Part shown: piece after piece, positions 1 through 64,000 of the stretch
How positions within the stretch are numbered: position 1 is the first letter of the stretch
Layout: the number at the start of each line of letters is the position of its first letter
Source: an uncultured Prevotellaceae bacterium
Lineage (GTDB): Bacteria > Bacteroidota > Bacteroidia > Bacteroidales > Bacteroidaceae
Direction of reading: 5' to 3'
DNA: 64,000 nt
NCBI GenBank assembly: GCA_900315095.1
Contig: OMXS01000003.1
Span: forward strand, 248,001 to 312,000
Translations under genes and position numbers: made by a program
Notes under the pieces: generated by a model
What the model saw: only the letters and a program-made list of their open reading frames with translations
What the model was told of the DNA's origin: nothing
Database searches by the model: none

Positions 1-277
1 TGGGGAAGCGCGCAACCGAGGCTTTGAGACGATAATCACCCGACTCCAGATGTCGCTTCGCTTTGTTGTTGCCGACTTTGAATATAACTACGACCGCGAG
101 GGGAAACGTTATGGATGGGGCGTAGCCCGATATACAACGCCCGAACTGATGTATGGCGAAGAGATGTTTATTACAGACCGTTCGCCAGAGGAATCATTGC
201 AAAGAATCCTCAACCATCTAAAGAAAAAACTTCCCTATGCTGCCGAGTGGCAGATAGAGAAGATTATTGTTGGGTAG
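1..277 (+). CDS. 3' end of an unidentified protein (partial)
   Basis: The frame is open from base 2 to the stop at 277, so about 91 C-terminal residues are visible and the true start lies before the window. The ATG at 50 is internal. The tail contains FVVADFEYNYDREGK followed by GWGVARYTTPE and ends in an amphipathic helix (SPEESLQRILNHLKKKL). This style resembles the C-terminus of the Bacteroidales proteins called AlkZ-related/winged-helix proteins, but I recall this only loosely and cannot confirm it. It converges with the fucosidase gene, with 12 bp between the two stops. Confidence 0.55.
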   Translation, partial: GEARNRGFETIITRLQMSLRFVVADFEYNYDREGKRYGWGVARYTTPELMYGEEMFITDRSPEESLQRILNHLKKKLPYAAEWQIEKIIVG

Positions 278-289
278 GATTTTACGCTA

Positions 290-2746
290 TTATAAACTAA
301 CAACCTTATATTCTTTTCCCGCTTCCGTCTTCAAGTCGTACTCATATACTTTGCGGAGAGGAAGAAGGTCGATGCCTTTCAGCTCTTCAGACTTCAGCGG
401 TTGCTTAATGTCTGCAGACATATAGAGAGGGTTAGGACAGTTTCCCTTGGCCGGTTTCAGACCTTTTCCCTTCAGCGGAACGTATGAACGGAGGCGCAGA
501 GTGCCGCCGATGGTCGATTTAACGGTAGCCTCTTGCAACGTGCCATTCTGCCATTTTATGTCTGCGATGAACCCTCCGCGAGCACGAAGTCCCTTCACTT
601 CTCCCTCGTTCCATGTGCTTGGCAGCGCAGGAAGCAGATGTACCGCACCGTCATGACTCTGCAACAGCATCTCGCAAATACCTGCAGAGCAACCGAAATT
701 GCCGTCAATCTGGAATGGCGGGTGGGCATCAAAGAGGTTGGGATAGGTACGTCCGTCAGGATATTGTCTCGCAGAACGATCATTGGGCAATAGGTGCAGC
801 ATGTTGTTTATTATCTTAAAGGCATGGTCGCCGTCAAGCATTCGTGCCCAGAAGTTGATTTTCCATCCCAGGCTCCATCCCGTAGCCATGTCTCCACGTT
901 GCTTTAGCGTGTTGGCAGCAGCGGTGAACAGTTCGGGGTTTCGGAATGGTGAAATCTGGTTGGACGGGTAAAGTCCATAGAGATGAGATATGTGTCGATG
1001 CTCGTCTTTCGGGTCATCGCCATCAATTATCCACTCTTGCAATTGCTGATAACGACCTATCTGCATCGGAGGCAAGTTGCCGAGAGTCTCTTTCAACTTA
1101 TTAATATATGTTTTATCTTTTATTCCTAACACCTCAGTTGCGCGCAAGGTGTTGCTCAGAACGTCAAAGACAATCTGGTTGTCCATCGTAGAACCCGCTG
1201 TCACGGTAGTCCTCTTGCCCATCGGACCATGCTCTGGCGACACCGTTGGAACGGTCATTGTCCATCCATACTTGGGATGAGGCTGCATGTAATCAATTAA
1301 GAAGTCGGCTGCACCTTTCATCACATCATAGTTCTTGCGGAGGAAATCGCGGTCGCCGGTGAACAGGTAATGCTGCCAGATATGTGTGGTGAGCCACGCT
1401 CCTCCCGTTGGGAACATTCCCCATGTTGTGCCGTCTACGGGGCCTGCTATGCGCCAAAGGTCGGTGTTGTGATGCGCAACCCAACCACGACAGCCGTACA
1501 TCTGACGTGCCGTCTCGGCTCCCGTGTTGCTCAGGTCACGAATCATGTCGAAGAAAGGCATCTGCGTCTCGGCGATATTTCCTACGAGAGCAGGCCAGTA
1601 GTTCATCTCAGCGTTAATGTTGATGGTGTATTTTGAATCCCACGGAGCAAAGAGTTTGTCGTTCCAAACGCCCTGAAGATTGGCTGGCTGTCCGCCTGGC
1701 TGCGATGAGGAGATGAGCAGATAACGTCCGTATTGCATCATCAGGGAAACCATATCGAGGTCGATGGATTGCTGGTTGGCGGCAAAAGCGGCGAGTCGTT
1801 TGTCCGTTTCGAGTTCTGAGTTTTGGTTCTTTGGAAGAGTAAGTGAAACGCGGTCATACTGCTCGCGATACTTCTTGGTATGCTCGGCGAGCATTTGCTC
1901 ATATTTCTTTCCGTTGAAGGCAGCAACAGAAGTGTCGTTTTTCTTATGAGGATCGCCGCTGATGTCGTGGTAGTTCACATAGTTCGTGGCCGCCACGATG
2001 AATATAGTGGCATTGTCGGCATTAACAACGCTGATGCTCTTTTCGCCGTCAACAATCTCGTTATCGCTACAAACAATGATGCGGCATTCGGCATTCAGTC
2101 CTCCGGGAATCCCCTCGTGCTCCACGTTCTTTATCTTTGCCGTCAGTTGGTGGTTGCTCACGCTATGCTCAACCTCAAACGGAACTTCGTGCCTGATGTT
2201 AAAACAGAGTTTGTTCTTTCCCTCTGCCGATAATCTCACGACGATGACATTATCTGCCTGAGAGGCAAAAACCGTGCGTGTATATGTCGTCTCGTCACAA
2301 CGGAATCGTGTCGTAGCGACAGCATTACCGATGTTCAGTTCGCGATGGTAGTCGCTGATGTCGTTCCCAATATGGTCGAAGTCAATCTTCAAACTGCCCA
2401 GAGTGAGGTAGCGCATGCCGTGAGGACCTTTAATGAAATGCTTTTCGATGAGTTGATGAGCCTCTTCCTCGTGCCCCTCAAAGATGAGTTTTCTCACCTC
2501 TGGCAGGTATTCCAGCGACTCGCTGCTATTGTTGTTGTGTGGCGAACCCGACCAAAATGTCTCTTCGTTAAGTTGTATCTCGTCGTTCACGGTTCCTCCA
2601 TAGACCATCGCGCCGAGGTGAGAGTTGCCTATAGGCAGCGCCTCGAGCCAGTCGGTTGCAGGTCTTCCGTACCACAGAACGTGGTCTTGCGCCGTGATGT
2701 TTATTGCCAATAGCAATGCAGTTACAAGAAATGATATTCGTTTCAT
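290..2746 (-). CDS. Secreted GH95 family alpha-L-fucosidase
   Basis: An 818-residue protein with a signal peptide (residues 1-20, ending ITAQ), so it is exported, probably to the periplasm or outer membrane. The fold order matches glycoside hydrolase family 95: N-terminal beta domain beginning [18 protein letters not shown] (about 24-260), helical barrel (about 290-690) and C-terminal beta domain. In Bifidobacterium AfcA catalysis uses a Glu acid with an Asn/Asp pair. Here the candidates are the Glu of VSPEH (about 505), the Asn of NAEMNYW (about 377) and the Asp of IDGNFG (about 680). Family members release alpha-1,2-linked L-fucose from mucin or milk glycans, and some act on L-galactose in plant xyloglucan; the substrate here is not determined. 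No SusC/SusD pair or sulfatase is adjacent, so this is not an obvious polysaccharide utilisation locus. It has its own promoter and is divergent from a TonB-dependent receptor. Confidence 0.93.
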
Positions 2747-2795
2747 CGGTTATTGATTATTGTTTATGATTTAGACTTTAATGCGTAAAGTTCTG

Positions 2796-2826
2796 CAAAT
2801 ATACTATAAAAAATAAGATTGGCAAA
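2796..2826 (-). promoter_or_regulatory. Promoter of the GH95 gene
   Basis: On the minus strand the -33 element TTTG (2823-2826) is followed by a 19 bp spacer and the -7 element TATATTTG (2796-2803). This fits the Bacteroidetes primary sigma factor consensus TTTG-N19/20-TAnnTTTG and lies about 50 bp before the start codon. Confidence 0.7.
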
Positions 2827-2907
2827 CACAAGAGACATTTATGATACGCAAAGAAATGAAAAAGTGATGCGAGAAAAAGATAAATGTAAAAAAATTAAGA
2901 ACTCATG

Positions 2908-2937
2908 TTGATGTTTCACCTCTTTTTATTACCTTTG
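2908..2937 (+). promoter_or_regulatory. Promoter of the TonB-dependent receptor
   Basis: TTG at 2908-2910, a 19 bp spacer and TACCTTTG at 2930-2937, about 25 bp before the receptor start. It is divergent from the fucosidase promoter, leaving roughly 80 bp between the two -33 boxes. Confidence 0.7.
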
Positions 2938-2962
2938 CAATCAATTTTCAATAGAAAGGTAA

Positions 2963-5059
2963 ATGAAGTATTCAGGAATTGCATTTTTGTTATTTTTAGC
3001 CCCTGTTAGTTCTCATGCTATAGAACCAGACAGTTGCGTCCACCTTAATGAAGTGGTGGTTACGGGACTCACGGGCAACACACACATCAGCCGTTCGCCG
3101 TCACCTGTGTCGGTGATTTCTGCACAACAGCTCAGCGTACATTCATCAACAAACATCATAGACGCCATCGCCAAGCAGCCTGGAGTGTCTCAGGTGAGTA
3201 CCGGAAGCGGCATTTCCAAGCCCGTAATCCGCGGTCTCGGCTACAATCGTGTGCTCGTTGTGAACGACGGAATACGTCAGGAAGGGCAGCAATGGGGCGA
3301 TGAGCACGGAATAGAAATAGACCCTAACAGCGTCCATTCTGTAGAGATAATGAAGGGACCTGCGTCGCTGATGTATGGCTCCGACGCGCTTGCAGGAGTG
3401 CTGATAATGAAAGATGCCCCGCTACTTCCAGAAGGAGAGATGGATGTGGAGGCAATGACGGAATACCAGACGAACAACGGTCTTTGGGCATATAGTCTGA
3501 GTACGGCGGGCCACAAGAACGCCTTCGTGTGGGACTGGCATTGGAGTCAGAAGATGGCTCATGACTATAAGAACAGTTACGACGGCCGTGTGCCGGGCAG
3601 CAGGTTCTCAGAACGTGCTCTATCCGGTATGTTCGGACTCAACGGAGCGTGGGGATTTTCACACCTGAAACTGGGATATTATCATCTCACCCCAGGCATC
3701 ATCGAGGGCGAGCGCGACGAAGAGACGGGCGAACTCTTGTCTGAGGACAACGGCAAACACTACGGACGGCTCGCTCCTTTCCAGCAAGTGAAGCATTATA
3801 AAGCGGTGATTGACAATCAGTTCCGCATAGGGGAGGGCAGACTGAAAACCATCATCGGATATCAGCAGAACCGCCGTCAGGAATTCGAGGAGGCTGATGA
3901 GTGCGAACTCGACTTCATGCTTCACACGTTGAATTACGACATTCGTTATGTCACTCCTGAGTTCAGCGGCGTGACGATGAACGTCGGCGTGGGCGGAATG
4001 TACCAGCGCTCGCTTAATAAAGGCGAGGAATTTCTCATCCCGTCGTATAACCTTTTCGACTTCGGAGTGTTCGCCACAGCATCTAAGTCGTATGCCGACA
4101 GACTGCATATAAGCGGCGGTTTGCGCTACGACACGCGCCATCTGCATAGTAACGCGCTTGAGGAGGAGGGCGAGATGCGCTTCGAGCAGTTCTCGCGCTC
4201 GTTCAACGGACTTACCGGAAGCATAGGAGTGGTGTATAACGTGAGCCGAAACACCGACCTCCGTTTTAATATCGCTCGCGGTTTCCGCGCCCCTAACATG
4301 AGTGAGATGGGCAGCAACGGAGTGCACGAAGGAACGCTCAGATACGAGATTGGCAACCACGACCTAAGCCCAGAGTTCAGTTGGCAGGCAGACCTCGGGC
4401 TTGATTTCTCGACAGACATCTTCTCGTTGCAGTTGTCACTCTTCGCAAACCGCATCAGCAACTTTATCTACTTGCAACGTGACGGCACCGAAATCGAGGG
4501 AATGCCTGTATATCAGAACCGTCAGGGAACAGCCCGATTGCTGGGCGGAGAGGCGCGAGCCATATTGCATCCCTTCCATCATCTGCATTGGGAAAACACG
4601 TTCAGTTATGTGGATAGCCGCCTTCTTGACAAGCCAAAAGATGAGCGTTACTTGCCATTCACACCTGCTCCGCGATGGCTCTCCACCATTCATTATGACT
4701 TCCAGCACCCGTCTTCCGGCCATCAACACTCGGCACGCCTTTTCAACAACGCGTTTGTTGAACTTGAGATGGATTGCAACCTGAGGCAGAATCATTTCCT
4801 CGCGGCTAACGAAACCGAGACGGCAACGCCATCATACACGCTCTTCAACTTCACCGCAGGTACTGATATCCAGTACCATAGCAAGAAGATAGCGTCACTT
4901 TATCTTACCGTTGCCAACATCTTCGACCGCGCATATCAGAACCACTTGTCGCGACTGAAGTATGCAGACATAAACAACGTGACCGGCCGAATGGGTGTCT
5001 TCAACATGGGACGCAATATCTCTTTGAAGCTCATTGTTCCCCTTTCGTTCACCATTTAA
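2963..5059 (+). CDS. TonB-dependent outer membrane receptor
   Basis: A 698-residue outer membrane receptor. A signal peptide (about residues 1-19) precedes the TonB-box-like segment LNEVVVTG. A plug domain follows (about 40-150: SPVSVISAQQL, VIRGLGYNRVLVVNDGIR, VEIMKGPASLMYGSDALAGV), then a 22-strand barrel ending in an aromatic-rich final strand (NISLKLIVPLSFTI). The plug lacks the N-terminal carboxypeptidase-like extension of SusC proteins, so it belongs to the classical siderophore/heme/metal type. The His-bearing plug loop QQWGDEHGIEID recalls ZnuD-like and heme receptors, but the ligand cannot be read from sequence alone. It is monocistronic, with its own promoter and a repeat array just after the stop. 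Confidence 0.9.
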   Translation: MKYSGIAFLLFLAPVSSHAIEPDSCVHLNEVVVTGLTGNTHISRSPSPVSVISAQQLSVHSSTNIIDAIAKQPGVSQVSTGSGISKPVIRGLGYNRVLVVNDGIRQEGQQWGDEHGIEIDPNSVHSVEIMKGPASLMYGSDALAGVLIMKDAPLLPEGEMDVEAMTEYQTNNGLWAYSLSTAGHKNAFVWDWHWSQKMAHDYKNSYDGRVPGSRFSERALSGMFGLNGAWGFSHLKLGYYHLTPGIIEGERDEETGELLSEDNGKHYGRLAPFQQVKHYKAVIDNQFRIGEGRLKTIIGYQQNRRQEFEEADECELDFMLHTLNYDIRYVTPEFSGVTMNVGVGGMYQRSLNKGEEFLIPSYNLFDFGVFATASKSYADRLHISGGLRYDTRHLHSNALEEEGEMRFEQFSRSFNGLTGSIGVVYNVSRNTDLRFNIARGFRAPNMSEMGSNGVHEGTLRYEIGNHDLSPEFSWQADLGLDFSTDIFSLQLSLFANRISNFIYLQRDGTEIEGMPVYQNRQGTARLLGGEARAILHPFHHLHWENTFSYVDSRLLDKPKDERYLPFTPAPRWLSTIHYDFQHPSSGHQHSARLFNNAFVELEMDCNLRQNHFLAANETETATPSYTLFNFTAGTDIQYHSKKIASLYLTVANIFDRAYQNHLSRLKYADINNVTGRMGVFNMGRNISLKLIVPLSFTI

Positions 5060-5068
5060 CCACCTCTA

Positions 5069-5158
5069 GCACTCCCAAAGACCACATCTGGCACTCCCAG
5101 ATGTATATCTTTCGCATGCTCAGATGTATATCTCTTGCATGCTCAAAGGCCATCTTTG
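5069..5158. repeat. 22-23 bp period palindromic array, locus A (4 units)
   Basis: Units start at 5069, 5091, 5114 and 5137 (lengths 22, 23, 23, 22), with a partial fifth at 5159. Each begins GCACTCC or GCATGCTC and continues into an imperfect palindrome such as AGATGTATATCTTT. The units differ from each other, but length and dyad symmetry are kept. The array begins 10 bp after the receptor stop codon. The core AGATGTATATCTTT also occurs in the array at 60969-61102. Confidence 0.85.
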
Positions 5159-5333
5159 GCACTCCGATTAAGCACAAGTTGCAAACCCATTCATAAGGAA
5201 TCGGTTTGCAATTTTGCTTTGTCTATATTGCAATAATGCACATTCTATTGTGTATGTGCGCATTTTCAATCTTTTTAGTTTTAAAATACTTTAAATTGGT
5301 ATGCATGTTATTCTATTATTACATTATTTTATA

Positions 5334-5341
5334 TATCTTTG
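5334..5341 (+). promoter_or_regulatory. -7 element of the ffh promoter
   Basis: TATCTTTG matches the Bacteroidetes -7 box TAnnTTTG. No convincing -33 TTTG is present at the usual distance. The leader to the ffh ATG would be about 65 nt. Confidence 0.5.
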
Positions 5342-5414
5342 CAAGTGATTTTTAAAGGAGGGAATTTTTATTCGGAATTTATAATAATTGTAAGTATTTA
5401 GAAAAGAGAAACTG

Positions 5415-6743
5415 ATGTTTGAGAATTTAAGTGACAGACTTGAAAGGTCGTTTAAGATACTTAAAGGTGAAGGCAAAATCACCGAGATAAACGTTGCGGA
5501 AACCTTGAAGGACGTGCGCCGTGCGCTGCTCGATGCCGACGTTAACTATAAAGTGGCGAAGCAGTTCACCGACACGGTGAAGCAGAAGGCGCTCGGAATG
5601 AACGTGCTCACGGCCATTAAGCCGGGTCAGTTGATGGTGAAGATTGTTCACGACGAACTCGCCACGCTGATGGGAGGCACAGCATCGGAACTGCAACTCA
5701 CGGGAAAGCCGGCGATAATACTGATGTCTGGTTTGCAAGGCTCGGGTAAGACAACGTTCAGCGGCAAGCTTGCAAACATGCTGAAGACCAAGCAGCGCAA
5801 GAAGCCTTTGCTCGTGGCGTGTGACGTTTACCGTCCTGCTGCTATAGAGCAGTTGAAGGTGGTGGGCGCGTCTGTTGATGTCCCTGTATATTGCGAGCCA
5901 GAGAGCAAGGACGTGGTGAGCATCGCCAATCATGCTATTGCTGAGGCTAAGGCAAAGGGCAACGATGTTGTAATCGTCGATACTGCCGGCCGTCTGGCTG
6001 TAGATGAGGAGATGATGCAGGAGATAGAGACGCTGAAGAACGCCCTGAATCCTGACGAGACGCTGTTCGTTGTTGACTCGATGACCGGTCAGGATGCAGT
6101 TAATACCGCCCGTGAGTTCAACGAAAGACTCGATTTCGACGGCGTCGTGCTGACAAAACTCGATGGTGACACCCGCGGCGGTGCGGCTCTTTCCATCCGT
6201 ACGGTAGTGACCAAGCCAATCAAGTTCGTGGGAACGGGCGAGAAGATGGAGGCTATCGACGTGTTCCACCCCGAGCGAATGGCAGACCGCATCTTGGGAA
6301 TGGGCGACATCGTTTCGCTTGTTGAGCGCGCGCAGGAGCAGTATGACGAGGAAGAGGCGAAACGCCTGCAGAAGAAGATCATGAAGAACAAGTTCGACTT
6401 CAATGACTTCCTCGGACAGATACAGCAGATAAAGAAGATGGGTAACCTTAAGGACTTGGCCGCCATGATTCCTGGAGTGGGCAAGGCAATAAAGGATGTT
6501 GACATCGACGATGATGCTTTCAAGGGCATCGAGGCGATAATCCAGAGCATGACTCCAAAGGAGCGCAGCAACCCAGAGATACTGAACACCAGTCGCCGCA
6601 ACCGTATTGCCAAGGGTTCGGGAACAAGCATTCAGGAGGTGAACCGCCTGATAAAGCAGTTCGACCAGACTCGCAAGATGATGAAGATGGTGACCAGCGG
6701 CGGCATGAAAGGCATGATGAAAGGAATGCCGAAGATGAAATAG
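5415..6743 (+). CDS. ffh: Signal recognition particle protein Ffh
   Basis: A 442-residue SRP GTPase that binds 4.5S RNA and the signal sequences of nascent membrane proteins and docks with FtsY. The N domain (about 1-85) is followed by the G domain with the P-loop GLQGSGKTT (about 108-116), DVYRPAA, DTAGR and TKLDG. The Met-rich M domain ends MMKMVTSGGMKGMMKG. Length is normal for the family. It is followed after 19 bp by folD, probably in one transcript. Confidence 0.98.
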   Translation: MFENLSDRLERSFKILKGEGKITEINVAETLKDVRRALLDADVNYKVAKQFTDTVKQKALGMNVLTAIKPGQLMVKIVHDELATLMGGTASELQLTGKPAIILMSGLQGSGKTTFSGKLANMLKTKQRKKPLLVACDVYRPAAIEQLKVVGASVDVPVYCEPESKDVVSIANHAIAEAKAKGNDVVIVDTAGRLAVDEEMMQEIETLKNALNPDETLFVVDSMTGQDAVNTAREFNERLDFDGVVLTKLDGDTRGGAALSIRTVVTKPIKFVGTGEKMEAIDVFHPERMADRILGMGDIVSLVERAQEQYDEEEAKRLQKKIMKNKFDFNDFLGQIQQIKKMGNLKDLAAMIPGVGKAIKDVDIDDDAFKGIEAIIQSMTPKERSNPEILNTSRRNRIAKGSGTSIQEVNRLIKQFDQTRKMMKMVTSGGMKGMMKGMPKMK

Positions 6744-6762
6744 AAGCAGTCAATAAAAGATT

Positions 6763-7638
6763 ATGAGTTATACATTGATAGACGGCAAGGCTACAGCCGC
6801 CAAGATTAAGGAAGAGATAAGGCACGAGGTGGAAAGCCTTGTGGCTCACGGTAAGAAACGTCCGCATCTTGCTGCAATTCTTGTTGGACACGACGGAGGC
6901 AGCGAGACATACGTTAAGAATAAGGTGCTGGCATGCGATGCGTGCGGTTTCCAGTCAACTCTGATTCGCTATGAGTCGGATGTGACAGAGGAAGAACTGC
7001 TCGACAAGGTGCGCCAGCTGAACGAAGACCCTTCGATAGATGGTTTCATCGTGCAGCTGCCGTTGCCTCGACACATCGACGAGCAAAAAGTGATAGAGAC
7101 AATAGACTATCGCAAGGATGTTGACGGATTCCATCCAATCAACGTTGGACGTATGTCGATAGGTCTGCCGTGCTTCATCTCTGCCACACCACTCGGCATC
7201 GTGACGCTGTTGCAACGTTATGGCATCGAGACTTCTGGCAAGAAGTGCGTCATTCTTGGCCGCTCGAATATCGTGGGCAAGCCAATGGCTCAGCTGATGA
7301 TGCAGAAGCAGTATGGCGACGCTACGGTAACTGTGTGCCACAGCCGCTCGAAGACTCTCAAAGAGGAGTGCCGAGAGGCCGATATTATCATCGCAGCTAT
7401 TGGTCAGCCCAACTTCGTGACGGCAGACATGGTGAAAGAAGGTGCAGTGGTTATTGATGTCGGCACTACCCGCGTGCCCGATGCAACCCGCAAGAGCGGC
7501 TTCCGACTGAACGGAGACGTGAAGTTCGACGAGGTGGCTCCGAAATGTTCATACATCACTCCAGTACCTGGCGGCGTTGGCCCTATGACCATCTGCTCGC
7601 TGATGAAGAATACGCTGGAGGCATACAAGAGAAGATGA
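6763..7638 (+). CDS. folD: Bifunctional methylenetetrahydrofolate dehydrogenase/cyclohydrolase FolD
   Basis: A 291-residue enzyme interconverting 5,10-methylene-, 5,10-methenyl- and 10-formyl-tetrahydrofolate. Family marks are YVKNK (about 46-50, holding the catalytic Lys), FIVQLPLP, the KDVDGFHP signature, the nucleotide-binding GRSNIVGKP, and [10 protein letters not shown] near the end. Length is standard. Its stop codon overlaps the start of the next small gene in an ATGA arrangement, which implies coupled translation. Confidence 0.97.
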
Positions 7639-7814
7639 CAGCCGAAGAATACTATAAGCAGGGCAACAACTACCGGCAACAGGGTAACTTTCAGGAAGCG
7701 ATAAACTGTTACCTTGAAGCTATAGCCTTAGATCCTAACAGCCCTGCCGTTGAGGCAAAAAGGATGCTCGACGACATATTTAATTACTATTGTAAAGACA
7801 TGTACAACCCCTGA
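7635..7814 (+). CDS. Small single-TPR protein coupled to folD
   Basis: A 59-residue protein starting at the ATG that overlaps the folD stop (ATGA). A longer in-frame start at 7545 would run inside folD and give non-protein-like sequence, so it is rejected. Residues 3-34 form one tetratricopeptide repeat ([20 protein letters not shown] followed by [16 protein letters not shown]). A short acidic helix and a Tyr-rich tail complete it. One TPR seldom works alone, so it probably dimerises or caps another helical protein. No enzyme function is implied. It lies between folD and the oxidoreductase operon. Confidence 0.85.
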
Positions 7815-7868
7815 GAACCGTGTGGCCTTGGCTGTGGCTGCGTGGCGAGCAGGACAAAAACAAACATT

Positions 7869-8102
7869 ATGGCAAAATTCAGAGGTGCTATCGTGGTGAA
7901 TACAGACCGATGTAAGGGCTGCGCTCTATGTGCTGTGGCCTGTCCAAAGGGGGTAATCGCCTTGGCAGCAAAGAAAGTGAATGTCCACGGATACCCATAC
8001 GTGGAAGCAGCGAATCCCGATGATTGCATCGGGTGTGCTTCGTGCGCTATCGTGTGTCCTGACGGATGTATTACAGTTTACAAAAAACGTATGGAGGATT
8101 AA
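7869..8102 (+). CDS. 2-oxoacid:ferredoxin oxidoreductase, ferredoxin-like delta subunit
   Basis: A 77-residue protein with two [4Fe-4S] motifs, CKGCALCAVACPKG (about 16-29) and CIGCASCAIVCPDG (about 51-64), as in the small electron-transfer subunit of KOR/VOR enzymes. The start at 7869 (MAKFRGAIVV) is preferred over the in-frame ATG at 7842, because it leaves a normal N-terminus and an upstream purine-rich stretch. It lies 3 bp before the alpha-subunit gene. Confidence 0.93.
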   Translation: MAKFRGAIVVNTDRCKGCALCAVACPKGVIALAAKKVNVHGYPYVEAANPDDCIGCASCAIVCPDGCITVYKKRMED

Positions 8103-8105
8103 GCT

Positions 8106-9188
8106 ATGGCAGAACAGGAAGTAACTCTTATGAAGGGCAATGAGGCGATAGCCCATGCCGCAATCCGCTGTGGCGCTGACGGATATTTCGGATATCCAAT
8201 CACTCCGCAGAGTGAGGTAATCGAGACGCTTGCCGAGCTGAAACCTTGGGAAACCACGGGTATGGTGGTGCTCCAGGCAGAGAGCGAGGTGGCTTCCATA
8301 AATATGGTTTATGGCGGCGCTGGTGCTGGCAAGCGCGTAATGACATCTTCATCAAGCCCCGGTGTGGCTCTGATGCAGGAGGGTATAGCATATATGGCTG
8401 GCGCCGAACTGCCAGGACTCTTTGTTAACGTGCAGCGCGGCGGCCCAGGACTGGGAACCATCCAGCCCTCACAGGCAGACTATTTCCAGGCTACACGCGG
8501 CGGCGGTAATGGCGACTATTATGTCATAACCCTTGCTCCTAACAGCGTTCAGGAAATGGCCGACTTTGTTGGTCTTGCCTTTGATTTGGCATTTAAATAC
8601 CGCAATCCGGCGATGATTCTCTCTGACGGTGTCATCGGACAGATGATGGAGAAGGTGGTGCTGCCGCCTTATAAGCCACGCCGCACAGAGGAAGAGATAA
8701 AGAAGGAATGTCCTTGGGCTACATTCGGCCGCACGAAGGACCGTCAGCCTAATATCATCACATCGCTTGAACTGCGCTCCGAGGAGATGGAGAAGCGTAA
8801 CATCCACCTGCAGGAGAAGTATCAAGAAATACGCGACAAGGAAGTGCGCTTTGAAACACAACATCTCGACGATGCCGAGTATATGATTGTAAGTTTCGGT
8901 TCTGCTGCCCGCATCGCAGAGAAAGCGCTCGAACTTGCTCATGAAGAAGGGATCAAGGTCGGACTGTTCCGGCCAATCACTCTGTGGCCGTTCCCGTCAA
9001 AGCAGATAGCAGAGGCAGCACGAGGAAAGAAGGGAGTGCTCGTTGCTGAAATCAATGCTGGCCAGATGGTCGAGGACGTTCGTCTTGCCATCAATGGCGC
9101 TGTGCCTGTGGAACACTTTGGACGTTTGGGAGGTATCGTTCCTGAACCAGATGAGATTGTAAACGCTATCAAAACCAAATTGATGTAA
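8106..9188 (+). CDS. vorB: 2-oxoacid:ferredoxin oxidoreductase alpha subunit (VorB-type)
   Basis: A 360-residue subunit carrying the pyrimidine-binding part of the thiamine diphosphate enzyme. Visible signatures are GADGYFGYPITPQSE near the N-terminus, GGAGAGKRVMTSSSSPG (about 72-88), GGPGLGTIQPSQADYFQ and the C-terminal transketolase-like segment VGLFRPITLWPFP. The complex oxidises a 2-oxoacid with CoA to acyl-CoA and CO2 and reduces ferredoxin. This length and gene order are usually annotated as 3-methyl-2-oxobutanoate (VorB) or 2-oxoglutarate (KorA) oxidoreductase; the substrate cannot be settled from sequence. Confidence 0.9.
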   Translation: MAEQEVTLMKGNEAIAHAAIRCGADGYFGYPITPQSEVIETLAELKPWETTGMVVLQAESEVASINMVYGGAGAGKRVMTSSSSPGVALMQEGIAYMAGAELPGLFVNVQRGGPGLGTIQPSQADYFQATRGGGNGDYYVITLAPNSVQEMADFVGLAFDLAFKYRNPAMILSDGVIGQMMEKVVLPPYKPRRTEEEIKKECPWATFGRTKDRQPNIITSLELRSEEMEKRNIHLQEKYQEIRDKEVRFETQHLDDAEYMIVSFGSAARIAEKALELAHEEGIKVGLFRPITLWPFPSKQIAEAARGKKGVLVAEINAGQMVEDVRLAINGAVPVEHFGRLGGIVPEPDEIVNAIKTKLM

Positions 9189-9191
9189 GCC

Positions 9192-9962
9192 ATGGAAAAG
9201 AATGAGATTATTAGTCCAGAGAATCTGGTGTATAAAAAGCCGACGCTGATGAACGATGTCCCCATGCACTATTGCCCGGGATGCTCGCATGGTGTCGTGC
9301 ATAAACTTGTTGCAGAGGTCATCGAGGAGATGGGAATGGAAGAGAAGTCTGTTGGCGTTTCGCCAGTAGGCTGTGCCGTCTTCGCTTATCGTTATATCGA
9401 CATCGACTGGCAGGAGGCTGCTCACGGACGTGCTCCAGCCATCGCCACAGCCATCAAGCGCCTGTGGCCCGACCGTCTGGTATTCACCTATCAGGGTGAC
9501 GGCGACCTGGCTTGTATCGGTACTGCCGAGACAATACATGCGCTTAACCGCGGCGAGAACATCACAATCATCTTCATCAACAATGCCATTTATGGAATGA
9601 CGGGCGGACAGATGGCTCCTACAACTCTGCTCGGACAGAAGACAGCCACATGTCCTTACGGCCGCGTGCCAGAACTGCACGGCTATCCTCTCAAGATGCC
9701 TGAGATTGCAGCACAACTCGAAGGAACGTGTTATGTGACACGTCAGAGCGTGGATACCGTGGGCCATATATTGAAGGCAAAGAAAGCCATACGCAAGGCT
9801 TTCGAGGCTAACATGGCCTGCAAGGGTTCGTGCCTCGTGGAGGTTACCTCAACGTGTAACAGCGGTTGGAAAATGCCGCCAGCCAAGGCTAACAAGTGGA
9901 TGGAAGAGAACATGTTCCCGTTCTATCCGCAGGGAGATTTAAAGGACACAACTAAAGAGTAA
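9192..9962 (+). CDS. 2-oxoacid:ferredoxin oxidoreductase beta subunit (thiamine diphosphate)
   Basis: A 256-residue subunit that binds thiamine diphosphate and one [4Fe-4S] cluster. CPGCSHG (about 28-34) is the family cluster motif. The diphosphate-binding stretch runs from GDGDLACIGTAE to FINNAIYGMTGGQ, and a further Cys is in the CNSGW segment near the C-terminus. It follows the alpha gene after 3 bp and is translated in step with it. Confidence 0.93.
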   Translation: MEKNEIISPENLVYKKPTLMNDVPMHYCPGCSHGVVHKLVAEVIEEMGMEEKSVGVSPVGCAVFAYRYIDIDWQEAAHGRAPAIATAIKRLWPDRLVFTYQGDGDLACIGTAETIHALNRGENITIIFINNAIYGMTGGQMAPTTLLGQKTATCPYGRVPELHGYPLKMPEIAAQLEGTCYVTRQSVDTVGHILKAKKAIRKAFEANMACKGSCLVEVTSTCNSGWKMPPAKANKWMEENMFPFYPQGDLKDTTKE

Positions 9963-9975
9963 GGAGGATAGTGCT

Positions 9976-10518
9976 ATGAAACAAGAAATTATTATAAGTG
10001 GTTTCGGTGGTCAGGGCGTGCTTTCGATGGGAAAGATTCTCGCTTACTCCGGACTGATGGAGGATAAAGAGGTTACGTGGATGCCTGCTTATGGACCAGA
10101 GCAGCGCGGAGGAACGGCCAACGTAACGGTAATTGTGAGCGATGAGCGCATATCGTCGCCTATCTTGAGCAAGTATGACATCGCCATCGTGCTCAACCAG
10201 CCGTCACTCGACAAGTTTGAACCGAAAATCAAACCGGGTGGAATACTCATTTACGACGGTTTTGGAATCATCAATCCTCCTACACGAAAGGATATCACCA
10301 TCTATCGCATCGATGCTATGGACAAGGCTGCCGAGATGAAGAACTCTAAGGTGTTCAATATGATTGTGCTTGGCGGACTTCTCGAGGTTTGCCCCGTTGT
10401 AAGTGACAAGGGTGTGGAGAAAGCGCTCTTCAAGACATTGCCTGAGCGTCATCATGCACTCATTCCATTAAATATGGAGGCTATTACGGCAGGTAGAACA
10501 ATCATCAAAAAGATGTGA
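9976..10518 (+). CDS. 2-oxoacid:ferredoxin oxidoreductase gamma subunit
   Basis: A 180-residue gamma subunit (Pfam POR family). It begins with the typical GFGGQGVLSMGKILA and MPAYGPEQRGGTANVTV and continues as one domain. It ends the delta-alpha-beta-gamma operon and is followed 22 bp later by a strong terminator. The order of four separate subunit genes matches anaerobic Bacteroidales KOR/VOR operons. Confidence 0.93.
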   Translation: MKQEIIISGFGGQGVLSMGKILAYSGLMEDKEVTWMPAYGPEQRGGTANVTVIVSDERISSPILSKYDIAIVLNQPSLDKFEPKIKPGGILIYDGFGIINPPTRKDITIYRIDAMDKAAEMKNSKVFNMIVLGGLLEVCPVVSDKGVEKALFKTLPERHHALIPLNMEAITAGRTIIKKM

Positions 10519-10540
10519 TTCGTATAGAAAAAACGATAAG

Positions 10541-10577
10541 AAATTGCCCGCAACATTATTTATTGCGGGCAATTTTT
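10541..10577 (+). terminator. Intrinsic terminator of the oxidoreductase operon
   Basis: A 13 bp perfect stem, AAATTGCCCGCAA (10541-10553) with its complement at 10563-10575, and a 9 nt loop. The stem ends in a T-rich run, typical of a rho-independent terminator. Confidence 0.9.
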
Positions 10578-10879
10578 GTAGACAGTTATATTACAATTCG
10601 CACTTTTTACCCCCATTTTCTGCAGCGAGATTAGCCATTTAGCACACAATCCATTGTATTTATTATCTGAATACTTGAATTTAACAGAGGTTAAATTTGC
10701 CAAAAGTGAAGGGGTTGCCATCAGAACATGCGGTTCTTGCATGTCTTTTGAAGCCTTTTAGGGAAGAAAAATGCAGTTTTTTGTGCCTTTATAAGGTTTT
10801 GGAACGACTGGTGCCTTGCGGTTAAAAATGTCGTATCTCATTGATATACTGCTTTTTAGATGAATTAATAATTCCCAAA

Positions 10880-11071
10880 TCTTACAGTCTTACAGTCTTA
10901 CAGTTGATTTTAAAAGGTACGTCCCAACTCCTTTACTATACTATATATACTATATATTATATATATATTATTGATTATCAATAGGTTATAAGCATAAGAG
11001 AAGTAGTTGGAAGAAAATGGCGATGTGAATAGGTCCTCTTTTTTAATTGTAAGACTGTAAGACTGTAAGAT
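10880..11071. repeat. Octamer-armed inverted element with AT-rich core
   Basis: The left arm is three exact copies of TCTTACAG (10880, 10888, 10896). The right arm is three copies of the complement, TGTAAGAC/T (11048, 11056, 11064). Outer arms pair over about 26 bp. Inner parts also partly pair: CCAACTCC on the left with AGTTGG near 11007. The core is almost pure A/T, with repeated TATATA from 10935 to 10970. The whole 192 bp could fold as one long hairpin. There is no ORF inside. Confidence 0.85.
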
Positions 11072-11086
11072 TTTGCATAGTCTTGT

Positions 11087-11152
11087 TCACTCACTTTCCT
11101 CTACCAGGCCATCGAGTGTCCAGAGGAGTTCGTTGCTCACGGCCCGGGCATT
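11087..11152 (-). pseudogene. Possible coding remnant after cobC
   Basis: Shifted by one base from the end of cobC, the minus strand reads NARAVSNELLWTLDGLVEES and then a stop at 11087-11089. The composition looks protein-like, but it lacks a start. It could be a frameshifted cobC tail or a decayed gene. Evidence is weak. Confidence 0.25.
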
Positions 11153-11696
11153 ATAATTCTATTACTTGTATTCCGCCGTATGGAGTGAGATGGCTGAAAC
11201 AGTCATCCTCGGGGAAGAGGCGGGCATAGACTCCTGCGCAGATGAGTACACCGCCATGAGCGAAGATTGCCACGCGCTGGTAATCGTGCTGACGCAGTTC
11301 GTCGAGGAAGTTGGCCACGCGCTGGTATAGCATGCGGTAACTCTCGCCGTTCGTGGCGGCAAGGTTCATGTAGTCGTTATACCATTTCAGTATTGCGGGG
11401 TCTTTGCTCTCAATGTCATCGTAACGCATCATTTCCCAGTCGCCCATGTTCATCTCCTTCAGTCGGTCGTCGGTCACGGGATTGTCGTAACCGCAGAACG
11501 CAGCCAACTTGCGCGCTCTGGTGAGTGGCGACGAGAACACTATATCTAATTTGTTATCGTCCAACATGCTCTCGAGGTTGCGTTTTGTCTCTGCTGCCTC
11601 TTGCTCGAAGGTGTCGGCAACGGGAACGTCAGTCCAGCCATAGCAAGTGCCCTTAGGCACTCCCACGCTTGTATGTCTTATCATGTAGACTTCCAT
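11151..11696 (-). CDS. cobC: Alpha-ribazole phosphatase (histidine phosphatase family)
   Basis: A 181-residue phosphoglycerate-mutase-like enzyme. The RHT motif near the N-terminus (MIRHTSVGV; His about 7) is the phosphohistidine site. FSSPLTRARKLA and the second catalytic His in FAHGGVL are present. It removes phosphate from alpha-ribazole 5'-phosphate, or the equivalent lower-ligand intermediate, in cobalamin nucleotide-loop assembly. The assignment rests on its place directly after cobU, cobT and cobS, because the fold alone would also fit other phosphatases. Confidence 0.88.
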   Translation of the reverse strand: MEVYMIRHTSVGVPKGTCYGWTDVPVADTFEQEAAETKRNLESMLDDNKLDIVFSSPLTRARKLAAFCGYDNPVTDDRLKEMNMGDWEMMRYDDIESKDPAILKWYNDYMNLAATNGESYRMLYQRVANFLDELRQHDYQRVAIFAHGGVLICAGVYARLFPEDDCFSHLTPYGGIQVIEL

Positions 11697-11744
11697 GTTT
11701 TTATTTATAGTTTAATGTTTGGGGAGTAAGAAACCTCATGCCTC

Positions 11745-12536
11745 TTACCTCAATGCCATAGTTAAATAGAACGACAGCTCGACGAGCAGGAATAGGGCGC
11801 CACAGCAGTCGCCTGTGTATCCCTTTATCTTACGAAGCATCATATAATATATGAAATACATCACGATGCAAGGAACGAATATGAGCAAGTCCCAACGGAG
11901 CGACAGCCCTTCAAGACTGGCATATATAAGAGGAATCATAGGAAGGACACCCTGAATGAAAAGCAGTATGCCTGCCTTTACGCTCATCTTTCTATAAACG
12001 GTATGTGCCTTGCTTGTCTCCTCTGTCCGTGCGTAAGGCAGGAACATTATTATCTGCGCCGCAATCATCTTGCAGTAGGCGTCTCCGGCGAATATCGTTA
12101 TTGCCGCCACGAACTGAGAAAGGGTGCTGAGCGCGCCATACAGAAGGGCGAAATAAAGTATCAGCCCCACCACGCCATAGGTGCCGATGTGCGAGTCTTT
12201 CATTATTTGCAGTATCCGCTCACGGTCGTTGCCGCCACCGCCGAAACCGTCGAAGAAGTCGGCGAGCCCGTCCTCATGGAGTGCTCCCGTCAATAATACT
12301 CGTGCAGCGATGGCAAGAAGCAACGCTATATGGAACGGAAACAGCATGCTCCCGAAGTAAACCACAGCCGCCATCACTCCGCCTGTGAGCCATCCGGCAA
12401 ACGGCCAATGCTCAACAACAGTCTCGTAACATTGCTGTGGCGGCTGGTAGATGCGCCAGAAGGGTAGGCGAGTGAAGAATATAAGTGATGCGTAAATCCT
12501 CTGCCACCATTTTGTTTGGTCTATCTTTATTTCCAT
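11745..12536 (-). CDS. cobS: Adenosylcobinamide-GDP ribazoletransferase CobS
   Basis: A 263-residue polytopic inner-membrane enzyme joining adenosylcobinamide-GDP and alpha-ribazole (phosphate) to give adenosylcobalamin. The family marks are FFTRLPFW near the N-terminus, GALHEDGLADFFDGFGGG (about 85-102) and DSHIGTYGVVGL, with several hydrophobic helices after them. Its stop codon lies in a 15 bp sequence whose inverted copy stands before its start codon (11737-11751 and 12559-12573). Confidence 0.95.
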   Translation of the reverse strand: MEIKIDQTKWWQRIYASLIFFTRLPFWRIYQPPQQCYETVVEHWPFAGWLTGGVMAAVVYFGSMLFPFHIALLLAIAARVLLTGALHEDGLADFFDGFGGGGNDRERILQIMKDSHIGTYGVVGLILYFALLYGALSTLSQFVAAITIFAGDAYCKMIAAQIIMFLPYARTEETSKAHTVYRKMSVKAGILLFIQGVLPMIPLIYASLEGLSLRWDLLIFVPCIVMYFIYYMMLRKIKGYTGDCCGALFLLVELSFYLTMALR

Positions 12537-12577
12537 TTTTTAGCGTTTTATGTTTTGGGAGGTAAGAGGCATGGGGG

Positions 12578-13603
12578 TTAAAAATACTTCGTTATATGTG
12601 CATTCTCGAAGTTGTTCATTTCATTCACCATTCTCACGGCACTCTCTATGATAGGGTAGGCGCAGAGGGCGCCTGTTCCCTCTCCGAGTCGCATGCCGAG
12701 TTGTAGAATCGGTTGTGCATTCATAAGCTCCAGCATGCGCCTGTGTCCGCTCTCTGCCCCGCAATGGCCGAAGATGGCATAGTCGAGAACCGAAGGGCAA
12801 AGACGTGATGCTGCCAGCATACACGCTGACATGATGAAACCATCTACCATGACCAACATTCCTAACTCTGCGGCGCTCAGCATCGTGCCGATAGCGGCCA
12901 CCATCTCGAAACCGCCGAAGTAGCGAATTATCAACCGGATGTCTTTCTCCGTAAATGCCTCGTTGAATCGTTCTACAGCCTTATGCAGCACCTCGCGCTT
13001 GTGCCTGACGCCCTCGTCGTTGAGTCCAGCGCCAGCGCCGATACATTCGTCGAGCGGGATGTTCCCGAAGAGATGTGCCCAGATGCTCGATGGAGAAGTG
13101 TTCGCGATGCCCATCTCTCCTATGCAGACGATGTTGCTTCCTTCCCTGTGGCAACGCTCGGCCATCTCCCTGCCCACACCGATGGCCTTACAATACTCCT
13201 CTTCGCTCATGGCTGGTTCGTAAAGGAAGTTGCGTGTGCCGCATGCTATCTTGCGGTTTATTATGTCCGGGAAGTCGCTTAGGTCGTGGTCAACGCCCAC
13301 GTCAACGATAAACAACTTGAACCCATGCTGCCTGCAGAACATGTTGACACCTCCTCCGCCTCGCGTGAAGTTCTGCATCTGCTGCCATGTAACGTCACGT
13401 GGACTCACGCTAACTCCCTCGCGCTCGATGCCGTGATCGCCTCCATAAAGCACATGACAAGGGTGTTCGAGTTTCGGAGTAAGTGTCTGCTGCACGAAAC
13501 ATATCTGCTCGGCCAACGTCTCCAGCAGACCTAAAGAACCTTTTGGCTTGTTCAGATTATCTATCTTGTCGCGAATGACTTCTTTACTTATTGCTTTTTT
13601 CAT
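12578..13603 (-). CDS. cobT: Nicotinate-nucleotide-dimethylbenzimidazole phosphoribosyltransferase CobT
   Basis: A 341-residue enzyme that activates the lower-ligand base to its alpha-ribotide. Visible marks are LNKPKGSLGLLE near the start, YGGDHGIEREGVS, GGGVNMFCRQ, GEMGIANTSPSS and the C-terminal GMRLGEGTGA, whose Glu is the proposed catalytic base. Length is typical. It lies between cobU and cobS on the same strand. Confidence 0.96.
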   Translation of the reverse strand: MKKAISKEVIRDKIDNLNKPKGSLGLLETLAEQICFVQQTLTPKLEHPCHVLYGGDHGIEREGVSVSPRDVTWQQMQNFTRGGGGVNMFCRQHGFKLFIVDVGVDHDLSDFPDIINRKIACGTRNFLYEPAMSEEEYCKAIGVGREMAERCHREGSNIVCIGEMGIANTSPSSIWAHLFGNIPLDECIGAGAGLNDEGVRHKREVLHKAVERFNEAFTEKDIRLIIRYFGGFEMVAAIGTMLSAAELGMLVMVDGFIMSACMLAASRLCPSVLDYAIFGHCGAESGHRRMLELMNAQPILQLGMRLGEGTGALCAYPIIESAVRMVNEMNNFENAHITKYF

Positions 13604-13621
13604 AATTCAAAACAATTGCAA

Positions 13622-13635
13622 CCCTCAGCGCTCAA
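13622..13635. repeat. Two heptamer units just after the cobU stop
   Basis: On the minus strand TTGAGCG then CTGAGGG, close to the TTGAGCG array at 41101-41273. They start 3 bp past the cobU stop. This is too short to call alone, and is listed because it matches the wider heptamer family. Confidence 0.35.
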
Positions 13636-13637
13636 TG

Positions 13638-14165
13638 TTATTTTATCTTAACAGGAATTCCGCTCACCATAAGAATGACCTCATCGGCATGCTGCGCTAC
13701 ATATTGGTTCATCCATCCTTGCATATCGGTGAAGCGGCGTTGCACACTATCGGGACTCACACCCCCGCTTCCTATCTCGTTTGTAACGAAGATGAAAGTG
13801 GCATCTTGTGCGGTGAAACGGTCGAACTCCTCTTCAATCTCTCGTAGTGCATCATCTACCGATGGCTGCTCCCATTCCTTTGCAGTATGGTTATAGAAGA
13901 AATTGGTGCACCAAAGAGTGATGCAGTCAATTACCGCCACTTTATTATTAATAATGTGTCGGCTGAGCCATTTCTCCTCTTCGATATTTTCCCATTGCGG
14001 CCCCCTGCGCTCCTGATGCTTCTCCACGCGCTGGCGGAACTCATCGTCCCATACATGTGCAGTAGCAATATATACGGGATTGTCGCTAAGACTTAGCGCC
14101 AGTTTCTCCGCGTATGCACTTTTTCCAGAGCGTTGGCCGCCAGTTATTAATATAAGCCTTTTCAT
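13638..14165 (-). CDS. cobU: Bifunctional adenosylcobinamide kinase/guanylyltransferase CobU
   Basis: A 175-residue P-loop enzyme. GGQRSGKSAYAEKLA (about 8-22) is the nucleotide-binding loop. The RRGPQWENIEE segment holds the region where the guanylylated His of the family normally lies, and FVTNEIGSGGVS is conserved. It phosphorylates adenosylcobinamide and then makes the GDP derivative for CobS. It is first in the minus-strand cob operon. No cobalamin riboswitch is recognisable in the 210 bp before it. Confidence 0.95.
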   Translation of the reverse strand: MKRLILITGGQRSGKSAYAEKLALSLSDNPVYIATAHVWDDEFRQRVEKHQERRGPQWENIEEEKWLSRHIINNKVAVIDCITLWCTNFFYNHTAKEWEQPSVDDALREIEEEFDRFTAQDATFIFVTNEIGSGGVSPDSVQRRFTDMQGWMNQYVAQHADEVILMVSGIPVKIK

Positions 14166-14269
14166 GCTGCGAAATTACAAAAAAGAAGTGATAATGGCGT
14201 CCGTTTTCCCTTTTTTATTAACCTAAATCAACAAATCATGTAATTTATTACGATTTTTAGTTGAAAAAA

Positions 14270-14301
14270 TTTGGCAGTTTCAACATTTTTTTATTACTTT
14301 G
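14270..14301 (+). promoter_or_regulatory. Promoter of the OmpA-family gene
   Basis: TTTG at 14270-14273, a 20 bp spacer and TTACTTTG at 14294-14301. It leaves a leader of about 65 nt, A-rich before the start codon, as is usual for highly expressed Bacteroidetes outer membrane proteins. Confidence 0.7.
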
Positions 14302-14375
14302 CACTCAATAACATAAATTACGACAATAATTTTAACACAATTATTATAGTTAACTAATTTAAAAACAAAAGAAAC

Positions 14376-15542
14376 ATGAAAAAGTTATTAGTATTGTTTG
14401 CTGCAGCAGCAATGACTCTTACCGCATCAGCTCAGGCTCTTGAGGAGAGTAAGACTTTCGACAACTTCTACATTGGCATCAATGGTGGAGTTTCTACAAA
14501 GATGACTCAGCAGAGCGGCTGGCTCGGCGGCCTCAACCCTAACGCAGGTCTCCGCATTGGTCGTTGGTTCACTCCTGTATTTGGTATCGCAGTTGAGGGA
14601 AATGCATATTTCTCAAACAAGCCTCTCCCATCAACAGGTACTGCAGTTCGCGCTACTAACGTAGGTGGTATCGCTACTGTTAATCTGAGCAACTGGTTCG
14701 GTGGATATCCTGGCGAGCCACGCGCATTTGAAGTTGTTGCTGTTGGTGGTCTTGGATGGACACACTGGTTTGGCAACGGTGGCTTCCCACACAACATCAA
14801 CAACACTACAGCTAAGGCAGGTCTTGACTTCACATTCAACCTCGGTGCTAATAAGGCATGGCAGGTTTACATTGAGCCAGCTGTAACATGGGGTCTCAAT
14901 GGTCCTCAGTATCTTGATTATGAAGACAATTTTGGCAACCTGTTTAAGTCATACACAGGCACCAAGTTCAATGTTAACGACGCATTCTTCCAGCTGAACG
15001 CAGGTATCGTTTACAAGTTCAAGAACTCTAACGGTACTCACAACTTCAAGGTTGCTGACCTCCGTAACCAGGCTGAGATCGACCGTCTGAACGCTATCAT
15101 CAACGGTCTGCGCAACGACCTCGATGCTAAGGATCGTGAGATTGCTCGCCTCCAGAAGCTCCTCGACGAGTGCAACGCACGCGTTTGCCCAACTTGCCCA
15201 GAGTGCAAGGAAGTTGCTAACCTGCAGCCAACCGTTCTCTTCCGTCAGGGTAAGAGCGTGATTGACCCAGCACAGTTCGCTCCAATCGAGCTTATCTCTA
15301 ACTACATGAAGAATCACCCAGAGGCTAAGGTTAAGATTGACGGTTATGCTTCTCCAGAGGGTTCACTCGAGCTCAACAAGAAGCTGTCTATCGACCGCGC
15401 TGAGGCTGTTAAGAACGCACTTGTTAAGAAGTACAAGATTGCTGCTGACCGTCTGACCACTGAGGGTCATGGCCCAACAGACAAGCTCTTCGAGCAGGTA
15501 GAGTTCAACCGCGTAGTTACATTCCACGACACTACAAAATAA
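14376..15542 (+). CDS. OmpA family outer membrane protein
   Basis: A 388-residue protein: signal peptide (1-19, ending ASA), an eight-strand-type barrel (about 25-215), a short coiled-coil region rich in heptads (IDRLNAIINGLRNDLDAKDR, about 235-265), a Cys-rich hinge CPTCPEC, and a C-terminal OmpA peptidoglycan-binding domain (VLFRQGKSVID onward, with DGYASPEGS and DRAEAVKNAL). It anchors the outer membrane to the cell wall. Codon use is strongly biased, consistent with abundant expression. It has its own promoter and terminator. Confidence 0.95.
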   Translation: MKKLLVLFAAAAMTLTASAQALEESKTFDNFYIGINGGVSTKMTQQSGWLGGLNPNAGLRIGRWFTPVFGIAVEGNAYFSNKPLPSTGTAVRATNVGGIATVNLSNWFGGYPGEPRAFEVVAVGGLGWTHWFGNGGFPHNINNTTAKAGLDFTFNLGANKAWQVYIEPAVTWGLNGPQYLDYEDNFGNLFKSYTGTKFNVNDAFFQLNAGIVYKFKNSNGTHNFKVADLRNQAEIDRLNAIINGLRNDLDAKDREIARLQKLLDECNARVCPTCPECKEVANLQPTVLFRQGKSVIDPAQFAPIELISNYMKNHPEAKVKIDGYASPEGSLELNKKLSIDRAEAVKNALVKKYKIAADRLTTEGHGPTDKLFEQVEFNRVVTFHDTTK

Positions 15543-15573
15543 TCCAACCTGAGAAGATTATTATGTAAAACCA

Positions 15574-15607
15574 CTCCCGCCCCTCCTTTCGAGGGGCGGG
15601 ATTTTTT
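15574..15607 (+). terminator. Terminator of the OmpA-family gene
   Basis: GC-rich stem TCCCGCCCCTC (15575-15585), a 5 nt loop and the complement GAGGGGCGGGA (15591-15601), followed by TTTTTTATT. A textbook intrinsic terminator. Confidence 0.95.
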
Positions 15608-15871
15608 ATTTAGTTATATTCTATAGACCTATAACAGTTTGAAGGGCTAAAGAGAACTTTATCCAGAGCGATGCTTTCGGAAAACTTAGGCTACGCAGAA
15701 AATCTATCGGTTTAGCATCATATGTATGGCAAAAAGTTATGAAATGAAACATTTAAGGGTTGTTTTTGTTTCAAATTGTTTATGTTTTGTAAAAATATTC
15801 AAGTATTTGTTGGTTATTAGATAAAAACTAAGTAACTTTGCAGTCCAATATATATATTAGGAGAAAGCATT
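15608..15871. other. Intergenic region before ilvD
   Basis: Together with the terminator before it, this makes a 329 bp gap. It carries the ilvD promoter near its end. I found no leader peptide with runs of Ile, Leu or Val codons and no T-box-like structure. Confidence 0.6.
15810..15840 (+). promoter_or_regulatory. Promoter of the ilv operon
   Basis: TTG at 15810-15812, a 20 bp spacer and TAACTTTG at 15833-15840. It lies about 30 bp before the ilvD start codon. Confidence 0.7.
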
Positions 15872-17680
15872 ATGAAACATCAGTTAAGAAGTGCAATATG
15901 CACAGAAGGTAGAAGGATGGCAGGCTCCCGTGCATTATGGGTGGCTACGGGAATGAAGCGCGAACAGTTTGGAAAACCAATTATTGCTGTGGTCAACTCG
16001 TTCACGCAGTTTGTTCCAGGTCATACACATCTGCATGAGATTGGACAGATAGTGCGCGAGGAGATTGAGCGCATGGGATGCTATGCGGCCGAGTTTAACA
16101 CTATCGCCATCGACGACGGAATCGCTATGGGACATGATGGCATGCTCTACTCGCTACCTTCTCGCGACATCATTGCCGACTCTGTGGAGTATATGGTGAA
16201 TGCACATAAGGCTGATGCGATGATTTGTATCTCCAACTGCGACAAAGTGACGCCGGGCATGCTGATGGCAGCGATGCGTCTGAACATCCCTGCGGTGTTC
16301 TGCTCTGGAGGTCCGATGGAGGCTGGCCGCTGGCGTGGCGAGAATGCCGACCTCATCACAGCAATGGTGAAGGGTGCCGACCCGAGCGTCAGCGATGAAG
16401 AGATGGCAGAGATAGAGGGCTGTGCTTGTCCTGGCTGCGGCTCTTGCTCTGGCATGTTCACGGCAAACTCAATGAACTCCCTGACCGAGGCTATCGGTCT
16501 CTCTCTGCCCGGAAACGGCACTGTTCTCGCTACTCACAAGAACAGGATACAGCTTTTCCGCGATGCCGCACGCCAGATAGTTAAGAATGCGCTGGCATAT
16601 TATGAGGATGGAGACGAGAGCGTTTTGCCTCGTAACATCGCCACTCGTGATGCTTTCCTTAATGCAATGACACTCGACATCGCTATGGGAGGAAGTACAA
16701 ATACTGTGCTCCATCTGCTCGCTGTGGCGCAGGAGGCAGGCGCAAACTTCACGATGAAGGATATTGACGAGCTGAGCCGCAAGACTCCTTGCCTGTGCAA
16801 GTTGGCTCCGAACACACAGAAATATAGCGTTCAGGAGTGCGGTCGTGCAGGTGGAATACTCGGCATTATCAACGAACTCGCCAAGGGCGGTCTGATAAAC
16901 AAGGACTGCCGCCGCGTTGACGGCAAGACTCTGGGCGAGCAACTGGAGAAATATAACATAATGAAAGATGATATAGACGCAGAGGCAAACCGTATCTATC
17001 AGACCGCTCCAGGCAACCGTTTCTCAACGAAGATGGGCAGTCAAGAAGAACAATGGGGCACACTCGACAAGGACCGTGCCAACGGTTGCATCCGCGATCT
17101 TGAGCATGCATACACCAAGGACGGCGGTCTGGCTGTGCTTTTCGGTAATATAGCGCAAGACGGATGTGTCGTTAAGACTGCCGGAGTGGACGAGAGCATC
17201 TGGCATTTCGAGGGCCCTGCCGTAGTGTTCGACTCTCAGGAAGATGCCTGCGAGGGCATTCTCGGCGGTAAGGTGAAGAGCGGCGACTGTGTCGTTATTA
17301 CTCACGAAGGTCCTAAGGGAGGACCAGGCATGCAGGAGATGCTTTATCCTACCAGTTACATCAAGTCGATGCATCTTGGCAAGGAGTGCGCTCTGATTAC
17401 CGACGGACGATTCTCTGGCGGTACCAGCGGACTCAGCATCGGACATATTTCGCCTGAGGCTGCATCGGGAGGAAATATCGGCAAGATAAAGGATGGCGAC
17501 ATCATAGAGATTGACATCCCGTCTCGCAGCATCAACGTGCAGCTCTCCGACGAGGAACTTGCAGCCCGCGAGCAGCAACCGTTGAAACGAAACCGAGTCG
17601 TCAGCAAGGCCCTTCGCGCTTATGCCCAAAGCGTTTCGAGTGCTGACAAGGGTGGAGTTCGCATCCTTAGCCCCCTTTAA
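15872..17680 (+). CDS. ilvD: Dihydroxy-acid dehydratase IlvD
   Basis: A 602-residue Fe-S dehydratase making 2-oxoisovalerate and 2-oxo-3-methylvalerate, the direct precursors of Val/Leu and Ile. Cluster ligands are visible in [11 protein letters not shown] and [19 protein letters not shown]. The substrate loop [19 protein letters not shown] is near the C-terminus. The start follows a clear GGAG ribosome-binding site. It is first in the ilvD-ilvB-ilvN-thioesterase-ilvC set. Confidence 0.97.
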
Positions 17681-17740
17681 TCACATACCATAGGGAGTGG
17701 AAATCTAAAGGATTCCATAATAAAAAAGAAAGCAATATAT

Positions 17741-19501
17741 ATGGCAAATAAGAATGATAAAAATAGCCAATCTTCCTTTCCCTCCGAAGGAGCGGAAAGT
17801 GGCTATATAACAGGCTCAGAGGCTTTGATGCGCGCTTTGCAAGCAGAAGGGGTGAAGACCATCTTCGGCTATCCTGGCGGTGCCATAATGCCTGTTTATG
17901 ATGCCCTTTACGACTATACTCGAGGCGAGAAAAAATGCTTCGACCATATACTTGTGCGTCACGAGCAGGGTGCAGCACATGCCGCAGAGGGCTATGCCCG
18001 TGTTAGCGGCAAGGTGGGAGTGGCTCTTGTGACCAGCGGACCAGGCGCAACAAACACTCTCACGGGTGTTGCCGACGCCATGATGGACTCCACTCCTATC
18101 GTGGTTATTGCCGGACAGGTACCTATTGGGGCATTGGGAACTGATGCGTTCCAAGAGGTTGACCTCGTGGGCGTTGCCCAGCCAATAAGCAAGTGGAGTT
18201 ACCAGATACGCCATGCTGAGGACATCGCGTGGGCTGTCAGCCGTGCTTTCTATATCGCACGCAGCGGTCGCCCAGGTCCTGTAGTGCTCGATTTCCCCAA
18301 GAATGCACAGACCGAGATGGTGGAATTCCATGCAGAGAAGGTCGATTTCGTGCGTTCTTACGTTGCATATCCTAAACTCAATCAGGATGCAGTACGTCAG
18401 GCGGCAGAATTGATAAATGCTGCCAAGAAGCCGTTTGCACTTGTGGGGCAGGGCGTGGAACTTGGTAATGCCCAGGAAGAACTGCTTGCATTCCTCGAGA
18501 AAGCCAACATTCCGGCTGGTCGCACGATGCTTGGCCTTTCTGCGTTGCCTTCAGATCACCCTTTGAATATGGGTATGCTGGGTATGCACGGAAACTATGC
18601 GCCCAACTTGAAGGAGCAGGAATGTGATGTGCTTATTGCCATCGGAATGCGCTTCAGCGACCGTGTTACAGGCTCTTTGAAGACATACGCTAAGCAGGCT
18701 AAGGTGATACATCTTGACATAGACCGTAGCGAGATAGACAAAAACGTGAAGACCGACGTGGCGGTAATTGCTGACTGTAAGGAGTCGCTGCCCGCATTAA
18801 CGGCGTTGGTAGAGAAGAACGACCATAAGGAATGGATTGACTCGTTCCGTCCTCTGGCTGAGCGTGAGCGCGAGAAAGTCATCGAACCCGCCATACATCC
18901 TAAGGAGGGAATGCTCCTGATGGGCGAGGTGGTGAATGCCGTTGCCGAAGCCACGAAGGGCGATGCTGTTCTTGTGACCGACGTCGGACAAAACCAGTTG
19001 TTCGCAACTCGCTATTTCAAGTATAATAAAAACCGCTCGATAGCCACCAGCGGCGGACTTGGAACGATGGGATACGGTATGCCCGCCGCTATAGGTGCCA
19101 CCTTCGGAGCACCCGACCGTACCGTTGTCTGCTTCATGGGCGACGGAGGTTTTCAGATGTGTATCGAGGAACTGGGCACCATAATGGAACAACAGGCTCC
19201 TGTGAAGATGGTGCTTATGAACAACAACTACCTCGGCAACGTGCGTCAATGGCAAGACATGTTCTGGCAGAAACGCAAGTCATTCACCAAGATGATGAAC
19301 CCTTGCTACGAGCAAGTTGCCAAAGCATACGGCATTCCATATCAGGCAGTTGTAGAAAGGAAGGACCTTCAGGCTGCTGTTGAGAATATGCTCGCCACCA
19401 AAGGACCGTACATTATGGAGTGCGCGATACTCGAAGAGGATGACGTCCTGCCGATGACACCTCCTGGAATGAGCGTTGACGAGATGATGTTAGAAATATA
19501 A
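17741..19501 (+). CDS. ilvB: Acetolactate synthase large subunit
   Basis: A 586-residue thiamine diphosphate enzyme condensing two pyruvates, or pyruvate with 2-oxobutyrate. Marks are GYPGGAIMPVYDAL (about 42-55), the catalytic Glu in RHEQGAAHAAEGYA, GPGATN, and the diphosphate site from MGDGGFQMCIEELG to MNNNYLGNVRQWQ. It has an unconserved N-terminal extension of about 25 residues, rich in Asn, Lys and Ser. It is followed 20 bp later by its regulatory subunit. Confidence 0.97.
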   Translation: MANKNDKNSQSSFPSEGAESGYITGSEALMRALQAEGVKTIFGYPGGAIMPVYDALYDYTRGEKKCFDHILVRHEQGAAHAAEGYARVSGKVGVALVTSGPGATNTLTGVADAMMDSTPIVVIAGQVPIGALGTDAFQEVDLVGVAQPISKWSYQIRHAEDIAWAVSRAFYIARSGRPGPVVLDFPKNAQTEMVEFHAEKVDFVRSYVAYPKLNQDAVRQAAELINAAKKPFALVGQGVELGNAQEELLAFLEKANIPAGRTMLGLSALPSDHPLNMGMLGMHGNYAPNLKEQECDVLIAIGMRFSDRVTGSLKTYAKQAKVIHLDIDRSEIDKNVKTDVAVIADCKESLPALTALVEKNDHKEWIDSFRPLAEREREKVIEPAIHPKEGMLLMGEVVNAVAEATKGDAVLVTDVGQNQLFATRYFKYNKNRSIATSGGLGTMGYGMPAAIGATFGAPDRTVVCFMGDGGFQMCIEELGTIMEQQAPVKMVLMNNNYLGNVRQWQDMFWQKRKSFTKMMNPCYEQVAKAYGIPYQAVVERKDLQAAVENMLATKGPYIMECAILEEDDVLPMTPPGMSVDEMMLEI

Positions 19502-19521
19502 CTAACCCGAACAGAGAACAA

Positions 19522-20073
19522 ATGGAAGAAAAAACATTATATACGTTGCTGGTTTACTCAGAGAACATAGCGGGTATTCTTAACCAGATAACCGCCGTTT
19601 TCACACGTCGTCAGGTGAACATCGAGAGCCTTAACGTTTCGGCATCGAGTATTCCACGGGTGCATAAGTACACCATCACCGCCTATAGCGATGAAGACCA
19701 GATTATTAAGATTACTAAGCAGATAGAGAAGAAGATAGATGTGATAAAGGCAAGTTATTACACCGACGACCAGTTGTTTATCCGCGAAGTTGGTCTTTAC
19801 AAACTTGCCACATCTGTGGTTCTTGAGAATCCAGAGATTTCTCGACTGGTGCGCCGTGCCGACGCACATATAATGGAGGTGAATCCAACCTTCTGTTCGG
19901 TAATGCTTTCAGGCAAGACGGAGGAGATAACCGACCTTTACTATGCCCTCGACAAGCTTGGTTGCGTGCTGCAATACACCCGTTCGGGCCGTATTGCCGT
20001 TACTCGAAGCACCGTGGAGCAGGTTTCCGACTTCCTTGAAGAACAGGAGAAGGCGCGCAGAAAGAACGGATAA
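19522..20073 (+). CDS. ilvN: Acetolactate synthase small (regulatory) subunit
   Basis: A 183-residue subunit: an N-terminal ACT domain (YTLLVYSENIAGILNQITAV, RRQVNIESLNVS) that senses valine, and the C-terminal ALS_ss domain with VRRADAHIMEVNPT. It activates the large subunit and gives feedback control. The name ilvH would be equally acceptable. Confidence 0.95.
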   Translation: MEEKTLYTLLVYSENIAGILNQITAVFTRRQVNIESLNVSASSIPRVHKYTITAYSDEDQIIKITKQIEKKIDVIKASYYTDDQLFIREVGLYKLATSVVLENPEISRLVRRADAHIMEVNPTFCSVMLSGKTEEITDLYYALDKLGCVLQYTRSGRIAVTRSTVEQVSDFLEEQEKARRKNG

Positions 20074-20083
20074 TTACAGAGAA

Positions 20084-20878
20084 ATGGATAAAGTAGGAAG
20101 ATATCTGGACATGGCGGAGCCGTTTCATTGCGACTTCAGCCATCGTCTTTTTATGGGGCATCTAGGCAACCACATGCTTAATGCAGCCGATTTCCATAGC
20201 CGTGACCGCGGTTTTGGCATGGACTACCTCAACTCTATCAATAAGACGTGGGTGCTCTCGCGCCTTGCCATCGAGATGGATGAGATGCCTCTGCAGTACG
20301 AGAAATTCTATGTTGAGACGTGGGTGGAGAGTGCCATGCGCTATTTCACTAACCGAAACTTCCGCGTGGTGGCTGCAACAGACGATTCAACACTCGTCAC
20401 CCAACACCCATCACCCAAAGTCTACGGTTACGGCCGGAGTATTTGGGCGATGATAGATACCGAGACACGCCAGCCGTGCAACCTGCTCGAAGTAAACAAC
20501 GGCTCAATTCTGGAGTATGTTGAAAAAGAGAAGGAGAATCCCATGGCCAAGCTCTCGCGAGTCAAAATGGATGAAAATGCAGAGTTGGTGCGCACCATAG
20601 AGACCAACTATTGTGACGTAGACATCAACGGACACATCAATTCCGTGAAATATATCGAGCATGTTCTCGACCTCTTTTCTTTGGAGTGGTACAAGGAACA
20701 CATGTTGAAACGCTTCGATATAGCATATGTTGCAGAGTCGCATGGCGGCGATAAACTTAGTTTTTATCGTGAAAAAGACGAGGAAGACGAACTCGCTTTC
20801 AAGATACGCATCACCAAGCTGCCCGCTGACGGAGGTGAGGAGACAGAGGTATGTCGCTCTAAAGTGAAGTTCGTTTGA
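20084..20878 (+). CDS. Acyl-ACP thioesterase inside the ilv operon
   Basis: A 264-residue double-hotdog thioesterase. The first hotdog has DFHSRDRGFGMDYLN and NKTWVLSRLAIEMDEMP. The second has TNYCDVDINGHINSVKYIEHVLDLF, where the Asn/His pair matches the catalytic residues of plant FatA/FatB-type enzymes. It hydrolyses acyl-ACP to free fatty acid in the cytosol. The ATG at 20084 is chosen because it lies 10 bp after the ilvN stop; a longer frame would overlap ilvN. Its position between ilvN and ilvC suggests a link to branched-chain acyl chains, but that is an inference. Confidence 0.93.
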   Translation: MDKVGRYLDMAEPFHCDFSHRLFMGHLGNHMLNAADFHSRDRGFGMDYLNSINKTWVLSRLAIEMDEMPLQYEKFYVETWVESAMRYFTNRNFRVVAATDDSTLVTQHPSPKVYGYGRSIWAMIDTETRQPCNLLEVNNGSILEYVEKEKENPMAKLSRVKMDENAELVRTIETNYCDVDINGHINSVKYIEHVLDLFSLEWYKEHMLKRFDIAYVAESHGGDKLSFYREKDEEDELAFKIRITKLPADGGEETEVCRSKVKFV

Positions 20879-20922
20879 CAGACCTCAAATCCGTTAAATT
20901 AGTATAAAGATGTAAGATTTTT

Positions 20923-20967
20923 CTCGAATAAGGTTGCAATTTGCTATGTTTTGTTTCCTTATTCGAG
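20923..20967. promoter_or_regulatory. Perfect 11 bp inverted repeat before ilvC
   Basis: CTCGAATAAGG (20923-20933) and its exact complement CCTTATTCGAG (20957-20967) are separated by 23 bp. No T-run follows. The right arm ends 10 bp before the ilvC -7 box, so it could be a repressor or activator site rather than a terminator. Confidence 0.5.
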
Positions 20968-20977
20968 TAATTTGTTG

Positions 20978-20985
20978 TATCTTTG
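20978..20985 (+). promoter_or_regulatory. -7 element of an internal ilvC promoter
   Basis: TATCTTTG. The nearest TTTG (20950-20953) is 24 bp upstream, a little far, so the promoter may need an activator. The leader would be about 125 nt. Confidence 0.55.
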
Positions 20986-21015
20986 CACACGATTTTTAGT
21001 TTAGCCTCTAGTTCG

Positions 21016-21069
21016 TGCTCTCGTGAAGGGCGTGAAGAATCAACAAGACGACTGCTCTCGTGAAGGGCG
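21016..21069 (+). repeat. 17 bp direct repeat in the ilvC leader
   Basis: TGCTCTCGTGAAGGGCG occurs exactly at 21016-21032 and 21053-21069, 37 bp apart, between the -7 box and the start codon. It would be in the mRNA leader. Its role is unknown. Confidence 0.6.
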
Positions 21070-21115
21070 GGCATGGTTCAAGAGGAAAGTATAACATTTA
21101 AAATTCCATTTATTT

Positions 21116-22159
21116 ATGGCAGAAATGAATTTTGGTGGCGTTATGGAAACCGTAGTCACCAGCAAAGAGTTCTCTTTGGAGAAAGCACGTGAAGTATTGA
21201 AGAACGAGACTATCGCCGTTATCGGTTATGGTATTCAGGGTCCTGGTCAGGCATGTAACCTGCGCGACAATGGATTCAACGTTATCGTTGGCCAGCGTCA
21301 AGGCAAGACCTTTGACAAGGCAGTAGCCGACGGATGGGTACCAGGCAAGACTCTGTTCTCTATCGAAGAGGCAGCCGAGAAGGGCACTATCCTCTGCATG
21401 CTGCTTTCTGATGCAGGCCAGATTCAGGTGTGGCCTACCATCAAGAAGTATCTCACAAAGGGCAAGACACTTTATTATTCACACGGATTTGCCATCAACT
21501 GGAGCGACCGCACAGGCGTTGTCCCACCAGAAGATGTTGACGTTATAATGGTTGCTCCTAAGGGTTCGGGCACGTCTCTGCGCACTATGTTCTGCGAAGG
21601 TCGCGGACTTAACTGCTCGTATGCTGTTTATCAGGATGCAAGCGGACACGCAGAAGAGAAGACCATTGCCTTCGGTATCGGTATCGGAGCAGGCTATATG
21701 TTTAAGACTACATTCCAGCGCGAGGCTACAAGTGACCTTACAGGTGAGCGCGGTTCGCTGATGGGAGCCATCCAAGGACTGCTTGCAGCTCAGTATGAGG
21801 TGCTTCGTGAGAACGGCCACTCACCATCGGAGGCTTTCAACGAGACCGTTGAAGAGCTTACACAGAGCCTTGGCCCGCTCTTCGGAGAGAAGGGTATGGA
21901 CTGGATGTACGCCAACTGTTCTACCACAGCTCAGCGTGGAGCACTCGACTGGGCACCACGTTTCAAGGCTGCCATCAAGCCTGTTATGGAGTGGCTTTAC
22001 TACTCTGTAAAGACTGGTGACGAGGCTCAGATTTCTATCGACAGCAACTCTCAGCCAGACTATCGCGAGAAGCTGAACGAGGAACTGCGCCAGATGCGCG
22101 AAAGCGAAATGTGGCAGGCAGGTGTAACTGTTCGTAAGCTGCGTCCAGAGAACAATTAA
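21116..22159 (+). CDS. ilvC: Ketol-acid reductoisomerase IlvC
   Basis: A 347-residue enzyme of valine/isoleucine synthesis. The NADPH-binding segment GYGIQGPGQACNLRDNGF (about 35-52) is a Bacteroidetes-style variant of the usual GYGSQG. KGSGTSLR, the metal-binding DLTGERGSLMGAIQG and SEAFNETVEE follow. It starts with an extra stretch of about 20 residues compared with short bacterial forms. It sits behind its own promoter region, 237 bp after the thioesterase gene. Confidence 0.97.
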   Translation: MAEMNFGGVMETVVTSKEFSLEKAREVLKNETIAVIGYGIQGPGQACNLRDNGFNVIVGQRQGKTFDKAVADGWVPGKTLFSIEEAAEKGTILCMLLSDAGQIQVWPTIKKYLTKGKTLYYSHGFAINWSDRTGVVPPEDVDVIMVAPKGSGTSLRTMFCEGRGLNCSYAVYQDASGHAEEKTIAFGIGIGAGYMFKTTFQREATSDLTGERGSLMGAIQGLLAAQYEVLRENGHSPSEAFNETVEELTQSLGPLFGEKGMDWMYANCSTTAQRGALDWAPRFKAAIKPVMEWLYYSVKTGDEAQISIDSNSQPDYREKLNEELRQMRESEMWQAGVTVRKLRPENN

Positions 22160-22168
22160 ACTCTAGGA

Positions 22169-22230
22169 AGTTAAATAGTTAATAAGTTAAGGAGTTATGA
22201 CATCTGTCTTAGCTCCTTAACTTTTTTATT
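22169..22230. terminator. Bidirectional terminator built from octamers (ilvC/recQ)
   Basis: Four octamers AGTTAAAT, AGTTAATA, AGTTAAGG and AGTTATGA run from 22169 to 22200. The last units pair with CTCCTTAACT (22213-22222), which is followed by TTTTTATT. The structure can end both ilvC and the converging recQ. Its sequence is shared with the element at 24175-24269. Confidence 0.7.
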
Positions 22231-22247
22231 CCGTAAAACATTATTGT

Positions 22248-24158
22248 TCAACTGTTTAAGAAGATGAAACTGCCGTTCATCTTTACTTTTTCTTCTGCCA
22301 GGAGTTCTTCAAGGGCTTCGTCGATAATCTCTGTAGCCACTTTTGAGCGGAGCAGTTCGGTAACGTGATGACGCTTGCCGTCGCTTAGAAGATTCATGAT
22401 ATATTCTGTTCCTGGCGATGTTCGTTTTTCTGAAAGATGATTTGTGGTGCGTTCTATGCACACGTCACATTGTCCGCAATTGTCCGAACGTTTCTCTCCG
22501 AAATAACTAAGCAGCATCTTAGAGCGGCACGTGCTGTCGTCCGTGGCATACTCAATCATTTTCTTTATGCGCTTTTCCATGTCGCTCTTGCGGTCGTCAT
22601 AAACTGCAGGAGGCAAGACTATGTTTTCCCCGTCTTCTCTGTCGCGCGCGTATGTTATATAAGGTGTCTTCTTCTGAGGTATGAAGTGAAGTATATGCTT
22701 GTCGTTCAGACCCTTGAGAATGGAGTAAACCTTCACCATGTCCATGCCCGCCTGCTGGGCCACGAAGCCCTCGTTGATATACTGAAAGCTTACGAACAGC
22801 CCGCCGTAGCATCTTAGTAGGGTGGTGATGATGGTGTTTTCTGCCTTTGAGAGATGATTAAGGCGGTCCAGTTCGTCACGTTCTAGTATGAAGCGAAGGC
22901 GTGCGCGGTTGTCGTTTTCCTCGTCATACGTTATGTATCCTGCACGTGTCAGTATGTGCAAAGCAGACTCCACCTGCACGGGGAAGTGCTTGAACGCCAC
23001 GCAGAACTTTTCCATGTTGAACTCGCGTGTTGTCCCTTCGCCGCATCCTACGGCCATCTGGTAGAAGTAGGCCAGATGCTCGTAAACGTTCATTATGTAC
23101 TCTTTCGGAGGGAAGGTGTCGGCTATGCGCTTCATCAGTTTGCTGCTGTCGGCGTCGTTATAAAGCAGTATGGCATAACTCTTCTTGCCGTCACGTCCTG
23201 CGCGTCCTGCCTCTTGGAAATATGCTTCGAGCGAACTGGGGCAGTCCATGTGTATCACCAGTCTCACGTCAGGTTTGTCGATGCCCATTCCGAAGGCGTT
23301 TGTAGCCACCATAACCCGCACCTTCGAGGCAGTCCATTCCTCCTGTCGATTGTTGCGCACCTCGCTGTCGAGCCCCGCATTATAAGCCAATGCGCTTATA
23401 CCGCTGCTCATCAGCAGCTTTGCCAGTTCCGATGTCCGCTTTCTGCTGCGTACATACACGATGGCGCTGCCGCTTACCGAGTTGAGAATATGCAGCAGTT
23501 GTTCCTCCTTGTCTGTGGCGTGGCGCACGATATAGGCAAGATTCTTGCGCTCAAAACTCATCTTGAAGACATTCTTCTCGCTGAATCCGAGCCTCTCCTG
23601 TATGTCGTCCACCACCTCAGGCGTAGCCGTTGCGGTAAGAGCAAGCACGGGAGCGTTGGGTTTCAACTTCCTTATATTGACAATTTCGAGGTAAGAAGGC
23701 CGGAAGTCATAGCCCCATTGGCTGATGCAATGGGCTTCATCTACTGTGATGAAGCTCACCTCCATGTGTTTCAGTTTTGCCTGGAAGAGTTCTGAAGAGA
23801 GACGTTCGGGCGAAACATAAAGCAGTTTCGTGCCGCCGTAGACGCAGTTCTCGAGCGTGGCGAGCATCTCCTCGTGTCCCATGCTGCTGTTCACGAACGC
23901 CGCAGGAATGCCCAGACGGCGCAGATTAGCCACCTGGTCTTTCATCAGGGCGATGAGAGGTGTAATCACGATGCACACCCCTTTCATCGCCATTGCCGGC
24001 ACTTGGAACGTTATCGACTTGCCGCCACCCGTCGGCATCAGTCCCATGGTGTCTTTACCTGAGCCGATGCTCTCGATGATTTCACGCTGAATGCCGCGGA
24101 AATCATCATATCCCCAATATTCTTTCAGTATCTTGGAGTAGTCGAGAGGCTGCTGCAT
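22248..24158 (-). CDS. recQ: ATP-dependent DNA helicase RecQ
   Basis: A 636-residue superfamily 2 helicase. Walker A is MPTGGGKS (about 39-46), the DEAH box is VDEAHCISQWG, motif VI is QEAGRAGRDG, and the RQC zinc-binding Cys set is CRSKMLLSYFGE plus CGQCDVC near residues 545-570. The C-terminus ends in a short winged-helix-like segment. I see no clear HRDC domain, unlike E. coli RecQ. It unwinds DNA at stalled forks and in recombination. Confidence 0.95.
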   Translation of the reverse strand: MQQPLDYSKILKEYWGYDDFRGIQREIIESIGSGKDTMGLMPTGGGKSITFQVPAMAMKGVCIVITPLIALMKDQVANLRRLGIPAAFVNSSMGHEEMLATLENCVYGGTKLLYVSPERLSSELFQAKLKHMEVSFITVDEAHCISQWGYDFRPSYLEIVNIRKLKPNAPVLALTATATPEVVDDIQERLGFSEKNVFKMSFERKNLAYIVRHATDKEEQLLHILNSVSGSAIVYVRSRKRTSELAKLLMSSGISALAYNAGLDSEVRNNRQEEWTASKVRVMVATNAFGMGIDKPDVRLVIHMDCPSSLEAYFQEAGRAGRDGKKSYAILLYNDADSSKLMKRIADTFPPKEYIMNVYEHLAYFYQMAVGCGEGTTREFNMEKFCVAFKHFPVQVESALHILTRAGYITYDEENDNRARLRFILERDELDRLNHLSKAENTIITTLLRCYGGLFVSFQYINEGFVAQQAGMDMVKVYSILKGLNDKHILHFIPQKKTPYITYARDREDGENIVLPPAVYDDRKSDMEKRIKKMIEYATDDSTCRSKMLLSYFGEKRSDNCGQCDVCIERTTNHLSEKRTSPGTEYIMNLLSDGKRHHVTELLRSKVATEIIDEALEELLAEEKVKMNGSFIFLNS

Positions 24159-24174
24159 ATTGTAAGTTGTTATA

Positions 24175-24269
24175 GGAGTTATGGACTTAAGAAATTAAGG
24201 AGTTAAGACAAATGACGGCTCTATAGCAGAACTATTGTCATAACTCCTTAACTACGTTACTTCTTAACA
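24175..24269. repeat. Octamer-armed inverted element between recJ and recQ
   Basis: The left arm has octamers GGAGTTAT, GGACTTAA, GAAATTAA and GGAGTTAA (24175-24206). The right arm (24238-24269) is octamers of the complementary type: TCATAACT, CCTTAACT, ACGTTACT, TCTTAACA. The loop is about 30 bp. It lies just 3' of recJ and 5' of recQ on the minus strand and resembles the element at 22169-22230. Confidence 0.8.
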
Positions 24270-24278
24270 CCCGATTAT

Positions 24279-26000
24279 TCAATTGCCTTCAGGCATGATG
24301 TCTTCTATCTGGAGCTGCACATCGCCCTTCTTGAACACGTTGTCCTCTATGGTGTAGGCGATGCTGAACGAGCGTTTGCTCTTGATGTAGCGTACCGACT
24401 CGCTCTGCCCGAAGGCAATGCCGTTCATCACATTATTGGAATTGGAGTCTACAAGTTCCAGTTTGATGTGCTCCTGTTGCCTTCCCACCACCTTGCTTGT
24501 GCCGAAGTCGTAGACTCCGTGAGTAGCGAACAGAGGCTTGGCGTTGGATGGTCCGAATGGCGCAAAGCGCTTTAGGTCGTTGTGCAGGCGTCGGGTGATG
24601 TCTTTGAAGTCTATCACGGCGTCGATGTCGAGTATCGCCTCGGTCTGTTCGGGATGGATGTGTTCCTCTACAAACTTCTGGAAACGATCGCGGAACTCGG
24701 GCACATCGCTCCACTTAAGCGTAAGACCGGCTGCATAGGTGTGTCCTCCGAAGTTCACGAGCAGTTCACGGCAACTCTTTATAGCGGAGTAAACGTCAAA
24801 GCCCTTCACGCTACGAGCCGAGCCTGTGGCCATATCGCCGTCGCGCGTAAGCACCACGGTGGGGCGGAAGTAAAGCTCGGTCAGTCGCGATGCCACGATA
24901 CCTATGACGCCCTTTTTCCAGTTCTCGTCGTAGAGCACGATGCTCCGCTGGTGGTTATGGCTGTCTATGCGCGCCACAATCTGGTTGGCCTCTTCGGTCA
25001 TCTGCTTGTCGATATCCTTGCGCTGCTCGTTGTATTCGTTTATGTGATGTGCCTTGCTGAGCGCCGCCTGGAAATCTTTATCCACCAGAAGGTCAACGCT
25101 CATCTTGCCGTTTTCCATGCGTCCCGATGCGTTGATGCGCGGACCTATCTTGAAGACGATATCGCTCATCGAGATGTCTCTGCCGCTCATGCCGCAGATG
25201 TCGATAATTGCCTTCAGTCCGATGTTCGGGTTCTGGTTCAGCTGTTTCAGTCCGTGGAACGCCAGAATGCGGTTTTCGTCGGTCACGGGAACGATGTCTG
25301 CTGCTATGCTTACGGCACAGAGGTCGAGCAAGGGGATAAGACGTGCGAAGGGAATGCCGTTGTTCTTAGCGAACGCCTGCATGAACTTGAAGCCCACGCC
25401 GCAGCCGCACAGATGCTTGAAAGGATAAGAGTCGTCGGGGCGTTTCGGATTAAGAATCGCGGCGGCGGGCGGCATCACGTCGTCGGGAACGTGGTGGTCG
25501 CAGATAATGAAGTCAATGCCCAGGCTCTTAGCATAGGCAATCTCGTCGACCGCTTTTATTCCGCAGTCGAGAATAATGATAAGTTTAACACCAGCTTCCT
25601 TAGCATAGTCTATTCCCTTATAACTCACACCATATCCCTCGTCATAGCGGTCGGGGATGTAATACTCGATGTTTGAATAGAATTGCTGCAAAAACTTATA
25701 CACCAATGCAACGGCAGTACAACCGTCAACATCGTAGTCACCATAAACCATTATGCGCTCTTTGCGCCCCATGGCGTCGTTAAGGCGATCTACGGCCACG
25801 TCCATGTCTTTCATCAGGAACGGGTTCAGCAAGTCCCCGAGTTGTGGGCGGAAGAAGCGTTTTGCCGCCGACTCGGTCGTTATTCCTCGCTTTATCAGGA
25901 TTGAGGCCAGCACAGGCGCCATTCCCAACTTGGCAGCTAGTTCCTCAGCTGCTTTCTGTTGCTCTGGTGATGGTGTTTCGTAGTTCCATTTAAAGTGCAT
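24279..26000 (-). CDS. recJ: Single-stranded-DNA-specific exonuclease RecJ
   Basis: A 573-residue DHH-family 5'-3' exonuclease. Metal-binding motifs are YGDYDVDGCTA (about 82-92), LDCGIK, CDHHVPDD (about 163-170) and the DHHA1 signature GGHTYAAGLTL (about 415-425). The C-terminal OB fold is present. It acts with RecQ in gap and break processing; the two genes are adjacent on one strand. Length matches the family. Confidence 0.96.
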   Translation of the reverse strand: MHFKWNYETPSPEQQKAAEELAAKLGMAPVLASILIKRGITTESAAKRFFRPQLGDLLNPFLMKDMDVAVDRLNDAMGRKERIMVYGDYDVDGCTAVALVYKFLQQFYSNIEYYIPDRYDEGYGVSYKGIDYAKEAGVKLIIILDCGIKAVDEIAYAKSLGIDFIICDHHVPDDVMPPAAAILNPKRPDDSYPFKHLCGCGVGFKFMQAFAKNNGIPFARLIPLLDLCAVSIAADIVPVTDENRILAFHGLKQLNQNPNIGLKAIIDICGMSGRDISMSDIVFKIGPRINASGRMENGKMSVDLLVDKDFQAALSKAHHINEYNEQRKDIDKQMTEEANQIVARIDSHNHQRSIVLYDENWKKGVIGIVASRLTELYFRPTVVLTRDGDMATGSARSVKGFDVYSAIKSCRELLVNFGGHTYAAGLTLKWSDVPEFRDRFQKFVEEHIHPEQTEAILDIDAVIDFKDITRRLHNDLKRFAPFGPSNAKPLFATHGVYDFGTSKVVGRQQEHIKLELVDSNSNNVMNGIAFGQSESVRYIKSKRSFSIAYTIEDNVFKKGDVQLQIEDIMPEGN

Positions 26001-26093
26001 TTATATTATTTTTATTTCCTTTCAAAGCCATGATTCTATGCTGTTTCCGACATCTCCACCGCATGTTTTTTGCGATGCGCATAGAATGTGCCA

Positions 26094-26101
26094 CAAAGTT
26101 A
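26094..26101 (-). promoter_or_regulatory. -7 element of recJ
   Basis: Minus strand TAACTTTG, about 95 bp before the recJ start. No good -33 TTTG at normal spacing. Confidence 0.45.
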
Positions 26102-26202
26102 GCAAATAAAAATGACATATTCGCTGTTTACAAGAAAAATCACATTTTTTTTGTTTCTTTAAACCATCACGCGGCACTATAAAATGCCATTAATGCCTTC
26201 TT

Positions 26203-26291
26203 GCATCCTCACTTGTGGCTTTTGGCATCCTCACTTGTGGCTTTTGACCTCCTCACTTGTGGCTTCTTGCGATGCCAAAGATATACCTTTG
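26203..26291. repeat. 22 bp period tandem array, locus B (4 units)
   Basis: Units begin at 26203, 26225, 26247 and 26269. The first two are identical over 22 bp and contain CCTCACTTGTGGCTTTT; the third differs at four positions. The fourth has the same frame but a different core, CCAAAGATATACCTTTG, close to the palindromic cores at loci A and E. It lies about 50 bp beyond the peptidase terminator. Confidence 0.85.
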
Positions 26292-26340
26292 GGAAATGTA
26301 ACGAGAGCCTTCGTTTTTCATGTGGCAATCATATATAAAC

Positions 26341-26373
26341 AAAAAGGCTGAACTGCACGTGCAATTCAGCCTG
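26341..26373 (-). terminator. Terminator of the C1 peptidase gene
   Basis: On the minus strand AGGCTGAA, a 12 nt loop-stem GC-rich centre and TTCAGCCT are followed by TTTTTG. It lies about 40 bp after the peptidase stop. Confidence 0.9.
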
Positions 26374-26411
26374 TGATTATGCTGTTTCCGAAGGTCGTTG
26401 GAATCTCGATT

Positions 26412-27611
26412 TTAGATGCCGAGCTTCTTACGGATGTCCTTTGGAATGGCGTTCTTATTCACGAGGTAGTCCATTGTCTTGGCTGCCACGAAAGCCTTGG
26501 TCATATACCATGTGCCTTTATAGTCGCCATACTCGCCCCAAGAGTTCTTCACCATGTAGTACTCCTTGCCGTTTTGGTCCTTTGCCAGACCATAGATATG
26601 CATGCCGTGGTCGTCGGTAAGCTCCCAGTTGTCGAAACCTTCCTGGCGCATTTCCTGTGTAGGAACAATCTCAGGAGCGTTCACTCCCAGAGAGTCAAGC
26701 TTGCTCTTCTTTTCCGTAGAGGAAAGCTTCAGCCAGCGAGCGGCGTCACTTCCTGCGAGGCTCTGCACAGCCTTGGTGTCGTAGGCGATGCCCAGACCCT
26801 TGCGTGTGAAGCCTTCCTCGCTAACGTCACCTCCCCATGCGATGGTGTAGCCCTTGTCAAGTGCGTTGTCGATGATGCGCATCATCTCGTCCATAGGCAC
26901 GTTGTAAGAGCGGTCCCAGCGCCAGTTGTCCTGTACTTCCACGGGGAATGCGGTATAGAATGGATGGTGAGTGTAGCTTGTGATGCTTACATAGTCGTCC
27001 CAGTTGATGCCGAGGCTCTCTGCAAACTGCTTCGGGGTGTATGTCTTTCCCTCGTAAACGAAGGTCTCAGGACACTTGCCCAGATATGCGTCGAGTATGC
27101 CCTGAAGGCCCGGTTTCCATTGGTTGGAAATCTTCTTAGCCTTGCTCTTGGCCACCGCGTCAACGTATGGAGACATCACCTCAAAGAACTCGTTGAAGTT
27201 AGCGAGAGAGTCGCCCTGCATGGTGCCTGGCAGAGGCATAGCGTTTTCAGGGCAGATGCCGTGGCGTTTGATAATGTCGAGCACGTCGCCTGCCGAACCT
27301 CCCTGTGAGAACTGGCTGTCGCCGTGCATGCGGACGGTAAGAACGGCACGCTCCATGTAGTCTTTATTAGCAATGAACATTTCGCAGAGGTCGTACGTCT
27401 TGCCTGTAGCCTTCAGTATCTCGCTCTCGAAGAATGATAGTGTAGAGTAGGCCCAGCATGTGCCAGAGCGGTTCTGGTCCTTGATGCTTGTGATAGGCAA
27501 CTCCTTGATTGTTGTGAACACAGGCTTGTTCTTGTTCTCAGCCCCGTCCTGTGCCATTGCTCCTGTGCTGAACATCGCAGCCACCAGAGCCAACGTCATG
27601 AATCTTTTCAT
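26412..27611 (-). CDS. Exported C1 family (bleomycin hydrolase-like) peptidase
   Basis: A 399-residue papain-fold cysteine peptidase of the PepC/bleomycin hydrolase type (C1B). The catalytic Cys is in GTCWAYSTLSFFESE (about 51-65), the His in HGMHIYGLAKD (about 335), and the Asn in MVKNSWGEYG (about 354). Unlike cytosolic PepC it has a signal peptide (residues 1-20, ending AMAQ), so it acts in the periplasm or outside the cell. No long propeptide is apparent. Similar exported enzymes are common in oral and gut Bacteroidales. Confidence 0.92.
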   Translation of the reverse strand: MKRFMTLALVAAMFSTGAMAQDGAENKNKPVFTTIKELPITSIKDQNRSGTCWAYSTLSFFESEILKATGKTYDLCEMFIANKDYMERAVLTVRMHGDSQFSQGGSAGDVLDIIKRHGICPENAMPLPGTMQGDSLANFNEFFEVMSPYVDAVAKSKAKKISNQWKPGLQGILDAYLGKCPETFVYEGKTYTPKQFAESLGINWDDYVSITSYTHHPFYTAFPVEVQDNWRWDRSYNVPMDEMMRIIDNALDKGYTIAWGGDVSEEGFTRKGLGIAYDTKAVQSLAGSDAARWLKLSSTEKKSKLDSLGVNAPEIVPTQEMRQEGFDNWELTDDHGMHIYGLAKDQNGKEYYMVKNSWGEYGDYKGTWYMTKAFVAAKTMDYLVNKNAIPKDIRKKLGI

Positions 27612-27661
27612 TTGTAATTCTTTATTATGATTGTTTTTAGTTGATTACTGGTAATTCTTTG

Positions 27662-27669
27662 CAAAGATA
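27662..27669 (-). promoter_or_regulatory. -7 element of the peptidase gene
   Basis: Minus strand TATCTTTG, about 50 bp before the start codon. The -33 box is not clear. Confidence 0.5.
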
Positions 27670-27872
27670 CAAAATATTTACGATTGATACACATATAAAT
27701 GCCCCGAAAATGTCTTTTTTGATTATTTTAATAAAATAATACCCTATAAATGATATAGTTTGAGAGTTATTTATTATATTTGCCCTTGATTACTAAAAGT
27801 CCGTAAAGATTTAATACTTAGGATTTTTCCCGACAATAGGGGATATCCTATGGAATAATAGGAATAATACTC

Positions 27873-27903
27873 TTGACAGAAATGCGTTAATACGCTATAT
27901 TTG
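27873..27903 (+). promoter_or_regulatory. Promoter of the Cys-rich secreted protein cluster
   Basis: TTGACA beginning at 27873, a spacer of about 20 bp after TTG, and TATATTTG at 27896-27903. It lies 30 bp before the first gene of the cluster. Confidence 0.65.
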
Positions 27904-27933
27904 CAGAAATTATTAACTAAAAAACTTATAATA

Positions 27934-28245
27934 ATGAAGAAATCTATATTGATGTTTGCTGTCTTTGCAATGTCTTTGGTGGCAATGAGTTGGACCGTTA
28001 CAGGAGAGACTACATGTGATAAGTGTGGCGGTGAAGGAAGTGTCACGTGTCCCACATGTGAGGGAAAGGCACGTTACCAATGTGCAAAGTGCGGAGGTTC
28101 GGGAACGGTGACGTTCCAGGGAAGCACTTACGAGTGTGGTATATGTGAAGGCTCTGGTTACAACGACTGCCGCACATGTGACGGCAAGGGTAAGGTGCTC
28201 TGCACCCGTTGTCTTGGCCGCGGTACCATCCATACGAATGACTAA
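27934..28245 (+). CDS. Secreted DnaJ-type zinc finger protein (6 CxxC)
   Basis: A 103-residue protein starting at 27934 (MKKSILMF), with a signal peptide of about 23 residues. The longer in-frame start at 27901 would spoil the signal peptide and overlap the promoter. The mature part is almost only CxxCxGxG repeats: CDKCGGEG, CPTCEGKA, CAKCGGSG, CGICEGSG, CRTCDGKG, CTRCLGRG. In DnaJ four such motifs bind two zinc ions; six would allow three (inference). There is no J domain and no C-terminal substrate domain, so this is not a normal Hsp40. Confidence 0.88.
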   Translation: MKKSILMFAVFAMSLVAMSWTVTGETTCDKCGGEGSVTCPTCEGKARYQCAKCGGSGTVTFQGSTYECGICEGSGYNDCRTCDGKGKVLCTRCLGRGTIHTND

Positions 28246-28292
28246 GGGGAATGTAAGGAGGATTTATTTGTAACCATTAAAAGTTAATAGCT

Positions 28293-29126
28293 ATGAAACG
28301 TAATATGTTGATTATGGCATTTGCCATGACAGGAATGGTGTCTGTTCAGGCACAGGAAGCCAATGACACGTTTATTAAGATTGAGGATCACGATATGTTC
28401 TCACAGTGTTTTACTACGTGTGACAACAACAACGACGGTATCGTGACCTACGCTGAGGCGGCGGCAGCAACTATGCTATCACTCGAAAAGGGTGGACGCC
28501 TGAACATCATCGAGGACTATGCGTTCCTGAAGTATTTCCCCAACCTCGAGGCTCTTTCGGTGGGCAACACCACGTTGGAAATCATCGACATGCACTATCT
28601 AACGAAACTCAAACTGGTGAATGTCACCAATGCCCTTTGGCTGAAGACAATCATAGTGGGAGGAGATGTGGCACCTGAAATTACGGGAGTGCCCGACAAT
28701 GACCCCACAAGAGAAGTCGTCAAGGTGGTGTTCTATAATGAAAAACCCGATGCGTCATTCATGTTCAAGGACGATGCCATAAAGGACTTCTGTCTCAGGA
28801 ATAAAGTGGATGCTGACAAAGATGGTGTAATCTCAAAGGAAGAGGCGGCTGCCGTTACGAGACTCAGCCTGATGAACTTCAAGAGTTTCATGCGCAACAT
28901 TAAGTCGTATGAAGATTTGCAGAATTTCCCCAATCTTGAGTATTTCCATGCAGGCATGACCTACTTAGAGACAATAGACCTCAGTTGCCTTCCTAAATTG
29001 AAGGAACTGGACCTCAGCGACTGCCGCATGTTGAAGACCATTGTTCTCGCCAAGGGCTGCAAGCCTGAAATCAAATATCCTGTGGCTTACAAGGGTGAGA
29101 AGGCAAAAATAGTACATAAAAGGTAA
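28293..29126 (+). CDS. Secreted EF-hand/leucine-rich protein with internal duplication
   Basis: A 277-residue protein with a signal peptide (1-20, ending VQAQ). Two canonical 12-residue EF-hand loops are visible, DNNNDGIVTYAE (about 44-55) and DADKDGVISKEE (about 173-184). Each is followed by a leucine-rich stretch: FPNLEALSVGNTTLEIIDM in the first half and FPNLEYFHAGMTYLETIDL in the second. So the protein is two copies of an EF-hand-plus-LRR unit. The LRR type is like BspA-family surface proteins and the EF loops resemble dockerins. Calcium binding is likely; the function is unknown. Confidence 0.85.
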   Translation: MKRNMLIMAFAMTGMVSVQAQEANDTFIKIEDHDMFSQCFTTCDNNNDGIVTYAEAAAATMLSLEKGGRLNIIEDYAFLKYFPNLEALSVGNTTLEIIDMHYLTKLKLVNVTNALWLKTIIVGGDVAPEITGVPDNDPTREVVKVVFYNEKPDASFMFKDDAIKDFCLRNKVDADKDGVISKEEAAAVTRLSLMNFKSFMRNIKSYEDLQNFPNLEYFHAGMTYLETIDLSCLPKLKELDLSDCRMLKTIVLAKGCKPEIKYPVAYKGEKAKIVHKR

Positions 29127-29163
29127 ATCAAACGAAATAATAACGCATTAAAAACGAACGATT

Positions 29164-29583
29164 ATGAAACGAGTAATCTTATCATTAGTAATCGCAATCG
29201 TGGGTACATTATTCATGAATGCACAAACTTGTAACCGCTGCGGCGATGAGGGTATAATACGCGAGGGATGTCAAGTGTGCAACGGAAACGGCGGCAGCAC
29301 ATGCGACCACTGTAAAGGCACAGGCGAAATTACCTGTGAGACCTGTCACGGCGACAAGGGAGCCAACTGCTACCGTTGCGAAGGCACAGGCAAAGACGAT
29401 AATGGCAACGACTGTTACAACTGCCAAGGTAAAGGCTGGTTCCGCTGCGAACTGTGCCGCGGCACAGGTATGTCGATGTGCCGCGACTGCAACGGCAACG
29501 GCACCATCAGTTGCTTCAACTGCGGCAGCACAGGCGTAAAAGTATGGCGCTGCCCGGAATGTATCGCAGCAGGAAGGATTTAA
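29164..29583 (+). CDS. Secreted DnaJ-type zinc finger protein (10 CxxC)
   Basis: A 139-residue protein with a signal peptide (about 1-20, ending MNAQ) and ten CxxC motifs, most as CxxCxGxG: CNRCGDEG, CQVCNGNG, CDHCKGTG, CETCHGDK, CYRCEGTG, CYNCQGKG, CELCRGTG, CRDCNGNG, CFNCGSTG, CPEC. The spacing is that of the DnaJ cysteine-rich domain, repeated. Ten motifs would allow five zinc sites. No other domain is present. It is a paralogue of the genes at 27934 and 30367. Confidence 0.88.
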   Translation: MKRVILSLVIAIVGTLFMNAQTCNRCGDEGIIREGCQVCNGNGGSTCDHCKGTGEITCETCHGDKGANCYRCEGTGKDDNGNDCYNCQGKGWFRCELCRGTGMSMCRDCNGNGTISCFNCGSTGVKVWRCPECIAAGRI

Positions 29584-29612
29584 ATCACCTAAGAAACAAC
29601 CTTATTCAATAT

Positions 29613-30137
29613 ATGATGATGAAAAAGATATTTCTATTATTATTCTTTACACTTGCATCTGTACACTCGTTTTCCCAGATCACCAGAACAATCTGGGGAG
29701 CAACTTTGGGAAAAAGCACGCTACAGGAGGTCAAGACCATAGTGGAACAAAAAGGTTTTGAATGGGAGGTGGATTTGGAGTTTGATGATTACGAATCGTT
29801 ATGGATAAATGCTGACCATATTCCTTTTGGAGGCGCCTTTTGGACAGAAGTGGCATTCTATTTTGACAATGATGCTTTAGAGAGCGTGGTATTCAACAAC
29901 GTGGGTACTACGGCAAACAGCATTTACGAAAAGATAAAGAAGTCGATCGACAGCAAATATCGCCAATACGTTGTCGATAAACCTGATGACACGGGGTGGA
30001 GTAGATACTCTGACGGGAAAACCCGCATCGGTTTAAAACTGGACCGTTCCCAACCAAGCGGCAATAAGGTCATATTATATTATGAGGACCTTTACCAAAC
30101 AGAAAGTACGGACCAAAACGGAATGGATGAGTTGTGA
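29613..30137 (+). CDS. Secreted protein of unknown function
   Basis: A 174-residue protein with a signal peptide (MMMKKIFLLLFFTLASVHSF, cleaved before SQ). The start lies at 29613-29619 (three ATGs in a row); the longer frame from 29454 would run through the preceding gene and is rejected. The mature part begins TIWGATLGKSTLQEVKTIVEQ and has alternating strands with FYFDNDALESVVF and KTRIGLKLDRS. No known family is recognised. It lies between two zinc-finger paralogues. Confidence 0.8.
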   Translation: MMMKKIFLLLFFTLASVHSFSQITRTIWGATLGKSTLQEVKTIVEQKGFEWEVDLEFDDYESLWINADHIPFGGAFWTEVAFYFDNDALESVVFNNVGTTANSIYEKIKKSIDSKYRQYVVDKPDDTGWSRYSDGKTRIGLKLDRSQPSGNKVILYYEDLYQTESTDQNGMDEL

Positions 30138-30138
30138 A

Positions 30139-30337
30139 ATGTACAACTTTGACGAAATCATTGAGTGGCGAGGCTGCGGCTGCTACAAGTGGGAATGGTA
30201 GAGAATAATGGGCGTTGTTCAAGAAAGACGGAGAAAAACTTGCAGGACCATTCAACAGTCTTTTCGTCACGGACCAAGGTGTATATAACTTCTTCATTGC
30301 AAGAGACTTCAATGGTATGTGGGGATTCTGCAATTAA
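30139..30337 (+). pseudogene. Remnant of a WG-repeat protein
   Basis: Two frames carry protein-like sequence. MYNFDEIIEWRGCGCYKWEW reads from 30139 to a TAG at 30197-30199. In another frame WALFKKDGEKLAGPFNSLF reads from 30209, ending GMWGFCN and a stop at 30335-30337. The second piece is a typical WG (WxxFKKDGE) repeat. A stop and a frame shift break the two, so this looks like the decayed end of a WG-repeat gene. Confidence 0.55.
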
Positions 30338-30366
30338 GTTAATGAAGTAATCTAAATAAGACTATT

Positions 30367-30972
30367 ATGAAACGAGTATTATTAATATGTGTTGCTGTCG
30401 TATTTGGCTGGCTAAACACTATGGCACAGACCGAGTGTGAAAACTGTCACGGAAAAGGTCTGGAGGAACGTGAGTGTGCCTTCTGTAGTGGAAAAGGTAC
30501 GCGCGAATGCGACTTCTGCTTAGGCAAGAAAGAGGTACGCTGCAATATGTGTCAGGGTGCGGGAGAAGTGACTTGTGCCCATTGTAACGGTCGCGGTGGA
30601 ACAAAAGTTAAAGACGAGTGGAGAGAGTGCCAATGGTGTGGCGGCAAGGGAACACCTGAATGTGAGACCTGCAAGGGTACGGGCATACGGGTATGCTGGA
30701 AATGCGAAGGTGCAGGCTTCTACGTATGCAACCAATGTCACGGCGATAAAGTCACCCAATGGCAGTGCCATGTTTGTGGAGGAACAGGAAAGGCTAAGGC
30801 TGGAACAGCGACTTCCACCTATACCGACGACAACGGCTATTCCGGCACGGTGACGGTTCAGTTCGACCCTAACGACAGTGAAGAGGAGAGGATGCGCAAG
30901 ATAGCAAGGGCACGTGTGAACCATCGTATGCAACAGATGAGAAAGAACGGAGTAAAGGTACCTAACAAATAG
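30367..30972 (+). CDS. Secreted DnaJ-type zinc finger protein with C-terminal tail (10 CxxC)
   Basis: A 201-residue protein: signal peptide (1-21, ending TMAQ), ten CxxC motifs between residues about 24 and 143 (CENCHGKG, CAFCSGKG, CDFCLGKK, CNMCQGAG, CAHCNGRG, CQWCGGKG, CETCKGTG, CWKCEGAG, CNQCHGDK, CHVCGGTG), then a Thr/Ser-rich linker and a basic helical tail (EEERMRKIARARVNHRMQQM). No J domain. The next gene begins one base after its stop, so the two are probably co-translated. Confidence 0.88.
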   Translation: MKRVLLICVAVVFGWLNTMAQTECENCHGKGLEERECAFCSGKGTRECDFCLGKKEVRCNMCQGAGEVTCAHCNGRGGTKVKDEWRECQWCGGKGTPECETCKGTGIRVCWKCEGAGFYVCNQCHGDKVTQWQCHVCGGTGKAKAGTATSTYTDDNGYSGTVTVQFDPNDSEEERMRKIARARVNHRMQQMRKNGVKVPNK

Positions 30973-30973
30973 T

Positions 30974-31777
30974 ATGAAACGATTATTATTATGCCTTGTC
31001 ATATTGACAGGAACGCTGTCGGTGATGGCACAGAAATACGGTTCCTGGCACTCGTCGGTAACCGGTAGGGATTATGGCGTGTTGGCTGAGAATATCAAGG
31101 GCAAGTCTTTTGACTGTTTCATTTACGGCCAGTCGCTTAACAAGCATATCCCAATCGTTGGAATGCGTTTATCGAGTAAGCATATCCCTGCATTTGTCAA
31201 GGAACTGCGTTCTCTTGCTGACAAGGCAGGGCTGTGGTGGGATACAAAGGCCCCTGTTACCGGCATCGAGGATGCAGCAGTCCTGTTCGATACAAACTTC
31301 AAGAACGTGACGGCATGGTTTGATATAGGTACACCACCAGAACCGGAGTATCACAACATGAAGGATGCCCATGTGGAGGCTTATACGCAGATGATGTTCG
31401 TGGGTGATGATGCTGTCTATCTTAGTGTGTCACCTATCGTCGACAAGGATAAAAACCGTCATCCCGGCTTCATCCTGCCTTTCGGTTCCAAGCAGGAGAT
31501 AGAGGCGCTCATCACGGCTCTTGAAAGTCTGAATCCGAATGTTGAAGAAGCCTATTGTCTCTATTGCGGTGCGAACCTGACAACGTGTGAAGCCCATAAG
31601 AAGAACTGTCCGTATGCTCTTGATACGGAAGAGAACGACAGCTCGCCGTCGTCGCAAAGTACACAATCGGTACAGCATCCGCATGAAATTCATATCACTT
31701 GTCCGCAATGTGGTGCCGTGTTCTCTGGCAAGTCGGCAAGTCTTGCCTTCAAGAACGGTCGTAACCACAATTCCTGA
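30974..31777 (+). CDS. Secreted protein with C-terminal zinc-ribbon-like modules
   Basis: A 267-residue protein with a signal peptide (1-19, ending VMAQ). Residues about 20-190 form one unrecognised alpha/beta domain. The C-terminal part has CLYCGANLTTCEAHKKNCPY (about 196-215), a Ser-rich linker, and CPQCGAVFSGKSASLAF. The first is a CxYC...HKxxCPY module also found at the start of the next protein. The second keeps only CxxC and ends in NGRNHNS, as if cut short. Confidence 0.82.
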   Translation: MKRLLLCLVILTGTLSVMAQKYGSWHSSVTGRDYGVLAENIKGKSFDCFIYGQSLNKHIPIVGMRLSSKHIPAFVKELRSLADKAGLWWDTKAPVTGIEDAAVLFDTNFKNVTAWFDIGTPPEPEYHNMKDAHVEAYTQMMFVGDDAVYLSVSPIVDKDKNRHPGFILPFGSKQEIEALITALESLNPNVEEAYCLYCGANLTTCEAHKKNCPYALDTEENDSSPSSQSTQSVQHPHEIHITCPQCGAVFSGKSASLAFKNGRNHNS

Positions 31778-31817
31778 TGTTCCACAAGTTCCAAAAATAC
31801 AATAAAACGATTCGATT

Positions 31818-33398
31818 ATGAAAAGAACTGCTTTATTGTTTGCGATAGCATTTGCTATTGTTGTCTCGGTCCAAGCACAGATACCTGATCCGGGCGATCC
31901 GGTTTGCGCCTACTGTAATGTTGATTTGAAGTCGCAGCAACCTCACAAGCGCGGTTGCCCCTATTATGAAGAACCGTCAAGAGAGTCATCGTCGTCAAGC
32001 AGTTCATCGTCGAGTTCAACATCGTCGAAACCCAGTCGTCCTTTCAACGAGAGAACTGATGTGAATCTAGATGAATACGGTAGAGGAAGATATCGTTGTC
32101 CTGAGTGTGGCAATTTACATCATACTGGCAGTTGTCAGTTGGGCAAAGTGCAGAGCGAATACAGAAGATTACACAACGAGATACGTTTTTCTGATAAGAA
32201 ATGGAAAAAGAAGGCATACAGGGAGGCCTTGGACAGGCGCGAGGAACTTTGGTCAGAACTGAAGCGACGCGTCAATGATGCCTGGTGGAAGAAGGATCAT
32301 CCCACCTATACCTCCAGTTCGTCATCAGATTCAAACAGTTCTTCGTCCTCGTCTACTGAGCGAATCAAACTTACATATGAATGCAATATATGCAAAGCGA
32401 GTGTTAAGGCGTACGGCATTAATGAAGCATCCAACATATTTGCTAATACCCCATGGCTCCACAAACAAACCTGCCCGGAATATAAACCCAAACCAGGACA
32501 GAACCCAAGTACGAGCCTAAAGGACTACACGCCTGCATCAGAACGCCCTAAAGTGTCGGAACCGTTGATGGAGATGCCTCTGCGTCAGCCGGCACCGCAG
32601 TTCTCCAGTATTAACGAAACGAACATCCGGCATGAAAAGCCCGTGGAAGTCATTGGAGTACACGATTGGGGAGAGATTGACGAGGGCCTTTTGTTTGCCT
32701 ATGAATCGGAATACGACGAAGAAATCCCCAGAGAGTTCGACATAGAACGCTATAACCACGATGAAGGCGCAGTTATTCTTGGCACCCACAAGGACAACGG
32801 AAGATATCACTGGACTATTCTCGAGCGACTGTCTAATGGAGACCTTAGACCAGTTTCACAACAGGACTTGAAAGAAGGAAGGTCAGGTTACAAGAACATC
32901 GGAGAATTGCGTGATGTCCATTTTGAGGGACAGGGCAAGTATATCATCGCTGAATTTACCAGCGGGTACAGGCAGGTGTATGACGGTAAAGGAGATTTCG
33001 TAAGAGATGGTTATAACATCCGTGTACTTGGAGGAACGGTGGATGGGAAAAGTCTCCTATATGTAGGCGAAGACGAGCAGACCGTGGCTTCTTTTATCAT
33101 TAATGAAGACGGCGAAGTGATTGCTGATGGCCACAATATCACGCAATATGATGATGCTTATGTATTGATTGGGGATGACTATCCTTACTATAATATCTTC
33201 AACTGGCATGGAGAAAAACTGAGTATTGAAGGAAATACCGGTTTTGAGGAAATCAAGGCTTATAACAATAACGGCTCTTACTATATACTAAAGGATAAGG
33301 AGAAGGGCTATGCCGTCGTAGGACGAGGCTTTAGACGTGTAGGCGGCTGGTATGATACCGAGGAAGAGGCACATCAGGCGTGGAAACAGTCTCGATAG
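31818..33398 (+). CDS. Secreted multi-zinc-module protein with poly-Ser linkers and WG-like C-terminus
   Basis: A 526-residue protein with a signal peptide (1-21, ending VQAQ). Order: CAYCNVDLKSQQPHKRGCPY (about 30-49); a tract of about eleven Ser; CPECGNLHHTGSC (about 94-106); a helical basic region; a second Ser tract; a third Cys module, CNIC paired with LHKQTCPEY (about 199-230); and from about 275 a domain of beta repeats (VIGVHDWGEIDEGLLFAYES, YHWTILERLSNGDLRPVS and others) that resembles degenerate WG/propeller repeats. Ser codons in the tracts are mixed, so they are not a simple slippery repeat. It is last in the cluster. Confidence 0.83.
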   Translation: MKRTALLFAIAFAIVVSVQAQIPDPGDPVCAYCNVDLKSQQPHKRGCPYYEEPSRESSSSSSSSSSSTSSKPSRPFNERTDVNLDEYGRGRYRCPECGNLHHTGSCQLGKVQSEYRRLHNEIRFSDKKWKKKAYREALDRREELWSELKRRVNDAWWKKDHPTYTSSSSSDSNSSSSSSTERIKLTYECNICKASVKAYGINEASNIFANTPWLHKQTCPEYKPKPGQNPSTSLKDYTPASERPKVSEPLMEMPLRQPAPQFSSINETNIRHEKPVEVIGVHDWGEIDEGLLFAYESEYDEEIPREFDIERYNHDEGAVILGTHKDNGRYHWTILERLSNGDLRPVSQQDLKEGRSGYKNIGELRDVHFEGQGKYIIAEFTSGYRQVYDGKGDFVRDGYNIRVLGGTVDGKSLLYVGEDEQTVASFIINEDGEVIADGHNITQYDDAYVLIGDDYPYYNIFNWHGEKLSIEGNTGFEEIKAYNNNGSYYILKDKEKGYAVVGRGFRRVGGWYDTEEEAHQAWKQSR

Positions 33399-33464
33399 AA
33401 TAGATAGGTTGCCATACTTGGTATAAGGAGTTCCTAAAGAAATATGCTTCTTTCACATATAAGA

Positions 33465-33504
33465 CACGCCCATCACATTTCACAAAATGCAATGGGCGTG
33501 CCAC
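33465..33504. terminator. Shared terminator between converging genes
   Basis: CACGCCCAT (33465-33473) and its complement ATGGGCGTG (33492-33500) are separated by an 18 nt loop. T-rich DNA follows on the plus side. It serves the zinc-module gene and possibly the converging 1663-residue gene. Confidence 0.75.
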
Positions 33505-33532
33505 TTTTAAGTACCTCTTACTTCTACGACTC

Positions 33533-36500
33533 TTAGTAACTGAACTTGAACACTTCCTCTCCTGTGCTCAGCAGATAGACATCGTTGTGAGTAAGCGGAA
33601 TGAACATCGTGTTGCCGGTTGCCTCCTTCTTGAACTCTGTTATGCCGTCAGAGCGGAAGAGACGTACTTTCTTTCCGGCAACAAGCCCGTCAAGACGAAC
33701 TCCGTTGTCAAGTTTTGTCACCTTCACCTTGTGACCTGTCGGGTCATCTGCAACCGAGCGTACGATAGTGGCCGGGTCTTCTGTCGGGAAGAGGTTGACG
33801 AGAGACGGATTCTCCAAGGCGTGTACGTTCCTTACAGCAGCAACCATCGACTCTGTGTTGGGGTAGTAGCTCCAGTCTACGAGGTGGCAGTTGATGTAAG
33901 CCTGTATCGGTTCGGTTACGCCGTCGACATAGAGTGTAGCGAATGCTTTTCGAACACCGGCGATTTCTTCGAAATCAGATGCGGTAACTATTGCTACGGC
34001 GCTGTCGCTCAGTTCCTCGAAACTGTCGGGTGTGTCAAACACACCTACTGCTGCCACCATGTCGTCATGCAGTTTCGCATGGTCGATGAGTTCTACTAGG
34101 AACACGTTCTGACCATTCTCAATCGTATGGCTTAGCACATTACACTCCACATCCTCCAATGTTACGCGTACCTTCTTCTCGGCGCTCGCCTGACGGAGAT
34201 AGCTCTTCGCCTTGTTGCGCGGATGTGCATTTGTATTGAAGATATTGTCAAATTCCACTATTACCTGACTGGTTACATAACCGTCGAACGAGTCGTCAAT
34301 GGGGTATTGTATTACGAACTCCTGGTCGTCGTAGGGCTTGATGTGAGAGTCTTCTATCTCAAAGGTTTGACCATTGATTATGGCCGTTACCTTCTCTATT
34401 GCGGATGTTCCGGTATTGTCTACTGTAACGATGATGGGCAGAGTGCTGCTTCCGAGCAGCGCCTCGCTTCCGTATGACACATTCCATGTATAGCTGTTGC
34501 TGAAGAACTTGTCGTTATACATCAGTACGGAACCGCTGGTGGTGATGTCGGTAAGCGTATATACGGCACATATATGGGCATCATCAAGATATCCGTCGAA
34601 ATCGGTAATCACAAGGCTGTCAATCTCTGCTCCCAACGTTACCGGGTCAGTTATTTGCAGGGCGTTAGATACGTAGATGCGCGAAGCGTGCAGCATCATA
34701 GTGGCATCCTTCGCAATCTTTTTCTTTCCGTCATTGCCGCGGTACACATTATTCATCTGTGTCCATAACACGGCAAAGTTGTCAAGGCCCTCTGAGTCGT
34801 CATCGCTGACAATCTTCACCTTGCCAGGCAAATTTTCACCAACGCCGAGGTCATTGCCCTGAATGCCGTCACCCTTGCCTGTCATGGCGATAGTCTTGAC
34901 ATAGATGTCGTTTATGGAGTCGTTCTTCTCATAAATCATCGCTATCACTCCATGTTCGCCAACGCGCTTCATGTAGAAATCCTTCACTTTCAAGGCCTCG
35001 TCATAATAGCTGATGTTGTCGCTGCTCAACGTCTTAGAAGCATAGCGCATCACAGGCTTATCCATGTCGTTGGCTACGAGTGTTGTAGCCACAAGCACGG
35101 TGTCCTTACGCATGATGAGGTCATACTGGTGTACGATGTGGTCCTTGTCCAGGTTATAGTCGTATAATTGTACTGGGTCGCTCCATCTGGTACCGTTATA
35201 TGTCCTCAGCAGCAACTGTCCCTTGAACTGAAGGTTGTCCAGAGAGTCGGCCGACACGTTTTCGTCGATGACATCAAATTTACCATGCTGGTATACGACA
35301 GCGGCGTGGCCGTCTTCTTGTATGGCTACCACAGGCTTCAGGTCGGCATTGCCGTCGTTGCCGTTGGTGTCGGAGATGTCATGATAGGTCCAACTGCCAT
35401 TGCCCTGACGCATCGCAGTCTTTATACGTGTTTTTTGTTGTATCTCGCTGTTCTTGCTGACAACGTTTTGCTCGTTTATCTGGCTGCCGTCAATAGCCTC
35501 TGTCATCTGCTCGTATGCCACAATCTCATAATTGCCTTGCTTTGAACGCATATTGTTGTATGCGGGCAGGCCATCGGAAGACAGAGCTTGCTTTGTAACC
35601 TCGTCATTTTCAATGGTGGCCAGCATGATCTTGTCGTCGTTATAGTTACCAGCAGTCCCCATGTCATTATATACAACCCTGTTCTCGCCAAGGAAATGAG
35701 GATTGGCGTCTACCGCTAAGTCGTTGACAATGGCCTTGCCGATAAGCTCGTTGCTTTCTGGTGCTGGAATGGGGCGATATACCTGTGCAAACGGTTTTGC
35801 TTCATTCTTTTTAATCCAGTAAGGGAATTCGTCATGGAACGGGTTGGTGTTTTCATCAGGTATCAATACCCTTCCTCCAAGGCGGAATCCGGCATTGGCG
35901 GAGAACTGGAATATAGGAGACTTCAAATTGGCATAGGCTTGTCCTACTATAATAAACATGATGACACCCCCATATCCATATTCCTTGCGGCTGAAAAGAC
36001 TTTCAATTCCGGCGCGTCCGCCAAACTTTGCACCAACGCGCAGACCAGCCTTCAGGTTGACGACACCTGACAATTTGAAACCTCCAATTCTTTCTGGTGT
36101 CTGAATTTCAAGTGTTGCACCTGCTGCTAACTTGCCGCTGGCGTGTGCGAAAAAGCCCATGTTATCGCTTGACATCGACTCTGTGTCATCGCTGTCATAC
36201 GACTTTATACCGAAATCAGCTTGTAAAGATCCCTCAACATTAGTAGTCAGAGAGATATAGTCGCTAAATTTCCTCAGTACTTCTTTCAACTTGTCGAAGC
36301 GTTTCGCGAAATCTGACTCTGAATTTGTATTTGCGATGTCCCATTGCATGGCATAGCCCCAGCCAATCTGTCCGGCTGCCTCACTCACCTGGAAACGCTT
36401 AAGGTCGAGATCCGGCACCGGCATCTTGAAACAGAGGTTGGCACCGCCAAAGAATCCTACACCGATGCGGTTGGCTTGAACGTCGAAGATGTCATCAGCC

Positions 36501-38524
36501 TCGTCGTATATCCATTCATCGAGGCCCACTTCTTCTCCGACAAACTGCGCCTTTCTATTTTCGCCCCACTTGAATCTGTCATAATCGTCACCGTTCCTTA
36601 CATCCCGTCGTGCTTCGCTTACTTTTTCGCTTTCACCTTCGCGGTCGCCGCGGTCATATGACAGACCAATTTTCAGAATGCCCAGGCTTTTCCTGATGTC
36701 GAATATAAGGCTTGTTTTTAGACTTAAAGGCTTTAATGAGAACTTGAACTCTGCGGGCAATTTCATGTCATAGCCGGCATCGGCAAATGCACCACTAATT
36801 TTACTTTCGTCATTTGCTCCCGAGTAGTTGTCGTCGACCTCCTTTTGGGCTGCTTCATTTGTGGCGTCGCGGTCGAAATACAAATTACGGAAGAAGGGGA
36901 AACGGGCATATTCCATGTCGTTGGCCTTCAAAGAAAGCTTGGCCACCTCGCCCTTGTTGATGACGTCAACCAGATTGAAACGCACGTAGAAATAGTCATA
37001 GGTGAATGACGTGAATTCGCTTGCCCTGACCACATCAACAGTCTGGTCGGTTGCCGTGCGCTCTGTTTGCGTGGCTACATTGGTGGCTGTCAGCACGCAG
37101 TTGGGAGTGGCGTTGCCTTTCGGACGTGAGAAAGACACCTCCAGTTGGGCAAAATGTTCCACAACCTGATTGTTCAACAGTTTTGGGAACTTGAAGCCGC
37201 AGTCGTCCATATAGGACAGCGTGTCGGCCTCAACCTTTCCCGAGATGTCAACCTCATCGATGCTGCACAGTCTATGGTCGATGTTGTTACGGATTATAAC
37301 GGCGCGTTCGTCATTAAGGTTCAGGAAGTGCTGGTCGCTTATGGTGATGCTGTTGTTGCTTACTGTTCCTTTCCGCATGTTAATGAGCGCCTGGCAGCGG
37401 TCTATATTCACTATGCCTTCCTCGTCGGTGGCTCCGTCATATTTATACAATACCGGCAGGTAACCATCTACGATAATCTCAATATATGACGGGTTGCCCA
37501 TAGTGAGAATCTTGTGCTGCTTGCTCTTGGCGTCATAGCCGATATATCTGACTGTAGGGTCGTAGACGCGGTTGCCGTCATAGTCGACGCGCTCAGGATG
37601 CAGGGCGGCGTTCCTGATAGGCTTGCCCTTCTCGTTGAAAAGCGAAACGAAGAGAGTGTCGTATTTCTCATACAGTCCTGTACCTATCCAGTTGAAGTTC
37701 ATCATCTCGCGTCCTTCATGCTTGTCGAGGTCGAAGGTGGGGGAGATTTCCATGTATCTCATCCTGTCGTTCAGGTCGATACCGGTATGCAGCTTGTTCT
37801 TGTCAAGGCGCAGTTTCTTCTCGCCGCTCATCAGAAACACATCCAGCAGGTCGCTGTTAGCTGGTACATAGAAGCTCTGGAACTTGTCATCCTTCAGGTC
37901 CAGACGCGACACGTTCTTCTGCAGATTGCCGTCGCCGTCCATATAACCTGTGACATATTCAAGGGTATATGTCTCGCCTGTCACCTGTCGCTTCTGGTCG
38001 AGCATGAAGAGATACAGGTTCTCGTTGTCCCAGTCATAGACATAATACTTGAAACAAATCTTGTCTGTAGGGTCGTCCACACGTGACACTATTATTTCAT
38101 ACGGCTCGGTCTTTGCTTCCGGCGCGTTGACGAAGAAGAAGTCGTCAACCGTTTGCGAAAGGGTGTCCTTTCCGTTTCTCACCAGCACTTTGTAGGTGTT
38201 CTGTGTATTGCCGTTTTCATCAATTCTGAAGCACAGTAATGTGTGGTCGCGCATCTTCCAGAACTGTCGCTTGTCTGTCAGGTTCTTCATCCTTGTCTCA
38301 GCGAACATTCTCTTCAGAGCAGTCACCTCGGCAAGGTTGCCGTCCATTGCTATCGTACTGCCAGTTGCCACTTCGCGCCAGTTCAACCCTGACCCGTCTT
38401 TTTCTATGTCGTCAAGGTTTGACACGTCTGTGACATTGTTTGCGTAATATAGTTTGAAGCTCTGTGCTTGAGCGACAAACGCAACACACAACATTTGTAA
38501 TACAATTAGTGTGAACTTTCTCAT
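33533..38524 (-). CDS. Very large secreted protein of unknown function
   Basis: A 1663-residue protein with a signal peptide (1-20, ending AQAQ). No catalytic domain is recognised. The N-terminal third has beta-sandwich-like segments (DKICFKYYVYDWDNENLYLFML and ALIN-type repeats). The middle (about 560-900) contains FGGANLCFKMPVPDLDLKRF and a Gly-rich membrane-strand-like stretch. About 1340-1440 holds a CARDB-like adhesion fold (LPIIVTVDNTGTSAIEKVTA). The end (GLVAGKKVRLFRSDGITEFK to DVYLLSTGEEVFKFSY) resembles a type IX secretion-type C-terminal sorting segment, suggesting a surface protein; T9SS use is an inference. It lies 48 bp after the peptidase gene pepP on the same strand. Confidence 0.8.
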   Translation of the reverse strand: MRKFTLIVLQMLCVAFVAQAQSFKLYYANNVTDVSNLDDIEKDGSGLNWREVATGSTIAMDGNLAEVTALKRMFAETRMKNLTDKRQFWKMRDHTLLCFRIDENGNTQNTYKVLVRNGKDTLSQTVDDFFFVNAPEAKTEPYEIIVSRVDDPTDKICFKYYVYDWDNENLYLFMLDQKRQVTGETYTLEYVTGYMDGDGNLQKNVSRLDLKDDKFQSFYVPANSDLLDVFLMSGEKKLRLDKNKLHTGIDLNDRMRYMEISPTFDLDKHEGREMMNFNWIGTGLYEKYDTLFVSLFNEKGKPIRNAALHPERVDYDGNRVYDPTVRYIGYDAKSKQHKILTMGNPSYIEIIVDGYLPVLYKYDGATDEEGIVNIDRCQALINMRKGTVSNNSITISDQHFLNLNDERAVIIRNNIDHRLCSIDEVDISGKVEADTLSYMDDCGFKFPKLLNNQVVEHFAQLEVSFSRPKGNATPNCVLTATNVATQTERTATDQTVDVVRASEFTSFTYDYFYVRFNLVDVINKGEVAKLSLKANDMEYARFPFFRNLYFDRDATNEAAQKEVDDNYSGANDESKISGAFADAGYDMKLPAEFKFSLKPLSLKTSLIFDIRKSLGILKIGLSYDRGDREGESEKVSEARRDVRNGDDYDRFKWGENRKAQFVGEEVGLDEWIYDEADDIFDVQANRIGVGFFGGANLCFKMPVPDLDLKRFQVSEAAGQIGWGYAMQWDIANTNSESDFAKRFDKLKEVLRKFSDYISLTTNVEGSLQADFGIKSYDSDDTESMSSDNMGFFAHASGKLAAGATLEIQTPERIGGFKLSGVVNLKAGLRVGAKFGGRAGIESLFSRKEYGYGGVIMFIIVGQAYANLKSPIFQFSANAGFRLGGRVLIPDENTNPFHDEFPYWIKKNEAKPFAQVYRPIPAPESNELIGKAIVNDLAVDANPHFLGENRVVYNDMGTAGNYNDDKIMLATIENDEVTKQALSSDGLPAYNNMRSKQGNYEIVAYEQMTEAIDGSQINEQNVVSKNSEIQQKTRIKTAMRQGNGSWTYHDISDTNGNDGNADLKPVVAIQEDGHAAVVYQHGKFDVIDENVSADSLDNLQFKGQLLLRTYNGTRWSDPVQLYDYNLDKDHIVHQYDLIMRKDTVLVATTLVANDMDKPVMRYASKTLSSDNISYYDEALKVKDFYMKRVGEHGVIAMIYEKNDSINDIYVKTIAMTGKGDGIQGNDLGVGENLPGKVKIVSDDDSEGLDNFAVLWTQMNNVYRGNDGKKKIAKDATMMLHASRIYVSNALQITDPVTLGAEIDSLVITDFDGYLDDAHICAVYTLTDITTSGSVLMYNDKFFSNSYTWNVSYGSEALLGSSTLPIIVTVDNTGTSAIEKVTAIINGQTFEIEDSHIKPYDDQEFVIQYPIDDSFDGYVTSQVIVEFDNIFNTNAHPRNKAKSYLRQASAEKKVRVTLEDVECNVLSHTIENGQNVFLVELIDHAKLHDDMVAAVGVFDTPDSFEELSDSAVAIVTASDFEEIAGVRKAFATLYVDGVTEPIQAYINCHLVDWSYYPNTESMVAAVRNVHALENPSLVNLFPTEDPATIVRSVADDPTGHKVKVTKLDNGVRLDGLVAGKKVRLFRSDGITEFKKEATGNTMFIPLTHNDVYLLSTGEEVFKFSY

Positions 38525-38572
38525 ATTTTCGTTTTTTTATTCCTCTTATTTGTTGGGGATATCTATATCCGA

Positions 38573-39967
38573 CTATTGCGCCATGAACTCCTCAACATCC
38601 TTTGGATGATAAGGTATGCGGTCCTTTCCGAGGAAGCGGCAGCCGTCGGCAGTAATGAGTATGTCGTCCTCAAGGCGTATTCCGCCGAAGTCCTTGTAGG
38701 TCTCCAGCAGGTCGTAGTTGATGAAGTCGCGGTGCAGGCCCTGTGCTCGCCAGTCGTCGATGAGAGCAGGTATGAAGTAGATGCCTGGCTCGTCGGTCAT
38801 CACGAAGCCCTCTTGCAAGCGCTTGCCACAGCGCAGGGCGTTGGTGCCGAACTGTGTGGAAGGTTGTATCTCGTCGTCGAAGCCCACGTAGTTCTGCCCC
38901 AGTCCTTCCATATCATGTACGTCCATACCCATCATGTGGCCCAGTCCGTGAGGTAGGAACATGGCATGTGCTCCGGCGCGAACAGCCTCTTCGGTGTCGC
39001 CCTTCATCAGTCCTATCTCCTTCAGGCGGTCGGTCATCATGCGGCAAACCTCCATGTGAACGTCATACCACAGCACTCCCGGCTTGGCAACGTCAAGAAC
39101 GTAGTCGTGACATGCCTCCACGATGCTGTATATCTCCAGTTGTCTCTGCGTGAATTTCCCGTTAACGGGGAAGGTGCGAGTGTTGTCCGAGCAATAGTTC
39201 TCGGAATTCTCAGCGCCGGCATCACACAGCGCCAGTCGTCCGCTTTCAAGCACATTATACGATGGGGTACCGTGCATTATCTCGCCATGCTGTGTGAAGA
39301 TGGTTGCGAAACTCACCTGCTCGCCCAGCGAATGGGCAACGCCGTCCACTTGTCCGCCGATGTATTTCTCCGTGAGTCCTGGCTTAGTGAGTCGCATCGC
39401 CGTGGTGTGCATCTCATAACCTATAGCGCATGCCTTCTCAATCTCCGCTATCTCAAGGGCGGTCTTCACCTGGCGCATCTTAACGACAGCCATGATAAGC
39501 TCTACCGAAGCGGCTTCCTTCTGCTTTGAGGGATGAATGCCGAGAAGGTCCATTATCTGTATCTTGGTATCGTGGCGGTAGGGCGGAAGGAAGTGAATCT
39601 TGCGCTTTGCTGCAATGGCATCGCAGCATACCGAACGGAGGTAGGACATCGGGGCGCTATTGGCAACGCCCACTTGAGCGGCAAGGTCGGCCACGCTGTC
39701 AACGGAGCCGTACCACACAATATCCTCGATATCGATATCGTCGCCAACGAGATATTCCTTATCGTTGTCAATATCTATCACACCCACAAGTCCGTCGCGC
39801 CTCTGCCCGAAATAGTACAGGAACGAAGAGTCCTGACGGAACGGGTAATATGAATTGTTGGGATAGTTGTTTGGCGCCTCGTTGTTGCCGAACAATATTA
39901 TAATGCCGCTATTCACCAACTTCTTGAGTTGCGCGCGGCGCTCTATATAGGTCTCTTTATTAAACAT
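38573..39967 (-). CDS. Aminopeptidase P family metallopeptidase
   Basis: A 464-residue M24B enzyme removing N-terminal residues that precede proline. The N-terminal creatinase-like domain (about 1-170) is followed by the pita-bread domain with metal ligands in DAGAENSENYCSDNTRTFP (two Asp), HGLGHMMGMDVHDM (His), TDEPGIYF (Glu) and GIRLEDDILIT (Glu). There is no signal peptide, so it is cytosolic. It resembles the Xaa-Pro aminopeptidase of Bacteroidales in length. Confidence 0.94.
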   Translation of the reverse strand: MFNKETYIERRAQLKKLVNSGIIILFGNNEAPNNYPNNSYYPFRQDSSFLYYFGQRRDGLVGVIDIDNDKEYLVGDDIDIEDIVWYGSVDSVADLAAQVGVANSAPMSYLRSVCCDAIAAKRKIHFLPPYRHDTKIQIMDLLGIHPSKQKEAASVELIMAVVKMRQVKTALEIAEIEKACAIGYEMHTTAMRLTKPGLTEKYIGGQVDGVAHSLGEQVSFATIFTQHGEIMHGTPSYNVLESGRLALCDAGAENSENYCSDNTRTFPVNGKFTQRQLEIYSIVEACHDYVLDVAKPGVLWYDVHMEVCRMMTDRLKEIGLMKGDTEEAVRAGAHAMFLPHGLGHMMGMDVHDMEGLGQNYVGFDDEIQPSTQFGTNALRCGKRLQEGFVMTDEPGIYFIPALIDDWRAQGLHRDFINYDLLETYKDFGGIRLEDDILITADGCRFLGKDRIPYHPKDVEEFMAQ

Positions 39968-40029
39968 GACGTGATATTTGAATAATGCTTATTGTTAAGT
40001 GCTTATATATAAATATATAAAAATCTCTG

Positions 40030-40037
40030 CAAAAGTA
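40030..40037 (-). promoter_or_regulatory. -7 element of the aminopeptidase P gene
   Basis: Minus strand TACTTTTG, about 63 bp before the start codon. No -33 TTTG at the usual spacing. Confidence 0.45.
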
Positions 40038-40075
40038 CGAATTATATTTTGAAATCACATCATTATGGCTTATTT

Positions 40076-40107
40076 TTTGCAGAGAAAAGAAAAAAACACT
40101 AACTTTG
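40076..40107 (+). promoter_or_regulatory. Promoter of the patatin gene
   Basis: TTTG at 40076-40079, a 20 bp spacer and TAACTTTG at 40100-40107. The leader to the patatin ATG would be about 150 nt and contains a small ORF. Confidence 0.7.
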
Positions 40108-40123
40108 CATTAAATATAGAGCG

Positions 40124-40258
40124 ATGAACGTTTTAAGCAGCCGAGAGCAGAGTCCAAACTTGTTTGGCTATGCCGAGGCAAAGAACCGATGGAGTAGCGA
40201 GCGTAGAATATTGCTTGCAATAGTTATGCCGAGTCACGACAGAGGAAAACGAAGTTAA
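40124..40258 (+). other. Small leader ORF or repeat in the patatin 5' region
   Basis: A 44-codon frame starts 17 bp after the -7 box (MNVLSSREQSPNLFGYAEAK) and stops 8 bp before the patatin ATG. The DNA includes TTTGGCTATGCCGAGGCAAA, which has a word-repeat look rather than protein character. It could be a leader peptide or an intergenic repeat copy. No ribosome-binding site stands out. Confidence 0.3.
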
Positions 40259-40266
40259 AAGGTCGA

Positions 40267-41118
40267 ATGAAATTCAAGATAAACAGAAATACAGGATTGG
40301 TACTGGAGGGCGGTGGAATGCGTGGCGTTTTCACCTCAGGAGTGCTTGATGCGTTCATGAAGCACGACCTGTATTTCCGTTATGTCGTGGCTGTCTCGGC
40401 AGGTGCATGCAACGGCGTGTCGTACATGAGCCATCAAATCCGCCGCGCAAGGATAGCAAATATCAATATGCTCGGGCAGTATGACTACATCGGGCTGAAA
40501 CATCTCGTAACGCAGGGCAGCATCTTCGACCGCAAACTCCTTTACGAAGACTTCCCCAAGAAACTCGTTCCGTTCGACTGGGAGACATACACCAAAAGCG
40601 GGGCAGAGTTCGAGGTGGTTACTACGAACTGTCTGACAGGCCGCGCAGAGTATCTCTCCGAGTATAAGAATCCGCAGAGGTTGAACGATATTATCATGGC
40701 TTCGTCGGCCTTGCCTTTCGTTAGCAGTATCGTTGAGGTGGACGGCGTGCCGATGCTCGATGGCGGAATAGTTGACAGCATCCCTATAATGCGCTCGGTG
40801 GAGAAGGGGCACGACTTCAATATTGTCATTACGACTCGCAATTTCGGCTATCGTTCCAAAGGCAGGGACATCAAACTCCCGTCGCTCATTTATGATGACT
40901 ATCCACGACTGAGGGTTGCCTTGAGCCATCGTGTTGAGGCTTATAACGAGCAACTGGACTTGCTGGAGCGCATGGAGAGATGGGGGGACGTCGTGGTTAT
41001 TCGTCCCGAACGCCCTATGGAGGTAGGTCGCGTCACTCGCGATACCGATAAACTGGAACGCTTGTACGAAGAAGGTTTCCGCCTCGGAGAGGAATTCTTG
41101 TTGAGCGTTGAGCGCTGA
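40267..41118 (+). CDS. Patatin-like phospholipase
   Basis: A 283-residue serine hydrolase with a catalytic Ser-Asp pair. The oxyanion loop LEGGGMRGVFTSGVLD is at about 12-27, the nucleophile elbow VSAGACNG (Ser about 45) follows, and the Asp is in MLDGGIVDSIP (about 165). No signal peptide is present. Expected to act on membrane lipids in the cytosol. Its last codons (LLSVER) and the stop are encoded inside a TTGAGCG heptamer array that continues after the gene. Confidence 0.92.
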   Translation: MKFKINRNTGLVLEGGGMRGVFTSGVLDAFMKHDLYFRYVVAVSAGACNGVSYMSHQIRRARIANINMLGQYDYIGLKHLVTQGSIFDRKLLYEDFPKKLVPFDWETYTKSGAEFEVVTTNCLTGRAEYLSEYKNPQRLNDIIMASSALPFVSSIVEVDGVPMLDGGIVDSIPIMRSVEKGHDFNIVITTRNFGYRSKGRDIKLPSLIYDDYPRLRVALSHRVEAYNEQLDLLERMERWGDVVVIRPERPMEVGRVTRDTDKLERLYEEGFRLGEEFLLSVER

Positions 41119-41273
41119 GCGTTGAGCGACAACAGCCCTGTAATATGGATGAACTTCGCTCCGCTCTGCGCTTACTGCTTATATGATTGAAGCGAGTCTT
41201 AAGAAAGCGGAGCGACTAAAGGAACTCTCAACATTCAACAATTTTCGCTCAACCTTCAACCCTCAACCTTCAG
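41101..41273. repeat. Heptamer-armed inverted element spanning two stop codons
   Basis: Left arm: TTGAGCG, TTGAGCG, CTGAGCG and TTGAGCG at 41101, 41108, 41115 and 41122. Right arm: CGCTCAA, CCTTCAA, CCCTCAA and CCTTCAG from 41246 to 41273, the same unit inverted. The patatin stop (41116-41118) is in the left arm and the trmD stop (41270-41272) in the right arm. Further units (CTCAACATTCAACA) precede the right arm. Confidence 0.85.
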
Positions 41274-41944
41274 CGAAGCAGGTCCGGTCTCAGCCTCTGC
41301 GTGCGTTCCATCGCTTGGTCCATTTCCCATTGCTTTATCTTCGCCTCGTTTCCGCTAAGCAGTATGTCAGGCACTTTCCAGCCTTTATATTCTGCTGGAC
41401 GGGTGTAGATGGGAGCCGCCAGAAGGTCGTCCTGGAAACAATCGGACAGGGCGCTCTGCTCGTCGCCTATCACTCCAGGAACCACGCGCACCACAGCATC
41501 GGCTATTATTGCAGCAGGCAGTTCACCGCCCGTCAGTACAAAGTCGCCAACGCTTATCTCGCGTGTAATCAGGTGGTCGCGCACCCTTTGGTCCACTCCC
41601 TTGTAATGACCGCAGAGGATTATAATATTCTCTTTTAGCGACAGGTCGTTTGCCACATGCTGGTTGAACTGCTCGCCGTCGGGCGAAGTGAATATCACCT
41701 CGTCATAGTCGCGCTCCGCCTTCAGGGCCGAGATGCAGCGGTCGATAGGCTCTATCTGCATCACCATGCCAGCGAAGCCGCCGTACGGATAATCGTCCAC
41801 GCGGCGCCACTTGTCCAAAGTATAGTCTCTAAGGTTGTGCAGATGAATCTCCGCCAGCCCCTTTTTCTGTGCCCGGGCGAGTATCGATTCATGCACGAAT
41901 CCCTCAATCATCTCGGGCAAAACAGTTATAATGTCTATTCTCAT
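41270..41944 (-). CDS. trmD: tRNA (guanine-N1)-methyltransferase TrmD
   Basis: A 224-residue SPOUT methyltransferase making m1G37 in tRNAs reading CNN codons. Marks are [14 protein letters not shown] at the start, [17 protein letters not shown], and the knot region with [13 protein letters not shown] and [16 protein letters not shown]. Length is normal. It is converging with the patatin gene through the heptamer element. Confidence 0.97.
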
Positions 41945-42010
41945 TAAACGAGTTTTTATTTATCTAATCACGCTCAACCTGCAGGGGAAAGCAATCGTTC
42001 GGGAAGGGCC

Positions 42011-42057
42011 AATTGTCAATTATTAATTGTCAATTATTAATTATCAATTATCAATCA
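42011..42057. repeat. Heptamer array (AATTATC/AATTGTC) at the alcohol dehydrogenase stop
   Basis: Six units of 7 bp run from 42011 to 42052 (AATTGTC, AATTATT, AATTGTC, AATTATT, AATTATC, AATTATC). The next bases are the stop codon of the dehydrogenase (TCA at 42055-42057, minus strand). The same unit, inverted, recurs at 44101-44128. Confidence 0.8.
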
Positions 42058-43239
42058 CCCTCTTGCCATCGTGTAGATGTTCTCCATATCAGTCTGTGCC
42101 AGCTTCTTGAAGCCGCCTATGACGTTCTTACCGTCGTCAGACAGTTTGCGAGCCATCTCCTTTATCTCCTCGTCGGTAATGTCACGTCCGATGAGTTCCT
42201 TGATGTTGACGGGCATACCTATGGCACGATAGAACTGCTCCATTGCCTCTATTCCCTTGAGTGCAGTCTGCTCCGGGTCGTTGAAGTTGTTGTGAACGCC
42301 CATCACGTTTACCGCGAACTGCACGAAGCGTTTCATGTTCTCCTTATATACATAGCGCGCCCAGCTCGGCCATATAGCGGCCAGTCCTGCTCCGTGAGCC
42401 ACGTCGAACATACCGCTCAGCTCGTGCTCCAGCTGGTGTGTAGCCCAGTCCTGCTCCAGTCCGCAGCCTGTAAGTCCGTTGTGAGCCAGACTGCCCACCC
42501 ACATTATCTGTGCGCGGTGCTCATAGTCCTCAGGATTGTCGAGAACATAGAACACGCACTCCTTTGCCGTACGCAGCACCGCCTCGGCCATGTTGTCGGT
42601 CACGAGCATATCGTTGTCGTGCGAGAAATAACGCTCCATGGTGTGCATCATGATGTCGGTCACGCCGCATGAGGTCTGATAGGGTGGTAGGGTGAACGTG
42701 CGCTCGGGGTTCATTATGGCGAACTTGCATCGCGCCAGGTCGTAGTCGCACGAGCGTTTCAGCCATCCCTCCTCGTTGGTAATCACGCAGCCGTCGCTCA
42801 TCTCGCTGCCCGCAGCAGGAATGGTGAGCACACAGCCCAGCGGGAAGCATGCCTTAGGCGTGTCTTTGCCTAAGAACAAGTCCCATACATCACCATCGTA
42901 GCAGAGTCCGTATCCTATTGCCTTTGCCGAGTCTATCACGCTGCCTCCGCCCACGGCTAGCAGGAAGTCTATGCCCTCCTCACGGCAAATCTCCATGCCT
43001 TTGCGCACCAGCGACAGTCGCGGGTTAGGCACCACGCCGCCCAGTTTCACATACTCTATGCCCTCAGCCGTCAGCAGTCCTTCCACCTTAGGCAGCAGTC
43101 CCGAGCGTTCCGCGCTCTTGCCTCCGTAATGCAGAAGCACCTTCTTGCCGCCATATTTCTTCACCATTTTTGCTGTCTCTTCCTCAGCTGTTCTGCCGAA
43201 AACCACCTCTGTGGGTGCATAGTACTTGAAATCTTTCAT
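42055..43239 (-). CDS. Iron-containing alcohol dehydrogenase (butanol dehydrogenase-like)
   Basis: A 394-residue group III alcohol dehydrogenase. The cofactor loop is AVGGGSVIDSAKAIGYG (about 94-110). Metal ligands expected in this family are seen as Asp in RCKFAIMNPE/SCGVTDIMMHTME and His in HQLEHELSGMFDVAHGAGLA (two His). It probably reduces an aldehyde to an alcohol with NAD(P)H. The exact substrate is not known. It is monocistronic, with a promoter at 43277-43308. Confidence 0.92.
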   Translation of the reverse strand: MKDFKYYAPTEVVFGRTAEEETAKMVKKYGGKKVLLHYGGKSAERSGLLPKVEGLLTAEGIEYVKLGGVVPNPRLSLVRKGMEICREEGIDFLLAVGGGSVIDSAKAIGYGLCYDGDVWDLFLGKDTPKACFPLGCVLTIPAAGSEMSDGCVITNEEGWLKRSCDYDLARCKFAIMNPERTFTLPPYQTSCGVTDIMMHTMERYFSHDNDMLVTDNMAEAVLRTAKECVFYVLDNPEDYEHRAQIMWVGSLAHNGLTGCGLEQDWATHQLEHELSGMFDVAHGAGLAAIWPSWARYVYKENMKRFVQFAVNVMGVHNNFNDPEQTALKGIEAMEQFYRAIGMPVNIKELIGRDITDEEIKEMARKLSDDGKNVIGGFKKLAQTDMENIYTMARG

Positions 43240-43276
43240 AATGTAGTTTCCGATTAAATTATATTCTTTTGCGCTT

Positions 43277-43308
43277 CAAAGTTACTTATTTCTTCTTAGA
43301 TGGGCAAA
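43277..43308 (-). promoter_or_regulatory. Promoter of the alcohol dehydrogenase gene
   Basis: Minus strand TTTG (43305-43308), a 20 bp spacer and TAACTTTG (43277-43284), about 38 bp before the start codon. Confidence 0.7.
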
Positions 43309-43434
43309 CGAAACGCCTTTTTTTTCTTGTACCGCTCCCAGATGTCTTAAAAATGGTTACATATAGTGCCTGTATACTCTTAAATTTCACTAAATGTAAG
43401 CATATATAAAGCATCGAAAATAGCATTTTTTTCG

Positions 43435-43442
43435 TAATTTTG
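43435..43442 (+). promoter_or_regulatory. -7 element before the coiled-coil gene
   Basis: TAATTTTG, 37 bp before the ATG at 43479. No TTTG at -33. Confidence 0.4.
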
Positions 43443-43478
43443 TAACAGGTAAAACATTAACTTAATATTAAAAACGCT

Positions 43479-43790
43479 ATGTCGAAAACAATTGAATTAC
43501 AGGTAGAGAAGAGCCGAGTGCTCATAGAAGGACTGAGAAAGAACCTTGCCGGGCTGGGCGACAAAGGCATCCGTCAGGAAGAGCTTGACGTTATGTCGGC
43601 AGCGGTAGCAGAACTCGCAAAGGTAAACGAGGAGTGCGACGCCGTCCGCGAGACACTCACGGCAAAGGTAAAGGAAGTGAACACGAAACTCCTTATAGTA
43701 AAGGATAAGTTCGCCGAGAAGAAAAAGATAATCAAGAACAACTATCCGCAGGACGAGTGGGCCCGCTACGGGGTGATGGATAAGCGCTGA
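43479..43790 (+). CDS. Small coiled-coil protein of unknown function
   Basis: A 103-residue, highly charged, helical protein. Residues about 5-95 have a heptad pattern (ELQVEKSRVLIEGLRKNLAG, LTAKVKEVNTKLLIVKDKFA). It ends in a basic segment KKKIIKNNYPQDEW. No signal peptide, Cys or enzyme motif. Cytosolic, possibly oligomeric. Similar short ORFs occur in Bacteroidales, but I cannot name the family. Confidence 0.75.
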   Translation: MSKTIELQVEKSRVLIEGLRKNLAGLGDKGIRQEELDVMSAAVAELAKVNEECDAVRETLTAKVKEVNTKLLIVKDKFAEKKKIIKNNYPQDEWARYGVMDKR

Positions 43791-43901
43791 AGAAGCCCCG
43801 CCATACTCCCCGTAGGGGAGGATAAGGCCTCATCCCTTACTACTCTCCCGTAAAGAGGGGAGTCAAGAGTGACAACTTATAAGCGTTCCTGTTCCCTCGC
43901 T

Positions 43902-44089
43902 AGATTGCAAGATTGCATATTGCATGCGTTTTTTTTTCGTGGAGTGGAGAAATTATAGTTAATAAAGTATAATTTTATTATGTAATATATTGGTTATTAA
44001 TTATTTATATAATATTTACTATATCTTTACTTTAATCTTAACTACACGCTTCATAAAAAAAATGAATGCAATATGCAATCTTGCAATCT
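43902..44089. repeat. Octamer-armed inverted element with AT-rich core (second copy of architecture)
   Basis: Left arm: AGATTGCA twice (43902, 43910), then TATTGCAT and a run of T. Right arm: A-run, ATGCAATA, then TGCAATCT twice (44074, 44082). The arms pair over about 34 bp with two mismatches. The core of about 115 bp is nearly all A/T. The size and plan match the element at 10880-11071, but the unit sequence is different. Confidence 0.85.
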
Positions 44090-44100
44090 AACTCACCGAG

Positions 44101-44181
44101 ATAATTGACAATTGATAATTGATAATTGAAAGGCGCGGCAAAGCCGAGAGTAGAGTGAAGGAGTGGAGAGTGGAGAGATGA
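44101..44181. repeat. Two adjacent heptamer arrays
   Basis: Four units ATAATTG, ACAATTG, ATAATTG and ATAATTG run from 44101 to 44128. A second array in one phase follows from 44147: AGAGTAG, AGTGAAG, GAGTGGA, GAGTGGA, GAGATGA. Both have period 7, with unrelated units. Confidence 0.75.
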
Positions 44182-44183
44182 CA

Positions 44184-44249
44184 TTGTCAGGAACCACTCC
44201 TGACCTACTCAGAAGCCGTTCCTGACAACCTCACTTGTGCTTTCTTACT
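44184..44249. repeat. 22 bp period palindromic array, locus C (3 units)
   Basis: Units begin at 44184, 44206 and 44228. Cores are the dyads GTCAGGAACCACTCCTGAC and TCAGAAGCCGTTCCTGA; the third unit holds CCTCACTTGTGCTTTC. The same three-unit order is found at 47570-47657 on the other side of the CotH gene. The array ends at the stop of the 54-residue protein. Confidence 0.85.
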
Positions 44250-44413
44250 TAGTCTTCATCTTCATCCCATACGACGTCAAGGCTGTTCTCCTTGCTCAAA
44301 TCCTCACCTGGTTCGTCTGGTTTGATTTCGGACATCGTGTTTTTTCCCAAAACGGGCTCCACATCGAAGAGCAGTACTTTCAGGCAAGGCTTGATATATA
44401 TCTGTTTTTTCAT
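44249..44413 (-). CDS. 54-residue acidic peptide gene after the CotH gene
   Basis: A frame of 54 codons starting MKKQIYIKPCLKVLLFDVEP and ending in a strongly acidic tail (VVWDEDED). Prevotella genomes hold many short proteins that begin MKK-x-Y-x-KP and continue with hydrophobic and acidic parts, so the start fits that style. It lies 22 bp downstream of the CotH-family gene on the same strand, so the two probably form an operon. Function unknown. Confidence 0.7.
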   Translation of the reverse strand: MKKQIYIKPCLKVLLFDVEPVLGKNTMSEIKPDEPGEDLSKENSLDVVWDEDED

Positions 44414-44435
44414 CTTTATAAGCATTTATTGCGTT

Positions 44436-47435
44436 TTACTTCCGGTTGTTTACCATCTTCTTGCCGTTCACAATAATTATACCCTTGTAGTTCTTGTCAA
44501 CACGCTGGCCGTTCAGGTTGTATGCCTTTCCGTCTGTCCATGCATCATTGTGAACACCCTGAATAGCGGTAGTCTCGTCGAAGAAGATTTCGTCGATGCC
44601 TTCCTTAGCCATTTGTGCTGACGACAGTTGCAGATAGCTCTTGCCAATGCCGAAGGTGAAGCCTGCTGCCTTCTTCTGGAAACCAACCCTTTCCGTAGTA
44701 TACGAGTAGAACAGACCATAGTAGGCATTGTCATCATCAGGCACGGTGAACGCTGCGGTAGCAGTTGACTTAAGCAGGTTGCCGGAGAGGTCATCGTATG
44801 AAGCACTTACGTCGGCAACAGGAATCTTATAATCACCTTTAGGTCCTTCTACGACGAGGCCCGTCTCTGCGGGAACCTTGTACACCTGCTTCAAAGCAAA
44901 GCTATTGCCGTTCTTCGCGGTCACAATGTAGGCCTCAACGGGAAGGTCGGTGAAGTCGAGAGCCTTGGTGCTGCTGTACGAAACGGCTCCACGTATACCA
45001 ATGGCAAGCTGAGGTTTATCGACCTTGACAGCGTTGATGCGGAGTTTCGTGCATGATGGCACGTCGAACTCGTAGGTGGATCCTTCTTTATATTCCGGAG
45101 CACCGTTTCCTATTTGGATTTGCCATCCTGTGACTGAGAAATCGTTTTCGATGTCGTTCTTGGCTTCGAGGGTAATGTGACGGTCTTTGAAAAGCTTGCC
45201 GTCGAACACACCCTTGGTGAGCTTGATGCCGTTGACGTACACTTCGTCGGGTATGTTGGTGGCGTCCACGTCCTTGTTGATGGTGACGGGAATGGCAGTT
45301 CCGAGATTCCAATGGCTACGAATGAACTCGTAGAAGTAGTCTGTGCGAGAATTATAAGTGGTCGTTTGTCCCCACCAGCCTTGCTCGGTGTATCCTGTGA
45401 GCCATTTCTTGGCATCATTGAACTTGTTGATAATTTCCTGCTCGCTGTTTCCTCCTGAGGAAGGATACTTTTGGCGGTGGGCAACGAACTCTTTCAATGC
45501 CTCATTCTTGATTATGTCAATCATTTCACCGGTTCCGTTAGCATTCATGAAGTCACCCATAAAGACGCAACACTTGTCGACGAACAGGTTCAGGATGTCC
45601 TGATTTTGGAGCATGTTTTTAATCAGGCGCGTGGCTGGTTCTGTGAAAGCCCAGGCATTACCGCTGTCATAATTTTGATTGTAAAGTAATTCAATGGTGT
45701 TGTAATCTGGTTTTCTGCCATAGAGTCCAAGTCCGAAATCGACATCCTTGGCGATGAAGCGCCATCTCTTGGGCAGGCCCGACTCTTTGTCCTTGTTGTT
45801 GGGGCGCCAGAACACGATATTGTTGCCGGGGAAGTCTATGTTGCCATAGAAGAGGTTCATAATCACGATATTCAGATACTCGCTCACGTCCATCCACTCC
45901 TCCCATTTTGCCTTGGAGTGATCACCTTGCTCGATGTTGGTGTAGAAGTCCTTGAAGGCATTGTAGTTTTCCTCCTTAGTACCTTCTTTCAGTTCCTCGA
46001 TATACTTATCTACGCCATTCTCTTTTTCATGGGAAATCTCAATCATGTCGATATCCTCAAGGCCGTTGTAGTTGCTATAGATGTTGTCTGCATTTGAGCG
46101 CTCGCGGATGTTGAGCATGCCCTTGTACACACCATTGATGTATAGCACAGCCGTATGGCCGGCCTGCCAGTCGATGTCGGTATTCTGTCCCATCGTGCGC
46201 TGGATGATGAGGTCGCGGAAGTACAGGTCACCAAAGTCGTTACCGCCATCGCGAAGTGAGAACGACTTGAACTCGGTTATGCCCGGCTTCTGATCGTGGA
46301 AGAACTCGTATGAGAAACGCTTTTTGTTGGGGTCGGGGTCAAAACGCTTATTGGTATAGATGGCCATCGACTTGAGGGCATTCTTACGCGACTCTCCTCC
46401 TTGGATACGTGTCTCGCCGAGTTGGTTGATGACACTTTTGCCAGCGGCATCGAACATTTCAATATTGATGGGACGACGCCAGTCCACCTTGTTTGTCTTG
46501 CTGGTGTTGTTAGGATAGATGCCAAACGCATTATCGTATATATACTCTTCTTTTGTCTGGATAGAGATGATGGGGACCGTCACGGCCCTTGGATGGAAGA
46601 TGTACGACTGGGCGGTGCTGACGGGTGACAGATAATCCTTGTTGAACAACTTGGCACGAATCACCGTGGTTCCTTCGATGTCGATGCCTTCACTATCGTT
46701 ATACAGCGAACTCGAGCCCGTAGGCTGAAAAACGTACGTAGTCTCAAGATCGACCGTAGTCTCCTCAAATTTACCCGTAGGCTCTGAACCGTCGGTGGTA
46801 TAGCAGATAACAGTACCTTCGGGAGCACGTTCGGGCTTCGACAGATGAAGTTTGAAAGGAATGCCGTCCTCAAATACCTGACCAGGATAGTCGAATCCGG
46901 GAGCACCCAGAATATGGTCGGCAGCTACCACGCCGCCTGCGTTTGCCGCTCTAGGTGTAGAGGTCAGTTCGTAGCCCCAATTGCCACTGGCATCACGGCC
47001 GTAAGCAATATCGGGCGCAGGCATCACGGGAATGCCTACAACGCTGCTAACAATCGTGCTGCCCTCGAAAAGATAGAGGCTGCCCCCCTCCTTGTCAGAG
47101 TCCAGACGGAAGTCGGTGTGAAGTCCATTTTCCTCCTTGTCGCAGTAGATGATGATATAGCCACCAGCAGGAACCGTTATATTGGAAGGCAGCGCCCAAG
47201 CCTTATCTGCCTTATTCTTAGTACCTATCTTGTAGCTCCCGAGGCTGATGTCTTCACTGGTGGGATTATACAATTCCACCCATGAATCGGGGAATTCATG
47301 AATATTGTCCCTGACGCATTCAACGTTCGACTGCATCAGCTCGTTGATGACCAGATGTGTGTCTTGTGCGTCTTGCGCGGTGGCCGACATCGTGGTCATG
47401 GCCAGCAACACAGCAGCAGAAAAAAGCTTATTCAT
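44436..47435 (-). CDS. Secreted lamin-tail / CotH-kinase family protein
   Basis: A 999-residue surface or secreted protein with a signal peptide (about 1-20). Domains in order: a lamin tail domain (about 27-150: LVINELMQSNVECV, WVELYNPTSEDISLGSYKIG); a chitobiase C-terminal-like beta domain (about 200-290: CYTTDGSEPTG, TVIRAKLFNKDYLSP); and a CotH protein-kinase-like domain (about 310-700, with GGESRKNALKSMAIY, NGVYKGMLNIRERSNADNIY and FIAKDVDFGLGLY). The end (GKAYNLNGQRVDKNYKGIII and on) is the Prevotella-type C-terminal anchoring/sorting segment. CotH proteins phosphorylate secreted proteins in spore formers; a target here is unknown. Confidence 0.88.
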   Translation of the reverse strand: MNKLFSAAVLLAMTTMSATAQDAQDTHLVINELMQSNVECVRDNIHEFPDSWVELYNPTSEDISLGSYKIGTKNKADKAWALPSNITVPAGGYIIIYCDKEENGLHTDFRLDSDKEGGSLYLFEGSTIVSSVVGIPVMPAPDIAYGRDASGNWGYELTSTPRAANAGGVVAADHILGAPGFDYPGQVFEDGIPFKLHLSKPERAPEGTVICYTTDGSEPTGKFEETTVDLETTYVFQPTGSSSLYNDSEGIDIEGTTVIRAKLFNKDYLSPVSTAQSYIFHPRAVTVPIISIQTKEEYIYDNAFGIYPNNTSKTNKVDWRRPINIEMFDAAGKSVINQLGETRIQGGESRKNALKSMAIYTNKRFDPDPNKKRFSYEFFHDQKPGITEFKSFSLRDGGNDFGDLYFRDLIIQRTMGQNTDIDWQAGHTAVLYINGVYKGMLNIRERSNADNIYSNYNGLEDIDMIEISHEKENGVDKYIEELKEGTKEENYNAFKDFYTNIEQGDHSKAKWEEWMDVSEYLNIVIMNLFYGNIDFPGNNIVFWRPNNKDKESGLPKRWRFIAKDVDFGLGLYGRKPDYNTIELLYNQNYDSGNAWAFTEPATRLIKNMLQNQDILNLFVDKCCVFMGDFMNANGTGEMIDIIKNEALKEFVAHRQKYPSSGGNSEQEIINKFNDAKKWLTGYTEQGWWGQTTTYNSRTDYFYEFIRSHWNLGTAIPVTINKDVDATNIPDEVYVNGIKLTKGVFDGKLFKDRHITLEAKNDIENDFSVTGWQIQIGNGAPEYKEGSTYEFDVPSCTKLRINAVKVDKPQLAIGIRGAVSYSSTKALDFTDLPVEAYIVTAKNGNSFALKQVYKVPAETGLVVEGPKGDYKIPVADVSASYDDLSGNLLKSTATAAFTVPDDDNAYYGLFYSYTTERVGFQKKAAGFTFGIGKSYLQLSSAQMAKEGIDEIFFDETTAIQGVHNDAWTDGKAYNLNGQRVDKNYKGIIIVNGKKMVNNRK

Positions 47436-47486
47436 GTTTATTATGGTTTTGTCTGTTGTTATTAATATGCATTATCATTTCGGCTA

Positions 47487-47494
47487 CAAATTTA
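47487..47494 (-). promoter_or_regulatory. -7 element of the CotH gene
   Basis: Minus strand TAAATTTG, about 52 bp before the start codon. Weak match with no clear -33. Confidence 0.35.
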
Positions 47495-47569
47495 AGTAAA
47501 AAAAAACGAAAAACTTCTCTCTGAGTACATAATTATTTCACATGACCCTCAAAAATACATGAAATACTA

Positions 47570-47657
47570 TTGTCAGGAACCGTTCCTGACCTTCTCAGAA
47601 ACCGTTTCTGACAACCTCACTTATGTCTCCTGACAACTTTGCTAATGTTTTCTAAGG
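47570..47657. repeat. 22 bp period palindromic array, locus D (4 units)
   Basis: Units start at 47570, 47592, 47614 and 47636, all exactly 22 bp. The first two have perfect or near perfect dyads: GTCAGGAACCGTTCCTGAC and TCAGAAACCGTTTCTGA. The third has CCTCACTTATG, like locus B and C units. The fourth is degenerate. The array begins 54 bp past the stop of the BspA-like gene. Confidence 0.88.
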
Positions 47658-47710
47658 GCACCCTTCCCTTCGGTCTGGGGTTATTCTACTTTCCTCATCC
47701 CCGCTTACTC

Positions 47711-48220
47711 TTACTGTACCTTACCCTTAACCTCCTCTCCGTTTAGGTAAAGGTGACGGGCATAAGCAAGTGGATTAGAACTCCAATCGAAGAACAGGAT
47801 TCTATTCCATGCCTCCAGGTCTGTTATATTAACGGCGTTCAGGAGGTTGCAGTCTAAGAATGCCTGGGAACCAACTGTAGTGACGCTGGCTGGCATCGTG
47901 ACGGAAGTCAGACTGTTGCAACTGCGGAATGCATTGTTTTCAATTCTCTTCACGTTGTTGCCAATCGTGATGGATGTAAGGTCTTTGCACCAATGGAATG
48001 CGCTGCCTGCTATGCTCGTCACGCTGTACTCCACATCTTTGTATGTGACCGTTGCGGGAATGGCGACATCACCAGCATAACGGGTATCTTTATACTGTAT
48101 CACCTCCGCCGTTTTTTCTTTTGGTGATAGGTTATACCACAAGCCGTCAATCTCCACTTCCTCAGCATTTGCCAACATAGGCAGCATCAGCAGGATGGAT
48201 AGTAATATTCGCGTGTACAT
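47711..48220 (-). CDS. Short BspA-like leucine-rich repeat protein
   Basis: A 169-residue protein with a signal peptide (1-19, ending ANA). Residues about 60-140 are three LRR_5 (Treponema pallidum-type) repeats: SVTSIAGSAFHWCKDLTSIT, VKRIENNAFRSCNSLTSVTM and VTTVGSQAFLDCNLLNAVNI. It is much shorter than usual BspA proteins and lacks a C-terminal sorting domain, so it may be truncated. Such proteins mediate adhesion in oral Bacteroidetes. Confidence 0.85.
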   Translation of the reverse strand: MYTRILLSILLMLPMLANAEEVEIDGLWYNLSPKEKTAEVIQYKDTRYAGDVAIPATVTYKDVEYSVTSIAGSAFHWCKDLTSITIGNNVKRIENNAFRSCNSLTSVTMPASVTTVGSQAFLDCNLLNAVNITDLEAWNRILFFDWSSNPLAYARHLYLNGEEVKGKVQ

Positions 48221-48249
48221 TATTGAATATTAAAATAAATAAGATTAAA

Positions 48250-48291
48250 AAACTCAACCCTCCCATCCCTTCGGGAAGGGTCGGGGATGGG
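48250..48291 (-). terminator. Terminator of the ptb-buk operon
   Basis: After the butyrate kinase stop, minus-strand AACCCATCCC pairs with GGGATGGGAGGGTT across a CCCTT/AAGGG inner stem, followed by TTTTTT. It is also near the start of the BspA-like gene. Confidence 0.75.
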
Positions 48292-48293
48292 TT

Positions 48294-49355
48294 TTACTTA
48301 TACTCTTTTATCTCTTGTTGCCCCGTCATAGCGCGGTAGGCGTTGTGGGCGAGGGCGGTGAGCTCGTCTTCGCCAGGATAGATGAAGACAGGGGCAAGGA
48401 ACTCAAGGCGCTTGGTGAGTTGCTCGCTAACGTACTTGCTGTGCACTATGGCTCCTGTCAGAATCACTGCATCAACATGACCGTAGGTTGCTGGCGCGAG
48501 TGATGCTAGATGGCGCGAGACGCTGTATATCATGGCATCGAGAATGAGTTTTGCATGCTCGTCGCCCTCGGCAATACGCTTCTCCACCTCGCGCACGTCG
48601 TTGGTGCCGAGATGAGCGGTGAGTCCGCTGTGGCCGTTTATCTTGCGCAGCATCTCCTTCTCGTTGTATTTCCCGCTGAAGCAGAGGTGTATGATGTCCA
48701 CAGGCGAGATGATTCCTGCACGCGAGGGTGTGAACGGTCCGTCACCGCTCAGCGCGTCGCTGCACTCTATTGCGCGTCCGTGATGGTGCATTGCGAACGA
48801 GATGCCGCTGCCGAGGTGGCACACTATGAGGTCTTGTTCCTCATATTTCACGCCGTGCTCGCGGCAGTATCGCTTGGCAATCTCGCGCTGGTTCAGAGCG
48901 TGCCAGATGGTGCGGTGGGGTGCTTCGGGCAGTCCTGTGATGCGTGCCACATCGTCCAGTTCGTCGACGACACCTGGGTCAACGGTGAATGCGCGGCACC
49001 CTGGAATCTCCTTTGCCAGAGCCAACGCTATGAGCGAGCCGAGGTTGCATGCGTGATGCAGGCGCGGGTGACGTGTGTCCTCAATCACCTTGTCGTTCAG
49101 TTCGTAGACGCCGCTCTCTATGGGCTTCACCAGTCCGCCGCGTCCCACGATGACATCAAAGTCCATATCATAGCCTTGACGCTTCAGTTCTGCCACCAGC
49201 GCGTCCTTACGATAGTCGAACTCGTCCATGATGAACGGGTATTTGCACAGTTCCTCGTAAGGGTGGTTGATGCAGGCGTGCATCACTATCTCCTCGTCTA
49301 TAAACACTCCCACCTTTGTGGAAATCATTCCAGGGTTAACAGCAAGTATTTTCAT
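48294..49355 (-). CDS. buk: Butyrate kinase
   Basis: A 353-residue acetate/butyrate kinase family enzyme of the ASKHA fold. The phosphate loop is LAVNPGMISTKVGVF (residues 4-18), and a second nucleotide site is HLGSGISFAMHHHGRAIE. The segment GDGPFTPSRAG is typical for butyrate rather than acetate kinase. It converts butyryl phosphate (or a branched acyl phosphate) and ADP to the acid and ATP. It follows ptb, with a small GC hairpin (GGGCGC/GCGCCC, 49390-49410) between them. Confidence 0.95.
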   Translation of the reverse strand: MKILAVNPGMISTKVGVFIDEEIVMHACINHPYEELCKYPFIMDEFDYRKDALVAELKRQGYDMDFDVIVGRGGLVKPIESGVYELNDKVIEDTRHPRLHHACNLGSLIALALAKEIPGCRAFTVDPGVVDELDDVARITGLPEAPHRTIWHALNQREIAKRYCREHGVKYEEQDLIVCHLGSGISFAMHHHGRAIECSDALSGDGPFTPSRAGIISPVDIIHLCFSGKYNEKEMLRKINGHSGLTAHLGTNDVREVEKRIAEGDEHAKLILDAMIYSVSRHLASLAPATYGHVDAVILTGAIVHSKYVSEQLTKRLEFLAPVFIYPGEDELTALAHNAYRAMTGQQEIKEYK

Positions 49356-49389
49356 AGTTGATTGTTATTTGTTTTAAAGGTATTTGGTC

Positions 49390-49410
49390 GGGCGCACACA
49401 GGGAGCGCCC
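49390..49410. other. Intercistronic hairpin between ptb and buk
   Basis: GGGCGC (49390-49395) and GCGCCC (49405-49410) form a 6 bp stem with a 9 nt loop and no T-run. It may set the mRNA ratio of the two genes. Confidence 0.4.
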
Positions 49411-49417
49411 CTGCAAA

Positions 49418-50260
49418 TTAACTCCTCACTTGCAAACATGCCATAGCGAGCGAGTTGAGTTTTGTTTCCATACTGTCGCTTCGTGATGTGAGCGAGATGG
49501 GGCATGCGGCACCCATCAGTCCTACGGCCAGTTGTGCGTCGGTAAAGGCTGTCAGCGTCTTGTAGAACACGTTTCCAGCCTCGATGTCGGGCATCATCAG
49601 CATGTCGGCTCTGCCCTCCAGCGGGCTCACGATGCCCTTGATGTCGGCCGACTCCTTGCAGATGGCGCACTTCAGGTCTGTAGGTCCGTCGACTATCGCC
49701 TTGCCGAACTCTCCTCGCTTCGATTTCTCTATCAGCTGCACATAATCGAGTGTGAGCGGGAACTTCTCTGACACCTTCTCCGTGCAATGGATCAGGGCGA
49801 TGCGCGGTTCCTCTATGCCGTATGCCGCAGCCAGTTTCACGGTATAGCGTATCATGGCCTCGCGCTGTTCCAGGGTGGGGTAGGGAATCACAGCGGGGTC
49901 GCCCATCAGTATGATTCTTCCCAGCATGGGCAGGTAGATAGCGCTGAGATGCGTCAGCACGTTGCCCTTTGGCAGCAGTCCATGTTCCTTGTTCAGCACG
50001 GCGCGGAGCAGCACGTCGGTGTTTATGATGCCCTTCATGATGACATCAGCCTCGCCGTTGCGCACCATCTGCACCGCCTCGTCTGCCGAGCGTTGTGGGT
50101 CGCCTGTGGTCAGGTTAGTCACTTTGGCCCATCCCTCTTTTACGGCAGTCTCGACGGCCTCGCTCGAGTGGCTGTCTGTTGCCTCGATAGCAGCGACACG
50201 GCAAGGCTCACCTTGGCGCAGCCTTTCCCGTAGTTCCTCGAAATTATGTATTGTTTTCAT
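49418..50260 (-). CDS. ptb: Phosphate butyryltransferase
   Basis: A 280-residue phosphotransacylase. Typical segments are MKGIINTDVLLRAVLNKEHG, LTHLSAIYLPMLGRIILMGD and EGRADMLMMPDIEAGNVFYK. It exchanges CoA and phosphate on butyryl-CoA or branched acyl-CoA. Together with buk this gives substrate-level phosphorylation. It is the first gene of the pair and has a good promoter. Confidence 0.95.
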   Translation of the reverse strand: MKTIHNFEELRERLRQGEPCRVAAIEATDSHSSEAVETAVKEGWAKVTNLTTGDPQRSADEAVQMVRNGEADVIMKGIINTDVLLRAVLNKEHGLLPKGNVLTHLSAIYLPMLGRIILMGDPAVIPYPTLEQREAMIRYTVKLAAAYGIEEPRIALIHCTEKVSEKFPLTLDYVQLIEKSKRGEFGKAIVDGPTDLKCAICKESADIKGIVSPLEGRADMLMMPDIEAGNVFYKTLTAFTDAQLAVGLMGAACPISLTSRSDSMETKLNSLAMACLQVRS

Positions 50261-50280
50261 AGTGTTTTACATATTATCTG

Positions 50281-50311
50281 CAAAAATACTAAAAATCTTT
50301 TTACCTGCAAA
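50281..50311 (-). promoter_or_regulatory. Promoter of the ptb-buk operon
   Basis: Minus strand TTTG (50308-50311), a 19 bp spacer and TATTTTTG (50281-50288), 20 bp before the start codon. Confidence 0.75.
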
Positions 50312-50362
50312 GTTTTCTGCACATTTTTTATAATTTTGTGCGATTATTTTGTGTAGACTGTT

Positions 50363-50386
50363 AAGGAGATAGAGGGAGATAGAAGG
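50363..50386. repeat. AGATAGA tandem words after the mmcQ-like gene
   Basis: Two copies of GGAGATAG, 10 bp apart. The 14 bp word TCTATCTCCCTCTA, its complement, recurs at 53760-53773 on the other side of ligA. The link may be chance. Confidence 0.45.
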
Positions 50387-50402
50387 TTCCTTGCCACCTT
50401 TA

Positions 50403-50759
50403 TCACCCATGCTTCTTGTATTTAGCTTTTACTATCTCGTATGAATTACGTGTCAATTCCTGAAGCAGGTCATCAGGGGCGGTGTTTGCATCAATACCAA
50501 TCCAATACTTTGGAGATTCGTTGAACGGCTTGCCTATGCAATCATACCTTGCCTTCAACTCCTCGATGCGTTCTGGCTGACATTTGAGAGTGATGACACC
50601 AAAGTTATCACAATTAAAGAATGAGAACATGTGGCCCGCTACGTAGAACACCAACACGCCACTAGCATAATGAAAGGCTGTGAAAGGCAGTTTCTCTTCC
50701 ACATCATCGCCTAACGATAGGCAGTATTCACGATAGTCTTCTATGTTCATATTCTTCAC
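50403..50759 (-). CDS. MmcQ/YjbR family protein
   Basis: A 118-residue single-domain protein. The features YCLSLGDDVEEKLPFTAFHY, MFSFFNCDNFGVITLKCQPE and KYWIGIDANTAPDDLLQELT match the YjbR/MmcQ family, a double-wing fold with similarity to DNA-binding type III effectors. Its molecular role is unsettled. It is the last of three genes on this strand (ligA, nuclease-like ORF, this). Confidence 0.88.
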   Translation of the reverse strand: MKNMNIEDYREYCLSLGDDVEEKLPFTAFHYASGVLVFYVAGHMFSFFNCDNFGVITLKCQPERIEELKARYDCIGKPFNESPKYWIGIDANTAPDDLLQELTRNSYEIVKAKYKKHG

Positions 50760-50770
50760 TAAATTGGAAT

Positions 50771-51520
50771 TTATTCAATTGCCCCTTTATGTTTTATGAC
50801 TGGATAGATTTTTGCAAAAGCCCAAAGTCCAGGAAATGTTTGTTCTTCATCTTCAAATACAATTTTCTTTGGAATTTTCCAGCAAATCATCAAATCTGGT
50901 CTAAGAGATGTATATTTTTTACACAAGTCTTTTTGCATACGTACAAATGTCTGTGGAATAGATTCTATAAATTTAAAATAGAGTTGCTTAGTTGGTGCCT
51001 TATCTGAGTATGAGGTCACAATGTGTAATCCTATTTTGATAACTCCTTTTGTATTTTCTTCATAACACTTAATATCTTTATCAAGGCTTCGCAATTGTTC
51101 ATTCATCTTAATCCAACGATCTGTTACAGTTCTTTTACGTGTTTTGGATGTAGTGAAACAATCATAACTATGTTTCAATTCTATAACAAAGCTATAGTCC
51201 TTATAGATACACCAATAATCAAGTCTTCCACTTGATTTATCAACTTGAAACAGCCTATTTTTGCATTCCCTTTTTGCTGGTAATTCTGCAAAAACCATAG
51301 AATTACAGAGTTTCGATAGAGCTGGTAATAAAACACTATCAAGTTGGCGTTCTCGATATGTATATGGCAAATCGCAAAAAGATTTATTACAATACTTTGT
51401 GCAAAGCTTTGCCATTTCATAGAAAAGATTGCTTATTAGGTCTTTAGCAACAGAAGTGGATTTATCTCCATTTCCAATAAATGTCTCTTCAAAAGATAGA
51501 CCATGTTTTTTTATTTCCAT
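50771..51520 (-). CDS. AT-rich ORF with a PD-(D/E)xK-like nuclease core
   Basis: A 249-residue protein if it starts at the ATG at 51520 (MEIKKHGLSFEE). The longer frame to 51565 overlaps the ligA end and adds an unlikely N-terminus. Residues about 105-127 contain RLDYWCIYKDYSFVIELKHS, a pattern that fits the D...ExK metal site of PD-(D/E)xK nucleases. The rest is helical and Lys-rich. The DNA is clearly more AT-rich than its neighbours, suggesting acquisition. No methylase partner is adjacent. It may be a solitary restriction-like or defence gene, but this is inference. Confidence 0.7.
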   Translation of the reverse strand: MEIKKHGLSFEETFIGNGDKSTSVAKDLISNLFYEMAKLCTKYCNKSFCDLPYTYRERQLDSVLLPALSKLCNSMVFAELPAKRECKNRLFQVDKSSGRLDYWCIYKDYSFVIELKHSYDCFTTSKTRKRTVTDRWIKMNEQLRSLDKDIKCYEENTKGVIKIGLHIVTSYSDKAPTKQLYFKFIESIPQTFVRMQKDLCKKYTSLRPDLMICWKIPKKIVFEDEEQTFPGLWAFAKIYPVIKHKGAIE

Positions 51521-51554
51521 AAATTCCGATTTATTTTGCAAAAGTAGATGAAAA

Positions 51555-53651
<2,097 letters not shown>

Positions 53652-53711
53652 TCACCCTACAAAAATACGAATAATATTCCGACTGCTGAAATGTTTTTGC
53701 AAATTTTTAGT

Positions 53712-53719
53712 TATCTTTG
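53712..53719 (+). promoter_or_regulatory. -7 element of yjbQ
   Basis: TATCTTTG, about 85 bp before the chosen start codon. No -33 TTTG at normal distance. The transcript leader would contain the heptamer array. Confidence 0.5.
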
Positions 53720-53729
53720 CGGCGGGATG

Positions 53730-53790
53730 GGTGATTGGTTATGGGTTATAGGTTATGTCCTCTATCTCCCTCTACCTTCATCTACCTCAT
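53730..53790. repeat. Heptamer array in the yjbQ leader
   Basis: GGTGATT, GGTTATG, GGTTATA and GGTTATG run in phase from 53730 to 53757, followed by CT-rich words TCTATCTCCCTCTACC. This is one of the few members of the family upstream of a gene. Confidence 0.65.
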
Positions 53791-53804
53791 TAAAAAAGAA
53801 AAAA

Positions 53805-54218
53805 ATGATTCAGCAGAAAGAGATAACGTTAAAAGAGCGTCGCAGGGGTTTCCATCTTGTGACGAGTGAGATATTGGGGCAGTTGCCTAAGTTGCCTGAG
53901 ACGGGACTGCTTCATGTCTTCGTGAAGCACACTAGTTGCAGTCTGTCGATAAACGAGAACTACGACCCCGATGTGAGGTCGGACATGGAGCAGATATTCA
54001 ACCATATCGTGCCCGAGAACCAGCCCTACTACGACCACGTTTTGGAGGGAAGCGACGATATGCCTGCTCATGCCAAGGCAACAATAATAGGCAACTCGCT
54101 TACTATTCCCATCACTCGCGGACGCCTGAATCTAGGCACATGGCAGGGCATATACCTCTGTGAGCATCGCAACTACGGCGGTCAGCGGAAGTTGGTATGC
54201 ACGATTATCGGCGAGTAA
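53805..54218 (+). CDS. YjbQ family protein (UPF0047)
   Basis: A 137-residue small enzyme-like protein. The start is taken at 53805 (MIQQKEITL); the longer frame reads through the heptamer array and is rejected. Family marks are LLHVFVKHTSCSLSINENYD, ERIF-type MEQIFNHIVP, DMPAHAKATIIGNSLTIPI and GTWQGIYLCEHRNYGGQR. Some members have weak thiamine-phosphate synthase activity. The native role is unclear. Confidence 0.92.
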   Translation: MIQQKEITLKERRRGFHLVTSEILGQLPKLPETGLLHVFVKHTSCSLSINENYDPDVRSDMEQIFNHIVPENQPYYDHVLEGSDDMPAHAKATIIGNSLTIPITRGRLNLGTWQGIYLCEHRNYGGQRKLVCTIIGE

Positions 54219-54228
54219 GGGTTGGATG

Positions 54229-55032
54229 TTATAAAGAAATCCAGTCGTCAGGGAAGATGTCTGGAACGTTCCATTCCGTGTTGGCAAACCATCGGCGCGG
54301 ATAGATGTTCGTGGCGTCTTTATCGTCGGCGAGCATGGCGCCCCAGAAACTGAATGTGCTGTTGGCGATGATGTGACCGCGGCAACGAGTCATTAGGAAA
54401 AGGTCGATGTGGTCGGGCTCGCCATTCTCTTTCTCAACAAATACACCATTCTCAACGGGCAGGTTCTCCTTTACCCACGTCATGTCGTCGGAGAACAAGA
54501 AGAAGCGTGCCGAGGGATGCTTGCTGAGGATATGGCTGATGGCGCCGCGGTAGTATTCGGTAGAGCACAGTCCGAAGTCGCTCAGGTTCTGCTTTATCAG
54601 ATAGTCGCCTCGCCTCACATGAATGGCCACGGGATAGTCTTCGGCTTCAATCATGCTTAGCACCTGCTGGCTCTTTTCACTTAAATGGAACTCGCGGAAG
54701 TGCAGCCATTGGCGTGCCTTGCCTATGAAGCGGCGGTCCTGACAATAGTCGTCTATCAGCACGCAGTCGTCGCGAGTGTCGTCGTAAAGTCTCGGGAAAA
54801 GATTAATCGCACGCAACGCTTTCAGTCCCGCCACCGCGATGTCGATAATGATGCTGTTCTTTGGCAGAGCGATATCGAAGCAGTCGCAGAGCAAAGTGCC
54901 TTTGTGCTGCTTCAGCCGGCGCGAGTCGTAATACAGATGTATGCTCTCGCTGGTAGTCTCTTTTAAGAAGCGGTAGCGGCAATACTCAAAAATCTGATTG
55001 CCCAGTCCGCCTTTCAGACTTATTATCTTCAT
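54229..55032 (-). CDS. GT11 family alpha-1,2-fucosyltransferase
   Basis: A 267-residue glycosyltransferase. The N-terminal LKGGLGNQIFEYCRYRFL and the HVRRGDY motif (about 139-145), which binds GDP-fucose in alpha-1,2/alpha-1,6-fucosyltransferases, identify family GT11. The segment FWGAMLADD near the end is also conserved. It adds fucose to a sugar acceptor in capsule, LPS or glycoprotein glycan. It stands alone, without a surrounding polysaccharide cluster. Confidence 0.92.
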   Translation of the reverse strand: MKIISLKGGLGNQIFEYCRYRFLKETTSESIHLYYDSRRLKQHKGTLLCDCFDIALPKNSIIIDIAVAGLKALRAINLFPRLYDDTRDDCVLIDDYCQDRRFIGKARQWLHFREFHLSEKSQQVLSMIEAEDYPVAIHVRRGDYLIKQNLSDFGLCSTEYYRGAISHILSKHPSARFFLFSDDMTWVKENLPVENGVFVEKENGEPDHIDLFLMTRCRGHIIANSTFSFWGAMLADDKDATNIYPRRWFANTEWNVPDIFPDDWISL

Positions 55033-55047
55033 CGTTTATTAATGTAA

Positions 55048-55155
55048 AATGGAAAATGTAGAATGTAGAATTATGATTACAACTATGAGACATGCCCTAG
55101 AGCCTGTACTTGAAATGTTATCATAATTCTACATTCTACACTCTACACTATCCAT
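55048..55155. repeat. Heptamer-armed inverted element 3' of pheS
   Basis: Left arm: ATGTAGA, ATGTAGA and ATTATGA at 55056, 55063 and 55070. Right arm: TCATAAT, TCTACAT, TCTACAC, TCTACAC at 55121-55148. The arms extend to AATGG and CCATT. The loop is about 44 bp. It lies between pheS and the fucosyltransferase gene. Confidence 0.85.
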
Positions 55156-55169
55156 TCTCCGCTCAGCAA

Positions 55170-56207
55170 TTAGTATGCTGCCTCGAACTCGCGGAGGAAG
55201 CGGGTGTCGTTCTCAGAGAACATGCGCAGGTCGCTCACTTGATATTTCAGGTTGGTAATGCGCTCAACGCCGAGACCGAAGGCATAGCCGCTGTAAACCT
55301 TGCTGTCGATGCCGCAAAGTTCGAGAACGTTGGGGTCAACCATTCCGCAGCCCAGTATCTCAACCCATCCTGTGTGCTTGCAGAAGCCGCAGCCCACGCC
55401 GCCGCAGATGTGGCATGAGATGTCCATCTCGGCACTTGGCTCGGTGAAGGGGAAGTAACTTGGGCGCAGACGTATCTTGGTGTCGGCTCCGAACATCTCG
55501 CGTGCAAACGAGAGAAGCACTTGCTTGAGGTCGGTGAACGACACGTTCTTGTCTATATATAGTCCTTCCACTTGATGGAAGAAGCAATGGGCGCGTGCGG
55601 TTATTGCCTCGTTGCGGTAAACGCGGCCTGGGCAGATTACGCGGATTGGCGGTTGCTGAGTCTCCATCACGCGTGCCTGAACAGATGACGTGTGCGAGCG
55701 AAGGATGATGTTCTTCGTCACGTCGTTGGGGTTTGTCTCCACGAAGAATGTGTCTTGCATGTCGCGTGCGGGATGGTCGGCTGCGAAGTTCATCTTTGTG
55801 AACACGTGCAGGTCGTCCTCTACTTCAGGACCGTCGGCCAGCACGAAGCCCATGCGTGAGAAGATGTCGATAATCTCGTTCTCTACGATGGTCAGCGGGT
55901 GGCGTGTTCCCAGCGGAATAGGGTAGGCGGTGCGCGTCAGGTCGAGGTCGTCGTCCTTCTCTTCCTTTGCTGCCGTCTGCTCGCGCAGGGCGTTAATCTT
56001 GTCGATGGCTGTCTGCTTCAGTTCGTTGATTTTCATTCCCACCTCTTTCTTTTGCTCAGGTGCAACGTTACGGAAGTCGGCCATCAAGGCGTTAATCTCG
56101 CCTTTCTTACTGAGATATTTCAGTCTGAGAGCCTCTATTTCCTCTGGTTTCGAGGCCGTCAGTCCGTTCACTTCATTCAGAAGTTGTTCAATTCTTTCAA
56201 GTATCAT
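55170..56207 (-). CDS. pheS: Phenylalanyl-tRNA synthetase alpha subunit
   Basis: A 345-residue class II synthetase subunit. The start at 56207 (MILERIEQ) has an AAGGAA ribosome-binding site just upstream; the longer frame to 56258 has none and adds an unlikely N-terminus. An N-terminal coiled coil is followed by class II motif 2 (RVICPGRVYRNEAITARAHC, FHQVEGLYID) and motif 3 (GYAFGLGVERITNLKY). It pairs with PheT, which is not in this window. Confidence 0.97.
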   Translation of the reverse strand: MILERIEQLLNEVNGLTASKPEEIEALRLKYLSKKGEINALMADFRNVAPEQKKEVGMKINELKQTAIDKINALREQTAAKEEKDDDLDLTRTAYPIPLGTRHPLTIVENEIIDIFSRMGFVLADGPEVEDDLHVFTKMNFAADHPARDMQDTFFVETNPNDVTKNIILRSHTSSVQARVMETQQPPIRVICPGRVYRNEAITARAHCFFHQVEGLYIDKNVSFTDLKQVLLSFAREMFGADTKIRLRPSYFPFTEPSAEMDISCHICGGVGCGFCKHTGWVEILGCGMVDPNVLELCGIDSKVYSGYAFGLGVERITNLKYQVSDLRMFSENDTRFLREFEAAY

Positions 56208-56269
56208 TTCCTTAAATAAGCTTATTCGGGGTGCAAAGATACTGAAAGTTGAGTGCAAAACAAAAGAAT

Positions 56270-56692
56270 TTATTCATTTTTTGCGTTAAATGCACTATCT
56301 TTTATATGTGTGCGCATACTCATTATCTCTTGCACGTTATTGAAAACGCTGATGATGCCGAGGCTCATTATCAGGGCGAGAAGCGTAGCGATGATGATAC
56401 GTGAGTTGTCTGTGAACCAAAGCAGCCATCCTGTTTGCACTTTAAAAGTGAACAGGGGTATATCGGCAGGCGTGGAAAGAAGAAACGCTATGGTTACGGC
56501 ACCGCTGATGATGCCCACCACAAAGGCAGCCACCATTGCCATCTTATATCGGCGGATGATGGTCTCCTGATGCTGCTTTACAAACTCCACGGCATCGAGA
56601 CGTTGGGTGAGACTGGCCATAAAGTCGGCCTTGTCGTCGAACTTCGGTTTCTGGGCGAGGAACAGTTCCTCTATTGCTTTATCCTTTATCAT
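56270..56692 (-). CDS. Two-helix membrane protein after the sigma factor gene
   Basis: A 140-residue protein. The first 45 residues are helical and soluble (EELFLAQKPKFDDKADFMAS, LTQRLDAVEFVKQHQ). Two membrane helices follow at about 52-71 and 98-118. It starts 7 bp after the sigma gene ends. By place and topology it may act as an anti-sigma factor, but no anti-sigma domain (zinc-binding HxxxCxxC) is visible. Function unknown. Confidence 0.75.
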   Translation of the reverse strand: MIKDKAIEELFLAQKPKFDDKADFMASLTQRLDAVEFVKQHQETIIRRYKMAMVAAFVVGIISGAVTIAFLLSTPADIPLFTFKVQTGWLLWFTDNSRIIIATLLALIMSLGIISVFNNVQEIMSMRTHIKDSAFNAKNE

Positions 56693-56698
56693 CTCCTG

Positions 56699-57181
56699 TC
56701 AGTTTTCAATTGTCAATTCTTTCCTCAGTTTGTCGCGCCCTCGTGAAAGTTGCTTCTTGACGGCATCTTCTGATGTGTCGGTAATCGCGGCAATCTCCTT
56801 AATGCTGTAGCCGTTGAGATAGAATAGTGTGACGGCCGAGCGTTCCTTTGGCGGCAGAGTGCGCAGGGCAAGGTAGAGGCTCTGGTGCTCGAAACTGCTG
56901 TCGGCGGCGTTGCTGCTCGTGAGCATTCGTGCCTCCTCGATATTTTCTGTAGTGAGAAGGCTGGCCTTGTGGTTCAAGAAAGTGTTGTAGGCAATCTTGA
57001 AGAGCCACGAGCGGAAGCGTCCCCTGTCCTGATAGCCCGCCGATGAAAGGTATGCCTTTACCAGCGAGTCTTGCGCGAGGTCGTCGGAATCGCTCTTGTT
57101 ACCACAGCAGAGGGCGAGCAAGAAGCCTCTTAGTGCCTCCTGCTCGCGCTCTACCAAGGATATGAATACTCCGCGTGTCAC
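56699..57181 (-). CDS. ECF-type RNA polymerase sigma factor
   Basis: A 160-residue sigma-70 family factor. Region 2 is DLAQDSLVKAYLSSAG with GRFRSWLFKIAYNTFLNHK; region 4 is LPPKERSAVTLFYLNGYSIK and EDAVKKQLSRGRDKLRKEL. The start overlaps the previous gene by 4 bp (ATGA). Its final codons (LTIEN) and stop are encoded by AATTGTC-like sequence, the same words as the heptamer arrays at 42011 and 44101. Confidence 0.93.
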   Translation of the reverse strand: MTRGVFISLVEREQEALRGFLLALCCGNKSDSDDLAQDSLVKAYLSSAGYQDRGRFRSWLFKIAYNTFLNHKASLLTTENIEEARMLTSSNAADSSFEHQSLYLALRTLPPKERSAVTLFYLNGYSIKEIAAITDTSEDAVKKQLSRGRDKLRKELTIEN

Positions 57182-57630
57182 CTTCCTTCTGCCTGTGCTA
57201 TCACTTGCTGTTCTTCAGCCTCAATCTCTTTTGCGAGCATTTTCTTGCCCATGTGATAACTAGTGAGGCATGCTACGCCCACGGCCAGCAACACGATACC
57301 AGCAATGCCCATAGGACTCGAGCTAGTGGTAAACAATTTGAGATATAATTCACATCCAAGCATTCCGATGCCGAGCAGCAAGGTGAGACATCCCCAATGC
57401 AGTTTCGAGAGCAGTTTCTCTTTCAGCAGTTTTGGCTTGGGCGAAATCTTCTTCAGCAGTTCTTCGATATCCATCTCAGGATTCTTCTCGATTGCCGCCA
57501 ATACAATCTCAGTACGTTTGTTCGTCTCGTTCATCTTCCGGCGAACGCACAGCCAAATTGCAACTATCGGGAGTATGCATCCGCATGCAATAGGTACTAA
57601 AAGCTCAACTAAATCTCCAATAACACTCAT
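57178..57630 (-). CDS. DUF6249-like membrane protein
   Basis: A 150-residue protein: a first membrane helix (about 8-28, LVELLVPIACGCILPIVAIW), a soluble linker with EIVLAAIEKNPEMDIEELLKK (about 41-61), two further membrane helices (about 79-100 and 107-128) and a charged tail. The layout and the IVLAAIEKNPEMDIEEL segment fit the DUF6249 domain found beside sigma factors in Bacteroidales. First gene of the sigma operon. Confidence 0.75.
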   Translation of the reverse strand: MSVIGDLVELLVPIACGCILPIVAIWLCVRRKMNETNKRTEIVLAAIEKNPEMDIEELLKKISPKPKLLKEKLLSKLHWGCLTLLLGIGMLGCELYLKLFTTSSSPMGIAGIVLLAVGVACLTSYHMGKKMLAKEIEAEEQQVIAQAEGR

Positions 57631-57767
57631 AATTATTTCTTTTTTTTGTTTGTTTGTTAAACTTCTGTTTCATGAACCGATTCACTATAATAACAGTTCC
57701 ACGTGGCAAAAGGTGACGTCAATAGAAAATATTTTTTCCGTTTGCGTCTCTTGTCATAAAGAATTTG

Positions 57768-57799
57768 CAAAAATACAAATAGAAAGTGAATCTGCCAAA
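57768..57799 (-). promoter_or_regulatory. Promoter of the sigma operon
   Basis: Minus strand TTTG (57796-57799), a 20 bp spacer and TATTTTTG (57768-57775). The leader is about 130 nt. It matches the housekeeping consensus rather than an ECF-type site. Confidence 0.65.
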
Positions 57800-58039
57800 T
57801 ATTAAACTATTCTTCACGATTATGTGCAAAAACTCCAATACCGAAAAAAGAAATGTTCACTTTATTTGCTTGGTTGCGAAGGATTCATTAAATTTGCTCT
57901 CACTAATAACATAGTCACAAATATAGTAGCAATGACCTCATACACAAAATTCAAAGAATATTTTTAATCTCGCTTATAAATACATGTGAGAATTGATACT
58001 AGTTAGAAACGAAATTAGGAGCAAGTTTGTTGATAATAA

Positions 58040-58071
58040 TTTGGAATTAATTGAAACTTTATATATTTTTG
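58040..58071 (+). promoter_or_regulatory. Promoter of the DUF6794 gene
   Basis: TTTG at 58040-58043, a 20 bp spacer and TATTTTTG at 58064-58071. Confidence 0.65.
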
Positions 58072-58129
58072 CGGTATCAAAAATCGATTTATGGGATATT
58101 GGAATCAGATTAGTTATTTAAAAGAAACA

Positions 58130-59062
58130 ATGCAATCAAGGTTTATTGTGACAATGACATACAAAACATCGACATTCTTCTTCGTGGCATTTCTTCTGTG
58201 TGTCTCATCAGCAGCACAGGAGAAAGTTATATCTCAACGAGATTATCGGTATCTCGTGAATAGAATCGATGGAATCTATATTCCCAAGGACATAGACGAA
58301 GCCATTGATTCTTTGGATGTAATTATTAGTCCTGAGGACAAACGCTACATTACAGACTCCCTGTCCTTGAAAGATTTTGGCGCCAGATGTCATTTTAGTT
58401 TAGGACTGTGGATAAGGAACAATTGGGGGTTGTGGGGAGGTTCCCGACTCCAGCGGTATTTTCTTGATAAGAAAGTAACCCACCCAGATGATATGTCAGG
58501 TGAGATTCTGAAGGCATACTATAAGAAGAAGATTCAAGGTTTAGATTATGTTACTGAAGATGATATCGAGGCAAGTACTCCAACTCTCATAAATTATAAA
58601 GTTACTAAGAACCCTTTGAAGAGGTTCTGGGCAAGACTCAAGTATAACACGAGCAAAGAAGTCCGTGAAGCAAAGCGCAAAATAAAGGAAGAGGGCTATG
58701 CAAAAGATAAAACCGTTTATTTTCAGTATCCTTTTGGGTGTTCGACAGCGGAAGAACAGATATGGTTTGATACGAGGAACTACGATCGGTTGCCCAAAGG
58801 TAAGATAACAGATATTGATTACTCATGGAAACGAATAAAAGTCAAGCTCATTGACACAATCTCTCCGTATGGCATCATCATCTTCGACGGAAACATCAAA
58901 GAGGATGAGGTTTTTGACGTCAAACGAGATTTCGACAATTCTATCGTCAATAGTCCCAATAGGTTCTATATGCAGAAGGGGGATGAGTTATGGTTTGACA
59001 TCAATTCCGGTTTTTGGTCTACAATGAAGCAATTGGAAAAGAATAAAATGGAAGAAAGATGA
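58130..59062 (+). CDS. Exported DUF6794 domain protein
   Basis: A 310-residue protein if it starts at 58130; the ATGs at 58091 and 58154 are alternatives, and 58154 gives the cleanest signal peptide (MTYKTSTFFFVAFLLCVSSA). The domain at about 45-135 (IPKDIDEAIDSLDVIISPED, LGLWIRNNWGLWGGSRLQRY, HPDDMSGEILKAYYKKKI) matches DUF6794, of unknown function. A basic, beta-rich second half follows. The DNA is more AT-rich than the surroundings. Confidence 0.8.
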   Translation: MQSRFIVTMTYKTSTFFFVAFLLCVSSAAQEKVISQRDYRYLVNRIDGIYIPKDIDEAIDSLDVIISPEDKRYITDSLSLKDFGARCHFSLGLWIRNNWGLWGGSRLQRYFLDKKVTHPDDMSGEILKAYYKKKIQGLDYVTEDDIEASTPTLINYKVTKNPLKRFWARLKYNTSKEVREAKRKIKEEGYAKDKTVYFQYPFGCSTAEEQIWFDTRNYDRLPKGKITDIDYSWKRIKVKLIDTISPYGIIIFDGNIKEDEVFDVKRDFDNSIVNSPNRFYMQKGDELWFDINSGFWSTMKQLEKNKMEER

Positions 59063-59171
59063 CCTCTCTCTTCGATTACATCTTCGTGAAGCAGCAAAAG
59101 CCTACTATCGTCAAGCTTATAAGGAAGGTCACGGTCTCGCACGGAAGACACTTAAAGAGTTGAATAAATAA
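59058..59171 (+). pseudogene. Possible remnant after the DUF6794 gene
   Basis: Overlapping the stop of the previous gene in another frame, the sequence reads LRLHLREAAKAYYRQAYKEG and HGLARKTLKELNK, then a stop at 59169-59171. It is helical and protein-like but lacks a start. It could be a frameshifted tail. Confidence 0.3.
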
Positions 59172-59211
59172 CCTTTTGGATATCGAAGATAATCTTAATT
59201 TCACATTGAAT

Positions 59212-59925
59212 ATGAAACAAAAGATAGTTGTTTTTACAGGAGCCGGAATAAGCAAAGAGAGCGGAATACCAACATTCCGCGATGCTAATGGCATGTGGAA
59301 TAAATATGATGCGAAGAAATTGGCGAGTGTTGCAGGCTTTGAAGAGAACCCTCAGGCTGTTCTTGATTTCTATAACGCACGTCGTAAGAATCTGCTTGAT
59401 GTGGAACCTAATCATGCTCATTATGTCTTGGCCGAACTGGAAAAACAGCATGACGTTACTATTGTGACACAGAATGTTGACAATCTTCATGAACGTGCTG
59501 GTAGTACAAAAGTGTTTCATCTTCATGGTGAACTCACAAAGGTTACGTCCTCGCGGAATCGACTAGACCCAAACTGCATAATGGACTATCCTCTTGACAC
59601 ACCTATTCGTATTGGCGACAAGGCTGCAGATGGTTCTCAGTTACGTCCCTTTATTGTATGGTTTGGTGAATTCCTTGGTCCTGAAATAGAGGCTGCCATC
59701 GACCACGTCAAAAATGCAGACATCTTTGTTGTGATAGGGACCTCGCTGGTTGTCTATCCTGCTGCAGGCCTTATTAACTATGCGCATCATGAAGTCCCAA
59801 AGTTTTTGATTGATCCAGGCGAAATGGGCGACCGTCTCCCACAAGGATTCAAACACATCAAGGCAACTGCGGTAGAAGGAGTGGACGTGTTGTTGAATGA
59901 AATTAATGACCTTTGTAATACGTAA
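59212..59925 (+). CDS. cobB: Sir2 family NAD-dependent protein deacylase
   Basis: A 237-residue sirtuin starting at 59212 (MKQKIVVFTGAG). Motifs: GAGISKESGIPTFRD (about 9-23), TQNVDNLHERAG (about 84-95), catalytic His in HLHGEL (about 103-108), and GTSLVVYPAA. The usual zinc-binding Cys pairs are missing: the region after HLHGEL has only one Cys (DPNCIMDYP), so the zinc site may be lost, as in some class III bacterial sirtuins. It deacylates lysines in cytosolic proteins. Confidence 0.92.
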   Translation: MKQKIVVFTGAGISKESGIPTFRDANGMWNKYDAKKLASVAGFEENPQAVLDFYNARRKNLLDVEPNHAHYVLAELEKQHDVTIVTQNVDNLHERAGSTKVFHLHGELTKVTSSRNRLDPNCIMDYPLDTPIRIGDKAADGSQLRPFIVWFGEFLGPEIEAAIDHVKNADIFVVIGTSLVVYPAAGLINYAHHEVPKFLIDPGEMGDRLPQGFKHIKATAVEGVDVLLNEINDLCNT

Positions 59926-60013
59926 GTTTTTTAATTATTCATAAGAGTCCCGATTTAATCAAACTATTCTGCACGATTCTGCTATAAAAGATACGATAAT
60001 TCAGAAAAAGCAT

Positions 60014-60021
60014 TACCTTTG
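60014..60021 (+). promoter_or_regulatory. -7 element of the CDF transporter gene
   Basis: TACCTTTG. Its position favours the second ATG (60054) as start, because the first (60039) would leave only about 11 nt of leader. Confidence 0.55.
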
Positions 60022-60053
60022 CATCCGAATAGCGGATTATGTGTTTTTATCGC

Positions 60054-60938
60054 ATGACGAGAGAGAAGGAAATATATAAGGTGACGCTGGTGGGCAGCGC
60101 GGGCAACGCGGCTCTGCTCACGTTTAAGTTTATCGCGGGGGTGCTGGGCAACAGTTCGGCGATGATTGCCGATGCTGTACACTCGCTTTCCGACTTCGTT
60201 ACCGACATCCTCGTGCTGGTCTTCGTGAGCATCAGCGCCAAGCCGCAGGATGAGTCGCACGACTATGGCCACGGCAAGTTTGAAACTATTGCCTCGTTTC
60301 TTATTGGCTTGGCGTTGGTGGCCGCGGCAACGGGTATTGTTGTGTCGGGTGCGCTGAAACTTATCGACTGGTGGGGCGGTGCTCAGCTTGAGTCGCCTGG
60401 TTGGATAGCGCTATGGGCAGCTCTTCTCTCAATTGCCATCAAGGAACTCCTTTATCAATATACCGCACGAAAGGGGAAAAAGCTCGACTCTCAGGTAACG
60501 ATAGCCAACGCCTGGCATCATCGCAGCGACGCACTCTCGTCGGTAGGAGCAGCACTTGGCATCGGCCTGGCTATTTGGCTGGGACAGCGCTGGACGGTAC
60601 TCGACCCGCTGGCGTCTATCGTGGTGGGACTGATGCTTGTGAAGGTGGCCTACGACTTGCTGAAGCAGAGCATTAACGAACTTACCGAGAGTTCGCTTCC
60701 CGCCGAGACGGAACAGGAGATAGAGCAGATAATCCTCTCTTTCGACGATGTGCAGCAGCCTCATAACCTGCGCACCCGCCGCATAGGCAACCGCATCGCC
60801 ATAGAGGCGCATGTGAGGATGGACGGGCAACTGCCATTAAATATAGTTCACGAACGTGCCACAACCATAGAGCGGAAACTAAAGGAACGCTTCGGTCCCA
60901 ACACGCACGTCACCCTTCACATGGAGCCTGTAAAGTAG
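60054..60938 (+). CDS. Cation diffusion facilitator family transporter
   Basis: A 294-residue inner-membrane metal-proton antiporter (start at 60054; ATG 60039 is possible). Six membrane helices lie in the first 200 residues. Metal-site residues are in DAVHSLSDFVTD (HxxxD), DYGHGKFET and HHRSDALSSVG (HxxxD). The cytosolic C-terminal ferredoxin-like domain is about 200-290. Zn(II), Fe(II), Mn(II) or Co(II) export is expected. Confidence 0.94.
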   Translation: MTREKEIYKVTLVGSAGNAALLTFKFIAGVLGNSSAMIADAVHSLSDFVTDILVLVFVSISAKPQDESHDYGHGKFETIASFLIGLALVAAATGIVVSGALKLIDWWGGAQLESPGWIALWAALLSIAIKELLYQYTARKGKKLDSQVTIANAWHHRSDALSSVGAALGIGLAIWLGQRWTVLDPLASIVVGLMLVKVAYDLLKQSINELTESSLPAETEQEIEQIILSFDDVQQPHNLRTRRIGNRIAIEAHVRMDGQLPLNIVHERATTIERKLKERFGPNTHVTLHMEPVK

Positions 60939-60968
60939 TTTTCTTTCCTGAATGATAGTCGTTTGTGT

Positions 60969-61102
60969 GTGCGAAAGATGTACCTTTTGCCGTGTCGTTT
61001 GTATATCTTTCGGGGTGTCAGAAGTGTCTTTTGAGAGTGTCAGAAGTGTCTTCTGAGAGTGCCAGATGTATATCTTTGGCGTGCGAAAGGCGGCTTTTGG
61101 GA
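60969..61102. repeat. 22-23 bp period palindromic array, locus E (6 units)
   Basis: Units begin at 60969, 60992, 61015, 61037, 61059 and 61081, each opening GTGCGA, GTGTC or GTGCCA. Cores: AAGATGTACCTTTT, TTTGTATATCTTTC, AGAAGTGTCTTTTGAG, AGAAGTGTCTTCTGAG, AGATGTATATCTTT, AAAGGCGGCTTTTGG. All have dyad symmetry, with different bases. The array starts 30 bp after the CDF stop. Confidence 0.9.
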
Positions 61103-61176
61103 TTGAAATCTGATATTTGTAAAAATACGGTCTTAAATTTCCTGCATGTTAATTCGTGAATGTTGGTAGTTTTGTA

Positions 61177-61184
61177 TATCTTTG
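61177..61184 (+). promoter_or_regulatory. -7 element of the DUF1593 gene
   Basis: TATCTTTG, 19 bp before the start codon. No clear -33. Confidence 0.5.
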
Positions 61185-61203
61185 TGCCAAAATAAAACTG
61201 AGT

Positions 61204-62631
61204 ATGAAAAGAGTGATACTGTTGTCCGCCATGCTGATGATTATGGCAGGTCTTTCGGCCAAGACGAAGAACGCAGAACTGAAACCGCGTCTCGTGGTGT
61301 TGACAGATATAGGCGACTGCGATGTGGAGCCCGACGACATGGAGTCGGCGGTGCGCCTGATGAGTTATGCCGACTGCTTCGAGATAGAGGCCATAATGAC
61401 CACCGTGGGATGGAACTGCGACCCCTATCCTGAAGAGTGGACAAAGTTTCTGGATAAGGTTGTGGATGCATATTCCATAGATGTGTATAACCTGCGCCAG
61501 CGTTCATCGCAGAAGAGTTTCCTTCCGTTGAAGGAGGAGAACGGGAAGCAACGCCTGGGATATTGGCCAAGCGCCGAGTACATCCGCAACCGCACGATGG
61601 CGGGAAGTCACAGGGCAGGTATTGGCGTCATAGGCGAGGGCAACGACTCTGAGGGCAGCGATTTCCTCATACGACTGGCTGATGAGGATGATGACCGTCC
61701 TATATGGGTGGCAGCATGGGGTGGCGGCAACACGCTGGCACAGGCCATCTGGCGCGTGAAGCAGACAAGAACGGCAGAGGAGTTGAAGGCGTTTCTGCGT
61801 AAGTTCCGCATCTATACCATTACCGACCAGGACATGGTTTACGCTATGCGCATGAACCGCGCGTACAGTTCACACCGATGGATGCTTCAGGAGTTCAAGG
61901 ACGACTTGAAGTTCATCTGGGACGAAGGCACGTGGCAACTCCACGTTGGACTGGGTGTTGATTACTGGCAGCAGTACGAGCGGCAGGTGCAGGGGCACGG
62001 CGCTTTGGGCAGAATATATCCCAAGTATAAATATGGTGTTGAGGGTGACACGCCGTCGTTCCTTTATGTGATGCCTAACGGCTTGTCCGACCCTGAAGAC
62101 CCGTCGCAGGCAGGGTGGGGCGGATGTCATGTCTTCGGGCTTTGTGCCGACTCTCTTACTCACGCCTGGACTAGTTGGCAGGAGCCGATGAAAAGTATTA
62201 CCGAGGGCTACAAGCGGCGTTTCTATCCCGATGAACTGAACGACTTCTGCGCCCGCATGCAATGGGCAAGCGAAGGCAGGGGCAACAAGAACCCTGTGGT
62301 TGTGGTGCGCTCGAAGTCGGGACGCATGCAAGGGAAAGTATATAGTCCTTCGCCGATACACATCAAAGTTGCGGCGGGCAGCGATGTCCTCCTTGATGCC
62401 TCAAAGTCATCAGATCCTGATGGCGACCGTCTCGACTTCCTTTGGTGGCAACAGCCTGAGGCAAGCACATATGCACACCCCGTCGACATTTCTCATGCCG
62501 ATGGCTCTTCGGTCAGAATCTCCGTTCCTCGCGATGCAAGTGGAAAGACCATCCACATCGTCTGCGAGGTTCACGATAGCGGTCCCTTCCGTCTTGTTGC
62601 CTATAAGCGCATCATTCTTGATGTGGAATGA
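61204..62631 (+). CDS. Secreted DUF1593 (nucleoside hydrolase-like) protein
   Basis: A 475-residue protein with a signal peptide (about 1-19). The start at 61204 gives MKRVILLSAMLMIMAGLSA; the longer frame overlaps the promoter. The N-terminal domain (about 25-310) starts PRLVVLTDIGDCDVEPDDMES with Asp residues placed as in the metal site of nucleoside hydrolases, and has WVAAWGGGNTLAQAIW. The C-terminal beta domain (about 390-475) is the DUF1593 sandwich, related to Sde182 cellulose-binding protein. A role in plant glycan use is plausible but unproved. Confidence 0.88.
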   Translation: MKRVILLSAMLMIMAGLSAKTKNAELKPRLVVLTDIGDCDVEPDDMESAVRLMSYADCFEIEAIMTTVGWNCDPYPEEWTKFLDKVVDAYSIDVYNLRQRSSQKSFLPLKEENGKQRLGYWPSAEYIRNRTMAGSHRAGIGVIGEGNDSEGSDFLIRLADEDDDRPIWVAAWGGGNTLAQAIWRVKQTRTAEELKAFLRKFRIYTITDQDMVYAMRMNRAYSSHRWMLQEFKDDLKFIWDEGTWQLHVGLGVDYWQQYERQVQGHGALGRIYPKYKYGVEGDTPSFLYVMPNGLSDPEDPSQAGWGGCHVFGLCADSLTHAWTSWQEPMKSITEGYKRRFYPDELNDFCARMQWASEGRGNKNPVVVVRSKSGRMQGKVYSPSPIHIKVAAGSDVLLDASKSSDPDGDRLDFLWWQQPEASTYAHPVDISHADGSSVRISVPRDASGKTIHIVCEVHDSGPFRLVAYKRIILDVE

Positions 62632-62662
62632 AGATGATTCAGCAATAAAAATAAACTATTTG

Positions 62663-62694
62663 TTTGCTATTTCCCACAACTTTCCGTAACTTTG
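62663..62694 (+). promoter_or_regulatory. Promoter of the DUF4348 gene
   Basis: TTTG at 62663-62666, a 20 bp spacer and TAACTTTG at 62687-62694. About 65 bp before the start codon. Confidence 0.7.
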
Positions 62695-62760
62695 CAGGCG
62701 GAAAGAGAAGACGAACCATACATTTATATATAAAGGGCATTTTTAGGCATAGAAAGAGAG

Positions 62761-63612
62761 ATGAAAAAGGCTTTTGTTTTTGCGGTTATTGCTTTCCTCT
62801 GCTCATTCCTGGTGATGCAGACATCGAGTTGCACGGATAAGAAACCGGTGCAGGACAGCATTATGCAAGACACTCTGATGCAGGACACGACAGCGGTGGA
62901 CTCTATGGAAAAGATTATCGAGGAGACGCCGATGCCGAAGACTGCAGACGAACTCTTCGACGACTTCGTGTTCAACTTCGCGGGCAACAGCAAACTGCAG
63001 CGCACCCGTATAGTGTTCCCGCTGCCGGTAATATCTGGCAACAAGACCACAATGTTGCAGCAAAACCAATGGAAGACCGAGCACTTCTTTATGAACCAAG
63101 GGTTCTACACTCTGATTTTTGACAACCGCAAGCAGATGTCGCTGGTGAAAGACACGGCGGTGAGTCATGTGGTTGTAGAGAAGATAAACCTCAACAGCAA
63201 GGCGGTGAAGCAGTATGTATTCGACCGTACCAACGGGCAATGGATGCTGACAAGCATAGTAAACAGCAGCGTGGGGCAGAACCAGAACGCCTCGTTCCTT
63301 AATTTCTATGGCAAGTTTGCCAACGACACCACGTTCCAGATGGCAAGCCTGAACAACCCCGTGCAGTTCACCGGTCCCGACCCTGACGACGATTTCGCCA
63401 CGATGACGGGCGAGATAGCACCCGAGACGTGGCTCGCCTTCGCGCCTACCGACATGCCTAACGGACAAATTTACAACATCATCTACGGCCCTAAGTATCC
63501 TGGCGGAGCGGAGAAGATTTTCTGCTTGCGAGGCATCGCCAACGGTCAGGAGATGGAGATGACGTTTAGGCTTATCGGCGGTAAATGGAAACTGACGAAA
63601 CTTGTTGAGTGA
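62761..63612 (+). CDS. Putative lipoprotein, DUF4348 family
   Basis: A 283-residue protein with a lipoprotein-like signal peptide ending MQTSSC (Cys about 24). A Gln/Asp-rich linker follows (about 25-60). The domain from [20 protein letters not shown] to the end fits DUF4348, a Bacteroidales domain of two similar halves ([34 protein letters not shown]). Function unknown. It sits 5 bp before murB, which suggests co-transcription and perhaps an envelope role. Confidence 0.85.
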
Positions 63613-63617
63613 CAATT

Positions 63618-64000
63618 ATGAAAGACCTCAAAGACTATAGTCTGCTAAAGCACAACACCTTCGGCATCGAAGCACGATGCAGCCGCTTTCTCGAGTATTC
63701 CACGTTGGAGGAAGCGCAGCAGGTGGCGCAGATACTACAGTCGGGCGACACTCCTTATATTATAATAGGTGGCGGAAGCAATCTCCTGCTCACGCGTGAC
63801 TTTTGCGGAACGGTGGTCCATTCTGCCGTCAAGGGAATCGAGCGCGAGGGCGAGCCCCTGCTGCGTTGCGGTTCGGGCGAGGTGTGGGATGATGTCGTTG
63901 CCTATTGCGTGGAGCATGAGATGTGGGGCGCCGAGAACCTCTCGCTTATCCCGGGCGATGTGGGAGCAAGCGCCGTCCAGAACATCGGGGCATACGGGGC
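63618..64000 (+). CDS. murB: UDP-N-acetylenolpyruvoylglucosamine reductase MurB (5' part)
   Basis: The first 127 codons are present and the gene runs off the window. The FAD-binding part shows [56 protein letters not shown] and NIGAYGA. It makes UDP-MurNAc for peptidoglycan with NADPH. The start follows the DUF4348 gene closely. Confidence 0.97.

Follow-up and report, generated by a model that had tools for sequence, protein, structure and literature searches.

What keeps the length and the symmetry of a repeat constant while its bases change? The question is raised by five short tandem arrays in a 64,000-nucleotide stretch of DNA (the window) from an uncultured Prevotellaceae bacterium (Table 1). 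A sequence-only reading of the window had described these arrays as rows of 22-23 bp units, most of them holding an imperfect palindrome, and had proposed several origins for them, which we weigh below.

Table 1. Positions of the five arrays of the window and of the gene that two of them enclose.
Feature	Position	Strand	Description
Array A	5052..5186	+	5-6 units of 22-23 bp; begins at the stop of ORF 2963-5059(+)
Array B	26187..26296	+	5 units of 22 bp, CCTCACTTGTGGCTTTTGGCAT type
Array C	44182..44247	+	3 units of 22 bp; near-copy of D
CotH/LTD-domain ORF	44436..47435	-	999 aa; between near-copies C and D
Array D	47573..47638	+	3 units of 22 bp and one degenerate unit
Array E	60969..61105	-	6 units of 22-23 bp; 3' of ORF 60039-60938(+)

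Five arrays and a dispersed family

The five arrays are as the sequence-only reading described them. An iterated profile of 22 columns, seeded with 20 units and allowing steps of 21-24 bp, recovered all five with 3-6 units each. TRF at a minimum score of 30 detected A, B, D and E as period 22-23, and returned no row of period 22 or 23 for C. The profile places array E at 61018-61105, and two more upstream units, from about 60969, were recognized by eye; the ORF on its 5' side may, by the look of its sequence alone, encode a cation diffusion facilitator. Array B is located past the 3' end and the terminator-like hairpin of ORF 26412-27611(-). The linker polarity of array E is reversed relative to that of array A. 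Array D holds perfect palindromes of 17-19 bp (dyad score 1.0). Arrays C and D are not independent loci but near-copies, identical at 55 of 67 positions and in the same orientation on either side of one 999-aa gene. The palindromes are separated by linkers of about 1-7 nt and the units abut; a CRISPR array was rejected on the grounds that no unique spacers of constant length lie between the repeats. Rfam gave no match across the window at gathering thresholds.

Applied to 456 kb, comprising the window and 392 kb of the same genome (hereafter the home genome), the period-constrained profile listed 25 arrays, the five of the window and 20 others, of which 24 scored at least 20. The reversed sequence gave a single match of 18.1, a contrast that is flattered by the training of the profile on real arrays. 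Among the 21 arrays of this sample that scored at least 26 (94 units), 54 of the 73 steps between units were 22 bp, 17 were 23 bp and 2 were 21 bp. The unit of this family, here termed the TCA family, is TCA-N11-TGA followed by a linker of about five bases, with information concentrated at few positions. A distinct class of 7-8 bp direct repeats also occurs in the window (24169-24207, 41100-41128, 42010-42055 and 44100-44129), with units such as CAATTAT, GTTGAGC, GATAATT and GTTAAGGA, and 60 TRF rows of period 7 were obtained in the 456 kb; these repeats recall the intergenic TAACTGA heptamers that reportedly occur elsewhere.

The linking of the loci into one family was borne out by a sequence-only model built from 24 three-unit segments, which revealed a dispersed family in the 3.24-Mb home genome, with at least 146 matches at E<=0.01 corresponding to at least 100 distinct loci, and at least 49 loci at E<=1e-5. 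These counts are lower bounds, as 150 of 1186 candidates were scored, and the match of the window itself is there by construction, since the window helped to build the model. Under stricter filters, with 84 candidates scored per genome, there were at least 98 matches in the home genome, 74 in its close relative G028, 50 in G004 and 33 in G010, and one to three matches were listed in each of eight further genomes of the genus. None was listed in the remaining 25 of the 37 same-genus genomes (the home genome counted) or in 24 genomes of other Bacteroidales families. A wider survey overturned the view that the arrays are a species-level repeat, which had rested on a 27-base pattern (up to three mismatches) present only in the home genome and G028 among 61 genomes. 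One exact two-unit pattern had no match in viral contigs. No description of such arrays was found in CC-licensed PMC papers, which is not proof that none exists.

Period and symmetry across the genus

A period of 22 bp and a dyad recur across the genus, and the sequence families differ between species and between the loci of one genome. TRF was run on the 456 kb of the home genome, on 716 kb from seven same-genus genomes with 0.7 kb from an eighth, and on 273 kb from other Bacteroidales families. In the non-coding DNA of the home and same-genus samples 44 arrays had a period of 22, compared with 8 at period 21 and 7 at period 23. With all samples combined the non-coding figures were 45 at period 22, 8 at 21 and 9 at 23, periods 14-20 together contributed 36 arrays and periods 24-40 together 12, and coding DNA held two arrays at period 22; the other families accounted for one non-coding array at period 22 and two at period 23. 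By genome, the non-coding period-22 arrays numbered 13 in the home genome, 15 in G026, 7 in G028, 5 in G016, 3 in G024 and 1 in G009. Period 23 added two in the home genome and five in G026, which thus carried 20 period-22/23 arrays in 160 kb, and at period 21 there were five in the home genome and one each in G026, G028 and G016. The 40 kb sampled from each of G003 and G029 yielded no array of period 22 or 23. An extra 244 kb from 20 other genomes of the genus, some pieces of which were shorter than 1 kb, gave six TRF rows at period 22, equivalent to five arrays in four genomes, and four rows at period 21. The units of G026 (TGTATAACTGATTATACA, TGATACTGGAATATCA, TTGGACAGACGTGTCCAA, AAACGTATATACGTTTT and TACCCA..TGGGTA) are like those of the window in length and symmetry, but otherwise bear no obvious resemblance to them.

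The dyad symmetry that had been claimed for the family was also evident. Of 51 non-coding arrays of period 22-23, 21 had a stronger dyad than column-permuted arrays (p<=0.05), in contrast with 2 of 7 at period 21, 2 of 22 at periods 16-20 and none of 11 at periods 24-40; in coding DNA the figures were 1 of 3 (period 22-23) and 1 of 6 (periods 24-40). The other 30 of the 51 were not significantly palindromic. A spectrum based on structure alone (three dyads, at least 6 of 7 pairs, fixed step) found four arrays at 22 and two to four at each of 15-21, and thus showed no peak; the units are too imperfect for this test. Different families abut within single arrays in the home genome (contig C24), G028 (C36:253111) and G026 (locus L073). 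The dyad step across such a change of family is not clean (14 bp at C36:253111), and therefore we make no claim that the register is kept. The possibility that the units provide stop codons in all frames (TCA..TGA, TTA..TAA) was discarded, as several families lack them. Another idea was that the TATATCTTTG units might be promoters of the Bacteroidetes -7 TAnnTTTG type.

The varying bases around a constant dyad had been read as a sign of compensatory change. If paired mutations kept the symmetry, an arm should match the other arm of its own unit better than arms taken from elsewhere. In the TCA family (94 units), however, own-arm pairing was 3.97 of 7 positions and pairing with arms from other arrays 3.94 (permutation z 0.24), and the corresponding values were 6.29 and 6.22 of 8 for the AAAATAG family of G028 (24 units at 10 loci; p=0.37) and 6.50 and 6.26 of 8 for the TTAC family (22 units; p=0.16). 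Only the outermost column pair, 1-17, was clearly above shuffles (z 2.7), and the inner pairs 7-11 and 8-10 were below them (z -2.5 and -4.6). RNAalifold predicted no pairs in the 24 three-unit segments. Compensatory change within units therefore found no support in any of the three families. Left and right arms use one vocabulary (AAAAG, AGAAG, AGATG, ACTTG, AAAGG and their complements); units are free combinations of half-sites drawn from a small pool. We conclude that the dyad is a property of a shared pool of half-sites set in alternating orientation. Two such half-sites of 11 bp, oppositely oriented, make up the repeating unit of 22 or sometimes 23 bp, and about two to nine units stand in a row. 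At the level of whole families one locus points the other way. At C26:189107 the units are TTACAA..TTGTAA in the home genome and TTACCA..TGGTAA in G028, and both arms have changed together, by replacement or concerted change. It should be emphasized that dyads with varying bases need not signify RNA covariation, since free exchange of half-sites looks alike.

Position and turnover of the arrays

In five genomes none of 82 arrays lies within a called gene. Convergent spacers carried arrays most often (25 of 99), codirectional ones less often (40 of 319) and divergent ones least (10 of 120), with gene calls from a simple purpose-made caller. The statement that the arrays are always 3' of a gene is consequently too strong, as 10 of the 75 array-bearing spacers separate divergent genes. 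These counts, and the spacer comparisons that follow, include weak arrays that scored 26-31 and are perhaps false (for example C26:231818, C36:220092, C36:289430 and C36:377307), together with the putative array C36:323021.

Arrays differ in presence and sequence between the home genome and its close relative, yet they recur at the same orthologous spacers. The region C26:175-320 kb of the home genome is collinear with contig C36 of G028. At spacers A and B both species have arrays, whose sequences differ, the array of G028 at the spacer orthologous to A being of the AAAATAGCCTATTTT family; array E is kept in G028 with mosaic half-units, and units that are hybrids between the two genomes were recognized by eye. 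Over 58 one-to-one spacers of at least 60 bp each, G028 had an array at 4 of the 5 that carry one in the home genome, compared with 4 of the 53 that do not (Fisher p 0.0008), and restriction to non-divergent spacers of at least 150 bp gave 4 of 5 versus 3 of 23 (p 0.008). Arrays of G028 with none in the home spacer include those at C36:289974, 321512, 264291 and 313323, where the gaps are 59, 68, 122 and 154 bp, respectively, in the home genome and 210, 223, 211 and 113 bp in G028. Two home loci (L022, at 9893-10025, and L037) and one of G028 (L029) have in common, by eye, a head of about 90 bp of array units beginning GCGCAGAGTTATCCTTTGATGTTGCGAAAGATG, which suggests copying between loci. A run of N interrupts a TTACAA array near 315.3 kb of C36, possibly because the repeat left a gap in the assembly or because the stretch was masked. 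In the window the interval 33533-38524 encodes a 1663-aa ORF with no Pfam match at E<=0.001, most of which is within a 4.7-kb segment that is represented by 268 bp in G028.

Recurrence extends beyond this pair of genomes. In the 400 nt on the 3' side of orthologues of the array-E gene, a lag-22/23 array was present at 7 of 80 named loci compared with 2 of 844 other windows, although the latter are mostly coding, so that the contrast is partly one of coding with spacer DNA and the control is generous. The seven loci (L188, L207, L219, L221, which is G028, L259, L260 and L265) represent at least four sequence types, L259 and L260 being alike. With up to 30 loci per gene, lag-22 arrays were found 3' of orthologues of the genes at E (3/30), B (5/29, home genome included) and A (2/30). 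The gene at 14376-15542, which has no 3' array of its own in the window, showed a lag-22 signal in 3 of 29 orthologues, one of them marginal; it is thus not a clean negative control, and the claim that particular genes are special is weakened. On the 5' sides of the compared genes the figures were 0/30, 2/29, 0/30 and 1/30. Arrays therefore prefer the 3' side, although no gene stands out clearly as a special site. The strongest argument for selection comes from recurrence in orthologous spacers, which is more marked than a neutral satellite would require and suggests selection or a hotspot.

Weighing the explanations

It could be argued that the arrays act in RNA, as 3'-end elements made of tandem hairpins in the tail of an mRNA, which would stabilize or terminate the transcript. 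Consistent with this proposal, arrays are biased towards 3' ends, and their predicted folds are more stable than those of dinucleotide shuffles (mean z -2.99 and -3.14 on the two strands, n=79, against -0.85 for control windows), with z below -2 in 44 and 49 of the 79 arrays by strand and in 26 of 134 controls; of 27 TCA-family arrays, 20 fold better on the purine-richer strand, and this strand is the sense one for 13 of 19 that are codirectional. The two strands, however, fold equally well overall, the sense strand doing better in only 26 of 42 codirectional arrays, there is neither covariation nor a consensus structure, and ten divergent spacers carry arrays. Of 94 gene ends that face an array, moreover, a crude scan found 24 with an intervening terminator-like hairpin (12 of 94 in the antisense control), and by eye such a hairpin follows array A and precedes array B. 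The case for a transcript-end element is weak, and we consider this explanation quite improbable. A BIME-like DNA-structure element under selection is unlikely. Here rows of half-sites one helical turn apart would act at gene ends, as a supercoil sink, a platform for gyrase or nucleoid proteins or a bidirectional insulator, and selection at these ends would keep period and symmetry and leave the sequence free. Such an element is in keeping with a period that is constant across families, with the order of convergent, codirectional and divergent spacers and with the recurrence of unrelated sequences at the same orthologous spacers. Against it, several spacers hold an array in the home genome or in G028 but not in both, any given gene is without an array in most species (2/30 to 5/29 per gene have one) and the gene without its own 3' array has a similar rate (3/29).

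Dispersal to about 100 loci, spacers that hold an array in one genome and not in the other and the common head of L022, L037 and L029 are what a non-autonomous transposable repeat would produce, whether a REP moved by a RAYT or a BrickBuilt-like MITE moved by an IS5-type transposase. The RAYT-like enzyme that had been suggested does exist as a gene, but it is associated with a different repeat. The single Y1_Tnp match of the home genome (C26:61492) is a 180-residue ORF (L012, about 1270-1890; C26 near 61.3-61.9 kb) with two GTAG-tagged repeats, GTAGGGGCG..GCGCCC, in inverted orientation upstream of it. These repeats are unlike the arrays, and with the ORF they make a REPtron-like unit. Similar GTAGGGGCG repeats lie in G028 spacers at C36 near 242.5 and 319.5 kb. 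No Y1_Tnp match was present in G026, G024 or G003, yet G026 (with its 20 arrays in 160 kb) and G024 carry period-22 arrays, and we have rejected the RAYT as driver. The AAAATAG arrays, in addition, have no common non-repeat flank that could be seen by eye, and transposition of either kind is decidedly improbable. Very improbable indeed is the view that the arrays are recombination sites, attC-like in logic, that admit gene cassettes into spacers. It draws on the exchange of half-sites and on C and D, direct near-copies around the CotH/LTD gene, which is absent from the collinear G028 region, where a 405-bp gap holds one array. Where gene content differs between the two genomes, 5 of 17 sites carry an array in at least one of the species, as do 9 of 58 one-to-one spacers. 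The excess is suggestive at most; one of the five is based in part on low-scoring arrays, and one on an array of G028 alone. The same observations are accounted for by ordinary homologous recombination between arrays.

Among known systems, one that is close in form is the BrickBuilt minisatellite/MITE of Porphyromonas gingivalis, described as intergenic 23-nt tandem repeats without spacers that carry a leader, a tail and terminal repeats like those of IS5, and reported from no species other than P. gingivalis and P. gulae (PMC4596501). The present arrays share with it the order Bacteroidales, an intergenic tandem period of 22-23 bp, imperfection within and between elements and predicted stem-loops; they are set apart by having many unrelated families with a common period and dyad where BrickBuilt has one sequence family (PMC4596501). 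No leader or tail with terminal inverted repeats was recognized by eye in the array flanks. The comparison with REP/BIME elements made by the sequence-only reading was a fair one, given extragenic palindromes, 21 of 51 arrays significantly palindromic and only 10 of 75 spacers divergent. REP/BIMEs are intergenic palindromes of 20-40 bp, mainly between unidirectional and convergent genes (PMC3733652, PMC12306157), and the arrays resemble them in being intergenic, dispersed, crowded in opposite orientation and mostly not between divergent genes (PMC3733652, PMC12306157). Unlike REP/BIMEs with a RAYT, they are not conserved in sequence within the genus and occur in genomes without a Y1_Tnp match; no GTAG/CGTC tag was seen by eye beside the palindromes of the printed arrays, and linkers vary between families. 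PINSR, a 188-bp repeat of Prevotella intermedia/nigrescens with 177 and 184 copies in two strains, is likewise a lineage-specific intergenic Prevotella repeat without terminal inverted repeats but is a single 188-bp sequence and is not described as an array of tandem 22-bp palindromes (PMC4755523).

The arrays have the look of a bacterial satellite DNA with rapid turnover, more than that of a classical mobile repeat or an RNA element. We give about an even chance to the explanation that they are an intergenic satellite of palindromic units, which recombination and hairpin-assisted slippage probably remake. Arrays would lengthen, shorten and alter through local DNA events. These would be replication slippage and template switching, both helped by hairpin formation, together with unequal recombination among units and with gene conversion or ectopic copying from one locus to another. 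If a half-unit is swapped at the dyad, the symmetry would persist without compensatory mutation, and a length of 22 bp may be that at which a short hairpin can form and still slip, or may correspond to two helical turns, although this is an argument only. The recurrence, the 30 arrays of period 22-23 that are not significantly palindromic, the missing peak in the structure-only spectrum and the two sampled genomes without such arrays count against the satellite. Arrays would survive chiefly in promoter-free spacer DNA, and hence show both 3' bias and recurrence. The satellite may also have a useful role, for example as a bidirectional hairpin or as a bending or supercoil-absorbing element. A bolder reading, which we think unlikely, is that of a sequence-free chromosomal element, in which the 22-bp register and mirror symmetry are selected at particular gene ends throughout the genus and the letters are replaced wholesale; a cell factor or a replication process would then have to measure 22 bp and symmetry without reading sequence. 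If true, this would make the arrays the bacterial equivalent of structural satellite DNA.

Bacterial palindromic repeats are usually defined by their sequence and transposase. Here they are defined by period, dyad and place, and sequence searches would miss the kinship of these arrays. If the satellite explanation is right, the arrays offer a natural system in which to follow the birth, homogenization and replacement of tandem palindromes in compact genomes, and they raise the question of what sets the length of 22 bp.
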